64,000 nucleotides of DNA from Selaginella tamariscina (Eukaryota; Streptophyta; Lycopodiopsida; Selaginellales; Selaginellaceae), in NCBI GenBank assembly GCA_003024785.1, contig PUQB01000056.1, forward strand, positions 62,001 through 126,000, in the 5' to 3' direction. Made by a program: the position numbers and the translations under genes. Below the pieces are notes generated by a model, which saw only the letters and a program-made list of their open reading frames with translations, was not told the DNA's origin and ran no database searches. Positions 1-64,000 of the stretch are shown in pieces (the first letter of the stretch is position 1; every line of letters starts with the position of its first letter).

Positions 1-1953
1 ATTGATATATAAAGTTTTCTTATCAATAAATATGCATGTCTGTATAAGCATATAGTAATTATAAGACTTCCTTTATTTCAAAATAATAATAAACATAAAT
101 ATATGTTTATATTTATGTGTGTACTAATGTCTTGTAAGTTCTTAACTTTTAACTTATACATATGCTTAATATATATACACATATAAACACACACACACAC
201 ACAACATATATGCACATTTATTGATAAAAAAAAATACTCATATACCATACAAGAAAATTTCCAATATTAACAAACATAAACCTTTAATTTGTTTTTTATT
301 GTCAATCATTTGTGTTAGCCTGAACAAAAGATCTCTAACATCACTTAATATTTAAGTTCCTGATAGATCTTTATAAATTTTTAAAATTAGATTTTAACTT
401 CACTTATAACACACAAGAGTATAAAGAACACACATGGATAAAACATATTTAAAATATATTATCACTCTTAATTTATTAAATTAGTTATATATATTAAGCA
501 TATGTATATATGTCATAAAATCAATATTTGTAATATTTGTGTGTGTACTAATATCTTGTGTAAGTTTGTAAGTTATGTTATTATTTTGAAATAAAGGAAG
601 TATAATAATTACATATAACACACAAAGAGCTGGATAAAAATATTTAGAATATATTATCACTCTTATAGTTTAATTATAAAAACATTAAAATTCCTGAGAT
701 ATGCACAAATAGAAAACATTATGCTAATAACTAAAATTTGATTAGTTAAACTTATAAAATATATTAAAATTTACCTTTAGATCTCGATAGCAAATTACTA
801 TATGTATATAATATATTTCTCATTGCCTTTAATTTGACAAGAGCTCTATGATTAAATAAATTAAAAAATACAATAATTTAAATAACAAACATACATATTA
901 TTTTTCACATAACACTTCAGATCTAGTATATATTAGTAGTATCAGTACAGTCATACATATACAGTATATGCATATAGACACACTTGTACAATAGTCTAAT
1001 ACTGTATAGTTTATGATGAACATACTAACTCAATATAAGTTGTGTTCATGTTGCATACAGACACAGGACTGTTGCTATGCATAATTATTTAACATTTTTG
1101 AGCTAGAAAATCACCAGATGGACTTCCATTCTCCATGAAACCAGGGACATACAACAAATGTCTGTTCAAGTAGGTGGATTCTTAGAGAAAAAACAGAGTT
1201 ATCGTATGTACAACAAACTGCCGACGTCACAAACTAATATTATACATTTTGATTCTAGTATATTCCCTTTAAACTCCGTCACGCATCTGCCAGATGGAAG
1301 TTAAGTAGGTGCACCTTATTACAAACATCATATTTTACTCAAGCGACCCTACACTACTGTTGAGCCAACCTTGATTGTTGATGTCACAACAAACTATTGC
1401 TACTTACTATATACATTTCCACTCAGATAATGTCATATCTACATAATATATAATATACAGAATTCTTATTCGTAACGAAATCCCTTAAGATTTCAAGAAG
1501 CTTCCATCCTCGCTTGGAATCTTCCTTCAAGTTCAAAGAAGATACTCCACGGTAGTTCTTCTTCTTCCCCGGCGTGAGAATTCTTTGTGTAGACGTTCAA
1601 AGCGTGTCCGACTAATAAAACTCGCTCGTTACTAATCTTAAACTGTCCAAATTAAAGGCCATCAAAAAGTTAAACCCCCCTTAAACCACCTCCGTTAATA
1701 CTTTATTTTATTAAAGGGCCCCTTTCCGTCGCATGGTTTCTTAAAAGCCCAGTTTCGTTCTATTGCCGGTGTGACTCAACGCCCTTTTTTCTCCCCTTTA
1801 GAATCAATTCTCTTGTGAATCTTGTGATAAGGGTGCCCTTTCTCATTCATTGCCACATTCCTTAGTTTTCATATAACAATCGGAGATTTGTTGGGTAATG
1901 GGCAGGTGAGAAATTGTATACAGGATGGGTGAGAATGCAACGGAAGCATACGG
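1..1953. other. AT-rich intergenic DNA
   Basis: The stretch is strongly AT-rich with scattered (TA)n and (CA)n tracts. I see no conserved coding segment on either strand. The last 400 bases are less AT-rich and presumably hold the promoter and leader of the gene starting at 1954, but no clear TATA box or other element could be fixed. Confidence 0.6.
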
Positions 1954-2715
1954 ATGGTTAAGTCCAGGATTTCATTCTCCACAGACTTCGGATCAGTGGA
2001 CAAGAAAGGCTCACCACGGAGAGAAGAGCAGAAACAGAGGGATTTCTCTCATGAATTCGAGTTCAGCCTCTCTATAGAGTACCCATCAGGCTCCCCTGCA
2101 GATGAAATCTTCTACGAAGGCAAGATTGTGCCATTACAGCTCTTGCCCTCGAAGAAGATGAATCTCATCAAGGAGCTCATGCTGGAAGACGACACAGACA
2201 AGTCGGGTGCTCAATCCCCAAGAGAAGCCACTGCAATTGTCTCCTGTGGGTCTTCCTTCTCCCACTTGTATTGGGACATGGAAGGACATGTTTGGGTTCG
2301 GGAAGAGCAAGAGGGGCATTCATTCTTTAAAGCTTCTTCTCTCCCGGCACGAGCGTGCCATCGTTGAATCTCCGGCACCGGACTCAACAGTAAACGATAA
2401 GGGGACAAATTCAAGGAGGATTCTCTGGAAGAACTTGGAGAGGTGCTCGGAGCAGCAGACACATGCCAAACGGGTTCCGTAAGGAAACGGAATGCCGAGG
2501 AACGGGGATGCTCCGGTGGGTCGTTTTCTGGGTCTAGTAATGTGAGGGTCGCACCTGTGTTAAATGTACCCATATGTATTGGGTCAAAAGAGTCCAAGGA
2601 GTCGAAGGGTAGTACCATATCCGGGCTCCGCAAGCTTCTCAAGGTGAACTCCAAGAAGGCAAGCTTACAAAGAGTTTCTTGGGCTTGTCCTGGGGGAGCT
2701 ATAGTATGTGAGTAA
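1954..2715 (+). CDS. MAKR/BKI1-like membrane-associated kinase regulator, frame-broken
   Basis: The protein resembles plant membrane-associated kinase regulators (the MAKR/BKI1 family), which bind the plasma membrane and restrain receptor kinases such as BRI1. Frame 1 from the ATG at 1954 gives an EFEFSLSIE segment and then SPADEIFYEGKIVPLQL, the family hallmark. Frame 2 then carries WKDMFGFGKSKRG, and frame 1 resumes with RVAPVLNVPIC and a basic C-terminus ending at 2715. Two frame changes are needed. One lies near the C-run at 2261-2263 (one base extra or two missing). The other is at the G-run 2401-2404, where one missing G would restore the frame. The length after correction is about 250 residues, normal for the family. 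No intron is needed. Both breaks sit in homopolymers, so assembly error is plausible and a decayed gene is the alternative. Confidence 0.7.
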
Positions 2716-3544
2716 CTAGTCTCTGTTAATTATATATTAATCTTACTTATGTATGAGTACAAATTTTCAAATGTACACCATAAGTGGAGGGGTCCGTTAC
2801 ACAATGATTGTATTGTGCTGCTTATCATCATGGCTGGCAGAAGTGGCAATCTAGGAAAGGATTCGTGAGAAGCGTTAATCTAGGTGCGTAAGAGCTATAG
2901 AATTAGACGTAATAAATAATAAATTATGGCTTTTGTGAACGTGAAAGCCTTTCTGTTCTGGAGAATAGCGTCAAGTCGCGTACGTTTCCCGTGTACTTTG
3001 TCATGGTGGTGGGTGGGAAAGAATGTAGGTACATGTGCACGGAATGATATTCTATGCATATGCTTGAGGTATTTTATGAATGTGGGGGGCTAGGGTTTGC
3101 TAGCATGTGCTGCCCCATAGGTGCAGCAGAGTTCAAGGACCGTCCTGCCTGCAAAAGCACAGAAAATGTGTGGGTATGCTCACTGTTCAATGAAAGGACT
3201 TTGTTCCAAACTTTTACGGGCAGAATGCTCTTTCTCATGCGAATGAAATGCATGGATTTTTTATAATAACCTCTTGCATGCTATGACCAAAATGCATTAG
3301 TACCAACCAACAGAGTTGCAGTATTGGAACCGGCATCTCCTAGTCAAACAGGCGGCGAGATTTTCTAACTATTATTTTCTCTCATGCATAGTTCTTCCAT
3401 CAGAAAGCAGAGCATTATTACATATATATCTATGTATAGCTCTGGGAAAAGAGTGCTAGGTATATAGGAAAAGATTTTTGTTGTTTCACTTTGTTTTATA
3501 CATATGGCACATATGTAGGTGTACTACAGGTGTCCTCACACGCA
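2716..3544. other. intergenic DNA downstream of the MAKR-like gene
   Basis: No open frame here looks like a known protein. The 70-codon frame at 3054-3266 has no recognisable motif and is probably chance. The stretch should contain the 3' untranslated region of the MAKR-like gene, but no definite polyadenylation site can be assigned. Confidence 0.5.
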
Positions 3545-4190
3545 GAGCATGTTGTTGTAAATACAGCAAAACATGTGCACGAATCTGTTAGAAACACTCT
3601 CTTCATTCAATCTGACTCATCAATCGATACTGGAATAACCTAGTGTGAACATGGCATATTCTTATAGCAGAATATCCTCATTTTGTCCGGCGTTGCCGAC
3701 TGACGGTATACAGAAGCTTCACCCATCATGGCAATTCTTATAGCAGAATATTCTCATTTTGTCGACAGCGGTTTTAGGGACGTATGCGAAACTAGGACAT
3801 CTTCAAAAAGTTAAGTAGAAAGCTTATATAAATAATAATGCTTATATATTTCTATATATTATTTATAATTTATTTTTAAATTGTTATGTTGACGTGATTA
3901 CACAAATACGCTAAACCCTAAACCCTGAAAATAATTCAAAAGGATAAAGCACAAACGTTACAGTTTTGCAAATAAAAACTGACGCTTTTATCTTTTTATA
4001 CTATGTCGTATTGCAAATAAAGACAGATCGCTTTATCCTTTTGAATTATGTCCTATTTTTTGTATTGTGCTTAAGCATAGAGTGTGGCTAATGTGCACTA
4101 TGTGTGTCTCTACACTTCTGTACAACTCACTGTACAGTTACATACAATAAAATTAAAATCTATGAAATCTTTATAAAATGTTTTTATTGA
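3545..4190 (+). repeat. left copy of a duplicated flank (pairs with 16,244-16,890)
   Basis: This stretch and 16,244-16,890 share long runs in the same order: a segment with ATACAGCAAAACATG, one with CATATTCTTATAGCAGA, one with GACGTATGCGAAACT, and a final stretch ending near AAAATTAAAATCTAT. It has no coding content. In both places the motif CTTATAGCAGAATA followed by TCATTTTGTC occurs twice. The pairing is best explained as the left end of a tandem duplication whose unit also carries PSAT1. Confidence 0.75.
3931..4049. repeat. 20-bp inverted repeat around an internal tandem repeat
   Basis: The arms at 3931-3950 and 4030-4049 are exact reverse complements (ATAATTCAAAAGGATAAAGC). Between them, two related ~45-bp units each begin with TTGCAAATAAA. 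In the paired copy near 16.65-16.77 kb the arms are still recognisable but mismatched. It may be a small fold-back element or decayed MITE. No flanking target duplication was found. Confidence 0.6.
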
Positions 4191-4415
4191 TGCATCCATG
4201 GCATAAAAATATCAGCTACACAACTATAATACTGTGACGAGGATAATTATTTCGCATGGTAACTGAACTTCACATTAGTATATTTGTTTTATAAAAAAAA
4301 ACAAAAGAGAATGCTTACATGTAATGAAATTTAAAACTTGAAATGAATCAAATAATTTTTGTTTTATTCTTTGTTTTTTCATATTCATGTAAAGTTTTAG
4401 AATTGATAAAAACGA

Positions 4416-5940
4416 TGTTAAAGTTTTAATCCAAATGGTCAAACATGTGGCTGCCAAGTGGCCATTTTGTATAAACAACATCAAGTTTCGAGACAATTCC
4501 AAAAGTCTGACTTCAATGCCTAAATAAGCATAAATCCTAGTGTGACTATCCAAACCCTAAAGGATAATTTGAGTAGACTTTAGAATTTTACTATAAGAAA
4601 TCTAAACAGGCTCATGTATTAACTCCACCAAAGAAACATCTCTTGCACATACTCTCGTGATAAAACTAAGTAAGATTATGACCTATCCCTTAAGGAATTA
4701 TCCTTATTCGAGAGTACAACCCCTAGGGCAACAAATGATACTTTGACCCACTTAAAGGAGGTTCACATGTGCCCTCACCCTCATGAATCTTTTCATCTCG
4801 TGGGGTCACATGTAATATGTTAGCCTCACCTTTGTAAGGGTCTTGAGGGCAAGATTTTAAATAAGTTAAGATTTAATTAAATTCCCTCGCCAATATAAAT
4901 AGTCAAGATTTTTTAATTTTATTTTTTTATATAAAAAAAGACTTATATAGTTGAGAAGCTTACAATTCTAATTTATATTTATTTTATTTTAAGAAATAAA
5001 ATTTATTAAGTTTAAATTAATAACATGAAGGTAAATAATCATGTGTAACCCTCACCCCTCACCTTCACCCTCACATGAGGGTGAGGGCACATGTGAACCG
5101 TCTCTAAGGTTGAGAGGCCCAACTATACCCTAGTCTCAAGGTTAATACTTAGTGTGAACACTGAGATAGACATGAGTGTTTTGCAAACAAACTCTAAGGC
5201 TAAGTTTGGAGAACCTTAAGTACGATAAGTTTATGTTAATAAACTCTTGAACATGTTTCACACCTCCCTAGAAAGAACGGCCTTAACCATGTGTGCTTAC
5301 TAGCACATCCAATTATGAGACATAACCTCGCCTGAGTAGATGCCTAAAGTGTAACACCCTAATTCGAGCACAAGATGTTTTTTTGCTAGAGTATCCACCA
5401 TGACACAACTTGAAAGGTAGTGCTTTGGCTTTGTACAATGTATCATCTAGCATAATGTCACATGTTCATGTGATATTATTTCTTAAGATGTAAAGCTACA
5501 CTTGGTCTATGAATTACTTGTAGATGCCAACCTTAGAACTCCTTTATGTGAACCCTCAAAAATCTAATAAAAAGAACCCATCCAAGACCTCCTAAATGTA
5601 CAATTGAGTTATTGGATGAAAGGAGTTAAATAGACCACTTGGATGTGGTGTACTTAGGTATAATAGTGTGGATCCATCACCGCTAATGGTAGGCTACCCT
5701 TAGGTATAACATACCCTTACTAGCTGGGAGGTAGGGTGTCATAAAGGGTGTACCTTAAGCCAGGCTTACGTTAGCATGGAAAAAGGAACTAAACACCTCT
5801 TAGTTTCTTGTATGCTTTCCCCACATTTATTTTTATTTAATATATGGATAGAGACCCCTCCCCTGGTTTTTCTTGTTTTGTATAGTGGGCTAGCATGGAA
5901 TATTACCTAACCACCCATTGGCCCCTATATTTACCTAATT
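4416..5940 (-). mobile_element. degenerate LTR remnant, repeat family S, copy 1 (minus)
   Basis: Read on the minus strand, this matches the repeats at 31,971-33,440 and 45,000-46,400 over most of its length, including the segments equivalent to GGGGTAGCCTATCTTTAATG and GGGCATGAGC. Its left end (TGTTAAAG) corresponds to the TGACA-terminated 3' end of the intact copies. The right end is truncated or too diverged to place. A MITE splits it at 4756-5104. It has no coding capacity. Confidence 0.6.
4756..5104. mobile_element. MITE with 26-bp perfect terminal inverted repeats
   Basis: The arms at 4760-4785 and 5074-5099 are perfect inverted repeats starting GGTTCACATGTGCCCTCACC. The interior is AT-rich and non-coding. 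The host LTR sequence (compare 33,040-33,100 on the opposite strand) resumes right after it, which shows a clean insertion. TAA lies immediately outside both proposed ends (4753-4755 and 5105-5107), as expected for a PIF/Harbinger (Tourist-like) element. The superfamily is inferred from the target site and could be wrong because the outermost bases of the two ends do not match perfectly. Confidence 0.75.
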
Positions 5941-5974
5941 TTATATGCCATAAATATGTCCTTGCCACTGAGGA

Positions 5975-6186
5975 TAGCATTTTCTCCTTATGCAAGGAAA
6001 AACTATATGGAATTGTATAAACATTTGTATGGAATTGTATGATAGCACGCGCAATGCACAAAATAACCCCCCACCTTTAAGCATAGAGACATCTAAAAGG
6101 TTAAAATAATAGATATATATATTATATTTAATATCTATACAATATATTAAGAAATGAAAATATGTGACTACATTGACATAGTTGTG
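5975..6186 (+). repeat. spacer segment duplicated at 47,950-48,140
   Basis: Shared strings include ATTTGTATGGAATTGTA, a CCC-rich stretch followed by TAAGCATA and AGACATCT, and AATGAAAATATGTGACTA. The match ends where the LTR at 6187 begins. The corresponding place near 48,135 has no LTR, so it marks an empty site in the second copy of the duplicated unit. Confidence 0.65.
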
Positions 6187-8100
6187 TGTTAAACTTTTAA
6201 CTCAAAGGGTTAGCATGTGTTTGTTAGGTGGCCCATTGTGTCAATTCCCTGTGTGAGCAATGCCAAGTCTTTCAAAACAACCTTTAAAGCTTGAGTCTAC
6301 TGCACAAACAGGCACAAATCTTCTAGAATGACTATCCTCTAACTTTAAAGAATATCCGAGTAAACTTTAGAATCTTGCCCCAAAGGACTTAAACAAATTC
6401 ATGCTCCAACCCACTAAGGAAACATGCCTTGCCATGACAAAGCCAAGGCATCATAATGTACCCCTTAAGGAATCAAGTACAACACCTTTAGGGTAAGGAG
6501 TGCCCTAAACCACGATTAACCCTTTGATAGTCAAGTTATATCTTAGTTCTAGGGCTAGTACTTAGTGAGGACACGAGTGTGGACCGTAGTCAAACATGAG
6601 TGTTCTGCCAAGCAAACTAGGTTTGAATAACCCTAAGTACACAACCTCACAAGTGCTTCACAAAAGGGTTCCTATTAATAAGTTTAGGTTGTTTAACTCA
6701 TGGATCCTAAACAGAACACTTCCTAGCCAAGTGTGTCAATAGTACCCTAGTTACAAGACTTAAGCTCCCTTAAGCCGATGCCCAAGGCTTAGCACCCTAA
6801 TGTGAGCACAAGTACGCATGCTTATTAAAGTATCCAACCCCTCGGTGTTAACCACATAAGACAACCCTAAAAGGTGTGTATTAAGTGTTGTATTGTGTGC
6901 CATAATGTGAGCACAAGTACGCATGCTTACTAAAGTATCCAACCCCTCAGCGTTAACCACATGAGACAACCCTAAAAGGTGTGTATTAAGTGTTGTATTG
7001 TGTGCCATAACCCCTTATATTCAAGAGTTGCACTAGGTGTCACAAATGTAGTTCTCAAATGTTAACTTTAGAACCCCTTTGTACTCGCATCTACTCATGT
7101 CCTTCCTCCTAGAAGGTGCAACTAGAAGCGTTTTTACTCACTGTTGTATTGTGTGTCATAACCCCTTATATTCAAGAGTTGTGACACTTATTGTATTGTG
7201 TGCCATAACCCCTTATATTCAAGAGTTGCACTAGGTGTCACAAATGTAGTTTCTCAATGTCAACTTTAAAACCCCTTTGTACTCGCATCTACTCATGTCC
7301 TTCCTCCTAGAAGGTGCAACCAGAAGCATTTCTACTCACTCTTGTCCTTCCTCCTAGAAGGTGCAACCAAGGGTTTCTACTCACTCTTGACTCGCACCCA
7401 ACTCACCAACCAGAAGGGTTTCTACTCACTCTTGACTCGCACCTGTCCTTCCTCCTAGAAGGTGCAACAAGAAGGTTTCTACTCACTCTTGACTCGCACC
7501 CAACTCACCAACCAAAAGGGTTTCTACTCACTCTTGACTCACTCTTGACTCACACCCAACTCGCCAACCAAAAGGGTTTATACTCACTCTTGACTCGCAC
7601 CCAACTCGCCAACCAGAAGGGTTTCTACTCACTCTTGACTCACTCTTGACTCGCACCCAACTCGCCAACCAAAAGGGACTCTTGACTCGCACCCAACTCG
7701 CCGGCTGTACTCGCATTAGACTAGAGACAATCATAGAACTGATGAGAATCGAACCCATGACCACTTCGATACCAAATGTCACAACCTTTCCCTTTCCCCT
7801 TATGCCAACTAGGCAAAAAGCCAATTGGTGTTTATGAGAAGGCCCCTGGTCATGATGACTCAGGTCTGCTTGGGTCTTTTGCCCACATATCCCACAATCT
7901 TTACCCAGGTAGTCAACCAACTAGGTTAGAACTATGACATACCCTACCTTATTTATGTGACGTTGCCCCCCTCCCTCCCTCCCTCCTATATGTGTAAGTG
8001 GGTTGGCATGAAATGCCAGCCCCTTTGTTAAATGAAATGAGTTTTGATCTAACTAACTACCACTAAACCCTACCCGAGGGAGTGGGGATTTAGGACGTGG
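6187..8100 (-). mobile_element. degenerate LTR remnant, repeat family S, copy 2 (minus)
   Basis: The minus strand aligns with the family S repeats at 31,971-33,440 and 45,000-46,400. Examples are the equivalents of GATGCCTTGGCTTTGTC, TAGGGCATGAGC and the CTTATTTATGTGA stretch near 7,950. The left end reads TGTTAAAC. The right end is approximate. A direct duplication of about 105 bp (roughly 6,795-6,900 and 6,900-7,005) and the minisatellite at 7314-7700 expand the interior. No protein is encoded. Confidence 0.6.
7314..7700 (+). repeat. minisatellite, units of roughly 45 bp
   Basis: Units built from CTCGCACCCAACTCGCCAACC and AGAAGGGTTTCTACTCACTC recur about eight to ten times, with internal deletions and short duplications of ACTCACTCTTG. 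The array opens long chance frames on both strands that are not genes. Confidence 0.8.
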
Positions 8101-9016
8101 GTTAGGTCAACCCTAGGGGTGATGGAAAGCCATCAAGCGAGTCATATGTTAGTGAATCCTTTGTCTCTCCAGGAACAAGGGGAAGTTCAAAAATTATATC
8201 CCTATTGTATGCTTGAGGGACTTTATTAATGTAAAGAGTGAAGGATGACCATGTTTGGACTAGGAGCCATGAAGGATTTCAATGGCAATGTTCGAGTTAG
8301 TTAATGTGGTGGTTATCTTTCATGCAACAATGTTGACTGTTTGTATCTAAATAAGAAGGTGGGTGCTAATCAACAATTTTAAAAATTATACTTTACAGTG
8401 TAAATCATAAGTAAGATAGCTAAATCCAACTCATAGAAAACTTAGGTGTAAATATTATGGGTTTCAACTGAAATGCTTGCATGCATGTGATGTTACACTA
8501 TGGTTTCATCCAACACATACATGATAAAGTTTTTCATCCACGTTGGTCAGCATAATCATTATGTTCCCCCTAGCACATCTCAAGTATTAAAGGAGACCAT
8601 GTTGAGGAAGTTGCATAAACACTTTGCTTAGACTCCAAAGGCAACATTGAGCACCATTACACAAATATGCATATGGTCTCCATTATAATTAGTTTTAAGT
8701 TATTAAACTTTACATATCTTGGAAATATCAAGAATATGTCATGTTCAAAAAATGAATTTAAATTGATGTTTGTCATCAATGTTTGCAAATGCAAGTCAAT
8801 CTAAAACTCCACAAATTTCTATGAATATAAACTATTTGTTCAAATTAAATTGTACTATTAATTTATGATATCTAGATACTATTTAATGCATATGCATGCA
8901 CATTAATATTTACTTTAGCTATTTAAATATAACTTTTTTCTTTTCATATATTTGCAATGACCAATGTTGCATCTCATTGGTTTGATCTTCTCAGCCATGA
9001 CTTGAAAGGTTGGCAA

Positions 9017-9017
9017 C

Positions 9018-9088
<71 letters not shown>
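9017..9088 (+). repeat. compound (CT)n(CA)n microsatellite
   Basis: About 19 CT units are followed directly by about 16 CA units. Its only frame is a low-complexity Ser-Leu/Thr-His run and is not a gene. Confidence 0.95.
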
Positions 9089-9091
<3 letters not shown>

Positions 9092-10119
9092 GCACCTGCA
9101 CATATGTATGTTTATATGCATTTGTATGTATAAACATAGTGTATTTTTTGTGTAGCCTTGAACCAGAGCAAAAGACACTTGTGGGGTGTTATAGTTTGGG
9201 GTAATTTGGAAAAATATAAGGGACCTCTAGGATTAACATACATGCTATATATAATAATGAAAATAGTAAATGGCTAAATTTAATTATTATTAAACCTTAT
9301 TATCCAGAATGCCAAGCTTGTAAGTTGCATGTGTGTGTGTTGTTAAAAGTAATCAAATGTAAACTTACTAGTTTGGTTATTTATAGAAAGCATTCCAAAA
9401 CAAGTTCAAGAAATGCAAAGATATTATTTGCATATCCCTTAACAAGTCAGCATATCTAGGTTATATCTATATTTTTATATGTTTAACTTAATATATTACA
9501 CTATTTTTAATATATCACATTAATATTTGAATGCTACTTTATTTCATATACACACAATAATCATCCACTTGGATTGGCTACAAGATAATTCATCTAAAGA
9601 AGAGACTACATATTACATAAAGTTTTTGTATGAGGAATCGCGTGTAGCTAAAAATGTGTCCATCATCTCACCCATACAATGTTGGAAATGCTTGAGTTTC
9701 TGAACACATTTGTTTAGTCCATCTTTATATATATGTATTTTTTTAAAATTAATGAAGTCCTTAAGTTTCTATTACTTCTTGTAGAAAAAATCATTAACAA
9801 AAAAATAATATTATCTGCATAGATTACACTATGTTAACCAACCTTGAGTTGGCCAGCATTTACACTACCTAGTGACCAATGCTATGTATGTGTTGAAAAT
9901 AAGAACCAAACAAACTAATGAGCACTTAATGACCAATGTTACTCACGTAGTTCAACATAGTGATCAACCTTGTTATTTAAGTGAACAACATGCTAACCAA
10001 CATTACTGGCATAAGTGAGATGATGACTAACTCTGCCCATAAACAAAATAAGATGGTGACCAACACTATTGGCAAGAGTGAGATGGTGACCATTCTCATT
10101 TCATAAGGCAAGAGTCATA

Positions 10120-10510
10120 CTTCATAAGGCCTTATGAAGTGAAACTCTTGACAATGCAAAGTGAGACTTATGTCCTATTTCAGCCTCACGAAATGAGATC
10201 ATGCTCAAGTCTCACTTTATAAGGCCTAAGTTTCACTTTATAAGGCCTAAATCTCACTTTATGAGGCTTAAGTGAAGCATGAATCTCACTTTGTAAGTCT
10301 AACTCTCACTTCGTGAGGCTTAAGTCTCATGTAGTATTGTAAAAAGTTTTATTTTGTAAGACTTAAGTGGGGCCTAATTTCACTTTGTATTATAAAGAGT
10401 TTTTATGAGGCTTAACTGAGGCTTGAGTCTCACTTTATATTATAAAGAGTCTTACTTCATATTGTAAAGAGTCTCATTTTATGGGTCAAAGTCTTACTTT
10501 GTGGGTTGAG
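10120..10510 (+). repeat. degenerate tandem repeat around TCTCACTTTATAAGGC
   Basis: Short units containing CTCACTTTATAAGGC or CTCACTTTGTAAG, linked by CTTAAGT, recur more than ten times with variable length. In the middle, units of the form TTATAAAGAGT interrupt them. Both orientations occur near 10,100-10,150, where TTCATAAGGCCTTATGAAG is palindromic. No coding potential was seen. Confidence 0.65.
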
Positions 10511-11894
10511 AGTCTCATTTTATATAAATAATAACTATCGATTTCTTTGATTCAATAGTTGAAAATAAAGTACATGAAATTATATTTTTATATTTAGTAA
10601 TGTAAATATCTTCTAAAGAAAATAAGAAATAAGTTTTTAGGTATTATTGCATCAGTGCATCATGAAGTAAAGCAAATGAACTCTTGAGATAATTCTAATT
10701 TGATTAATCTTTACGTAGTAACATGAATGTTCACTACGTGAATTGCTTGTTTGTAAAACTTTTTCAAATAAAAATTTTAAAATCTATTGAAAACTTATTT
10801 ATTTCTAAGGTAAACATGTTCTTATATATTTAATTATTCTAAGTGAGTAATGCATTCATAAATAAACTTTAAATCCATCAATCTGTGTTATTCAAACCAA
10901 TTAAATTAAATGATTAACATAGCAATTAAACAATTTTACTTAGTAAGTTATGGGTTGTTCAATTTAAATCTAACGATTAAGATTTTTTAAATATATTAAA
11001 TTACACATGAGTATACCTCAAGCTGGACTTACATAAATACATCAAATTCACTATCTTAATTGGTGAAGAACACAAATGAGAAGGTGGATGGCTTAAATGT
11101 GTTTATAATAATCTAATCTCATTTTGTAAAAGTAAGAGTTCATTAAATAAACTCACACGTTCTTAAAAAATTTTGAAATTGAGAAAACTTATTAAGTTAT
11201 TAAAAACAAAAATATAAATAATCATGTCTGATTCACATATAACTTATTATGTTAAAAGTATTTCTCACTCGGTGAACAATATATAGTGTAAAACAACAGT
11301 TGTTAAATACTTTATTAACAATTTAATTTAATGGTAAGATTATTGAAAAAAGTCATACTTTATAATAATCTTATTTTTGTAATAAGTATTTGGTAAAGTA
11401 ATCTAAAATACAAAAAATTATAAATTAATTACATTTTTCCTTGTTCCGCTAACGTGTTAATTAATGTCATCTTATATGTATTCGTGTAAATCCTTACATA
11501 GAAATTAAATTTTGAATGAATGTAAAATAATTTGTGCAAAATGTTACATGATTGCATAGACTTTATAACATAGCTTTATTTAACATGACATAAACTAGAT
11601 TAGATATTTTACATACTCATATGATAAAATATACACTTGATTTTTTGTTTATAAATTAAATTGTAAGTTCGTAAAGTACTAACGTACAAGTCAAATATTC
11701 TTAAAAGTCCACATAACATTGCTTTCTTTGTATATCTCGTAATGAATTTAAACATTTATACTTTAATTATTCCACTTTGCAAATCTATATAATTTGGTCT
11801 TATAATGTATAAAAATATTTATACGAGATCTTTCACTTATTTTGTTCTTTTGAAAAATGATGAATGTTTAATAATTTTATTATAAGGGTTACAA

Positions 11895-12868
11895 AATGAG
11901 AATTAAAAACCATAATGATATCTGTATTGACTCACACACATACATGTGTGTGTGTGTTAACCAATTGTTCATTGTTTATAAAATTCTACATTATAAATTG
12001 TATAATGCCTCGACTTTAAGGGATAATCATCTAACAAATTACTATTATATAATGATAATAATGCTTATGGGATAATCTTTACATGACTCAAAATTAATAC
12101 TAAATAAAAATAATATTTATCTTTAATATCTATTACACTTGTGTTATTAATATTGTTGTAGTTCTCTACTATCTACAATATTGGTGTGTTATCTAATTAA
12201 TTTTCTATTGGTTATATTATTTCTGTATTAGTTACTTAATTAATTTGATTTAACATTTTTATATTTATATTTAATTTAATTATTTTTATGTGATAAGTAT
12301 TATTTGAAAAGGTTAGATAGCCTGTCTGAAAGAATCTTATCCGTATGCATGACAGTTTATACTATAATATGAAAACTTTTAAAATGATCCTATTAAAATC
12401 CTTAGTATATTCCTCTTATTCGGTAAGTATAAAGTTCTATATACAAAAGCGTACGACGCGTGCATATATACGTATACTAGGCCCTTATTGTATTCCACAA
12501 AGGGTTAAAATTTAGTCCACGTCATTTAATTGATTATTAGGCATGTCATCCTTCGCCGTCGGATCTATAAAATACAGTTTTACACGAAATGTGATTCTAG
12601 AAACTATCTGGTCTAGGAAAGGGACGAAACAGTTTAGGATAGTGATATACAACCAAGGCATCTGCAATAAATATAATATACATATTAAAATAAAATACTA
12701 TCACGTTTCAAATTTGATAATAAGTCAATCTTTAATAATAAAAAAAAGAATTTTTTCTTAATCAATCACGCTTAATTCTATACTATATACATATGTTCAT
12801 AAGCTACTCTTGATTGTATCTATATGGTCAACATTGGAAGCTTCAGTCATCCCGCGTGGTGGAAGAAA
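11895..12868 (+). repeat. upstream flank of PSAT1 copy 1, duplicated at 49,940-50,640
   Basis: The segment shares AAAATGAGAATTAAAAACCA, an ACAC/TGTG palindrome, TTTATAAAATTCTACATTA, and later TTAAAATTTAGTCCACGTCA with the region before PSAT1 copy 2. Copy 2 lacks part of the middle. It is non-coding and presumably includes the distal promoter. Confidence 0.7.
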
Positions 12869-12953
12869 CCGTCGGAATATTCATAAGAATATTCCAGAAT
12901 ATGCACTGTATTTAAATGACAGGGGGAAAGAGGGTTTAGTACATATATGCGAG
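12869..12953 (+). promoter_or_regulatory. proximal promoter of PSAT1 copy 1 with a heat-shock element
   Basis: GAA at 12,887, TTC at 12,892 and GAA at 12,897 form a consensus three-unit heat-shock element, with another GAA/TTC pair at 12,875-12,882. A TATTTAAAT box lies at about 12,909-12,917, some 40 bases before the first ATG. In copy 2 the equivalent site (50,649-50,676) has a damaged middle unit (TTG instead of TTC). Heat regulation is inferred from the motif only. Confidence 0.5.
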
Positions 12954-15080
12954 ATGATGTGGTTAATTCGGTGTTTTCTGGTTCTTTATGTTATAAATCT
13001 GCAGCAGCGGCTGGAGTAGACGCCAGTCTGTGGCGTTCAGAAGAGCTAAGGAAGGTATCCGCGGTTATTATTCCAGGTTTTGCTTGTACCAGGCTTCGAT
13101 CCTGGTCGATTCTTGACTGTCCCTTCTCACCTCTGGATTTCAACCCTCTCGATCCTGTGTGGCTCGACATCAGGAAGGTAATCTCTCCAGTAATTAATTA
13201 TATACATATATTTTTCCTTCATAAAAATGGCATGTGAAAGTCTTAATCATCTAAAGGGAAATTTACATAAATACCCTCGAGTTTTTAATTATTAAGATTG
13301 GATCTATACCTCTAAACTTCAACGCACAATTTAATTAAACAAATGAAAGTCTACTTGTATATTATTTTGATTTGATATATATTATTTCTAAACTATGTTG
13401 AAGTTTTCCAAGGACAGGACTGTAAATATTTAAATTCAGGGGTAAATTTGTAATATCTGGAAAGTTGAGGTGTAAATTCTATTGTTATTATACTTAATAT
13501 GTCGTGCACGTTTTAAACGTATGTATATAACTCTAGTATAAGAATATGCTAGAATATACTTGATATTCTGTTTTTTTCCAGGTGCTTTCAGTGCCACAAT
13601 GCTGGATAAAATGTATGCATTTGGATCCCCTGAACCAGGACGATCATCCCGAATGCAAATCACGGCCTGACAGTGGCGTGGCTGCTGTCACAGAGCTCGA
13701 TCCTGGTTATATAACAGGTATATATAGTACTACACACGCGCACGCACACACGTAGATATATACGTATTTTGTTTCATTCAGGGCCACTTACATCAGTATG
13801 GAGAGCCTGGGTTGCATGGTGTGTGGAGTTTGGAGTCGAGCCAGAAGCTGTTGTAGCAGCACCTTATGATTGGAGATTAGCTGGACCTGTACTCGAAGAA
13901 CGAGATCTTTATTTCCACAGGCTCAGGTTCTCTCTCTCTCTCAACACACACACATGCACGCACACACACATGTATATGTAATAACAAAGATTTGTTGCAG
14001 GCTGACGTTTGAGACATGTAGGAAGCTAAGGGGAGGTCCAGCGTTAGTTTTTGCACATTCTTTAGGAAACAATGTGTTTAGGTACTTCCTTGAATGGTTG
14101 AAGCAAGAAATACCACCAAAGCATTACATTACTTGGCTCGATGATCACATTTACACATATCATGCAATAGGTATGTGTGTGTGTGCGCGTGCGTGTTCTC
14201 AGAGTGAGATTTTTGAAGGTGCACCATATCTGGGATCTCCAGAGACTTGAAAGCCATTTTTTCTGGGGCGACTTTTGGATTACCAATTTCAGAGGTGAGT
14301 TTAATTATCATTAGTTTATGTTTATCTAACTATAATTAAACTCAGGGTACAGCAAGGTTATGCTTGGAACATTCAGTGCGGTGCCTGGGATGTTACCTTT
14401 CTCGGAGAACTCCCATACTGTGGATGTAAGTTCATACTAAGTCCAATATAGATTGTATAGAAAAAGAATACGCGTCAGATTGGCCTGTGGATATCCTTGA
14501 GGTAGGCATGCCTGTGAGTCCCGGTATGTTTATATGTATATATAAATACATATACTTACTTAACTACTTATTATTCAGGAGACTGCTCACTAGTTCCTAT
14601 AGAAAAGGATGCACTTACCCGAGCACAAAAATCTTATTCTGCTGACAGAATATCGGATGGAACCATCTTTCAAGAGCTTGCAGAGTCGATCCTCAAGCAA
14701 AAACTTCACTTCATCAGCTGCAAAAGTACGTGTGTGCGTGTGAGTGTGTGTGTGTGTGTGTGTATGCATACAAAGTATACATTATAAACTTTACAATCGT
14801 ATAAATTAAAACTTAGTTAATCCTGTGAATGCAGATATTATATAAACAATTCGTTGTTTAATCCTTTGACACCATGGGAGCGTCCACCAATTAAGAATGT
14901 GTATTGTATGTATGGGATCAACTTAAAAACAGAGGTTAGATACTAATATGTGGTATGATTATTTCATTGACTAATATTTATCAGGTTGGTTATAAGTTTT
15001 CACCTAGTGGAAAACCATTCCCCGATAATTGGATCCTTAGTGATGTTATATATGAAAATGAAGGAAGTGTATTACAATCA

Positions 15081-15123
<43 letters not shown>

Positions 15124-15843
15124 GCAACTCACAAGAGTATCAGGTCGGGAGCTGAGGTTAATGGAAATCCCGGCGTTGTTAGTGGTGATGCCACAGTGAG
15201 TACCTGTATATATATATATATTATTAAACTTAGCAAAGAGTTAAATACTGTTAAATAAATATTAATTAATTCTTCACTTAGGTGCCTTACTATTCACTGT
15301 CATGGTGCAAGAGATGGCTAGGACCACGGGTGAACATCACAAGAGCTCCTCAGGTATATATACAATATATATATATTTATCTAATATATTATATATTAAC
15401 GAAGTGCACTATACATATAATATATAACGTTTTATATTAGTTTAACAAATACTTACTATATATATTGTTTCGTTAGGCTGCACACGATGGTTCCGACCTG
15501 CAAGAGTACTTAAACGTGGAACATGATGATGGCAAGGATATTGTTGCGAATTTCACACGGGAGAATCGAAACAAATACATTACATATTATGAAGATGGTG
15601 CTGGTTTAAACGGCCGTAAGACAGCAGTGTGGGAGTTTGATAAAAGTAAGATTAGAATTATAATTAAGTAATTAATATTTTTTTATTTTCTATTGATTTT
15701 TAGTTAGTTAATTTACTGACAAACTTGTTATGTTATAGTTGATCACCGGTCACTAGTTCAATCACCTGTGTTGCTGAGAGAGCTGTTGCTTGAAAACACC
15801 CACAGCTTACATTCTCATGCTACAAGAGACTTTGTTTCAAAAG

Positions 15844-15876
<33 letters not shown>

Positions 15877-16007
15877 TCATCATATTCATTATATGTGATA
15901 GCTCTAAGGAACCCCATGCGGGACGAGGATTGCTACTGGGATTATGCAAAGGCAAGATGTGGTCTTCTTGAATTCTGTGAATACAGGTAAACTCAAGATA
16001 TAAGGAC

Positions 16008-16076
<69 letters not shown>

Positions 16077-16175
16077 GTGATTATGGCATCTAGATACGTT
16101 TTTGGCGACGTTCACTTGGGACAGAGCTGCAGATTGAGGGCTTTAACTGATAAGCCCATCCTACATTACTTTTAA
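12954..16175 (+). CDS. PSAT1: phospholipid:sterol acyltransferase, copy 1, frame-broken
   Basis: PSAT1 moves an acyl chain from phospholipids to sterols at the endoplasmic reticulum; the family is LCAT/PDAT-like alpha/beta hydrolases. Fifteen exons can be placed by splice sites and by copy 2: 12954-13177, 13582-13717, 13782-13926, 14001-14170, 14219-14294, 14346-14523, 14579-14725, 14835-14934, 14985-15082, 15144-15195, 15282-15353, 15477-15645, 15739-15843, 15902-15986 and 16094-16175. Landmarks are a hydrophobic N-terminus (MMWLIRCFLVLYVI), IIPGFACTRLRSWSILDCP, the nucleophile serine in FAHSLGNNVF, the aspartate in SGDATVPYYSLS and the histidine in AAHDGSD. Copy-1-only losses are one A at 12,995-12,997 (exon 1), one T at 14,247 (exon 5, giving a stop), one plus two bases in exon 6, and one base in exon 7. 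Exons 8-15 are intact. The coding total is about 613 codons, close to the family length. Confidence 0.85.
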
Positions 16176-16243
16176 CCAAATTTTTTGTACAGTATTAGCC
16201 TGAAAGATAATACATTATATACTTCAAAGCCAGATCAACTGCA
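16176..16243 (+). other. 3' flank of PSAT1 copy 1 up to the duplication join
   Basis: The sequence after the stop codon matches that after copy 2 (TACAGTATTAGCCTGAAAGA, then AAGCCAGATCAACTGCACAT) and stops matching after GCACAT. This marks the right end of the duplicated unit. Confidence 0.75.
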
Positions 16244-16890
16244 CATGAATGCTGTTGTATATACAGCAAAACATGGCATGAATCACAGTCTATACAGAAG
16301 CTTCATTCTATCTGACTCATCAATTAATAGTGGAATAACCTATTATAAACATAGCATATTCTTATAGCAGATATCCTCATTTTGTCTAGCGTGGTTAAGG
16401 GCGGTATACAGAAGCTTCGTTCTGTCTGACCCATCAATCTATACATGGCATATTCTTATAGCAGAATAGTCTCATTTTGTCTACAGCGGTTTTAGGTTCC
16501 TATGATGAGGTGGCAGTTTGACGTATGCGAAACTCGAACATAAGTAGAAAGCTTCCATAATAGGCGTATATAAATAATAATGCTTATTTTTAATTTATTT
16601 TAAATTGTTATTTTTATGTTGAAGTGATTACACAAGTACACTAAACAGGATAAAGCACACATAACTATGCGTTAGAAACTGCAAAGAAGAAAAACTGACG
16701 GCTTTATCTTTTTACGATACGTCGTATTGCAAATAAAAACAGATCGTTTTATCCTTTTTAATTACGTCGTATTTTCTGATTTGTGCTTAAGCATAGAGTG
16801 CGTCTAATGTGCACGATACTCGCTGCTCTACACACTACCGTACAACTCAACGTACAGTCTTGTACAATGAAAATTAAAATCTATAAAAGA
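16244..16890 (+). repeat. right copy of the duplicated flank (pairs with 3,545-4,190)
   Basis: This is the start of the second duplicated unit. It follows 3,545-4,190 segment by segment, including the AAAATTAAAATCTAT end, with an extra copy of the ACAGAAGCTTC segment. It is non-coding. After 16,900 the sequence passes into retrotransposon remnants. Confidence 0.75.
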
Positions 16891-16959
16891 TATCTTAGTC
16901 ACAGTGGAGGACATGTCTAGAAATGTCTTTTTTGTGTTCTATCACAACTTGTTGCTTAG

Positions 16960-18469
16960 TAATCACTACCATGAATTCACAAAATTTACATGCGGTTCTT
17001 CAATCAGAGATCGATCAACTCAAAAGAGAATTAATATGACTCTACAATAACAACATAATCAAGTTGCACATGCACAGACTTTGTGCTCAAGATCTAAACC
17101 AAAAGTAAGCATGCCTACCAAGTTTGATGAGTTGCGATGGTTGTTGGGGGACTTTGGAGGCTAGATGTGAGGTGGACGTAGGTTGTTTTGGTGGTTGCCA
17201 AGACCAATATCCAATTTTGGAGGTCTGGTTGTTTCCTTAAAATGTGTGGGACTATACGGTGATGGCCTTTACCCAGATGCTATGAGAGTCCATGTCTAAG
17301 ACTTGGAAAGGTTTGTAGTTTTATTGGGAAGTGGGAGGATGTTATCGAAGTAAATAACAACAAACAGATCGAGGAAGTCTCAAAAAAAATCATCAACCAT
17401 GTGTTAAAAAACAGCTGATGCATTCGCTAGTCCAAATGGCATTATTGCATACTCAAAATGTCCATATTAGGTGCAGAACACCGTCTTCTATTCATCTCCT
17501 TGTTGAATGTGAGCCAAGTTGTCGCCTCCCACAAGTCGATCTTCATGAAATGTCATGCCCCAAACAGTCATTCCAACATATTAGAAACAAGCGGAAGTGG
17601 ATACCAATTGGGCACGATAATTTTGTTAAGACCTTGATAGTTAATGACAAGGCATAGACTACCATCTTTTTTGGAGATGAAGAACACGGAGGCGCCAACC
17701 AGAGAGCGGGAGTGCTGAATGGACCCTATTACTAAGTTCTTCTCAATGTACCTCCTAAGTGTTTCTAGTTCCTTTGGTGACAATCCATAAATTAGGACTA
17801 ATGGTGGTGATTTCCCTTTCATCAGATCGATTGGACAATTATATGGTTGGTGTGGTCGTAACATCATAACTCATTTTTTTGTCAAAAACATCAACAAAAT
17901 CAACATATTGGGAAGGTACCACCGTGGGTGTAGAAAAGGCAGTTGTTGTACCGATTGTAACTAGATGGATGATGATTGCAAAGGTAGAAGATGGATCTCA
18001 ACGCCATCGTCCTTGAACTATTGTGATATGCAAAATACTAACATGCTATCGAACTCATGGACGAACATCTATTGTAGACAAGATGCAAAGTGGCCAACAT
18101 GCAAACATTTGTAGGGTGTGGGTTCTCCATGCATTAAGACAATTGACTCGGTGCCCAATCACAATGAAGGCACCCAAGGTTCGATGCACCTAGGTTACGA
18201 ATGAGTACCACCCAACCCACTATATGAACAGGTAGGTGATTAGTGGACATGGTTCTTCTTCTTCTTCTTCTCTACACACGGATTTTCTTAGCACATAGAT
18301 AGGCTTGGGTAGTCGGCCATAATGAAGGGCCATTTTGTAATTCCATTATGCAATAGTTATCCTTTCTTTTTATACTCATGCTACTAGCCAAACGGCAGAA
18401 GCTCCCTCTCTCTCTCTCGCTCTCTTTCTTACCCAACTAGTACTCCATCCTCATTTTCTCTAAGACATA
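16960..18469. mobile_element. scrambled Ty3/gypsy fragments
   Basis: On the plus strand at about 16,970-17,150 a gag-like start is followed by a SMPTKFDELR segment, comparable to the SMPEKFSG of elements A and B. On the minus strand, 17,867 down to about 17,290 encodes reverse transcriptase pieces: SKKDGSLCLVINYQGLNKI, then GHFEYAIMPFGLANA and VVIYFDNIL (active-site YxDD changed to YFDN). Stops interrupt all frames. The stretch 17,900-18,470 has no clear domain. These are dead remnants of older insertions. Confidence 0.65.
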
Positions 18470-19250
18470 GGAGGAACACATCCAACACATGCAACATGTC
18501 CTTAGCAGCTTCGGGAGCATAGCTTATTTGCCAAGTTGGAGAAGTGTTCTTTTGACCAACCCAATGTTGAGTTTGTCGACTACTTGGTCTTCGCCTTGGG
18601 GTAGGGATGGATCCTACAAAATTCATACTATCCTTGATTGGGAATGTTTGATGTGTGTCTAAGAAGTGCAGTGTTTTCTTATTTTTGGCAACTTTTACCT
18701 ATGCTTCATGAAAGATTTCTCTAAGATCAACGTGCCTTTGCCTCTCATCAAACTAACAGCCAAACACATGCCTTTCCAATGGACGACTAAGGTCAACATA
18801 GCTTTCGAGATGTTGAAGCATGCTTTCACCAATGCTCATGTCCTCACACATCCAAATCCTACCATACCATACATCATAGAAGCCGATGCATCAGATTTTG
18901 CTATTGGCCATGTGCTATCACAAGAGTGTTGACCATGCTATCCACCCTATAGCGTTCCACTCACGCAACTTCACAGTGACCAAGATTAACTACGATGTTT
19001 ACAATAAGGAATTATTGGCAATCATGGATTCATTTGAGGAATCACATCGATTTCTGGAAAAATCGCCTCACCTCACCATGGTTTATAGTGAATACAAGAA
19101 CCTTTAGTTTTGGGCATCCACAAAGGTCTTAATTGCAAGCAAGCATGTTGGGTGCAATCACTTTCATGATTTCGATTCATGATTCTGCATCGACCCAACC
19201 GTCTCAACGGTAAGGCCGATGCCCTCTCCCAATGGGTTATATGGCCCTTA
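18470..19250 (+). pseudogene. Ty3/gypsy reverse transcriptase end and RNase H remnant (element E, part 1)
   Basis: Plus-strand frames give AKLEKCSFDQ, then a QCFLIFGNFY segment, then [36 protein letters not shown] and [10 protein letters not shown], in the normal order of the RT thumb and RNase H. Frameshifts and stops break it. Element A is inserted right after the end of the RNase H segment. The integrase of the same or a closely related element resumes after 33.59 kb. Confidence 0.7.
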
Positions 19251-19775
19251 TGTCAAGCCACGATCCAGGAACCAGGAAGTGAGTAGGATTCCAAGAACAA
19301 GAAGGCTTGACTGAGAAACAGGACCGAGAGCAGGACAAGAACTAGGAATAAGACAGGAACAGGACGGATCCAGGAGCAGGACAGGATCATGATAGGATCC
19401 GGGAGCAAGACAGGAAAGTGCAGGACAGGATCCAGGAACAAGACAGGATCTAGGAGCAAGACAAGAACAGGAGGCAAGGAGTAAGACACGAACAAGAATG
19501 ATTGTAGAAAGACTGGTGTTGATAGTAATTGATTGTACAACAATTAGGTCGGAGCTTTTATGCTCACAACTCCAAGTTAATCTGGTCATGAGTCTAATCT
19601 AGTCATGAGCTAAGAATAGTGTCTCTTATCCTCTAGGCATATCCTGTAGCATATCCTATAGGCATATCCTATAGGTATATCCTGTAGGAATATCCTGTAA
19701 CCCATATCCTGTATCCGAAATCCTGCATTCTGTATCCTGTATTCGGAATCCTGTATCTTGTATCGGGTTATGACA
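19251..19775 (-). repeat. 3' LTR of element A
   Basis: The LTR is 525 bp. Its self-primer segment at 19,519-19,531 carries one substitution (TTGATAGTAATTG) relative to the other three LTRs, and the TATA box is TTTTAT at 19,556-19,561 (plus-strand reading). Two copies of the TCTAGTCATGAG-type U3 repeat are present, against three in the 5' LTR. Confidence 0.9.
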
Positions 19776-22700
19776 GCACCTCCTCCCTAAGGACGAGTTC
19801 CACGAGTCTTAGGACCTGGTTTAGCAGGATAATGCCGATGGAAGGCAGCAACTTTGGAAGAAGCATGGAGTAAGTTGGATGCAGGTTCCCAAGTGCGATC
19901 GGTAGGCAAATAACCTTTCCAATCCACCAAGTATTGAAGTTGGCGGCGATGAAGACGAGAATCAAGGATGGCTGCAACTTCGTACTCAGGTTCACCAGCA
20001 ATGACCACAGGAGGGGGAGGAGAAGAAGCACGACCAGGAAGAGAAGAAGGATGATACGGCTCCAACAAGGAGGTGTGAAACACAGGATGAAGTTTCACCG
20101 TGATGGTAACTCGAGTCGGAAAGCTACAGGATTACCTCCGCCACATCCTGTAAGGGCCCAATCGTTGAAAATCCAACTTAGAAGAAGGCCTGTTGGTGCG
20201 AATGTGTCGACGAAGAAGCCACACGAGATCACCAATCTTGTATGCAGGTGCCGGCTGACGGTGAGCATCAGCATGATGCTTGTATCGTTCCTGTGCCTGC
20301 TGAAGATGAACCCGGAGATCATCCTGTACCTGACGAAGATGCTGGAGACGATCCTGTACTGCAGGAGCGGAAGAAGGAGAAGCAGGAGGAGCAAAGTCAA
20401 AACGTGGATGGTGGCCTGTAAGAGCAAAGAAAGGTGTCTGGCCTGTAGATGCGTGAATGGAGTTGTTGTAGGCAAACTCCGCCATAGGAAGAAGGTCCAA
20501 CCAATTATCCTGTTGGTAACTGATGAAGCAGCGAAGATATTGCTCCAAGGTCTGAATTGTGCGTTCTGACTGCCATCAGTTTGCGGGTGATATCCTGAAG
20601 AAAGATCCGCTTTAACCTGTAGACTCCGGAGAAGCTCTCGCCAAAACTTGGACATGAATTGTGGACCTCGATCAGAAACAATGCTCTCAGGAAGACCATG
20701 GTGTCGGAACACTTCACGGATCACCAACTCAGCAGTTGTCTGGCCTGTAGCAGTCTTGTTACATGGTAGGAAATGAGCCTGTTTGGTGAAACGGTCAACC
20801 ACCACAAGAACTGCATCAAATCCGAGAAGGAGGAAGATCTGTGAGGAAATCCATAGAAATGGATCTCCAAGGAGCAGAAGGAACAGGAAGAGGACGAAGA
20901 AGACCAGAGGGTGCATGACGAGGCATCTTCGACCTGTTGCAGGTGTCACAACTCCGTACAAACCTTTCCACAAAACCTCGCAACCCAGGCCACCAATAGT
21001 TGCGAGTCACCAACTCAACTGTCTTGGCCACACCAAAATGTCCTGTAGCCGGGGTATCATGACAATCCTGTACCACACGAGTCCTGCAAACACAACAGGA
21101 ACGTACAGGAGACCTTCCCGGTACAGGAGTCCGTCCTGTATGGCAAACAGCGTGTAGTCTGAACGGGAACTGGAGGAAGAGGAACTTGCAATGTCAGGAC
21201 AATGTGTGAGAACACATTCCTTGCCAAGTCGTCTGTAGCCAACTGCGAACGGATGTCCTGTAGAAGTGTTGAATCTGCTGGAGCCTGATGAACCTGTAGT
21301 GCCGCAAGCCGAATCGATCAGGACCCAACAACACTTGCTTTGACAGTCATATGCAGGATCGCCCGGGACGGTGCAAGGTAAGAGCGCCTAGACAATGCGT
21401 CCGCCTTGCCATTCCGAAAACCGGGCCTGTAGACAATGACGAAATCAAAACGTGATAGGAACTCCGCCCACCTAGCCTGTCGCGACTGAGAACTCGAGCC
21501 GTTTGAAAATACTCCAGGTTCTTGTGATCCGTAAGAACTTGTACAGGATGCGCAGCACCTTCCAGGAAATGCCGCCACTCCTCGAACGAATCCACAATGG
21601 CCTTGAGTTCCTTGTCATGAATCTCGTAATTGATCTCCGCCGAAAGGAACTTACGAGAGTGAAAAGCTACAGGATGAAGCAACTTGTCTTCTCCAACTTG
21701 TGATAGGACGGATCCTACTGCAAAATCCGAGGCATCTGCTTCAACGAAGAAAGGACGAAAGGATCAGGATGTGCTAAAATCGGAGCTGTCGTGAAGGTGT
21801 CCTTGAGTGTTGTGAATGCATGTTCCGCCTTGTCGGACCAAGAGAAAACCTCTGTGCGCTTGGTGAGTTCCGTGAGTGGAAGTACACGCTTGGAGAAGTC
21901 CTGTATGAACCGCCTGTAGAAGTTTGCAAAGCCAAGGAAACATTGTACATCTCGTACAGACTTGGGCCTCTCCCACTCCACGATGGTCTTCACCTTGTGC
22001 ATGTCCATGGAAACGCCAGCAGAGAGACGATGTAGCCCAAGAACTCCACAGAATCCCTATCGAAAAACACTTCTCCAACTTCGCATACAGGCCATGCTCG
22101 CGAAGCCGCTGTAGAACTAATCGTACATGCTTGTCATGTGCCGCCTGGTCCTTGGAGAAAATCAAAATGTCGTCGAGGTAGATCACCACAAACTGGTCCA
22201 AGAAGTCACGAAAGATGTCGTTCACCATGTGTTGGAACACGGCTGGGGCATTGGTAAGGCCGAAAGGCATCACCGTGTACTCGAAGTGTCCATACCTTGT
22301 ACGAAAGGCAGTCTTCCACTCATCGCCTGGACGAATCCGTACAAGGTTGTAGGCCCCTCGTAAGTCGATCTTCGTGAACACCTTTGCTCCTCGCAGCCGA
22401 TCGAGAAGTTCCGGGATCAATGGCAACGGGTACCGATTCCGAATGGTGACTTGATTCAAACCCCTGTAGTCCACAACCAAACGTAAACTCCCATCCTTCT
22501 TCTTGACAAAGAAGAATAGGCGCTCCTGCAGGGGACTTTGAGTGACGAATGAAGCCGGATGCCAAGTTGTCCTCGATGTACTGACGAAGAACCTCCAACT
22601 CTGTGGGTGACAATGCATAAATCGGTCCGAACGGTGGAGTCTTTCCTTCCGCAAGATCAATAGGACAGTCGTAGGACCTGTGAACAGGAAGAACTGCAGC

Positions 22701-23758
22701 CTTGTGCTTGTCAAAAACGTCCTTAAAGTCGTGGTACTTGGATGGTAGGAAGAAGGAGGAGAAGGAAAAGGAGAGAAGGAGATTGAAAAACAGGAGAGTC
22801 AGACACAGGAAAGGTAGAAGAGGACGTAGGAGTTACTTGAAAGGCAAAAAGGTGGAAAGGAGCAGGATCAGTGGCAAGTTCATGCATGGTAGTGGTAAGA
22901 ACTCGGAGAGGAGAAGGAGGGAGCTGTGACTGAAAAAGAGGAAGGATCTTGGGGGGTGGAACAAAAGCAGAGTAACAAAAGAGGCAGGATTGGGAGAAAC
23001 CTGTGTGGATGTTGACGAGTGTACAGGATTGGAAGAATCCTGTACAGAAGTCCGTGGTTGCACAGGAGTGAGGGAGCCTGTGAGTGTGCTGACGAACCAA
23101 CAGGAGGTGGATCCTGTTGAGGAGGAACCTTCGACACTGATACAGGATTGGAAGAACCCTGTACAGGAACCGCAAACTTACAGGAGTGGAGAAAGCCTGC
23201 GGATGTGCTGAGGAACTGACATGAGGTGAATCCTGTCGAGGAGAGTCTTCAACACTGGTACAGGAACAGGCACGGTCAATCCTGTAGCTTGTACTGCCTC
23301 AGACACCAAGGATGTATCCTGCACGCAGGAAGGTACAGGATTGATCCTGGCTGCTGAGAGGAAAACGTGAGCGTCCTAGACCTCCAGTCGATCTGCGGAT
23401 TTGCAACAACGAACCATGGCATGCCAAAAATGATGGGAGTCGACCGAGTCTTGATCAAGTTGAAGGAAATCGAACAGTTGAATGCGCCATGACTGCAAGA
23501 GAGAGGTGTGGTAGCGTGGGTAACTGCGCCAGAAGCAATCAAACGACCATCGGCCACCTCTACAGGAACTGCACGCTTCAACTTCACCACCGGAATGCCA
23601 TGCTGAGCTGCAAAAGTGTCATCCATGAAACATGCATTTGCACCAGTGTCTAACAGGGCAAACTCCTTGAGCTCTCGATTATTGAGGCGAATGTGTACAG
23701 GAAACTTGAGTGATGGAATGGTATGAGCAGCACCAATGGAGCCTGCACCTACGTCCAA
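19776..23758 (-). pseudogene. pol of element A (protease, RT, RNase H, integrase, chromodomain)
   Basis: Protease is at about 23,276-23,758 with ALLDTGANACF (DTG triad). A Pro/Ser-rich linker lies at 22.8-23.25 kb. Reverse transcriptase is at about 21.9-22.6 kb with [17 protein letters not shown] and the catalytic [14 protein letters not shown]. RNase H is at about 21.35-21.75 kb, and integrase at about 20.1-21.2 kb, including the zinc-binding part (CDTCNRSK), FLTDLPPS, DRFTKQAHFLPCNKT and [14 protein letters not shown]. The C-terminal chromodomain is at 19,787-20,098 with YLVDWKGYLPTDRTWEP. The frame ends in TAG at 19,787-19,789, inside the polypurine tract. Numerous indels break the frame. 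Confidence 0.85.
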
Positions 23759-24278
23759 CTTCGCGGCTCCTAGACGAAGTGGACATTGAAGTTTTCCGAC
23801 TGAACTTCAGCTTCGGCTTCACGCGTCTTGAACTTTCTGGCTTTATTAGGACATTCCGCCACCTTGTGTCCTGCTTCACCACAATACAAGCATAGGTTCT
23901 CACCCCGACGACGTTGCTTCTCAGCAGTTGAAAGTGGGCCACGCTTGGATTGTTAACCTCCATAGGAACTGCTCCAGAAGGTGTCGTAGGAACATGTGCT
24001 ACGGCTACAGGATTGGCTGGCAGGAACTGCTGACGGAATTTTTCCTGACGGCGCTCGAACAAACGGTTGTCGCAGCGAACGGCCTGTTGCATGATCTCCG
24101 CTAACGTTTGAGCATCCGGTAATGTAAGGAGAAGGTCCTTCACATCATCCCTCAGCCCAAAACGGAAGTGTTCGATCAATGCAGTCTCGTCCCATGGAAT
24201 GTTCGTGCACAATTGCTGAATTCGGATGCATAAACGGAAGCTGGTCTGGATCCTTGTGTGAGCTTCGTAACTTCGTGC
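23679..24278 (-). pseudogene. C-terminal part of gag, element A
   Basis: The minus strand encodes the gag segment NIPWDETALIEHFRFGLRDD and the leucine-rich LLLTLPDAQTLAEIMQQAV that follows, then a damaged nucleocapsid. It ends abruptly at 24,278 where element B is inserted; the missing N-terminal part resumes at 30,576. The zinc-knuckle region here is frame-disturbed. Confidence 0.85.
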
Positions 24279-24907
24279 TGTCAAGCCACGATCCAGGAAC
24301 CAGGAAGAGAACAGGATTCCAAGGACATGAAGGCTTGACTCAGGAACAGGACCGAGAGCAGGACAGGAACTAGGAATAGGAACAGGACGGATCTAGGAGC
24401 AAGACAGGATCAGGATAGGATCCGGGAGCAAGACAGGAAAGCACAGGATAGGATCCGGGAGCAAAAGGAACAGGACAGGATCCCGGAGCAGGACAGGATC
24501 CAGGAACAGGACAGGAAATAGGAGCGAGACAGGAACAAGACAGGAACAAGACAAGACAAGATTGATCGTAGTAAGACTGGTGTTGATAGTAACTGATTGT
24601 ACAACAATTAGGTCGGAGCTTTTATGCTCACAACTCCAAGAGCTAATCTAGGCATGCATGCAAAAGTGGTTGCATGCATGCAAAAGTGATTGCATGCATG
24701 CAGAGGCTAAGATGAGTCCACATGTCCCTTATCCTCTAGGCATATCCTGTAGGAATATCCTGCAACCGAATCCTGTGTCCGGAATCCTGGTAGGAATATC
24801 CTGTAGGAAAATCCTGCAACCCATATCCTGTATCCGGAATCCTGTAGGAAAGTCCTGCAACCCATGTCCTGTATCCGGAATCCTGTATTCTGTATCGGGT
24901 CGTGACA
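24279..24907 (-). repeat. 3' LTR of element B
   Basis: The LTR is 629 bp. On the plus strand the self-primer segment TTGATAGTAACTG is at 24,583-24,595, the TATA box (TTTTAT) is at 24,620-24,625, and three RY-type repeats lie at 24,652-24,702. The rest of the LTR on either side is a dense array of CAGGA/TCCTG-containing short repeats. Confidence 0.92.
24652..24702 (-). promoter_or_regulatory. RY-element repeats in the U3 of element B
   Basis: TGCATGCATGCA or GCATGCATGCA occurs three times, spaced by AAAAGTG-type linkers, about 30-80 bp upstream of the TATA box in the element's direction. CATGCATG is the RY/Sph motif bound by plant B3 factors of the ABI3/FUS3/LEC2 group. The 5' LTR has two units (about 30,343-30,373). 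Confidence 0.6.
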
Positions 24908-27900
24908 GCACCTCCTCCCTAAAGACGAGTTCCACGAGTCTTGGGACCTGGTTTAGCAGGATAATGCCGATGGAAGGCAGCAACCTTGGAAGAAGCATGG
25001 AGTAAGTTGGATGCAGGTTCCCAAGTGCGATCAGTAGGCAGGTACCTTTCCAATCCACCAAGTATTGGAGTTGGTGACGATGAAGACGAGAGTCAAGGAT
25101 GGCTGCACTTCGTACTCAGGTTCCGTGTCAATGACCACAGGAGGGGGAGGAGAAGAAACACGACCGGAAGAGAAGAAGGATGATACGGCTCCAACAAAGA
25201 GGTGTGAAACACAGGATGAAGTTTCACCGTGGATGGTAACTCGAGTCGGAAAGCTACAGGATTTACCTCCGCCACGATCCTATAAGGGCCCAATCGTTGA
25301 AAATCCAACTTAGAAGAAGGCCTGTTGGTGCGAATGTGTCGACGAAGAAGCCACACGAGATCACCAATCTTGTATGCAGGTGCCGGCTGACGGTGAGCAT
25401 CAGCATGATGCTTGTATCGTTCCTGTGCCTGTTGAAGATGAACCTGGAGATCATCCTGTACCTGCCGAAGATGCTGAAGACGATCCTGTACTGCAGGAGC
25501 GGAAGAAGGAGAAGCGGGAGGAGCAAAGTCAAAACGTGGATGGTGGCCTGTAAGAGCAAAGAAAGGTGTCTGTCCTGTAGATGCGTGATGGAGTTGTTGT
25601 AGGCAAACTCCGCCATTGGAAGGAGGTCCAACCAGTTGTCCTGCTGGTAACTGATGAAGCAACGAAGATACTGTTCTAAGGTCTGAATTGTGCGTTCGGA
25701 CTGCCCATCGGTTTGTGGGTGATATCCTGAAGAAAGATCCGCTTTACCTGTAGACTCCGAAGAAGCTCTCGCCAAAACTTGGACATGAATTGTGGACCTC
25801 GATCGGAAACAATGCTCTCAGGAAGACCATGATGTCGGAACACCTCGCGGATCACCAACTCGGCAGTTGTCTGACCTGTAGCTGTCTTGTTGCAGGGTAG
25901 GAAATGAGCCTGCTTGGTGAAACGGTCAACCACCACAAGAACTGCATCAAATCCACGAGAAGGAGGAAGATCTGTGAGGAAATCCATAGAAATGGATCTC
26001 CAAGGAGCAGAAGGAACAGGAAGAGGACGAAGAAGACCAGAGGGTGCATGATGAGGCATCTTCGACCTGCTACAAGTGTCACAACTCCGTACAAACCTCT
26101 CCACAAAACCTCGCAACCCAGGCCACCAATAGTTGCGAGTCACCAACTCCACTGTCTTGGCCACACCAAAATGTCCTGTAGCCGGGGTATCATGACAATC
26201 CTGTACCACACGAGTCCTGGAAATACCAACAGGAACGTACAGGAGACCTTCCCGGTACAGGAGTCCATCCTGTATGGTGAACAGGTTGTAGTCTGGACGG
26301 GAACTGGAGGAAGAGGAACTTGCAACGTCAGGATGAATGTGTGAGAACACATTCTTTGCCAAGTCGTCTGTAGCCAACTGCGAACGGACGTCCTGTAGGA
26401 GTGTTGAATTTGCTGGAGCCTGATGAACCTGCAGTGCCGCAAGCCGGAAACGATCAGGACCCAACAACACTTGCCTTTGACAGTCAAATGCAGGATCGCC
26501 CGGGCTTGGTGCAAGGTAAGAGCGCCTAGACAATGCGTCCGCCTTGCCATTCCGAAAGCCGGGCCTGTAGACGATGATGACGTCAAAACGTGATAGGAAC
26601 TCTGCCCACCTAGCCTGTCGCCGACTGAGACCCGAGCCGTTTGAAAGTACTCCAGGTTCTTGTGATCCGTAAGAACTTGTACAGGATGTGCAGCACCTTC
26701 CAGGAAATGCCGCCACTCCTCAAACGAATCCACAATGGCCTTGAGTTCCTTGTCATGAATCTCGTAGTTGATCTCCGCCGACAGGAACTTACGAGAGTGA
26801 AAAGCTACAGGATGAAGCAACTTGTCCTCTCCAACTTGCGATAGGACGGATCCTACTGCAAAATCCGAGGCATCTGCTTCAATGAAGAAAGGATGAGAAG
26901 GGTCAGGATGTGCTAAAATCGGAGCTGTCGTGAAAACGTCCTTGAGTGTTGTGAATGCGTGTTCCGCCTTGTCGGACCAAGAGAAAAGTCCTGTGCGCTT
27001 GGTGAGTTCTGTGAGTGGAAGTACACGCTTGGAGAAGTCCTGTATGAACCGCCTGTAGAAGTTTGCAAAGCCAAGGAAACATTGTACATCTCGTACCGAC
27101 TTGGGCCTCTCCCACTCCACGATGGTCTTCACCTTGTGCATGTCCATGGAAACGCCAGCAGGAGAGACGATGTAGCCCAAGAACTCCACCGAATCCCTAT
27201 CGAAAAAACACTTCTCCAACTTCGCGTACAGGCCATGCTCGCGAAGCCGCTCTAAAACTAGTCGTACATGCTTGTCATGTGCCGCCTGGTCCTTGGAGAA
27301 AATCAAGATGTCGTCGAGGTAGATCACCACAAACTGGTCCAAGAAGTCACGGAAAATGTCGTTCACCATGTGTTGGAACAGCTGGGGCATTGGTAAGGCC
27401 GAAAGGCATTACCGTGTACTCAAAATGTCCATACCTTGTACGAAAGGCAGTCTTCCACTCATCGCCGGGACGAATCCGTACAAGGTTGTAGGCCCTCGTA
27501 AGTCGATCTTCGTGAACACCTTTGCTCCTCGCAGCCGATCGAGAAGTTCCGGGATCAATGGCAACGGGTACCGATTCCGAATGGTGACTTGATTCAAACC
27601 CCTGTAGTCCACAACCAAACGTAAACTCCCATCCTTCTTCTTGACAAAGAAGATAGGAGCTCCTGCAGGGGACTTTGAGTGACGAATGAAGCCGGATGCC
27701 AAGTTGTCCTCGATGTACTGACGAAGAACCTCCAACTTCTGTGGGTGACAATGCATAAATCGGTCCGAATGGTGGAGTCTTTCCTTCCGCAAGATCAATA
27801 GGACAGTCGTAGGACCTGTGAACAGGAAGAACTGCAGCCTTGTGCTTGTCAAAAACGTCCTTAAAGTCGTGGTACTTGGATGGTAGGGAAGAAGGAGAGA

Positions 27901-28896
27901 GGAGAAGGAGAAGGAGAAGGAGAAAAAACAGGGGAGTCGGATACAGGAAAGGTAGAAGAGGACGTAGGAGTTACTTGAAAGGCAAAAAGGTGGAAGGGAG
28001 CAGGATCAGTGGCGAGTTCATGCATGGTAGTGGTAAGAACTCGGAGAGGAGAAGGAGGGAGCTGTGACTGAAAAAGAGGAAGGATCTTGGGGGATGGAAC
28101 AGAAGCAGGGTAACAGAAAGAAGCAGGATTGGAAAAAACCTGTGGGGTTGATGAGTGTACAGGATTGGAAGAATCCTGTACAGGAGTCCGTGGTTGCGCA
28201 AGAGTGGAAGAAGCCTGCGAATGTGCTGACGAATCAACAGGAGGTGGATCCTGTTGAGGAGGAACCTTCGACACTGATACAGGATTGGAAGAACCCTGTA
28301 CAGGACACCGCAAACTTACAGGAGTGGAGAGAGCCTGCGGATGTGCTGAGGAACTGATATGAGGTGAATCCTGTCGAGGAGGAGTCTTCAACACTGGTAC
28401 AGGAACAGGCACGGTCAATCCTGTAGCTTGTACTGCCTCAGATACTAAGGATGTATCCTGCACAGGAAGGTACAGGATTGATCCTAGCTGTTGGAGAGGA
28501 AAACGTGAGCGTCCTAGACCTCCAGTCGATCTGCGGATTTGCAACAACGAACCATGGCATGCCCAAAATGATGGGAGTCGACCGAGTCTTGATCAAGTTG
28601 AAGGAAATTGAACAGTTGAATGTGCCATACCTGCAGGAGAGAGGTTCGGTAGCATGGGTAACTGCACCAGAAGCAATTAGACGCCCATCGGCCACCTCTA
28701 CAGGAACTGCACGCTTCAACTTCACCACCGAAATGCCATGTTGAGTTGCAAACGTGTCATCCATGAAGCATGCATTTGCACCAGTGTCTAACAAGGCAAA
28801 CTCCATGAGCTCTCGATTATTAAGATGAATGTGTACAGGAAACTTAAGTGATGGGATGGTATGAGCAGCACCAATGGAGCCTGCACCTACGTCCAA
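24908..28896 (-). pseudogene. pol of element B (protease, RT, RNase H, integrase, chromodomain)
   Basis: Protease is at 28,438-28,896 with ALLDTGANACFMDD. RT is at about 26.9-27.75 kb with [26 protein letters not shown] and [12 protein letters not shown], and RNase H at about 26.6-26.9 kb with [18 protein letters not shown] and the [20 protein letters not shown] segment. Integrase is at about 25.4-26.5 kb, with [42 protein letters not shown] and [11 protein letters not shown]. The chromodomain is at about 24.93-25.13 kb. The frame ends in TAG at 24,919-24,921 within the polypurine tract. Several indels shift the frame; because the element is otherwise young, some may be sequencing errors. Confidence 0.88.
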
Positions 28897-28907
28897 CTTC
28901 GCGGCTC

Positions 28908-29884
28908 CTAGACGAAGTGGACATTGGAGTTTTCCGACTGAACTTCAGCTTCAACTTCACGCGTCTTGAAGTTCCTGGCTTTAATAGGACAATCTGCCAC
29001 CTTGTGTCCTGCTCCACCACAATACAAGCACAGGTTCTCACTGCGACGACGTTGCTTCTCAGCAGCGGAAAGAGAGCCACGCTTGGATTTCTCAACCTCC
29101 ATAGGAACTACTCCAGAAGGTGGTGCAGGAACATGTACCACAGCTGCAGGATTGGTTTGCAGGAACTGTTGACGGGATCTTTCCTGACGACGCTCGAACA
29201 AACGGTTGTCGCAACGAACAGCTTGTTGCATGATCTCCGCTAATGTTTGGGCATCCGGTAACGTAAGGAGAAGGTCCTTCACGTCGTCCCTCAACCCAAA
29301 ACGGAAGTGTTCGATCAATGCAGTCTCGTCCCATGGAATGTTCGTGCAAAGTTGCTGAAATTCGGATGCATAGACGGAAGCTGGTCGGGATCCTTGAGTG
29401 AGCTTCCGTAACTTCGTGCATGCAGAACGGTACTTATCAGGATCTCCAAAACAGGCTTCAAAGGCAGCCACGAAACCTTCAAAGTCTTCCATCAATGGAT
29501 CGTCACGCTCCAGCAAGGGGGCAACCCAAGCCCGTGGAGATCCACTTAGTAAGGATGCCAAAAGACCCACCTTTTGAGCATCAGTCGAGTAGCGCCGTGG
29601 TTGCATACGGATCAAGAGCCGGATCTGATTCAGGAAACCTTGGAAATCGGCACGATTACCACTGAACTTCTCTGGCATGCTAACCTTCGGCTCCGAAGAA
29701 AAGTTTGATGAAGAGGGAACCACCGATGCCTGGGAGAGAGCCTGCGCAGCAGCCTTGGAGGATGCATCAGCAGCTGCATGTGCCGCAGTGGTGGAACCTT
29801 GCAGGTCGGTGACCACTTGGCGCAAAGTGGCCAGCTCATGAAGTAGCATTTGGTGCTCGTGTTGAAACGCTCAAAATCAGCCAT
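28908..29884 (-). pseudogene. gag of element B
   Basis: The start ATG is at 29,884 (MADFERF), followed after one frameshift near 29,850 by HELATLRQVVTDLQG, an alanine-rich segment, VSMPEKFSGNRADFQGFLNQ, the gag core, and a CX2CX4HX4C zinc knuckle (CLYCGGAGHKVADC). The product would be the capsid-nucleocapsid polyprotein. It lies upstream of the protease in a different frame and probably belongs to one gag-pol unit. Codons upstream of the ATG form the short leader between the LTR and gag. Confidence 0.88.
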
Positions 29885-29961
29885 GATCTAGGAAAGAAAA
29901 AAGGAGGAAAATGAAGGAAAGAATCAAGAAAAAGGTAGCTGGAAAACGGAGAACTATGAAG

Positions 29962-29976
29962 CAGTTACTATCAAAC
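29962..29976 (-). promoter_or_regulatory. noncanonical primer-binding region of element B
   Basis: The 13-nt segment CAGTTACTATCAA (plus strand, 29,962-29,974) lies 2 nt inside the 5' LTR. In the element's sense it reads TTGATAGTAACTG and does not begin with TGG, so it cannot pair with the CCA end of a tRNA. It is the exact reverse complement of the segment at the predicted transcript start in its own LTR (30,274-30,286). Confidence 0.75.
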
Positions 29977-30575
29977 TGTCAAGCCACGATCCAGGAACCA
30001 GGAAGGAACAGGATTCCAAGGACAGGAAGGCTTGACTCAGGAACAGGACCGAGAGCAGGACAGGAACTAGGAATAGGAACAGGACGGATCTAGGAGCAAG
30101 ACAGGATCAGGATAGGATCCGGGAGCAAGACAGGAAAGCAGGATAGGATCCGGAGCAAAAGGACAGGACAGGATCCCGGAGCAGGACAGGATCCAGGACA
30201 GGACAGGAAAAGGAGCGAGACAGGAACAGACAGGAAACAAGACAAGACAAGATTGATCGTAGTAAGACTGGTGTTGATAGTAACTGATTGTACAACAATT
30301 AGGTCGGAGCTTTTATGCTCACAACTCCAAGAGCTAATCTAGGCATGCATGCAAAAGTGTTGCATGCATGCAGAGGCTAAGATGAGTCCACATGTCCCTT
30401 ATCCTCTAGGCATATCCTGTAGGAATATCCTGCAACCGAATCCTGTGTCCGGAATCCTGGTAGGATATCCTGTAGGAAAATCCTGCAACCCATATCCTGT
30501 ATCCGGAATCCTGTAGGAAAGTCCTGCAACCCATGTCCTGTATCCGGAATCCTGTATTCTGTATCGGTCGTGACA
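29977..30575 (-). repeat. 5' LTR of element B
   Basis: The LTR is 599 bp. The TATA box (sense ATAAAA) is at 30,311-30,316 and the self-primer segment is at 30,274-30,286, with its 5' edge 30 bp from the first base of the TATA box. Two RY repeats lie upstream of the TATA box at about 30,343-30,373. Confidence 0.92.
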
Positions 30576-31045
30576 CGTGCATGCAGAACGGTACTTATCG
30601 GGATCTCCAAAACAAGCTTCAAAGGCAGCCACGAAACCTTCAAAGTCTTCCACCAATGGGTTGTCACACTCCAGAAAGGGAGCAACCCAAGCCCGTGGAG
30701 ATCCACTTAGTAAGGATGCCAAAAGGCCAACCTTTTGTGCATCCGTCGAGTAGCGACGTGGTTGCATGCGGATCAAGAGTCGGATCTGATTCAGGAAACC
30801 TTGGAAATCGGTGGATTGCCACTGAACTTTTCTGGCATGCTGATCTTCGGCTCCGAAGAAAAGTTCGATGGAGAGGAAACCACCGATGCTTGAGAGAGAG
30901 CCTGTGCAGCAGCCTTGGAGGATGCGTCAGTAGCTGCATGCGCCGCGTTGGTGGAACCTTGCAGATCCGTGACCACTTGGCGCAAGGTGGCCAGCTCGTG
31001 AAATAACATTTGGTGCTCGCGTTGAAAGTGCTCAAAATCGGCCAT
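30576..31045 (-). pseudogene. N-terminal part of gag, element A
   Basis: The start ATG is at 31,045 (MADFEHFQREHQ), followed by the coiled, alanine-rich N-terminus and ISMPEKFSGN. After a frameshift near 30,810 it continues into MQPRRYSTDAQKVGLLASLL and stops at the insertion site of B (30,576). Sequence identity with the equivalent part of element B (29,420-29,884) is high. Confidence 0.85.
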
Positions 31046-31130
31046 GATCTATGAAAAGAAAAACAAAAAGGAAAATGAAGGAAGAAAACCAAGGAAAAAA
31101 AAGTAACTAGGAATCGGAGAGCTATGGAAG

Positions 31131-31145
31131 CAGTTACTATCAAAC
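31131..31145 (-). promoter_or_regulatory. noncanonical primer-binding region of element A
   Basis: CAGTTACTATCAA at 31,131-31,143 is identical to the segment in element B and sits at the same 2-nt distance from the 5' LTR. Its partner in the 5' LTR is at 31,415-31,427. Confidence 0.72.
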
Positions 31146-31713
31146 TGTCAAGCCACGATCCAGAACCAAGAAGTGAACAGGATTCCAAGAACAGGAAGGC
31201 TTGACTTAGGAACAGGATCGAGAGCAGGACAGAACAGGACGGATCCAGGAGCAGGAAAAGATCAGGATAGGATCCGGGAGCAAGATAGGAAAGTGCAGGA
31301 AAGGATTCAGGAACAAGATAAGAACAAGACAGAATCCAGAAGCAAGAAAGAGCAGGAGGCAAGGAGTAAGACACGAACAAGACAAGAACAAGAATGATCG
31401 TAGAAAGACTGGTGTTGATAGTAACTGATTGTACAACAATTAGGTCGGAGCTTTTATGCTCACAACTCCAAGCTAATCTGGTCATGAATCTAATCTAGTC
31501 ATGAGTCTAATCTAGTCATGAGCTAAGAATAGTGTCCCTTATCCTCTAGGCATATCCTGTAGCCATATCTATAGGCATATCCTATAGGAATATCCTATAG
31601 GTATATCCTGTAGGAATATCCTGCAGGCATATCCTGTAACCCGTACCTGTATCCGAAATCCTGCATCCTGTATCCTGTATCCGGAATCCTGTATCCTGTA
31701 TCGGGTTGTGACA
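31146..31713 (-). repeat. 5' LTR of element A
   Basis: The LTR is 568 bp. The TATA box TTTTAT (plus strand) is at 31,452-31,457, the self-primer partner at 31,415-31,427, and three TCTAGTCATGA-type repeats at about 31,475-31,525 take the place of the RY repeats of element B. Confidence 0.9.
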
Positions 31714-31970
31714 CTTACATCTGAGCCTGCTTTTGATCTTTAGTAGCAGGTACTTTTGGATCCACAATAGTTCTAGGCCAACACACTTTCTAAATTTGCT
31801 ACATTGTTAGACACTCAACATTAGATCAACTAGAAGCTTCACAACGGGTGGATGTTTTTGTTCAGAATGTCACATCACACATTTTAGCCCATTGCCAATC
31901 GGCCCGTTGATAGTCCTCTAGGTCACCTCCAGTAAGGGCCTTCGGAACTCTGGCCATCCCAGACTCCTAG
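31714..31970 (+). pseudogene. fragment of older retroelement E between two insertions
   Basis: This short piece lies between element A and the family S LTR at 31,971. It is probably the part of element E between RNase H and integrase, but its frames are too broken to prove this. The assignment rests on position. Confidence 0.4.
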
Positions 31971-33440
31971 TGTCATAGTTTTTACTACGACTCTTTTTTA
32001 CTTTGGACATTGATTATGGTTACCTACTAAACTATGTTGACAAGCCCTAAATATAGTAGAAATAGCCCTCCTTAGTGCACTTAAGTGTTTGGTTAGTTTA
32101 GTCGGTTGTCACTATATCTTAAGAAACTCTAAGCAAAGGTAGCACTTACTTTTTAAAAAACTTTTACCCTCATTTTTCGTGTCCCAATTGGATTCTTGGT
32201 TAGTTTTGGTGAAGTTGGCATGTAGAAACACCCCTAGGTTGACATAACCTTAAGTGCTATCTCACTTTACAAAATAGGAAAACATGTATTTTAAGTAGGA
32301 TATGTAGTGAGAGTTTATGGCATTATTCTTTATTGGTGCAAGCTCTAGCTTGTGTCATCAAGGTATGACCCACCTTTGGGGTAGCCTATCTTTAATGTTG
32401 GTGAATCCATGCTTGGGAGACTTCTTGGTGTGCACGTTGCAAGGGTCAGAGGTTCTCCAGCCTCCTCCTCCACGTCAAGCTAAGAGCATCACTTACAACT
32501 AAACAGGACACATCTGTGTTCTTGTTCAATTATGGGTGTGAAATTTTGGCTAACAGGTTTTCTTTATTATGTTCCTAAGAGTTCACAAAGGGGCCTCTAG
32601 AGTTAACATCTACGAGCCACATTTGGGGCACCAAGTGTAGCTCTTGAGTCTAACGAGATATCCACATCTTGAAAACAATGTCATATGACACTAAGCTAGA
32701 TAACACATGGAACAATGTCGGAGGCATGCCCTTGGGTTATGTCATGGGTTTAATGTTGAGGTTGGATACTCTAGCTTGTGCTCACATCAAGGTGTTAAGT
32801 CTTGAACGTCAGTTCAAAGGAGGTTATGTCAAGTAACTAAGAGTGCTATTAGCACACTAGGCTAGGGGTGTTCTCCTTGAGATCCAAGGATTAAACAACC
32901 TAAAGCTCGTTAGCATGAGTCATTTCATGAGGCACTCGCGAGGTTGTGTACTTATGTATCCATAGCTAGCCTTAGGGAGTTTACTTAATAGAATACTCAT
33001 GTCCTCATTAAGTATTAGCCCTAGGTTTAAGGTATGACTTGGCCACTCAAATCCTTAGGGTTAATCGTGGTTCAGGGTACCTTTGTTGCCCTAATGGGGT
33101 AGTGCTCCAGATGAGGGTGATTCCTTAAGGGGTAAGTTTGATGCCTTGGCTTTGTCGTGAGATATGTGCAATGCATGTCTCCTTGATGGTTAGGGCATGA
33201 GCTTGTTTAGGTTTCTTAGGACAAGATCCTAAACTCTACTCAAATTATCTTATAGATTTAGGGGATAATCATTTTAGGGGACTTATAGTAATACCCTAAG
33301 TGTCGTGCATGTTTAGGCATTTAATTTAAACTCTTGGGTCATCTTGAAAGACTTAATGTTGCTTACACAAAGTGTTAATGTCAAATGGTTATTAGCAACC
33401 ACGTTGCCATATGTTGACCCTTCATGTAAAAACTTTGACA
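31971..33440 (+). mobile_element. solo LTR, repeat family S, copy 3 (plus)
   Basis: The 1,470-bp repeat begins TGTCATAG and ends TTTGACA, giving matched TGTCA/TGACA termini. It aligns along its length with 45,000-46,400. It has no internal coding region, so a solo LTR is the simplest reading. Flanking pentamers CCTAG and TCGAG do not match well, so the target duplication has decayed or the element moved with its host. The large non-coding size also allows a non-autonomous element. Confidence 0.7.
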
Positions 33441-33590
33441 TCGAGTGTTCAGAACTTTGGCCTTATCGAACTCTAAGCACCTCAAACTTCGAATTGGCGG
33501 AACTCCAAGCATCTCAAACTCTGGACCTTTAGGACTCTAAGTACTCATGGACTTTCAACTACACTAACTCTTGCTTCCATAATAGGATGT
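33441..33590 (+). repeat. short LTR-like remnant
   Basis: The repeated GAACTCTAAGC and AACTCTGGAC phrases resemble the start of the LTR at 34,898 (GAACTCTAAGTGTTCTGAAC, AAACTCTGGCCC). It is probably a truncated relative of that LTR. No coding content was seen. Confidence 0.4.
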
Positions 33591-34897
33591 TATACCGACA
33601 TGGACAGTTCTATGTTCCTAACGACAACCTGGCTCCACATCTTTCAAAGTTGCCGTAATACACCAACCACTATACACTTTGGTATCCACAAGACTTTGGA
33701 GATTGTTCAGCACACATTCTGGTGGCCACGAATACGGCAAGACGTTGAGAAATTTGTCCACACATGTGATCTTTGTTAGTGTATGAAGTTGCCACGACAT
33801 CTCCCTCAGGTCTACTACAACCAATTCCGATTGCTGCACGGCCTTGGTCTTTCATCACCATGGACTTTCTCATTGATCTCTTGCTGTCACATGATTTTGG
33901 TAATGGTGGATATATTTTCAAAGATGGCACATTTTCTTCCATGTCACAAGACCATCACAGGCTTGGGGTGGCTGATTTGTGTACCATGAGATCTTCCATT
34001 TGCATGGTCTTTCAAATGAAGTCATTAGTGATAGAGGTCCACAATTTATCATTGGGTTTTGACGATGGTTGCTCATGTGCCTTAACATCAAAGGGAAATT
34101 GTCTATTGCTCATCATCCACAAACAGATGGACAAAGTAAATGCACCATTCAAACTTTGGAACTATTTTATCTCTCATCAGCAAAATGATTAGGTTGATCT
34201 TCTTCTTGTTGTTGAATTTGCATACAACAACTCCCAACACTCTTCCACTTGACATTCTCCATTTCATGTATTAACTGGGATTCATCCACGTTGATCATAC
34301 GACCTTTCAATAGTTCCAACCATTAACCTTGCTACAAAAGATCATCTTAGACATGTCCATGCCATTCAAGAAGATGTCACTCACAACTTGACACCACGCC
34401 CAAAAGCTCCACTGCCATGTGCCAATCGCTCCTACATTTCTGCACCAATCTACCATCTTGGCCACAAGGTTTGGCTCCTTCATCGCCATTGGTCATCCAG
34501 TAAACTTGATTATCAACGTCTAGGTCCATTCCCAGTGCTCCAACACTTGTCCAAGGTCATGTATTGTCTTCATTTACCTCAACATCGGTTTTCATGTCTC
34601 CCTACTTGAACCATATCATGCTTCATGAGATCTAGCAAATTGTTCCACCATTGCCGCCAATTATCCTTCTAGGAGAACAAGAATTTGAAGTTGCTACTAT
34701 TTTAGACTCTAAATACTATCACAACCAACTTCACTGCCTTAACGCTGGGTTGGATATGCTCCAAATGACCACAAATGGGCACCGGCCTCAAATCTCACTC
34801 ATGCTCCAAATTTGGTTGCTACATATCATCGTCTCTATCCATCTAAACTTGGTCCTCAGCTGTGTAGACTTCATCCTGTGGGGGGGATGGGGGGTAG
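33591..34897 (+). pseudogene. degenerate integrase and chromodomain (element E, part 2)
   Basis: The frames give, in order, a YRHGQFYVPND segment, an integrase core with SFITMDFLIDLLLSHDF and FSKMAHFLPCHKTITG, then VIEVHNLSLGF, EFAYNNSQ, a HLGHKVWLLHRHWSSSKLDY segment, and a chromodomain-like EFEVATILDSKYYHNQLHCL. Stops and shifts are frequent. A G-rich polypurine tract (GGGGGGATGGGGGG) at 34,880-34,897 precedes the downstream LTR. Confidence 0.7.
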
Positions 34898-35679
34898 TGT
34901 TAGGACTCACTTCAAACTTCTGGAACTTTGGCCCTCATGGCCTCTAGAACTCAATGTCTTCCAAACTCTGGCCCTCCAAGCCTCTAGAACTCTAAGTGTT
35001 CTGAACTCAGAGTCTTTCGAACTCCGGCTCTGAGCTCTTGCAGGCCTCCAAACTCTATTTACATCCATGTCTATATTTGGGCAAGACAAGATAATTTGTA
35101 TACTGCTAATATTTAGTATAAGCAATCAACATAAGTTATTGTTAGTTTGTTTTAATTAAAGTCTTACTTCAGTTTAATTTTAAATCTAATTTCTTTTCAA
35201 ATTCGATTGCTCTACTAGCGACTTGACAATATTAAGCTTAAGGCATATTCTAAACTTATATCATATTCTGATCCTATTATAACTCATGGTTATTAATATA
35301 AAAGGTAAGGTTTAGTCCAGGATAGGAGGAGACATCTCTTCTTCTTAAGTTATTGTTGGAGCTTGTAGCTCAAGGATGAGTCCTCGACTATAAGGCTGGG
35401 TGGTGATCTTGGAGCATAGAAGTCCAAATTGAGATCCATAACTAGTGGTTCAGGGACACGGTTCTATATATAAAAGAGGCTAGGGTTACGGTTTTAGAAT
35501 TCTGATTTAATACCAATTATTAATTGATTTTTTAATACTAAGCAATTAATATATTTCTTTCTTCTTTTTTTCTTCTTCACTAAAATGATTCCATTTTATT
35601 CTATTATTAGTTTCAATCATGATAGTAAATTAGAATACCTTCACATTAATCACATCCTAATCACGTTAGGATAATGACA
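34898..35679 (+). repeat. probable 3' LTR of element E
   Basis: It starts TGTTAGGACTC right after the polypurine tract and ends plausibly at TAATGACA (35,679). A TATA box (CTATATATAAAAG) is at about 35,464-35,476. No tRNA-type or self-type primer site was recognised after it. The right boundary is inferred. Confidence 0.5.
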
Positions 35680-38345
35680 GAAATTACTTAACAAGATTAT
35701 GCACACTTATTTGGAGTTGTAGCAAGAGAACCAACAACTAACATGTGAAAATTAATGATTGATGACAAAAAACATGAGCTTGTTAGGATTAAAGAATGGT
35801 AAAATTAGAAAGAGCAAAAGTTAATGCAACAAATGGTCAAACTCACATGACAGATCTAGCTATTACAAGGCAAAATCTTCAAGTTCGGATTCCTATGACA
35901 CCACATAAACCTAGGTTAATTTGCCAAAAAGGTTCGATGGTGCAAGGTCTTAGTTCTATGGGTTCATGAACCAAGTTTGATCATCCATATGAACCCTAGT
36001 CATTACACTAATGATCATTTGGAGGTGGGTTTAATTGGATTAATACTCACAAGTATTAGTTTGTGCCTTTTTTGGAGAAAGACTCATTTTGTTGATAAAT
36101 TCAATCTGTTCATTTTGAAGTTTAAGCACTGCTTTAGAGATACCAACAATGTCCAAATGACAATTAACAAGATTCACATGGTAACCATCTAGCATTAGTA
36201 TACGCATCAAAATTTCACCTTTTAGCATGTGACATGCCATGAGATGAGGAAGTTCTAATTAACTATCTTTACCAAGGGCTCACAATGATGTCAGAACCTC
36301 CTCTTGAGGACTCAGCAAGTCCTTCGAGGCTTTAATTGTGCCATATAGTACAATAATAGGTGATTTGAACATCGTTCATAACGATTCAAATAGCCTATTC
36401 AAGGGAATACACCTATGCAGCAACAATGGCTTCATCCCCGATAGCACCAATGGGAAACCATGGTCATACTCCAGCCCCAACTCAAGAATTAGTCCCATGG
36501 AATGCGAGTCTCCTTACCCCAATTGAGAAGCAACATGTAAGGTCAATAGTTTATGTATTTATTGTGGTGGTCTTGATCATATTGTAATCAACTGCCTAAA
36601 CAAGCCGAGGTGCACGATTAACCACATTCACCCCATGAATTCACAACCCATCATGATCAATCATGTTCACCATGAGAGTCCTAAGCCTTTGAGCCAAAAC
36701 AAAAATTTTGAAGTTTTTAACAAGTCGAATGAGGAGTTAAACAAGTAAGTTTAGCCAAAATAAGAACCATTTGGTTTAACAATCCCAAGCATAAAGAGTC
36801 CCTACAAATAAATGGTTTTCATTCTGTTGTCTCAAGTTGGTAAGTCATTTGTGATACAAGTTGAGCTTTACATAGCTAGGGGTTATAAAGTCATAGCATC
36901 AACTTTGTTAAACTTTGGAGCCAACGCTTATTTTATGAATCACACATTTGCACATTGACACTCAAGTTCATGTCTTTGTTGTGGATTCTCAACTTATGGC
37001 ATCAGGTGCTGTTATTGAGCAGTCTAAGCCCATCCATATGACCTTGGGAGATACTTCTTATAGTATCTCTTTCAACATAATCAATTAGTCCAAGTATCCA
37101 GTTATCATTAGTACATTGTGGTTTGAGATGCCTAATCCAACCATCGATTAGTGCAAATGATATTTCAGTTTGTTGAGGAAGATCAACTTTCTAAACTCAA
37201 CTTTGGAGCCCTTGTGAGTTAGCACAATTTCATTGAATGAATTCATTTAAGAGGGTATCATCAGTTTTTGTTGTAGCCATCACCTCAGCACCTGAGGCTA
37301 GCTCAAGTAAGTTTCTAATCAACTACCAGTTAAGTACAGTGAGTTTGTTGATGTCTTTGATAAAGTCAAAACTAGTAAGTTCCTAGAACATTGGTTGTAT
37401 GACTGCCCTATTGACTTGTTCAACCCTCTTGAGGATTGATTTACATGCTCTCTCTAGCAAAGCTTAAGGTTTATGACACTAAAAGTCTTTAGCTAGTGCA
37501 CTCATCTTATTTGTTAGACAAAAAGATGGCTCATTGCATTTGGTAGTGAATTATCGTGGCCTCAACAAAGTAATGGTACAAAATTTGTATCTCTTACCAT
37601 TGATATCGAGCTTTGTTGAAGTATCTTGCCAAGGCCAAGTACTTCACCAAGATTGACTTTCAATGTGTTTATAACTTAGTCAGGATCTACCTAGGGGATG
37701 AGTGAAAGACTACATTTCGCAAGCATTACAAACATTTCGAGTACACGGTGATGCCATGTGATCTCACCAATGTACCAGTTGTCTTTTAACACATAGCCAA
37801 CGACATCTTTCACTAATTCTTGGACATGTTCATGATATTATACTTTGATGACATCCTTATATATCCAAGACATTGGAGTAGCACAAGGACCATATTCGAC
37901 ATGTATTGTGAGACCATGGCCTTTATGTCAAGCTTGAGAAGTGTAGTTTTCAACAAGATCATGTGCAGTTCTTGGGGTTCATCATCTCACCGAAAGGAGT
38001 TTTAATTGTGAGAACTATGTTGGATTAACACGTCCCACGGTTCATACAAGATGTTTAGTGTTTTCTCAACTTTGCCAACTTGTATTGCAAGTTTTGCTCT
38101 CAAACTCTTAAGAAAGATATAACCTATAAATCACCTTTCTACTCACTTTACCACCTTGTATGGACTACTCCAAAATTGTGATACCACTCACCAAATTCAC
38201 ATAGGAGGACAAGCCGTTTGTGTGGACACCAGAGGCAAAATTTGCCTTCAATGCCTTATAGCAAGCCTTCACCTCCACTTCGATATTGGCTCATTTGAAT
38301 CTTGACAAAGCTTTTATTATTGAGGTTGATGCATTAAACTTTGCA
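35680..38345 (+). pseudogene. degenerate Ty3/gypsy gag-pol (element D)
   Basis: Plus-strand pieces are a gag segment near 36.0-36.2 kb (FRDTNNVQMTINKI), a zinc knuckle C-IYC-GGLDH-IVINC at 36,554-36,595, protease-like sequence near 36.85-37.2 kb, RT near 37.4-38.0 kb ([42 protein letters not shown]), and the start of RNase H near 38.2-38.34 kb. The catalytic YxDD is retained as YFDD. Stops throughout make it dead. It may share the LTR at 34,898-35,679 with element E. Confidence 0.7.
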
Positions 38346-38480
38346 TGGTGTGGCGAACTCTCCAAGAAGTGTCTCTATTCTTCAAACAAATCCACAATAG
38401 TCAAAAACTTATTATCATGTACCTCGTAATTGATCTTTAGTGCGAGAAACTTGTGGGAATGAAATGTTACCAGGTGAAGT
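38346..38480 (-). pseudogene. inverted RNase H fragment
   Basis: The minus strand matches the RNase H segment of elements A and B around the [20 protein letters not shown] region: CTCGTAATTGATCT and TCCACAATAG are shared with 21,580-21,640. It therefore lies opposite to element D, a rearranged scrap. Confidence 0.6.
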
Positions 38481-38489
38481 TAACCATCT

Positions 38490-39018
38490 TTACTGACCTA
38501 GGAGCCCTTTCATGAGGCACTCATGAGGTCGTACTTAAGGACATCCAAACCTAACCTTAGGGAGTTTACTTGGCAGAACACTTATGTCCACCTACGTCGC
38601 ACACTCATGTCCTCGTTAAGTACTAGCCTTAGGTCTAGGTATGACTTGGCCACTCAAACCCTTAAGCTTGTCGCCCTAAAGAGTTGTACTCCCAAATGAA
38701 GGTGATTCCTCAAGGCTAGTGATGATGCCTTAGCTCTATCACGGGGGTATGTATGAGACGTGTCTCCTTGGTGGGTTAGGGCATGAGCATGTCTAGGTCT
38801 CCTAAGGCAGGATCCTAAAGTTTATTTGAATTATCCTCTAGGGTTTCGGGGATAGTCATTATAGGGGCTGAGGATAGGACCCTAAGTCTTGTATCTATTT
38901 GGGCATATGAGTCAAGCTCTTGAAACCATCTTAGACTTAACATTGTTCACATAAGGTGTTGACACTTGTATGGCCACTTAACAATCACGTGTTACTCCTT
39001 TTAAATAAAAACTTTAAT
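38490..39018 (+). mobile_element. truncated LTR, repeat family S, copy 5 (plus)
   Basis: It matches the 3' part of 31,971-33,440 (CATGAGGCACTC, AGTACTAGCCTTAGGTCTAG, GGTTAGGGCATGAGC, ACATAAGG-GTTGACAC) but lacks the first ~900 bp of the family and a clean end. Confidence 0.6.
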
Positions 39019-40460
39019 AGTTTCGAATGGGTATTCGAGATGCACCATCTTGGGCGCCGAGAAGGATGGAGCATCCCTTCGGGCCCAACAAGGATCGAAC
39101 TCGGGATGTTCCATCTGAGGCAACAAGGTCTGGGGGCCTTGAACATGGGATGCTCTAAGGAGGATAGAGCATCCTCACTAAAGGATTGTCCTCGATGCAT
39201 GTTGTCTAGAACCACGAGTTCTATCCTCACTAGGGGCGACCACGAGTTCGATCCTTGTTGGAGTGGCTTCAAATTCGACTTTGGCCTCAAATTTGAATCT
39301 TTGATAAGGCAACCTTGAGTTCGATCCTCGTTCAGGCAACCTCAAGTTTGATCCTTGTTGGGGTTGACCTTAAGTTTGATCCTTATTGGGCCTTTGTTCA
39401 AGATTGTGAGTTTGATCCTTGTTGGGGGCCTCAGACCCGGATATGTGTCATCCTTGGCACCAAGGGTGATGCACCTAATTTGATCCTCACTAGGGTGGCC
39501 TCGAGTTGAATCTTCATTAGGGACTTGTTTGAGCTTGCAATTTTGATCTTTGCTTGGGGTGGCTTTCAGTTAAATCCTCACCAGAGAGTTTGTTTGATTC
39601 TCATTAAGGGCAAGCCTCGAGTTCAATCCTCACCAGGGAGTTTGAACTTCGTTGGGCAACTTCAAATTCGATCTTCATTGGGGTAGCCTCAAATTTGATT
39701 CTCGTTTGGGGTCGCGAACACAAAAATGCTCCATCCTCAATGCCGAGGATAGTGCATCTCGAGCTCGTGAATTCGATCCTTGCTTAGAATGGCCTCTGGG
39801 CCTTGTTTGAGGCTACAAGTTTGATTCTTATTGAGGGTGCCCTCAAGTTTGATCCTCACTAGGAACAACCTCGAATTTGATTCTTGTTGAGGTCTCATTT
39901 GATGCCCCAAGTTTGATCCATGCTTGGGACCTCAGACACAGGGATGTCCGTCTTTGGCACCAAGGACAATGCATCTCGTTCGAGGCCATGAGTTTGATTC
40001 TCGCTAGGGAAGCCTCAAGTTGGATCCTCGTTAGGGGAAGCCTCAAGTTCAATCCTTGCTTGGGGTGGCTTCAAATTTAATTCTCGTTGGGCTCATTTGA
40101 GCCAAGGTAGCCTCAAGTTTTCAATTTCAGTCCTTGCTAGGGCCTTGGGCCAAATGCTTTGTCCTTGGGTGGCCTTAAGTTCAATCCTTGATGGGCTTTA
40201 GAAGATGCTCTGTCCTCGACGTTAAGGACAGTGCATGCTCCATTCAACATTGCGAATTTGATTCTCGTTGGGGCCTCAAAATGTCCTTACACCAAGGATA
40301 GTGCATCTAGTCTACAAATTTGATCCTCACATAGGCCTTGTCTGAAGTCGCAAGTTCAATTCTTTGTTGGGCAGTTCTCAAGTTCAATCTTTGTTGGGGG
40401 CAGTCTCAAGTTCAATCTTTGTTAGGGCAGTCTCAAGTTCAATTCTTGATGGGGCTTGAA
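39019..40460 (+). repeat. degenerate array of GAGTTCGATCCT units
   Basis: Some thirty units of the type (G/C)A(G/A)(T)TTGATCCT followed by C(G/A)(T/C)TTGGGG, mostly 35-60 bp apart, fill this stretch. GTTCGATCC in the better-kept units equals the T-arm/B-box core of tRNA genes. Longer frames over it are chance. A related patch lies at 47,340-47,520. Confidence 0.7.
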
Positions 40461-41160
40461 TGAACATTGGGTAAAATCTTCTTTTGCATGTGAACGATTT
40501 AGACATTTTACATTCAATATTACAAAATTTTTGAATGCATGATTGTTAAAAGCTCGAGAAATGCATGCTGTGGGCATATTGGTAATCATTTGAGCCAAAT
40601 TGTTAACTTGATTTTTTTTAGCATAGATACAATGAGAGAAAAGCATGGGATGATATTGGAGAATTGGATTCTACAACTTCAATAACTAATGTTAAAGTAA
40701 TGATTCATAATTCATATAATTGTGATCATTATTATATTGTTTATTTAATTAATTTTAGTGTTTTTGAGATTTAGACGAACCAACATGTTCGCAATATTGT
40801 AACAAGAATTTATTTTTATTTTGGTTGGTAAAAAATCGGGATTTCATGTGCTCATACTACAACTATCGTATTATTTTGGAAAGAGCATGTGCAATTATAT
40901 ACACATACTTATACTTGCTTGAGTCGTATTGTGGCAGTTACGTTGGAGTCATATATCCATGTGACTTGGAGGGTTAAGGGAATACATTTATAATATTAAA
41001 ATGTTCATAAAAATAAATTTATAATTCTAAGTATTTTAAGGGCAAATTTATAAATTTCCCAAATTAAAAGCAACTGACAAGTAGGACGTCTACACTTTTG
41101 GAATCCTAACGCTAGAGATGTTCACTGCAAGACGGAGCCTGTCATCCAAGGATGAATGTA
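40461..41160. other. AT-rich non-coding DNA
   Basis: No conserved frame, RNA gene or clear repeat was seen. The minus-strand frame at 40,422-40,646 has no recognisable motif. Confidence 0.5.
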
Positions 41161-41185
41161 CAACACTCCTGTGGCAAATGCGATG

Positions 41186-41480
41186 CTAGATGAAGTGGTT
41201 GATGTGAAGCTCCGAGAGGGACTCCTTCATGCTGGGTCTTGAGTTGGAGTCAATATAGCAGCACCACATTGCCATGTGAAGAATCCCACTGACCTTCTCC
41301 CATGAGTACTCCTTGGCTGCGAGACCTTGAGAGGGGACACCTAGGTGCCACTCCCACCAGCTTGTAGGCCACCAAACATTCCTGCTCAATGGTCATCCAC
41401 GGTTTCTCTTACATCCAGGAGTTCAACGATAGAGCATACAAATTCGTTTTCAACTGGGTCCCATGCATGACCATGTTCGA
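41186..41480 (-). pseudogene. possible receptor-kinase C-terminal remnant
   Basis: The minus-strand frame contains KVSGILHMAMWCCYIDSN followed by SRPSMKESLSEL, which fits subdomain XI of plant receptor-like kinases (alanine-leucine-tryptophan-cysteine, then an RPSM motif). The remaining kinase subdomains are not visible upstream. It is isolated between repeats and has no start or transit to a full kinase. The match is short, so chance cannot be excluded. Confidence 0.4.
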
Positions 41481-42339
41481 ATGAATCCATACACATGTTA
41501 CAGGAAAGGACGCTAATTAGATTATTGTTGTACCATGTTCATAACCCTTAATTAGATTTAAAATATGGCTAAGATGATTATAATTACTAAATCAAATTTT
41601 AATATAATTGGGCTTGAAGTAATAATCATTACATGATGGTCGTTGTTTGTATGTGACGATATGCAATTTAGTGTATGAGAGGGGACACACGGATACTAAT
41701 AGTCATATCGTATATCTGACTTAAGTTCATATCTCGCACACACATTATCACATCCTTTTTAAAAAATTTATATATTTGTGGGTTATTTCAAAACATGATA
41801 GATTTTAAATTTGATTATCGACTAGTATTAACTAGTTAGAGTTAATTAATTAATAACTAGTGTTTGACCATTATTGATTTTAAGAATCATAGTAGATTCA
41901 TTGATATCAACTTTATACGTCTTGTTTATGTTGAAACGACTTTGTAACATTAAAGGTTGTTTAATTTAACATTTCAAAATGTTCTGAAAAGTTAAGTATT
42001 ATTTTTGAGATTAACAAAAAAAGAAAAAAGAAAAACACATTGGTTGGTTCGACCTAGGGAAGTTGAAGAAAGTCCATGGTTTACTATGATAGAATTTCTT
42101 CGATTTTTTCTAACCTGATGAATAATGATTTCTAATGTGTATAACCGATCGCATTAGAATTATGGCCGACTTAATTTATTTAAAAAAAAAAAACTTGATT
42201 TTCGTACACATTAAAGACTCAATTAATAATATTATATTCCTCATTCATACCGTAATATGCATTCTTAAACAGAAACTCAACAGAACCAAATGGGTACTTT
42301 CAACTGGCACAAACTGTATAAAGAGAGAAACACACATGT
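41481..42339. other. AT-rich non-coding DNA upstream of the dirigent-like gene
   Basis: No supported gene was seen. Small frames near 42,135 are AT-rich chance frames. The stretch presumably includes the promoter of the dirigent-like gene. Confidence 0.45.
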
Positions 42340-42873
42340 ATATCCCCTCCAAATCCATTGTGTTCTGCTTCTTGTGCTCACCCCAATTTCTATGTATTCC
42401 GAGGGGGATGGAAAAGGAAGAACCATAACATGCACGACCAGACCTCAGGAAGGAACCCGACTACAGTGTTTGTCACTCCTTCGACGAACAACAGCACGCT
42501 CTTCGGAGTTATGGCTGTTTTTGATGATAAGCTGACGACTCCCATCCATTGATTCCCTGTCTATAGGCCGAGGGAGAGGTGTGTAATTCTATGCGCGTGC
42601 ATGCATATGTGTGTATATTAATGTTATTTTTTCAAGGTTATATTTGTGTTCGATTCGTTGAGCAGCGTGAGCATATTACAAGTAATGACTGTGAAACTCA
42701 AAGGACACAACGGGAGCATCAGTCTTCATGGGCAGAACCCATTCACACAGCCACAGAGAGAGATTGCCGTCGGAGGAGGAACAGGATGTGCCAACGGATA
42801 TGCAGGCATAAGCACGTACGGTATGGAGCCAGGAGGGCATCCATTTGGTACGGACGGGCTGTGTACGGAATAA
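42340..42873 (+). pseudogene. dirigent-family protein gene, frame-broken
   Basis: Dirigent proteins are secreted proteins that steer phenoxy-radical coupling in lignan and related synthesis. The first part carries a hydrophobic, signal-peptide-like stretch (IHCVLLLVLTPIS) in one frame, then MHDQTSGRNPTTVFV and NSTLFGVMAVFDDKLT in another, then DSLSIGRGRG in a third. A GT-AG intron at about 42,581-42,636 joins this to VIFVFDSLSSVSILQVMTVK and the last segment NGSISLHGQNPF ... EIAVGGGTGCANGYAGISTY, the typical dirigent C-terminus. Most family genes lack introns. Two frame changes before the intron mean the copy is a pseudogene or misassembled. The start codon is uncertain. Confidence 0.65.
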
Positions 42874-43052
42874 GTGTAATCCATCAGTGGGAAAAATAAA
42901 ATCTGATTTAGAATATACCTGATTGACCTTTAATGAGTGAGGAGAATATACCTGATTTGTCTTTAATATGGTGATGAGAATATACCTTTTAGGGCGACGA
43001 CCATTTATATGCACGAGAAGAGATGCATATTAGGGCTTGCATTTCACAAGAG

Positions 43053-43748
43053 ATGGCTTCCGTAGCTCAACAAAGTGCCGGTCTCAGAAAACGTCCCTTG
43101 GAAGGCATACCGCTGCCCCTGGACAGACATGTGCGCCCTCGCACATATATCCCGCAGAACTCCCCACAAGTCTCACGAATCCCGACTATGCAGTTCCCCG
43201 TATATGACCGCCTATGTATCACCGCTTCAACAACAGCCCTTGGTGAACATCGACTCGGTTGCTCGAGGTCTGATTGCAGAGGCTAGCTTGGGCACCGAGT
43301 TTAACCCACAGCTTCTCAAGAAACGGCACGAGTGTGTGATAGACTCACTGTACACGGACATGCCAAGGCAGTGTAAGACATGTGGAATGAGGTTCAAGGA
43401 TCAGGACAAACACAGCGCTCACATGGACTGGCATGTCGCCCGCAACAGGAGACGGAAGGCACTTAAAAAGCCCTCTAGAGGCTGGTTTGTGGAAGGCAAG
43501 GACTGGAACCGCAATGGTACAGCTCAAACCACAGTCAGTTTGCCTTCTCTCAAGGCACCACAAGTGACTCAAGCAAAGGAGGATGTTCCCGCAGACGAGA
43601 ACCAACCTCGTGTGCTCTATGTATGGAGCCATTCCAAGACTACTATGACCATGAAAGAGACGAGTGGATGTATAGAGGTGCTATATATATGTATGGTTCT
43701 CCCAATAGTAACATGAGAATCGTTCATGCAAAGTGCCTGGGACAGTAA
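43053..43748 (+). CDS. short Pcf11-like (PCFS-type) zinc-finger protein, frame-broken
   Basis: The C-terminal part of Pcf11/PCFS proteins, subunits of pre-mRNA cleavage factor II, is clear. It has [21 protein letters not shown], a first zinc finger CKTCGMRF...HSAHMDWH, the [13 protein letters not shown] segment, VPADENQPR, and a second zinc-binding motif CALCMEPF...[10 protein letters not shown]...VHAKCLGQ, ending at TAA 43,746-43,748. The N-terminal CTD-interacting domain is absent, as in the short Arabidopsis PCFS1/PCFS5. The ATG at 43,053 is a possible start. There are two frame changes. One is near 43,200; the other is just before CALC, where one missing T would restore the frame. No introns were seen. 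It could be a retrocopy or a short genuine gene. Confidence 0.7.
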
Positions 43749-44999
43749 TGTTGCTGTTAACTGTGCAGCTATAACCAAAGATGAACATGCACCCCATATG
43801 TCTGAGCTCGCAAATGGGTACGGGTCGGGTATAGGTAGAATTTGCAGTGACCACGAGATGGATTTTTTTAACCTAAAATATAAAATTGTTGTTTTCCAAC
43901 CTACGACTAAGTGTTTTAATAAAAGTGAAGAAAAAACCTTCTTATTAATAACTAAATAAAGGAATGATAAGGCAGCACATTTCAGATTTATTTTGTTTTT
44001 TTATAAAAACAGCTAACTAAAATACTTTATACTAAACAACCATTATAAAAATAATTATTAATTTACAATTCAAATGCAACCCAGCTCAATAATTCTACAA
44101 AAAATACTTAAGTACTAGTTTTCAATAGCGCGCGGGCGCGTTGGGGGGCTTTGTTGTATTTTTCTGTTATAGAGAGAAATCAAACATGAGCAAATTAATA
44201 ATTTAATAGATAATAAATATATATTTAAGCATATATATAGAGCTTGTAACAACAATCACAATGTGTTTATACATATACAAAAACGAATTAACAATTAATT
44301 AATTACAACATATTTTTCCACTTCATGTATATCACGCATATAAGTAAATAAGAAACTACAATTAATTAGCTAACTTCACATTTGTTTTAAGGTTATATAG
44401 ATGACCCTTTTGTTGATTTTACCTTGATTTTGTATTTGATTGGCTTCCCAATAAAGTTTCTTTTTAAGAAAGTAAAGGCGTTACTGCAATAAGCACTAAA
44501 CTGGAGCCGTTTAATGATAATTTAAACGGCTCCAGTTTAGTGCTTATTGCAGTAATAACTGAAGTAACATTATATATTATTGACATCGCATTATTTGTTG
44601 TAATTATTATATCCTCCACATCATTTACTCCATTGTTTACCCTTTGGTTTCCAATTAATATAATGTAATAGAAAACCCTGCATTATAGCTTAGTTTTGTT
44701 AATTTAAAGTTCTTTATCATTAGTTATAATTCTTTTAACGACTGTTTTACAATATACGTTATAAAATTTAATTAAAAATACTTTCTTGATTTCTAATTAA
44801 TGTAATATAAAAAGTCATATTAACAAGCTAATAACTAGGATTATGCAGTTACAAAGAGTAAAGCCGATGCTATAAGGATATGCTACATTTTTTCCAGCTC
44901 CATTTGCTCTTCTTTATCAAATAAATGAGTAGTAAATGATGAAAATAATACCAAGTAACACAACTGCCATTGTAATTGCATATCTATTAAATCCTCATG
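43749..44999. other. AT-rich intergenic DNA with one strong hairpin
   Basis: Apart from the inverted repeat at 44,481-44,555 and a GC-rich patch (GCGCGCGGGCGCG near 44,128) nothing distinctive is seen. No conserved coding frame is present. Confidence 0.5.
44481..44555. repeat. perfect 33-bp inverted repeat with 9-nt loop
   Basis: The arm TTACTGCAATAAGCACTAAA (and 13 further bases, 44,481-44,513) is exactly complementary to 44,523-44,555; the loop is ATGATAATT. The transcript of either strand would form a 75-nt hairpin without mismatch. It could be a small fold-back transposon, a young siRNA/miRNA-like locus or an inversion scar. No flanking target duplication was identified. Confidence 0.9.
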
Positions 45000-46400
45000 T
45001 GTCATCGTTTTTATTATGACTCGACTCTTTATTTTGGAGGTTGATTGTTGTTATATTGTACTATGTTGACGTACCCTAGATGTAGTGAGAAACAACCCTG
45101 CTTAGTGAACTTAGGTGTTTAGGGGTAGTCTGGCTGGCTATCTTTAGATGTCGCGAGAAACTCTAAACGAAGATAGCACTTACCTTCTAGAAAACTCTTA
45201 CCCCCATTTTGAGTAGTGTCCCGGTTGGGTTAATAGTTAGTTCTGGTGAGTTCGGCATGTCGGATATGTTTAAAAATATCCCTAGGTTTGATATGTTAGG
45301 GTTTAAGGGTCAATAAATAACTCACCAAGTATATTCCCTATGGGAATGAGATTCCATGCGAGCCCACTTATATAAATAAGAAAACAGGGGGCTCTATCAC
45401 ATAAATAAGGTAAAGTATGTAGGAGTGAGGGTTTCTGGATTCATGACTAAGCTCATTACTCTTCTCCCGGTGCAAACTCTAGTTTGTATTGTCAAGGCAC
45501 AACCCTTTGTTGTGCCACCCTAACTTCCAGATGACATGGGTATGTCCCACCCTCAAGGTAACTTACCCTTAATGTTGGCGAATCCATGCCTGGGAGGTCT
45601 TTTCGGAATACATGTTATAAGAGGCAGAGGTTGAGGCTTGTCTCTAACCTCCTCCTCCACGTCAAGCTAGGTGTAGCACTCATGGCCAAGCAAGGCACAT
45701 TTGTGTCCTTGTCCAACCGTGGGTGTGGAATCTTGTTTGACGAGTTCACATTACCCAGTTCCTGAGGGATAATTGAGGGGTACTAGAGTTGGCATTTAGA
45801 AGCCACGTTTGTAGCACTTGGTGCAACTCTTAAATCTAAGGGCTATGGCATGATAGCCCACATCATGGAAGGTAATGTCGCATGAAGATGTGACATTAGG
45901 CTAAATGTCACGCAATACAATGCCCGAGGCATGCCCTTTGGGGTTGTATTTTGGGTTTGTCGCTAAGGTGTTGGATACTTTAGCAAACATGCATGCTTGT
46001 GTTTGCACTAGGGTGCTAAGCCTTGGGCATCCGCTCAAGGGAGGTTAGGTCTCCTAACTAGGTGTGCTTTGGCACACTTGGCGTAAGTGACGATGTCTTA
46101 GCTCTGTCACGGGGGCATGTGTGAGACACATCTCCTTTGTGAGGTTAGGGCATGAGCCTGTCTATGTCTACTAGGATAGAATCCTAAAGTCTACTCAGGA
46201 TATCCTTTAGAGTTTGGGGGATGGTCATTTTAGGGGGCTTAGGGTAGGACCTTAAGTCTTCTATTTAACTAGGCATCTGAGTCAGACTCTTATCGTCATT
46301 TTAGAAGATTTAGCATTGCTCACATAAGGAATTGACGCCGAAAGGCCACTTGGCGGCCACGTGTTGCCACGTGTTAGCTCTCCGGATTAAAATTCTGACA
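45000..46400 (+). mobile_element. solo LTR, repeat family S, copy 4 (plus)
   Basis: The 1,401-bp repeat starts TGTCATCG and ends TTCTGACA. Flanking pentamers are TCATG (44,995-44,999) and CCATG (46,401-46,405), four of five matching, which supports insertion as one unit. It has no coding capacity. It aligns along its length with 31,971-33,440 and, inverted, with the remnants at 4.4-8.1 kb. Confidence 0.8.
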
Positions 46401-47949
46401 CCATGAAAATTGCAGACTTAAATAGAAATATAAATCAAAACATAATTATAAATCTTGTTTCCATTGGATTTCAATAGGAAATTCAATGCCTTTTTATATA
46501 TTTAGAAAAAGAATATCTTCAAGAAGATCAATTTTCATATCCTTCCTCAAGAAATTAAGACATATGAGAGACTACATTAATATCAATATTTAAATACGAG
46601 TCATCATTGTTTAACAAAGAGACACCATGAATTGCATCTTAGCCCTCAAGAAATCCTAGGCCCTTTAAGTATACTATACTTGTAAGTGAAATGGGGATTG
46701 GTGTTAATAATAGATCTTACAAAAATCTGAAGAGGAAAAGAGAAAGTTATGAAGGAGATTATATTTATGTTATACTTATAATATATTATTAAAAGTTCAT
46801 TAAGAAAAAATTTGATAGCAAAAGATTTTTTAAAAATGATGAGGATGGATATTTTAAATGATTGTTCATTTCATTTGAAGCATTAAACCCGTTTTTAATA
46901 TTACAAACTCTTGATCGATTTAGATAAAATGCATTTGAAAAAATAAGTTATTGGGTTGTTTATGATTGGTATATGCATGAACGTTAAAGAAGTGTTGTTT
47001 TCTTTGGCATTTGGAATGGCTAATGTTGAGAATGATGCAAATCAAGTATTATTCTTACAGCATTTAAGGGAGGTTGTTAATGATATAAGATGACTTACTT
47101 TTTCTTTTGGATATGTAAAAAGGTATTGTTAATGAAATTCAACACGTATTTTGGAGATGTGAAGTATGATTTTTAATTAAAACATTGCGTAAAGAATTTT
47201 TGAATGGAATTCAAAAGCTTGAAAGGCTATTCAAACTATTTCTTTTATTAACTTCAAAAAGACTTTAAAGAAGATGAGAAAAAATAAAGTTAAAAATGTT
47301 ACATGAGTATTATGTTATGCTAATAAAGGAATGCTCCGTCTTTAGCAGTGCATCCCATTCAAGATTAGAAGTTCAATCCTCGTTGAGCCTTGGAAGGTGC
47401 ATCCCATCCAAGGTTGTAATTTTGATCCTTATTGGGCCTTGGATGGAAATGTTCCATCCTTGGCATCGATGATGGTACATCTGCATCTGAGGCTATAAAT
47501 TTGATCTTTGCTAGGGCATTGGACTTCCTCGATGCCAACGACGGACATAAATATTTTTTTAATTAATGTCCACTTGGTTTGAATAGAAGTTTGGTATGGT
47601 AAATGTATATGTATTGTGCATCATATATATATATATAACATACACATTACTTTTACACATATTTCCAAGCTTATATATGTTCAAGTGCAAACACATATGC
47701 ATATATAGACATACATATATATATGGACACACACAGATTGTAACACAACTAAAGTTAAGTAGACTCTTTCCTAATTAAAGGATCTTTCAAAAATTAAGTC
47801 ATAAAACATCTTTAAATAAACATGTTTTTTTCTTTTATGTAAAAGGAACTTTATATGGTAACGAAGAGTGCATATTATGTATAAAGTAGTAATATAATTA
47901 TGTAGTAAATATTTATACAGCATGAACATGTTATTAGCATCAAGGATGG
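46401..47949. other. AT-rich spacer with a patch of the GATCCT repeat
   Basis: No gene is visible. The stretch 47,340-47,520 resembles the array at 39.0-40.5 kb (TTCAATCCTCGTTG, TTTTGATCCTTATTGGGCC). A (TA)n/(CA)n-rich part follows at 47.6-47.75 kb. Confidence 0.5.
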
Positions 47950-49930
47950 CAGGAAAAACCATATGAAATTGTATGAACATTTGTATGGAATTGTACAGTA
48001 GCACACAATGCGCAAAATAGCCCTCCCCCTAAGCATACAGACATCTTATATGTGGTAAAAGTAAAAGTAATATATATTAAAATTATATATATTATAACCA
48101 AATGAAAATATGTGACTATGCAACATAGTTGTTACATATCAACTTTTGGGTAATTTATACATTATATATAACTCCTTAATTACTTTTATTTTATTTTAAG
48201 TGGTGTTAGCACAATGAAATTAGATGTTATAAAATATAATATAGTATATATATAATTTAATCTATAAACAGGAATGGGTATATTATTTATAAATTTTGTC
48301 AATTAGAAGTTTTCTAAATATTGATTTTAATGTCAAATCATTTTATTGATGTGATTTATAAATCTTTATAGTATACATTATATTAATGTAATTTCAAAGT
48401 GGGTTATAATACATAATCTTTTAATGTTTAATAGTTGTTAAAACATATTCTTTTTTATCACTTTATTACTCTCAACATTTAAATGACAAAACTAATTTAT
48501 TAATATGAATTAAAATTTGATTAATATATGTATAATAATGTAATCTTAAATTTAGTATGTAACTTACAGAAATTAAGCATACAAATTGTTAATTTAAATA
48601 AAATTTGACATTATAAGAGAGTTTATAAAATAAATAAATTTATATAAAATAAACTTGTTTTAGTTATTTAAAAAAGGGGGATAAATTAATTTATACACAT
48701 TTTATAAAAAGTTGATTATAAAATAGGCATGAGGAGAATATAAAGTGAATTATGGGAATCACATTATTTATCTATTATTTGTGGAGACACAAACTTTAAT
48801 ATAAATATAATGAATATTATATCATAATTACAAGGTGAAATTAATTAAGTAATTACCTTTTTTTAAAATAAAAATTAATTGGATGTAATAAATAATTAAA
48901 ATTTTGCCCTTAAAAATAAGGGTTTCACTTTTTCTATTAGATTAAATAAGTTATTTTTTTGCAAGAAATGATTAAACTTTTTCCTTAGAAAAAAAAATTT
49001 CCTTTTTCTTATAACAATAAAATATAAATAAATAAATTTGACATGAGATTAACAACAAAAGAGACAACCCACATTATTAAATCAGATCTTATTATTTAAT
49101 TTTTAAAATTAATAAAATGAATTCAATTAGATTTTTTTTATATTGAAAGGTCATTATGAATAAAACCTTATATTAATTCATTAAGTCTTTAACTTAAATA
49201 AATAAATTCATTAAGTATTAATTAATCATGTTATACAAATACAATATTTCTTAATATTTGTTATTTGTGTATTTCTTTTCATCAATATGTGACTTGAATC
49301 ACATCAAAAATTGCTTATTATAAATGCTTAAGTGTTCACGTTTGTCTTTATATTTATTATATAATAATAAATTACAACTATATTATTTATCATTTTACTG
49401 TTTGGTTTTTAATTGTTTTATCAATTTAATTTTTATATTCTTATGAATAATTATAGTAAATATTAATAATTGTATTATAAATCTTAACCTCTTAGTAATG
49501 TAAATTCAATTTTTATATTTTCACGAAGAATTATAACATATTGTAATAATTGTTTGGCAATATAAAGAATAAAATACTAATTTTCACCATAAAACATAAT
49601 TAATGCAATGTGTTTGTTAACTAAATTAATAAAGTCAATTATATTATAATTCTTAATCTCTTTATAATATAAAGAATAAGGTTTTCATTATAGTTAAAGT
49701 AATGTTTTTTATACAATTAGCAAAACAAAATTAGTGAATTTCATAAATCATGGTCAATGCAATGTGTTTATTATACAAATTCATAAAAGTGAAATGAATT
49801 TTTGTCTTAAAACGTCAAAATTTAAAGAACTATATGATTTATTAAGAAAGGAAATATATTAAATATTTATTACATATAATGCATTTGTTCATAAGCTTAT
49901 TACAACATATATGATTCTCAAAATCGAAAG
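47950..49930. repeat. spacer of the second duplicated unit
   Basis: 47,950-48,140 matches 5,975-6,186. From about 48,140 to 49,930 the DNA is very AT-rich and non-coding, and I could not align it to the first unit. Repeated TATACAAAT and CATAAA phrases suggest diverged short repeats. Confidence 0.5.
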
Positions 49931-50734
49931 AAAAAAAGGAACAAAATGAGAATTAAAAACCATAATGATAATTTGTATTAACTCACACACACACACGCGT
50001 GTGTGTGTGATAACAATTGTGCATTGTTTATAAAATTCTACATTATAAATTATATAATGCCTTTACTTAAGGGATAATCATCTAGTTATATAATAATACT
50101 AATAATAAAAGATTTTATTATTTATCAGAGGTAAAGTTGCTCACCAAACTTGTTAAAGAAGGAATTAATGTATTATAGTGGAATTAAAATAAGCCTCATT
50201 TATGTGGAAATCAATAATAATAATAATAATAATAATGTTAATGTTTTTACATTTGTTATAGTTTTCTCTTATGATAAATACACTAACTTTCTATTAATAT
50301 ACTTAGTATATTCCTTGCTATAGAATGCATATTATAATAACAGTGTACACTGCGTTTTGTGGTGTTTGGTTTTACTAAAATGCCAGTTTAACAAAGAGTT
50401 AAAATTTAGTCCACGTCATTTAATAAAAACTATCTGGTGAACATCAACGAAAATCTTTAGGATAGCGATATACAAACCGAGGCATCTACAATAAATAATA
50501 TACATATACAAACAAAATACTGTCACGTTTTCAAATTTGATAATAAGTCAATCTTTAATAAAAAAAATTTAATCAATCACTATATACATATATTCATAAG
50601 CTACTCTTGATTGTACTATATGGTCAACATCGGGTGGAAGAAACGTTTGAATATTCACATGAATATTGTAGAATATCCACTGTATTTAAATGACCATGGA
50701 TGAGGGGGAAGAGGGTTTAGTACATATATGCGTG
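49931..50734 (+). promoter_or_regulatory. upstream flank of PSAT1 copy 2
   Basis: It aligns with 11,895-12,953. The damaged heat-shock-like element at 50,649-50,676 (GAA..TTC....GAA..TTG..GAA) and a TATTTAAAT box at about 50,685 correspond to the copy 1 promoter. A GATCATGG-like insertion (CCATGGATGAGG) lies between the TATA box and the ATG. Confidence 0.55.
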
Positions 50735-51745
50735 ATGATGTGGTTAATACGGTGTTTTCTGGTTCTTTATGTTATAAAATCTGCAGCAGCGGCTGGAGTA
50801 GACGCCAGTCTGTGGCGTTCAGAAGGCTAAGGAAGGTAACCGCTGTTATTTCCAGGTTTTGCTTGTACCAGGCTTCGATCCTGGTCGATTCTTGACTGTC
50901 CCTTCTCACCTCTGGATTTCAACCCTCTCGATCCTGTGTGGCTCGACATCAGGAAGGTAATCTCTCCATTAATTATATATATATATATATATATATTTAT
51001 TTATTTATTTTCTTCATGTGAATAGTTGACTAGATAACATGTTTCTTATACACGGATAAGTTCCGGAAAGTCTTAATGTTAAGATTGGATCTCTGCCTTC
51101 ACTAAACTTCAACGCACAATTTTGATTAAACAAATAGAAATGCTGACCAGTTTATTTTGTATATTATTTAGATCTGATATATTTTATTCTAAACTGTGTT
51201 GAAGTTTTCCCAAGGACAGGACTATAAAGTTTAAGAAACTTGAGGTGTTATTAATATTGTAAATTCTATTGTTACTATACTGAATATGTCGATTTCAGTT
51301 TATTAGTGTGATGTTACTCACGTTTTAAACGTATGTATACGGTATCTGGTATAAGAATATACTTGATATTCTTTTCTCCAGGTTCTTTCAGTTCAACAAT
51401 GCTGGGTAAAATGTGTGCATTTGGATCCTCTGAACCAGAACGATCATCCCGAATGCAAATCACGGCCTGACAGTGGCGTGGCTGCTATCACAGAGCTCGA
51501 TCCTGGTTATATAACAGGTATATATATTGTACTATATAGCGCACACACACACACACGTAGATACCTACGTATATTTGTTTCCTTTGTCAATGTCAGGGCC
51601 ACTTACATCAGTATGGAGAGCCTGGGTTGCATGGTGTGGGAGTTTGGAGTCGAGCCAGAAGCTGTTGTAGCAGCACCTTATGACTGGAGATTGGCTGGAC
51701 CTGTACTCGAAGAACGAGATCTTTATTTCCACAGGCTCAGGTTCT

Positions 51746-51786
<41 letters not shown>

Positions 51787-52966
51787 CACACACACACACA
51801 CACAACGCACGCACGCACACATGTATATGTAATAACAAGGATTTGTTGCAGGCTGACGTTCGAGACATGTAGGAAGCTAAGGGGAGGTCCAGCGTTAGTT
51901 TTTGCACATTCTTTAGGAAACAATGTGTTTAGGTACTTCCTTGAATGGTTGAAGCAAGAAATAGCACCAAAGCATTACATTACTTGGCTCGATGATCACA
52001 TTTACACATATCATGCAATAGGTACGTACGCGCGTGTGTGTGTGTGAATTATATACTCACAGTGAGATTTTTGAAGGTGCACCATATCTGGGATCTCCAG
52101 AGACTTTGAAAGCCATTCTTTCTGGGGCGACTTTTGGATTACCAATGTCAGAGGTACGTAAGCTGAGTTTAATTATCATTAGTTTATGTTTATCTAACTA
52201 TAATTAAACTCAGGGTGCAGCACGGATTATGCTTGGAACATTCAGTGCTGTGCCTGGGATGTTACCTTTCTCGGAGAGCTCCCATACTGTGGATGTAAGT
52301 TCACATACTAAGTCCAATATAGATTGTATAGAAAAAGAATATGCTCCTGGTTGGCCTGTGGATATCCTTGAGGTAGGCATGCCTGTGAGTCCCGGTATGT
52401 TTATATGTATATATAAATACATATACTTACTTAACTACTTATTATTCAGGAGACTGCTCTACTAGTGTTCCTATAGAAAAGGATGCACTTACCCGAGCAC
52501 AAAAATCCTATTCTGCTGACAGAATATCGGATGGAACCATCTTTCAAGAGCTTGCGGAAGTCGATCCTCAAGCAAAAACTTCACTTCATCAGCTGCAAAA
52601 GTACGTGTGTGCGTGTGAGTGTGTGTGTGTGTGTGTTATGCATACAAAGTATACATTATAAACTTTACAATCGTATAAATTAAAACTTAGTTAATCCTGT
52701 GAATGCAGATATTATATAAACAATTCGTTGTTTAATCCTTTGACACCATGGGAGCGTCCACCAATTAAGAATGTGTATTGTATGTATGGGATCAACTTAA
52801 AAACAGAGGTTAGATACTAATATGTGGTATGATTATTTCATTGACTAATATTTTATCAAATTTATAACAGGTTGGTTATAAGTTTTCACCTAGTGGAAAA
52901 CCATTCCCCGATAATTGGATCCTTAGTGATGTTATATATGAAAATGAAGGAAGTGTATTACAATCA

Positions 52967-53003
<37 letters not shown>

Positions 53004-53919
53004 GCAACTCACAAGAGTATCAGGTCGGGAGCTGAGGTTAATGGAAATCCCGGCGTTGTTAGTGGTGATGCCACAGTGAGTACCTGTATATATATATATA
53101 TTATTAAACTTAGCAAAGAGTTAAATACTGTTAAATAAATATTAATTAATTCTTCACTTAGGTGCCTTACTATTCACTGTCATGGTGCAAGAGATGGCTA
53201 GGACCACGGGTGAACATCACAAGAGCTCCTCAGGTATATATACAAACATATATATTATCTAATATATTATATATTAACGAAGTGCACTATACATATAATA
53301 TATAACGTTTTATATTAGTTTAACAAATACTTACTATAATATATTGTTTCGTTAGGCTGCACACGATGGTTCCGACCTGCAAGAGTACTTAAACGTGGAA
53401 CATGATGATGGCAAGGATATTGTTGCGAATTTCACACGGGAGAATCGAAACAAATACATTACATATTATGAAGATGGTGCTGGTTTAAACGGCCGTAAGA
53501 CAGCAGTGTGGGAGTTTGATAAAAGTAAGATTAGAATTATAATTAAGTAATTAATATTTTATGTTTTACATTTTCTATTGATTTTTAGTTAGTTAATTTA
53601 CTGACAAACTTGTTATATTATAGTTGATCACCGGTCCCTAGTTCAATCACCTGTGTTGCTGAGAGAGCTGTTGCTTGAAAACACCCACAGCTTACATTCT
53701 CATGCTACAAGAAACTTTGTTTCAAAAGGTGTGTGTGTTTGTGTGTGTGCGTGTGTGTGTGTGTGTGAGAGAGAGAGAGGAGAGTCATATTCATTATATG
53801 TAACTTATTGATAGCTCTAAGGAACCCCATGCGGGACGAGGATTGCTACTGGGATTATGCAAAGGCAAGATGCGGTCTTCTTGAATTCTGTGAATACAGG
53901 TAAACTCAAGATATAAGGA

Positions 53920-53966
<47 letters not shown>

Positions 53967-54089
53967 CACACACACACACACACACCCACGCTGATTATTG
54001 CATCTAGATACGTTTTTGGCGACGTTCACTTGGGACAGAGCTGCAGATTGAGGGCTTTAACTGATAAGCCCATCCTACATTACTTTTAA
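50735..54089 (+). CDS. PSAT1: phospholipid:sterol acyltransferase, copy 2, frame-broken in exons 1 and 3
   Basis: The gene has the same 15-exon structure as copy 1: 50735-50956, 51382-51517, 51597-51740, 51852-52021, 52077-52153, 52214-52394, 52450-52600, 52709-52808, 52871-52968, 53024-53075, 53162-53233, 53356-53524, 53624-53728, 53815-53899 and 54008-54089. The signal-peptide-like N-terminus is in frame here (MMWLIRCFLVLYVIKSAAAA). Losses are private to this copy: one base near 50,824 and two near 50,848 in exon 1, and one near 51,637 in exon 3 (GTGTGGAG to GTGGGAG). Exons 4-15 are open and include the serine (AHSLGN), aspartate (GDATVPY) and histidine (AAHDGSD) of the triad. The protein ends LRALTDKPILHYF. 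Exons and introns of the 3' half are almost identical to copy 1. Confidence 0.87.
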
Positions 54090-54431
54090 CCAATTTTTTT
54101 GTGGGCAATGTACAGTATTAGCCTGAAAGATAATACATTATATACTTCAAAGCCAGATCAACTGCACATTGTGGTGTGTGTGTGTGTGGGTGAATACTGA
54201 TAATAACAAGAATATACCTTCTGACTATATGATATCAAAAGAATCGTTAAAATTATGCCCCAGGTCACCAAAGTGAATTAAATGGGGGAAAACAAATTAA
54301 CACTTAACTTATTAGTCAGCATGTGTCGATGCTGTAAGAAAATAAAAATTAACTGAATAAATTAAAAAAAACAAAAAAACTTGTCTACGGCATACCTTTC
54401 TGTCTGTCCTCTGCTGTCTATACTCTCCTTC
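54090..54431. other. 3' flanks of PSAT1 copy 2 and the transporter
   Basis: Homology to the copy 1 flank ends near 54,167 with GCACATT, followed by a (GT)n tract. The two convergent genes are 342 bp apart. No terminator or polyadenylation site is certain. Confidence 0.5.
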
Positions 54432-56725
54432 TCACACGTTGCCTGGTCCCCGCCTCTCTGATAGTGATATCTCATCCTCGGGTTCATCTATAGTGAAGCT
54501 GCTTCGTTCTGCTATAATTGTATACTATAAGCACACCCACACACACACATGCACACATACATATACATATATATATAAAACTTATATATATACCATTGTG
54601 GTCGTCCTGTTGGAGCTTTATGTATTGACGCTGTTGCTGGTTAGACTTTAGGGACGAAGATTCCGGCAACATTTTCAAGAGGATGCCCATTGTGATGAGT
54701 AGTAAACCCGTTACGTGTTGCTCCGTCAATGGTTTGGTGAATATCAAATACGACAGCAGCAGTGTCACGGCTTTCCTCGCTGTCGTTACCTGGAAAATTA
54801 AACGTCGCTAGAGATGCACACACGTATAGACATGCACATGTACATACACACATATATGTATGTGTATGTGTATGCATAGATATATATGCATCATCTCCAA
54901 CTCAGCGAAAGATAGTCTAAACATTTGAAGTGTCTATCTGTGCATATACATGCGGGTTGCATGCATATGATATTAACATATTATATATATATATATATAT
55001 ATATATAAGCAACTCTCTACACGCAACGCACACAAAGTATAAGATTCCTTGCTGACGTGATTATATCTACCTACCTATTCAAGCTTACTCAAGCAGTTCC
55101 TAAACTAATGCGTGTGACTAGTTCAGCGTTAAAGTCGGCTAAAGTCTAAGATATAAGGGTAGTTACAGGGTTGACAATGTATTATCGTTTTTTTTAAGTA
55201 CCTTTTGTTTACGTAATTTACATATTTATATACAGATTCTTGATGTTTGAACAAAACTAGTCAAGTTAAATGCAACGTGGGTACTGTCATACATATGCAT
55301 GGCTTGTTTGAACAAAACAAGTAGTCAAGTTAAATGCACATTGTGTGTACATATACAACCATGGACATATCTATATGTACGTGTAAGACGCATTTGTCGT
55401 AAATAGATTAGATGTAAGTTCATAAAGTAGAGGGTTTTGATAGTTTACCATTGCCGTTGTCGCAGCTCCAAAAAGGGCAATCAGAGAGAGTACTGATAGC
55501 TGGCCAATGAATGTTGCCATTGCTTCAAACACAAGAACCAAGTACACATACGGATGCTGTAAAATAAATAAATAAGTAAAACTTCATAACAAATATATAA
55601 TGGCATTCCAATACCAATATAAAATATACTAGAATATATATACATGATTGTGTAAGTTCTTACGAGACTTACATTATAGCATGAAACCAAGCTCTAAAGA
55701 TTTCTCCAGTTAGAACCATTGGGGGGATCAGAAAAGGGAGCCCCACGGCTGTCGAGCAAAAGAGCATCTCCATCTGTTAATATGCAAAAGAAAAGATTAA
55801 CTCACCCACACACACACCCACCCACCCACACACACACACACACATACCTGTGATGTTGCGGGGTTCATGGTGAATATAACTTCTTGTAAGTTACCCAAAA
55901 ACGAATCCAGGACAAGAGCTCCCACAACCATTATCACACCGAAAACGTGAAAATTTGGGGACGTATGAGCGTCCGCCAACGTGAAAATTACCAGTCCGAC
56001 AACGAGCATTACCGCCGATATATACTCTTGAAACGAGTATTTCCTTCGTAGCCCAGGAATAAATGCACCCATTATCATCACCGGCAACACCTGTGGGAAA
56101 AAGTTACAAAACAAAACAATACATAAACACACATATGATGTGGGTACAACTAATTTAGCAAACCTTGGTTGACTTGAACATGATCTGAGCAGGATAGTTG
56201 AGAAACATGAGAGATCCCTTTGTAAGCCCGTGGGAACCCATCAAAACTGCTGATAGCTTGATGTACGTTTTCCATGGATTCAGTACATGCTTGACTCTGA
56301 ATCCTTGCCACAGAATCAGTGCTAGATATACGAATCCCTGTACAAAAGTGAAGTACCACCCGTAACTGCCACTCACAAGTAGAAAAGAGTTAGCTCAAAT
56401 GTGTCTGTATGTGTATATATTAATCTTTCAAAGTACTACATGTAACATTCAGTCTGAACAGAAGTTAGATAACTAATTGTGACAGCAGTTCAGATACCTG
56501 AATTGTAGGCGGTTATACACGTACTCCTGCAGAACGGAGAAATATATGAGCATTTCATGAAGAAAACATAGAATTTTAACACCAATTTACCTCACAGACA
56601 CCATTCACAGTGTACCCAAAGAAGAATCCACCAGAACAAATGAGAAGCTGAAGCCATCGCGGCTTCCCAGTGAGAGTAATCCCAAGCAGCGTGATCACAT
56701 TGTCTTCCGCTGCTGTCTGCCCCAT
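54432..56725 (-). CDS. UTR2/SLC35B-like nucleotide-sugar transporter
   Basis: This is a multi-span Golgi/ER solute carrier of the UAA/SLC35B group, related to plant UDP-galactose transporter 2-like proteins and animal PAPS transporters. Eight coding exons on the minus strand are 56591-56725, 56498-56526, 56164-56365, 55848-56090, 55673-55773, 55449-55556, 54594-54789 and 54432-54511. Landmarks are [108 protein letters not shown] and FTKPLTEQH, with the C-terminal tail [20 protein letters not shown]. The exons total 1,094 nt. One G missing after the acceptor of exon 6 would give 365 codons in phase. The substrate cannot be read from sequence. Confidence 0.85.
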
Positions 56726-56766
56726 GTCGTGTTCTTCAACAAAAGCCTGGAATGTATTACTAAACT

Positions 56767-57340
56767 CTGGGGAAAAAAAATACTAAATCAGACACATGCA
56801 AAGAATGCTGCGTATTTAAGTAATCCGGCAAGAAGAGCTCAAAACACTTTGTTCATGAGGAAAAAAAACAGAGACTTACCTAACGGCGTTGTGTTCTCAT
56901 TCCCTCACGCGAGAATCCGAGTGTGCGCGGTGTGCGTGTGTGGCCCCAAATTTTCGCACGAACTCACACGGATTCACAAAGAATCCATGATTTCTATCGG
57001 ATTAAGAACAGAATAAGCAAGAAAAGCACCGATTTTGCAACCACGCACAATCTGTGCTTGCGGAAAAGAATGAATAGCGCTTACGCTTCGTCTTCCACGA
57101 TCGATGCGAGATGCTTCTCCGTCTTCCTCACAGACAAGAGTCTTCCTTGTTTTTTTGACGCATCGGTCTTCCTCCTGGCGAAAAAAACAATCTGTACTTG
57201 TCGAGAGAGAGAAATTTCCATGCTTACGCTTCGCAATCGGAGATTTTGATGAATCAATCAGCTCTCGGCGCAAGAACGTCCTGCAAAGAACCCTAACTCC
57301 GGACAGCGGAAGAACACAGAGAAAATGCTCAATCTACATC
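56767..57340 (-). promoter_or_regulatory. 5' untranslated region and promoter of the transporter
   Basis: On the minus strand CGTTAG|GTAAGTCTC near 56,880 is a good splice donor and TTTTTTTTCCCCAG just above 56,767 a good acceptor, so a leader intron of about 110 bp lies ahead of the ATG. Upstream to about 57,340 are the TCTC-rich leader and promoter. No TATA box was fixed. Confidence 0.5.
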
Positions 57341-58436
57341 ACCGCATGCTTCATCATGGAACCTCGGGTGGTCTAAATGCCTGGCAAATCGTCATACGTG
57401 GCATTTTAATTAATTTTTAATTTTAAAATCACTTTTAACTATTACATAATTTGAGTTACATACAGCTCAAATGCTACTGTATATTCAAATGGATACACGT
57501 GTGCGTACGTATACATTTGTAAGGAAGCCATTAGTTAATTATTACTTAATTTAAATTTAAATCCAAATGTATATACGTGTGCGTACGTATAAATTTTGTA
57601 AGGCTTCTACCTAGGGATTGGTATCACCTATACTTGATACCCAAGGAAATGGAAGGAAATTTGTAGTTAAAGGAGTTTGATAATGTATAATACAATAATA
57701 TCATAATGTGTAATTCAATATATATTAAAAATAACGCGTAAAACGTGTACCGAACTTATATACGACGATCAGTTTGTCAACACCAAACGTGTCCAAACGC
57801 ATCACGGAGATTCCCTGATGCATCTCACTGGGAATATTCCAGAATACTTTCTTCAGTTATAACTAATGTACTATTATCTACCTGTGTTGACTAAACCTCA
57901 CTATTCACGCGGACGCAAATTTGCTAAAGATATGTAACAAATGTCAGTTTGATATACCAAATTCATATTTCTTAATTTAAGATAAATAGCTTAATTATTT
58001 AACTCTTAAGAGATAAACTTTCAATCTCCAGCTTTTCAAACAAAATCTAATGTGCTGACAAATGTACACAAGAATAAACGGGCATAAATGTCTATGGATG
58101 TTATAGAGATTTGACGCCTGTCATAGTATCTTATACTGACCCCGCGTGCGTGCGTGCGTGCGTGTGTAGAGAGAGAGAGGAGCCCGCTAGTTTCATATGT
58201 ACAGATCGATAACTATCTGTACATGTACGAGAAACGAAAGGACTACTTATACTTGCTTCTCTTTACAGCTTAAAAGTTGCAAGCCACCTAGAACTATTTT
58301 ACTCCTATATATTGTACCATAAAGCAGGTGTTGACGGAACGGGAAGATACATACACATACGGCAGTCGTACAGCAGACAAATACGTGTGACGTGTATGTG
58401 TACATGTGTACATTTCATACCTGGAAACAAAGTGTA
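57341..58436. other. intergenic DNA between the transporter and DPH1
   Basis: It holds a roughly 80-bp imperfect direct repeat containing CGTGTGCGTACGTATA (57,480-57,605) and a consensus heat-shock element at 57,832-57,844 (GAA, TTC, GAA at correct spacing). A (GTGC)n/(GA)n tract lies near 58,145-58,180. No gene is visible. Confidence 0.5.
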
Positions 58437-59665
58437 TTACGCTAAACCGCGTGCTTTGATCGGCTTCCGGTTGTAAACGGAGTTCCACGAACCACCATCT
58501 CTGGCATAGTAATCCATCGGATATTCGCCTAATATATCCTTCCCCCCATGAGCAGGAGCCACCGCAAGCTCCACTACCATCTCCGGAGCACTTCCACCAC
58601 GGCTTAGTGAAACCAAGAGCAACTTCAGCTTCATATGGTGTCAAGAGCGGCTTATGGTAAGCCTCTCCCCAGTCTATAGACAACCTCGGACAGGCGATCT
58701 GTACCCATGCGTCTATACTGTCTTCCAAGAGTCTGATCCTCGTTGGAGAAAGCTCACTAATCAGAAACACTGTGTATTGGATCCCCTCTCAGCCAATCTA
58801 GACTCAACATGTCGGAGAGTGTTTGTGTTCCCCTGCCTGCCTAGAGTTCCTAGTACAACACCCCATTTCTTCCCGTTCCGTGCCTGCTCTATAGCTGTTC
58901 TACGCACCTTTCGCATTCCTTCATGGTCGTATTCTTCCACACTCAGCTTCTTTATATATGGATCGTACCTGTACACTCGTAGCTTGGGTTCGCAATCATG
59001 AAAGCCTCGAGATGGAACCTGCCATCTGCGACGAATACGGCTGCATCCACAGAGGCTGGATGGGATAGTCGGAGACGTGCATCCCAGGACTTCACCAGAA
59101 GAGAGTGGCTTCGCTTGGGGAACTAACATATCCGAGAAGTAGTCCACCAGTGCCATTCTTGCTGAATGAATTGCCGAGGAGAACTGTATAGTCCACAAAG
59201 TGCTATCCTACTGCTTGAATCGAAGTTGAACTTGAGAGTCTCGATCATGTGATCGATGTCTATCTGAATGTCCACGAAGACATAGAGACAAGGTACCTGA
59301 AGATTATAAAATGAGTTAGTTATCAGTCTAAACTAGTTCCAAATTAATATTATTCCAAAACACCCACGATACCCCCCAGCACGTATGGAGAAGGTACCTG
59401 AGTATCAACTGTATCACATGCCCAAATGCCCAAACAGGGCATATAGCCAGTTGGAGTTTGTAATAGTAAAGTTCAATATTAATTATCAAACTGCCCTCCC
59501 CCTCCCCCTGTGTCTGTGTCTGTGTACACATGCGTGTGCTGGTAAATGCAGCATAAGCCCATATACCAAACAGTAAACTTTCCACTAAGGTGAGGCGTGA
59601 AGTCATACCGGATTAAACCCTCCCTCCCTCTCCCTCTCCCTCTCTCCCTCTCCCTCCCTCTCTCG

Positions 59666-59696
<31 letters not shown>

Positions 59697-60103
59697 CACA
59701 CACACATAGGTACCTGAGTGACATCAATGGGAACCAAGCAACTGTGGCCGTAATGAACAAGGAAATCCGCGCCTAATGCAACAGCTGTGAGGTCGTCGAT
59801 GCAGCAAGCGCCATAGGTAACATCTCCAAGGACAAAACACTCCTCAACATCTGCGAATTCTTCCAGTATATCACACAACGAGAGAGCAAACATCTGGAGG
59901 CCCTCCGGCAGCTGTAACGCAACCCGCTGAGCTCCCGCCTGCTTGATCCTCCACACCGTCTTTGGAATTTCTAGATTGTAGTTTGAGGGAAGCCGTGCAA
60001 TGGCCGCATTTAGACGTGTATCGTTCAAAATGCTATCCGGTACCTGTTGCCGCACAAACCTCTTCGGCGCGCTCTTCCTCGGTGCCACATCTTCCTCCGC
60101 CAT
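58437..60103 (-). CDS. DPH1: diphthamide synthase subunit DPH1, frame-broken in exon 2
   Basis: DPH1 with DPH2 uses a [4Fe-4S] cluster and S-adenosylmethionine for the first step of diphthamide formation on a histidine of elongation factor eEF2 in the cytosol. Exon 1 (59,714-60,103) is open from [10 protein letters not shown] and includes [32 protein letters not shown] (first cluster cysteine) and [11 protein letters not shown]. Exon 2 (58,437-59,296) continues [13 protein letters not shown], then LGCTSP (second cysteine), VRYDP-like [39 protein letters not shown] (third cysteine), [13 protein letters not shown] and [15 protein letters not shown]. Five small indels break exon 2, near 59,192, 59,064, 58,987, 58,784 and 58,544; three are one-base losses in or beside homopolymers. 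Correcting them gives about 416 residues, the normal family size. A conserved housekeeping gene this damaged points to sequence errors. Confidence 0.88.
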
Positions 60104-60616
60104 AGCCGAAAAACCCTAATTATAAACCCTAAACCAGTTGCATTAAGGGCAATAAAGGGTAAAGCAAGTAATTAAGTGTATCATAGAATATCCACTGAGC
60201 ATCTGGGCAGTATTGTGACCGTTGAGCAGTGTGAGCATTCTCAAACGGGCAGCACGAGTTCTAGGTTTTCGATTTTTTCATTGCTTTGCTTCTGTGCGTG
60301 TGCGGCGAGGGAAGCGTCTTGCATCTTGCGATTGCCGCCGGCATTTGCCGTCTGCTGCGGCTTTATAGTCTTCGTCTATTCTGCTGCCTTCTTGCGGAAA
60401 TAGCATCGGATTTCTCGTTCTCTAAAGGTAATTCGTGAAGCCGCAGGCGGATCCGCGGCATTTTGTTTGTGGCAATCTGCATTCGCACCGGATCCAGATC
60501 TTATAGCGAATCGGTGCCTGGACATGAAAGACGGGGAGAATAGCGAGGGAGCCGCTCAGGGTTAGGTCAAGAATCCGTCCGTGATTTGGTAATACTCTGT
60601 TTCGCTCTCGAGGAGG
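60104..60616. promoter_or_regulatory. bidirectional promoter of DPH1 and TPX2 with telo-boxes
   Basis: The start codons of the divergent genes are 513 bp apart. Two telo-box motifs, AAACCCTAA at 60,111-60,119 and AAACCCTAAA at 60,124-60,133, lie within 30 bp of the DPH1 ATG. Telo-boxes are known from promoters of plant ribosomal-protein and translation genes, which suits DPH1. The TPX2 leader may contain an intron (donor-like AAAGGTAATT near 60,425), unproven. Confidence 0.6.
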
Positions 60617-63600
60617 ATGGCGGCGGAAGGGCAGTTCGTTCTAGATCCCAGGTATGAGTTTTCTGCTCCACAATATCACGATTTTGTCGCTGGAGAGTCC
60701 AGGACGGACATTGAGGAAGCGGAACATTGGTTTGAGATAGCCGCTGGCTACGCACATTATTGTAAGTGTCTCGAGCCTTTGTATAGAAATAGTTTTGATG
60801 TTGATTTGGGCAGATGAAGCCGGGAAACCGGGTTTCTTTGAAGAGAAGAATGAGGAGAGCAGAGAGAATGTCGAGAACGAGAATCCGAAAGAAGTGAAAG
60901 CGTCTAAGTGTATAGTAGCGTCTCCAAAGGGTAGTCCGTTAAAGGAAATCTCTACGAACCTTGTGGACAGTGCAACTCCTGTTACTCTTCCTGTTAAGCG
61001 GCCTCATTCTGACGCATGCAAAGCCAGTCAAGCACTTACGGCACCCAAGAACTCCTCAATGCGTAATTTAACGAGGTATGCCTGCTCGTTTTGTGGGTTC
61101 GTACTAGCTATGAGGTTTCTTTATTCAGATATGCCCGAGAGACAGTTATGAAGAAAATGAAAGAAGAGCGTGGATAAACTTATGTTCCGAGACGACCAGG
61201 CTACGAAGAAGGCGAAAGTTGAAAACGGAAGCGTAAACGAGGTGGATATTGTGAAGTAACTTATTATTGTGGTAGTATATTATTCACTTGCCGCTCTTTC
61301 TTCAGGTGAAAGAAGCCAAGACCCCCGCACTTACTGTTCCAACGGAGTTTCAGCATTGGACAGAAAAACGTGCACAGTTCCGGGGCAAGGAGAACTGCAC
61401 TTCTACGTTAAAGGTAATGCTATTTATTGGTTTTTATATTCTAGTGCATTTTTTATCGATTTATTTATTTTTACAGGGATCTAAGCTATCTTCTCCTTTC
61501 ATTTCTTTAGCCGAGAAAGTCTTGAAGTTTCAAGTGAAGACTCCAGAACGTTTCCGTAACCATTCAGTCCAGCAGGTAGTTTTCTGACGCACACCTAGAC
61601 AGGCACACACGGACACACACATTTGTATATATGAATGTTTATCTAGGCAAATTCTCACCGATTTCCGTGTCCATAGGATGCTTCAACGGCATCATTGCAG
61701 CAGCAAAGGACGGTCTTGAAGCTGACGGTGCCAAAGGAACCAGAGCTAGAGACTTCTCACAGGGCTCGGCCACCAAGGTTTGTTTACTTGATGAACTAAT
61801 TCTGGCATACATTTGTTTATGTATTTGTTTTTAATTGTAGAGTGAAAAGCACTGCGGAGCTCGAGGAAGAAATGCTAGCAAAGATGCCCAAGTTTAAAGC
61901 TCGACCAGTAAACAAAAAGGTACCTGCATACATACATAGCGTTTCAAGTGTAGAATATACACTGTCTTATACTCACAGATTATGTATCAGATGCTTGAGG
62001 CGCCAAGCATTCCTGCAGTCCCCAAAAGCAACCCACAAGTACCAGAGTTTCAGGTGCGAAAAAACGTTCTATTTTGTATGCTAGCATATTTTGTATTGAT
62101 ACATATATTATTTAAGTAGTTACTGATGATCGCTTACGTGCAGGAGTTCCATCTTAGAACAATGGAGCGTGCACTACAGCACCTTTGTTCTGGCTCTATA
62201 TCGTCCTCGGATGCTTCGGTATGAGATATCATTTTTCTTTTTGTCTTTTGGTGATAGTTATACTCTTTTTTCATAGGTGGCTGAGTCAAAACAGAGGCGC
62301 AAATCTGCTCCAGGAGGATTGACTGAACCCCATGAGCCACAGCTTCAAACTGCTGCAAGGGCGCGGCCTGCGAAGTACATATATATTATATAGTAGTTTG
62401 TATATGTACTATTTAGATATGCTATATTGTTCCACAATATCACTCAACATATAGCGAATCCTGACTCCTTTCTTGCAGGGTGAAAAGTAGAGAAGAAATA
62501 GAAATGGAGGAACTCGCTAAGATGCCGAAGTTCAAAGCTCGTCCATTGAACAAGAAGGTATTTAGACTAGCATTTGCATGTGCATGACCATAGCTCACTG
62601 ATTCTTTATATAGATATTTGAGAGTCGTGGAGACCTGGGCATTTTCAGAAGCCACAAACGCCAGCTCACGGTACCAGTGGTAAGTAATAACACACACGCA
62701 CGCATTACGCGTGTGTGATTCCACGTGTATGAAGTTGCTCTTGTAGGAGTTTCATTTTGCGACTGATGAGCGCTGTCAACAGCACCATTCTGGTGATGAG
62801 AATGTTTCTGTCAAACTAGAGAAGGTGAGGTTTCGAGACTCTCTCTCTCTCTCACACACGCACCCGAGAAAAATGGTTTTGGTGGTAATTATGCTGCCCT
62901 TTTGACTAGCTCTCACTCAATTGTCAGGAGGCTCAATGTGCGCTTGGACCAACTGTACCCCGCCCATTCCACCTCGTGACCGAGGTTTGTTAATTTCCAG
63001 AATCATACACATACACAACATAAATATATACATGCATGCATACACATGCCTTATAGATATTACTGTTACATATGCAGATTTTGCATTATATGTGATTATT
63101 TTTCTTACACCCTGCTTCTTTTGCCAGCATCGTGGAGAAGTGAGCAAACAGAAGTTCTTTCAGGAGCTGCTTGAGCGTGAACAAGAGGAACGTAACATGA
63201 GAGTTCCAAAGGCTAATCCGTTGCCTTTCACTACAGATATTCCTGCCGTAAGTTTTATATTATATGCATGTTTATATCCCCGAACGCTATAGGTAGATAT
63301 ATCATCGTTATTGTTTGATATAATAAGTACAGAATAAGATGGAATTTAAATTAAGTTTGTTTCAGTTCTAGGCTAAGGAGTAGCTCTACAATTAAGTCTC
63401 CTCATACGCATACAGATACTCATATGCAATGTTTTCATATGCAAAGGCAAAATCAAGTACGAGCATAATAGAATAAAGCATGTTCTTTAAGTTTTAGAGA
63501 AGTACATGGACCCTATCACAAAAACACACAGGCACGCACTCATACACAACGTACAGAGTAGAGGTAACTGAGTTCATTCTATATGCGTCTTTTGTAGGTT

Positions 63601-64000
63601 CCACCGAAACCACAACCAAAAGAATGCACAAGGCCGGAGCCATTTGAGCTTGAGAGCCTTGCCAGGCATGAAGAAGAACTTCAACGCAAAGCAGAGGAGC
63701 TTGCTAGAATGGAGTATGAAGAAGCAGAGAAGCGACGTTTTCACGCCCAGCCTCTTCCTAGCTTGTAAGTGCTGTATGTGTGCACGTATATATATGTATG
63801 TGTTCTTGCTTGTCTTTGACTGTCACACGTGCGCGCGCGCACACTTTTCTTTATGGGAAATGATTTTTTTTCTTTTTTCCCCTATAACAGTTTATGTTCG
63901 TTAACGTGCTTTTATGCTGCTTTCAGTGATTCGGTGTTTTTACCCGAACCCTCGCATATGCCACCTACGGAGGTTGAAGAATTTTCCTTTCACGTTGATT
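60617..64000 (+). CDS. TPX2: TPX2 spindle assembly factor (5' part, cut by the window end)
   Basis: TPX2 activates Aurora kinase and nucleates spindle microtubules. Seventeen exons are visible: 60617-60761, 60814-61075, 61129-61250, 61306-61413, 61477-61575, 61677-61777, 61841-61919, 61991-62053, 62144-62218, 62277-62374, 62479-62557, 62614-62679, 62747-62824, 62928-62984, 63128-63247, 63598-63764 and 63927 onward. The N-terminus DPRYEFSAPQYHDF is the Aurora-binding-type start. Later motifs are TPALTVPTEFQHWTEKRA, SPFISLAEKVLKFQVKTPER, LTVPKEPELETSHRARP, two copies of the module VKS..E..M..LAKMPKFKARP-(V/L)NKK, EAPSIPAVPKS, EFHLRTMERAL, EFHFATDERC and a charged helix ESLARHEEELQRKAEELARM. Exon 3 holds one frame change near 61,170 (one base extra or two missing). 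Elsewhere the phases join perfectly. The tubulin-binding C-terminus lies beyond the window. Confidence 0.9.

Follow-up and report, generated by a model that had tools for sequence, protein, structure and literature searches.

Paired segments in an abundant chromodomain Ty3/gypsy family point to reverse transcription primed by the element's own RNA

Element B lies on the minus strand (24279-30575) of the window, the whole 64,000-nucleotide stretch of DNA analysed here, and raises the question of how its minus-strand DNA is started: the place just inside its 5' LTR contains no TGG and is complementary to a segment of its own LTR. The analysis presented here indicates that B is a broken member of a highly abundant chromodomain Ty3/gypsy family, and that this family very probably begins minus-strand DNA by self-priming, as in fission-yeast Tf1.

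Structure of elements A and B

Element B is bounded by a 5' LTR of 599 bp (29977..30575, with TGTCAC...TTGACA ends) and a 3' LTR of 629 bp (24279..24907), which are 98.0% identical over ungapped columns, and it is flanked by the 5-bp target duplication CGTGC (24274..24278 on the left, 30576..30580 on the right). All features of the elements given here are on the minus strand. The coding parts are gag (Retrotrans_gag / Ty3_capsid; 28908..29849), an aspartyl protease (28438..28896), reverse transcriptase with RNase H (26140..27852), and an integrase with an H2C2 zinc finger and rve core (25676..26716) and a C-terminal SH3_Tf2-1 domain (25093..25662); a purine-rich tract read from the sequence, AGGGAGGAGGTGC (24908..24920), adjoins the 3' LTR. 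B is a broken copy, since the reverse transcriptase and RNase H are split over two frames (27409-27852 and 26140-27390); its chromodomain stretch is also frame-shifted.

B is nested in element A, an older relative from its own family in which the site pair recurs; this nesting was absent from the finding of the first-pass annotation. The outer, older LTRs are at 31146..31713 (5') and 19251..19775 (3'), and a chromodomain (PF00385, E 1.3e-14) is found at the integrase C-terminus of A (19832..19984, coordinates worked out by hand).

On the sense strand, the 5' LTR of B is followed by the two nucleotides GT, the putative primer binding site TTGATAGTAACTG (29962..29974) and CTTC. The exact 13-nt complement, CAGTTACTATCAA, is present in the 5' LTR as the putative RNA 5' end and self-primer (30274..30286) and again in the 3' LTR (24583..24595). 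Both are preceded by a TATA-like ATAAAA (30311..30316 and 24620..24625, respectively); ATAAAAG starts at LTR position 260 in the 5' LTR and 283 in the 3' LTR and the primer at 290 and 313, a distance of 30 nt in both. The first-pass annotation had described the site 2 nt inside the LTR, its complement in both LTRs, the 30-bp spacing and the lack of a TGG at the site, and all of these hold, coordinates included; the sole TGG in the first 100 nt past the 5' LTR is at nt 94 in B (nt 55 in A).

Element A has the same 13-mer as its putative binding site (31131..31143), an exact self-primer in the 5' LTR (31415..31427) and a self-primer with one mismatch, CAATTACTATCAA, in the 3' LTR (19519..19531). 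The 30-nt spacing is seen in all four LTRs of the window, one of the primers having this mismatch. Allowing two mismatches, the 13-mer occurs seven times window-wide, and the five exact matches are all inside A and B. The 5' LTRs of the two elements are 84% identical overall and share a 68-nt run that spans TATA to primer; such a run was obtained in 0 of 20000 column shuffles.

Covariation of primer and site

Further copies were collected from the 300.7 Mb genome, in which the family is very abundant and some copies have long open frames. Selection was by similarity or by the site rather than random. All 40 scored DNA matches to the site and LTR end of B make up L001-L040 (among them L006, which is the window with A and B); L072-L091 were chosen from 149 reverse transcriptase matches, mostly for long frames (L088 and L008 are the same copy); L107-L120 are from the 15 top matches of one search, one region being nonexistent; and L121-L128 are the eight places, among 100 listed, whose site is altered at the positions allowed to vary. 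The site scan varied 3 of the 13 site positions, and sites changed elsewhere would escape it. The TATA pattern of L114 differs. Both segments are readable at 79 distinct places, A and B included; L121 and L123, with a changed site and no LTR primer in the stretch taken, and L107, with neither, were left out.

Complementarity is perfect at 69 of the 79 places. The pair CAGTTACTATCAA/TTGATAGTAACTG is found at 63 of the 79, and the original pair is present in all 20 of L072-L091. At six of the 79, a changed primer, CAGTTACAATCAA, is matched by a changed site, TTGATTGTAACTG, the LTR having T->A and the site A->T; two other places carry this matched change and differ only at the last pair. Counted from the primer, CAGTTACAATCAA is present at nine places, eight of which have the changed site; counted from the site, TTGATTG is present at eight places, all with the changed primer. 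Picking places by TTGATTGTAACTG alone among the 100 listed gave the changed primer in 4/4, one of which (C44) was already known as a near match to L115, while three were new. A 341-nt stretch with both changed sites reaches the full 616 bits at 15 of 40 scored places (L115 included); the changed pair has multiplied, and probably recently, as these 15 places are identical over 341 nt.

The ten mismatching places are of two kinds. Six (L010, L022, L023, L040, L113 and L114) differ at the outermost pair only, which fits a transcription start at the A. The other four are broken inside the helix: L118 has a deletion in the LTR, L119 a changed primer with an unchanged site, L124 a changed site with an unchanged primer, and L122 a changed site together with a change of the outermost LTR base. 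The leader of L119 is 99.6% identical to that of L115 and yet its changed primer is uncompensated, so the two segments need not change in step. The other changed sites among the 100 listed places are three TTGATAA and one TTGATAT; two of these four are readable (L122 and L124) and both are uncompensated, so that TTGATAATAACTG and TTGATATTAACTG find no support as further matched pairs.

It could be argued that the matched double change reflects shared descent or gene conversion among copies, along with drift in both segments, rather than compensation; this concerns the covariation evidence and not self-priming itself. The carriers are indeed related, their leaders being 83-100% identical, and the change may have arisen once and passed down to related copies; the uncompensated L118, L119, L122 and L124 are also in keeping with such an origin. 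Against it stand the counts from primer (8/9) and from site (8/8) and the probably recent spread of the pair, with the lack of compensation in the two readable of the four TTGATAA and TTGATAT sites as a further counterpoint. We regard this explanation as unlikely.

Among the observations that would tell against its reading, the first-pass annotation had named a tRNA-complementary site in related copies and a lack of covariation between the two segments. None of the 79 readable places has a tRNA-type site, all being the 13-mer or a near variant, in a comparison limited by the choice of places by similarity or site; and the matched double change, fully complementary at six of the 79, is covariation of the kind in question.

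Predicted RNA folds

Folding of the 5' RNA, which the first-pass annotation had suggested as a check, is in agreement with the pairing: in predicted minimum-energy folds of B, A and the variant copy L115, all 13 nt of the putative RNA 5' end are paired with the site, and 12 or 13 primer nucleotides are so paired in 19 of 19 leaders folded. Two segments, GTCAAGCC (30029..30036) and GGCTTGAC near the LTR end (29978..29985), are the arms of an upstream stem beside the binding site, which resembles the U5-IR stem of Tf1; it is formed in 7 of 18 minimum-energy folds of leaders with the arm, including B but not A. A Tf1-type 'pretzel' duplex downstream of the site was looked for in the predicted fold and not found. 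The full three-duplex 'pretzel' is unsupported, with the central duplex present and the upstream stem in 7/18.

Long-range pairing at the 5' end serves packaging or translation control in other retroelements. The two segments might pair for such a role here, with priming by something else, and covariation and folding do argue for pairing, not for priming. However, the site lies where a primer site is required, 2 nt from the end of the LTR, the 3' end of the primer faces the LTR, no other primer site is seen, and relatives with the same anatomy have been reported or predicted to self-prime (PMC6317226, PMC10085805, PMC7175516, PMC4600332). A role in packaging or translation without priming is very improbable.

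A chance match between LTR and site is rejected by LTR shuffles: when each 5' LTR (A and B) was dinucleotide-shuffled 5000 times and the complement was required to start 0-5 nt past the LTR, the longest complement was 11 nt (in one shuffle for B and five for A) versus the 13 observed, which were reached in 0/5000 for each element. Initiator tRNA-Met, the one tRNA compared, was rejected with a longest complement to the site of 5 nt. That a tRNA or half-tRNA primes nonetheless, the LTR match being coincidental or a side effect of some other function, can be given hardly any credence: half-molecule tRNA primers are known in plants, in Ty1/copia groups (PMC6317226), but the complement exceeds all shuffles and keeps its distance from TATA in each of the four LTRs of the window (with a mismatch in one), and covariation with the LTR, as seen in the site, would not be expected of a tRNA.

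Proposed mechanism

From the paired segments we infer the following course of self-priming. Transcription would start in the LTR approximately 30 nt beyond the TATA box, with A30285 as the most likely start and C30286 as the alternative, the A being preferred from the mismatch pattern among the 79 places. The RNA would fold its leading 12-13 nt back onto the site just inside the 5' LTR, the element's RNase H would cut after ...ATCAA, and synthesis would proceed from the freed 3' end across GT into U5. Plus-strand synthesis would then copy the primer, and the site of each new copy would be rewritten from the RNA 5' end, tracking changes in the LTR. The self-priming proposed in the first-pass annotation is well supported by sequence, and its computable tests, run in part, did not overturn it.

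A more tentative extension, which we hold to be somewhat short of an even chance, is that with the site rewritten at each transposition the thousands of genomic copies would form a written record of transcription starts; sites of 12 and 13 nt would mark starts at the A and at the C, respectively, and the changed pair would be one LTR mutation carried over to the site within a single cycle. This suggests a sequence-only way of reading the transcription start from genomic copies. With its abundance, its copies with long open frames and its natural matched change, the family makes the mechanism testable in a plant.

Clade and host

The first-pass annotation had called B a plant chromovirus. The second word stands, on the Pfam order in B (RVT_1 and RT_RNaseH upstream of Integrase_H2C2 and rve) and the C-terminal integrase chromodomain in A; 'plant' rests on the element type and on one fragment of the host gene DPH1, whose nearest named match is Closterium (70%) among candidates of 0.55-1.75x the fragment length. 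The chromodomain of A reads EYEV...YLVDWKGY, and contains residues that we take, by eye rather than by formal alignment, to be Y24, W45 and Y48. These are the residues named for Group I chromodomains (PMC3350952), the kind that goes with Tcn1 and Tf1/sushi elements.

The family has marks of the plant Tcn1 clade: as in Tcn1 and Tf1/sushi elements, an LTR segment is complementary to the site and no tRNA site is seen, the tRNA check being limited to initiator tRNA-Met. In a reverse transcriptase tree of 115 rows, none labelled Tcn1, Tf1 or seed plant, B is placed beside six unnamed database proteins, and the organisms visible among the 120 reverse transcriptase matches listed are frog, fungi or Closterium. 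Scans of viral contigs found no relatives.

Comparison with known systems

Self-priming in plants, implied to be new in the first-pass annotation, was predicted by Neumann et al. in 2019 (PMC6317226) for plant chromoviruses of the Tcn1 clade, from mosses and club-mosses, by the rule that an LTR sequence be complementary to 10 nt or more from a start 0-5 nt past the 5' LTR. These are, like B, chromodomain Ty3/gypsy elements without a tRNA site, and B conforms to the rule; in contrast, the call there was made by similarity search, and the available text mentions neither start sites nor covariation. Such similarity-based prediction is the basis for plant chromovirus self-priming in the literature available to us.

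In SM-Tcn1 of Selaginella moellendorffii, a Tcn1-type plant element that likewise lacks a tRNA site, no evidence of self-priming is reported in the available text of Novikova et al. 2010 (PMC2864245), whereas the family of B has clear sequence evidence of it. RLG1 of Physcomitrium patens, likened here by description only, is a chromodomain gypsy family, dominant in that moss genome, with young copies that are transcribed; in the text available (PMC7466625), none of the terms chromovirus, PBS and transcription start is used. The TAR lineage of Ty1/copia (Houba, Osr-1) comprises plant elements with predicted self-priming as well, but of a different superfamily (PMC6317226).

In Tf1 of Schizosaccharomyces pombe and the Tf1/sushi group, the first 11 nt of the RNA are complementary to the site (PMC7175516, PMC10085805, PMC4600332). 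B differs in its 12-13 nt, in the third 'pretzel' duplex, which was not found, in its plant-like host and in being known from sequence alone; it resembles them in the pairing of the RNA 5' end and in the duplex beside the site, both predicted in B. Self-priming is a known mechanism, of which the family of B is a probable further case.

The nested elements and their surroundings

Two copies of a single LTR retrotransposon family, one nested within the other, lie on the minus strand of the window. The inner one, element B (24279-30575), has LTRs at 24279-24907 and 29977-30575 (629 and 599 bp) and is flanked by a 5-bp target duplication, CGTGC. It interrupts the gag part of element A (19251-31713; LTRs of 568 and 525 bp), an older copy of the same family whose flanking match is 4 bp (CTTA), not 5 bp. 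A is taken as the older because its LTR identity over ungapped columns is lower (93.6%, against 98.0% in B). Frame changes break both copies. Element B has gag, protease, RT, RNase H and integrase domains, the last with a Tf2-1-type SH3 domain, and a chromodomain is seen in element A. The B LTRs are rich in short repeats around CAGGATCC/TCCTG.

Elsewhere in the window, two stretches of about 3.7 kb (12624-16246 and 50447-54169), roughly 38 kb apart and 82-94% identical, are perhaps a duplicated gene; the second contains an open frame (51367-52044) that resembles a plant lipid acyltransferase. An open frame on the minus strand at 59606-60115 encodes the first part of DPH1, a diphthamide synthesis protein (closest match with a name: Closterium, 70%), and is followed by simple repeats. 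At 7334-7702, short direct repeats, each roughly 100 bp, are arranged in tandem.

Putative primer and site

On the sense strand of element B, the 5' LTR is followed by GT and then by the putative primer binding site, TTGATAGTAACTG. Its complement, the putative primer CAGTTACTATCAA, is present in both B LTRs, 30 nt past the first base of ATAAAA; the exact 13-nt match and spacing reported in the first-pass annotation are thus borne out by the sequence. Element A shares this site; the primer is exact in its 5' LTR and differs by one change in its 3' LTR. The complement is 13 nt in both elements, against a longest of 11 nt in 5000 shuffles per 5' LTR, where it had to begin 0-5 nt past the LTR. The two 5' LTRs are 84% identical overall and share an identical run of 68 nt that begins upstream of the TATA box and ends shortly after the primer.

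Related stretches number in the thousands in the same 300.7-Mb genome (17497 first-look candidates for the RT of B). With up to 3 mismatches, a pattern spanning the site and its surroundings matched 2518+2650 times, against 515+532 in a reversed control. A count by eye of the 100 places listed, all of which fit the pattern exactly, gave 92 with TTGATAGTAACTG, 4 with TTGATTGTAACTG, 3 with TTGATAATAACTG and 1 with TTGATATTAACTG. Open frames of about 1361 aa survive in several copies of the family, which suggests recent activity.

Covariation in related copies

The first-pass annotation had looked to covariation of the two segments in related copies, and this is found. Full complementarity is seen at 69 of 79 distinct places with both sites readable, a sample not drawn at random and scanned with 3 of 13 site positions free to vary (67 of 77 without A and B): 63 have the original pair, A and B included, and 6 a changed pair. 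Primer was unreadable at L121 and L123, and both segments at L107. The change was met in a second subgroup, RT matches that share about 94-97% identity with B in pol and were traced to their 5' ends, several of which combine primer CAGTTACAATCAA with site TTGATTGTAACT. Eight of nine places with CAGTTACAATCAA also carry the changed site, and all eight with the changed site, TTGATTG, have the changed primer. Listed places with TTGATTGTAACTG likewise have CAGTTACAATCAA (4/4 fetched, one of which had turned up earlier as a match to the changed pair). A 341-nt stretch with both changed sites has full-score matches at 15 of 40 scored places, its source L115 included; the changed pair therefore sits in recently multiplied copies. 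The matched change may have arisen just once.

Mismatches occur at ten places (L022, L023, L040, L113, L114, L010, L118, L119, L122 and L124). In six they are confined to the outermost pair; the six could reflect as few as three separate events. Because this pair is the most often lost, a transcription start at A30285 is suggested, with C30286 the preceding pyrimidine and a primer of 12 nt. At L022 (C956), L023 (C787) and L040 (C19) the final G of the site is missing and the match is 12 nt. These three stretches do not differ across 587-588 nt, and two of them are at the ends of contigs, so they may represent a single insertion counted three times.

In other retroelements the tRNA is copied during plus-strand synthesis. 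If the plus strand likewise copied the primer, the site would follow changes in the LTR. L119 (C935:58900-60050), with a changed LTR primer, an old site and a leader (primer to site) 99.6% identical to that of the matched variant L115, shows that this is not absolute; it is possibly an intermediate.

Predicted RNA folding

The pairing also appears in predicted folds of the 5' RNA, another check named in the first-pass annotation. In minimum-energy folds of RNA begun at the primer, all 13 nt pair with the site in B, A and L115 (z of -2.3, -4.1 and -3.1; equally good folds arose in 1, 0 and 0 of 100 shuffles), and 12 or 13 do so in 19 of 19 leaders cut at the site. The folds are consistent with primer-site pairing but not proof of it, because a near-perfect complement at both leader ends favours such pairing. 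The 19 leaders span 244 to 373 nt, with TATA box, primer and site nearly fixed. Pairing of the region just before the site with U5 is matched by only 4 of 200 shuffles in B and 1 of 200 in A, through different U5 partners; the region after the site showed no clear better-than-shuffle pairing with U5 (8 to 38 of 200 as good). A stem adjoining the site, GTCAAGCC/GGCTTGAC, forms in 7 of 18 leaders having the arm, in B and not in A, and resembles the PBS-adjacent duplexes in the portion consulted of the account of the Tf1 'pretzel' (PMC10085805).

Comparison with plant elements predicted to self-prime

Titles and abstract openings yielded no experimental test or covariation of plant self-priming; most subscription journals lay outside this search, which does not show absence. 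For SM-Tcn1 of Selaginella, the sections consulted of Novikova et al. 2010 (PMC2864245) report no self-priming evidence. The first-pass annotation knew of no description of self-priming in plants, but according to the parts consulted of Neumann et al. 2019 (PMC6317226), it is predicted in 12% of the LTR elements from plants in that study, including most chromoviruses of the Tcn1 clade (found in mosses and club-mosses) and the Ty1/copia TAR lineage. None of the rows in our RT tree was a labelled member of a clade. Element B is of a kind already known.
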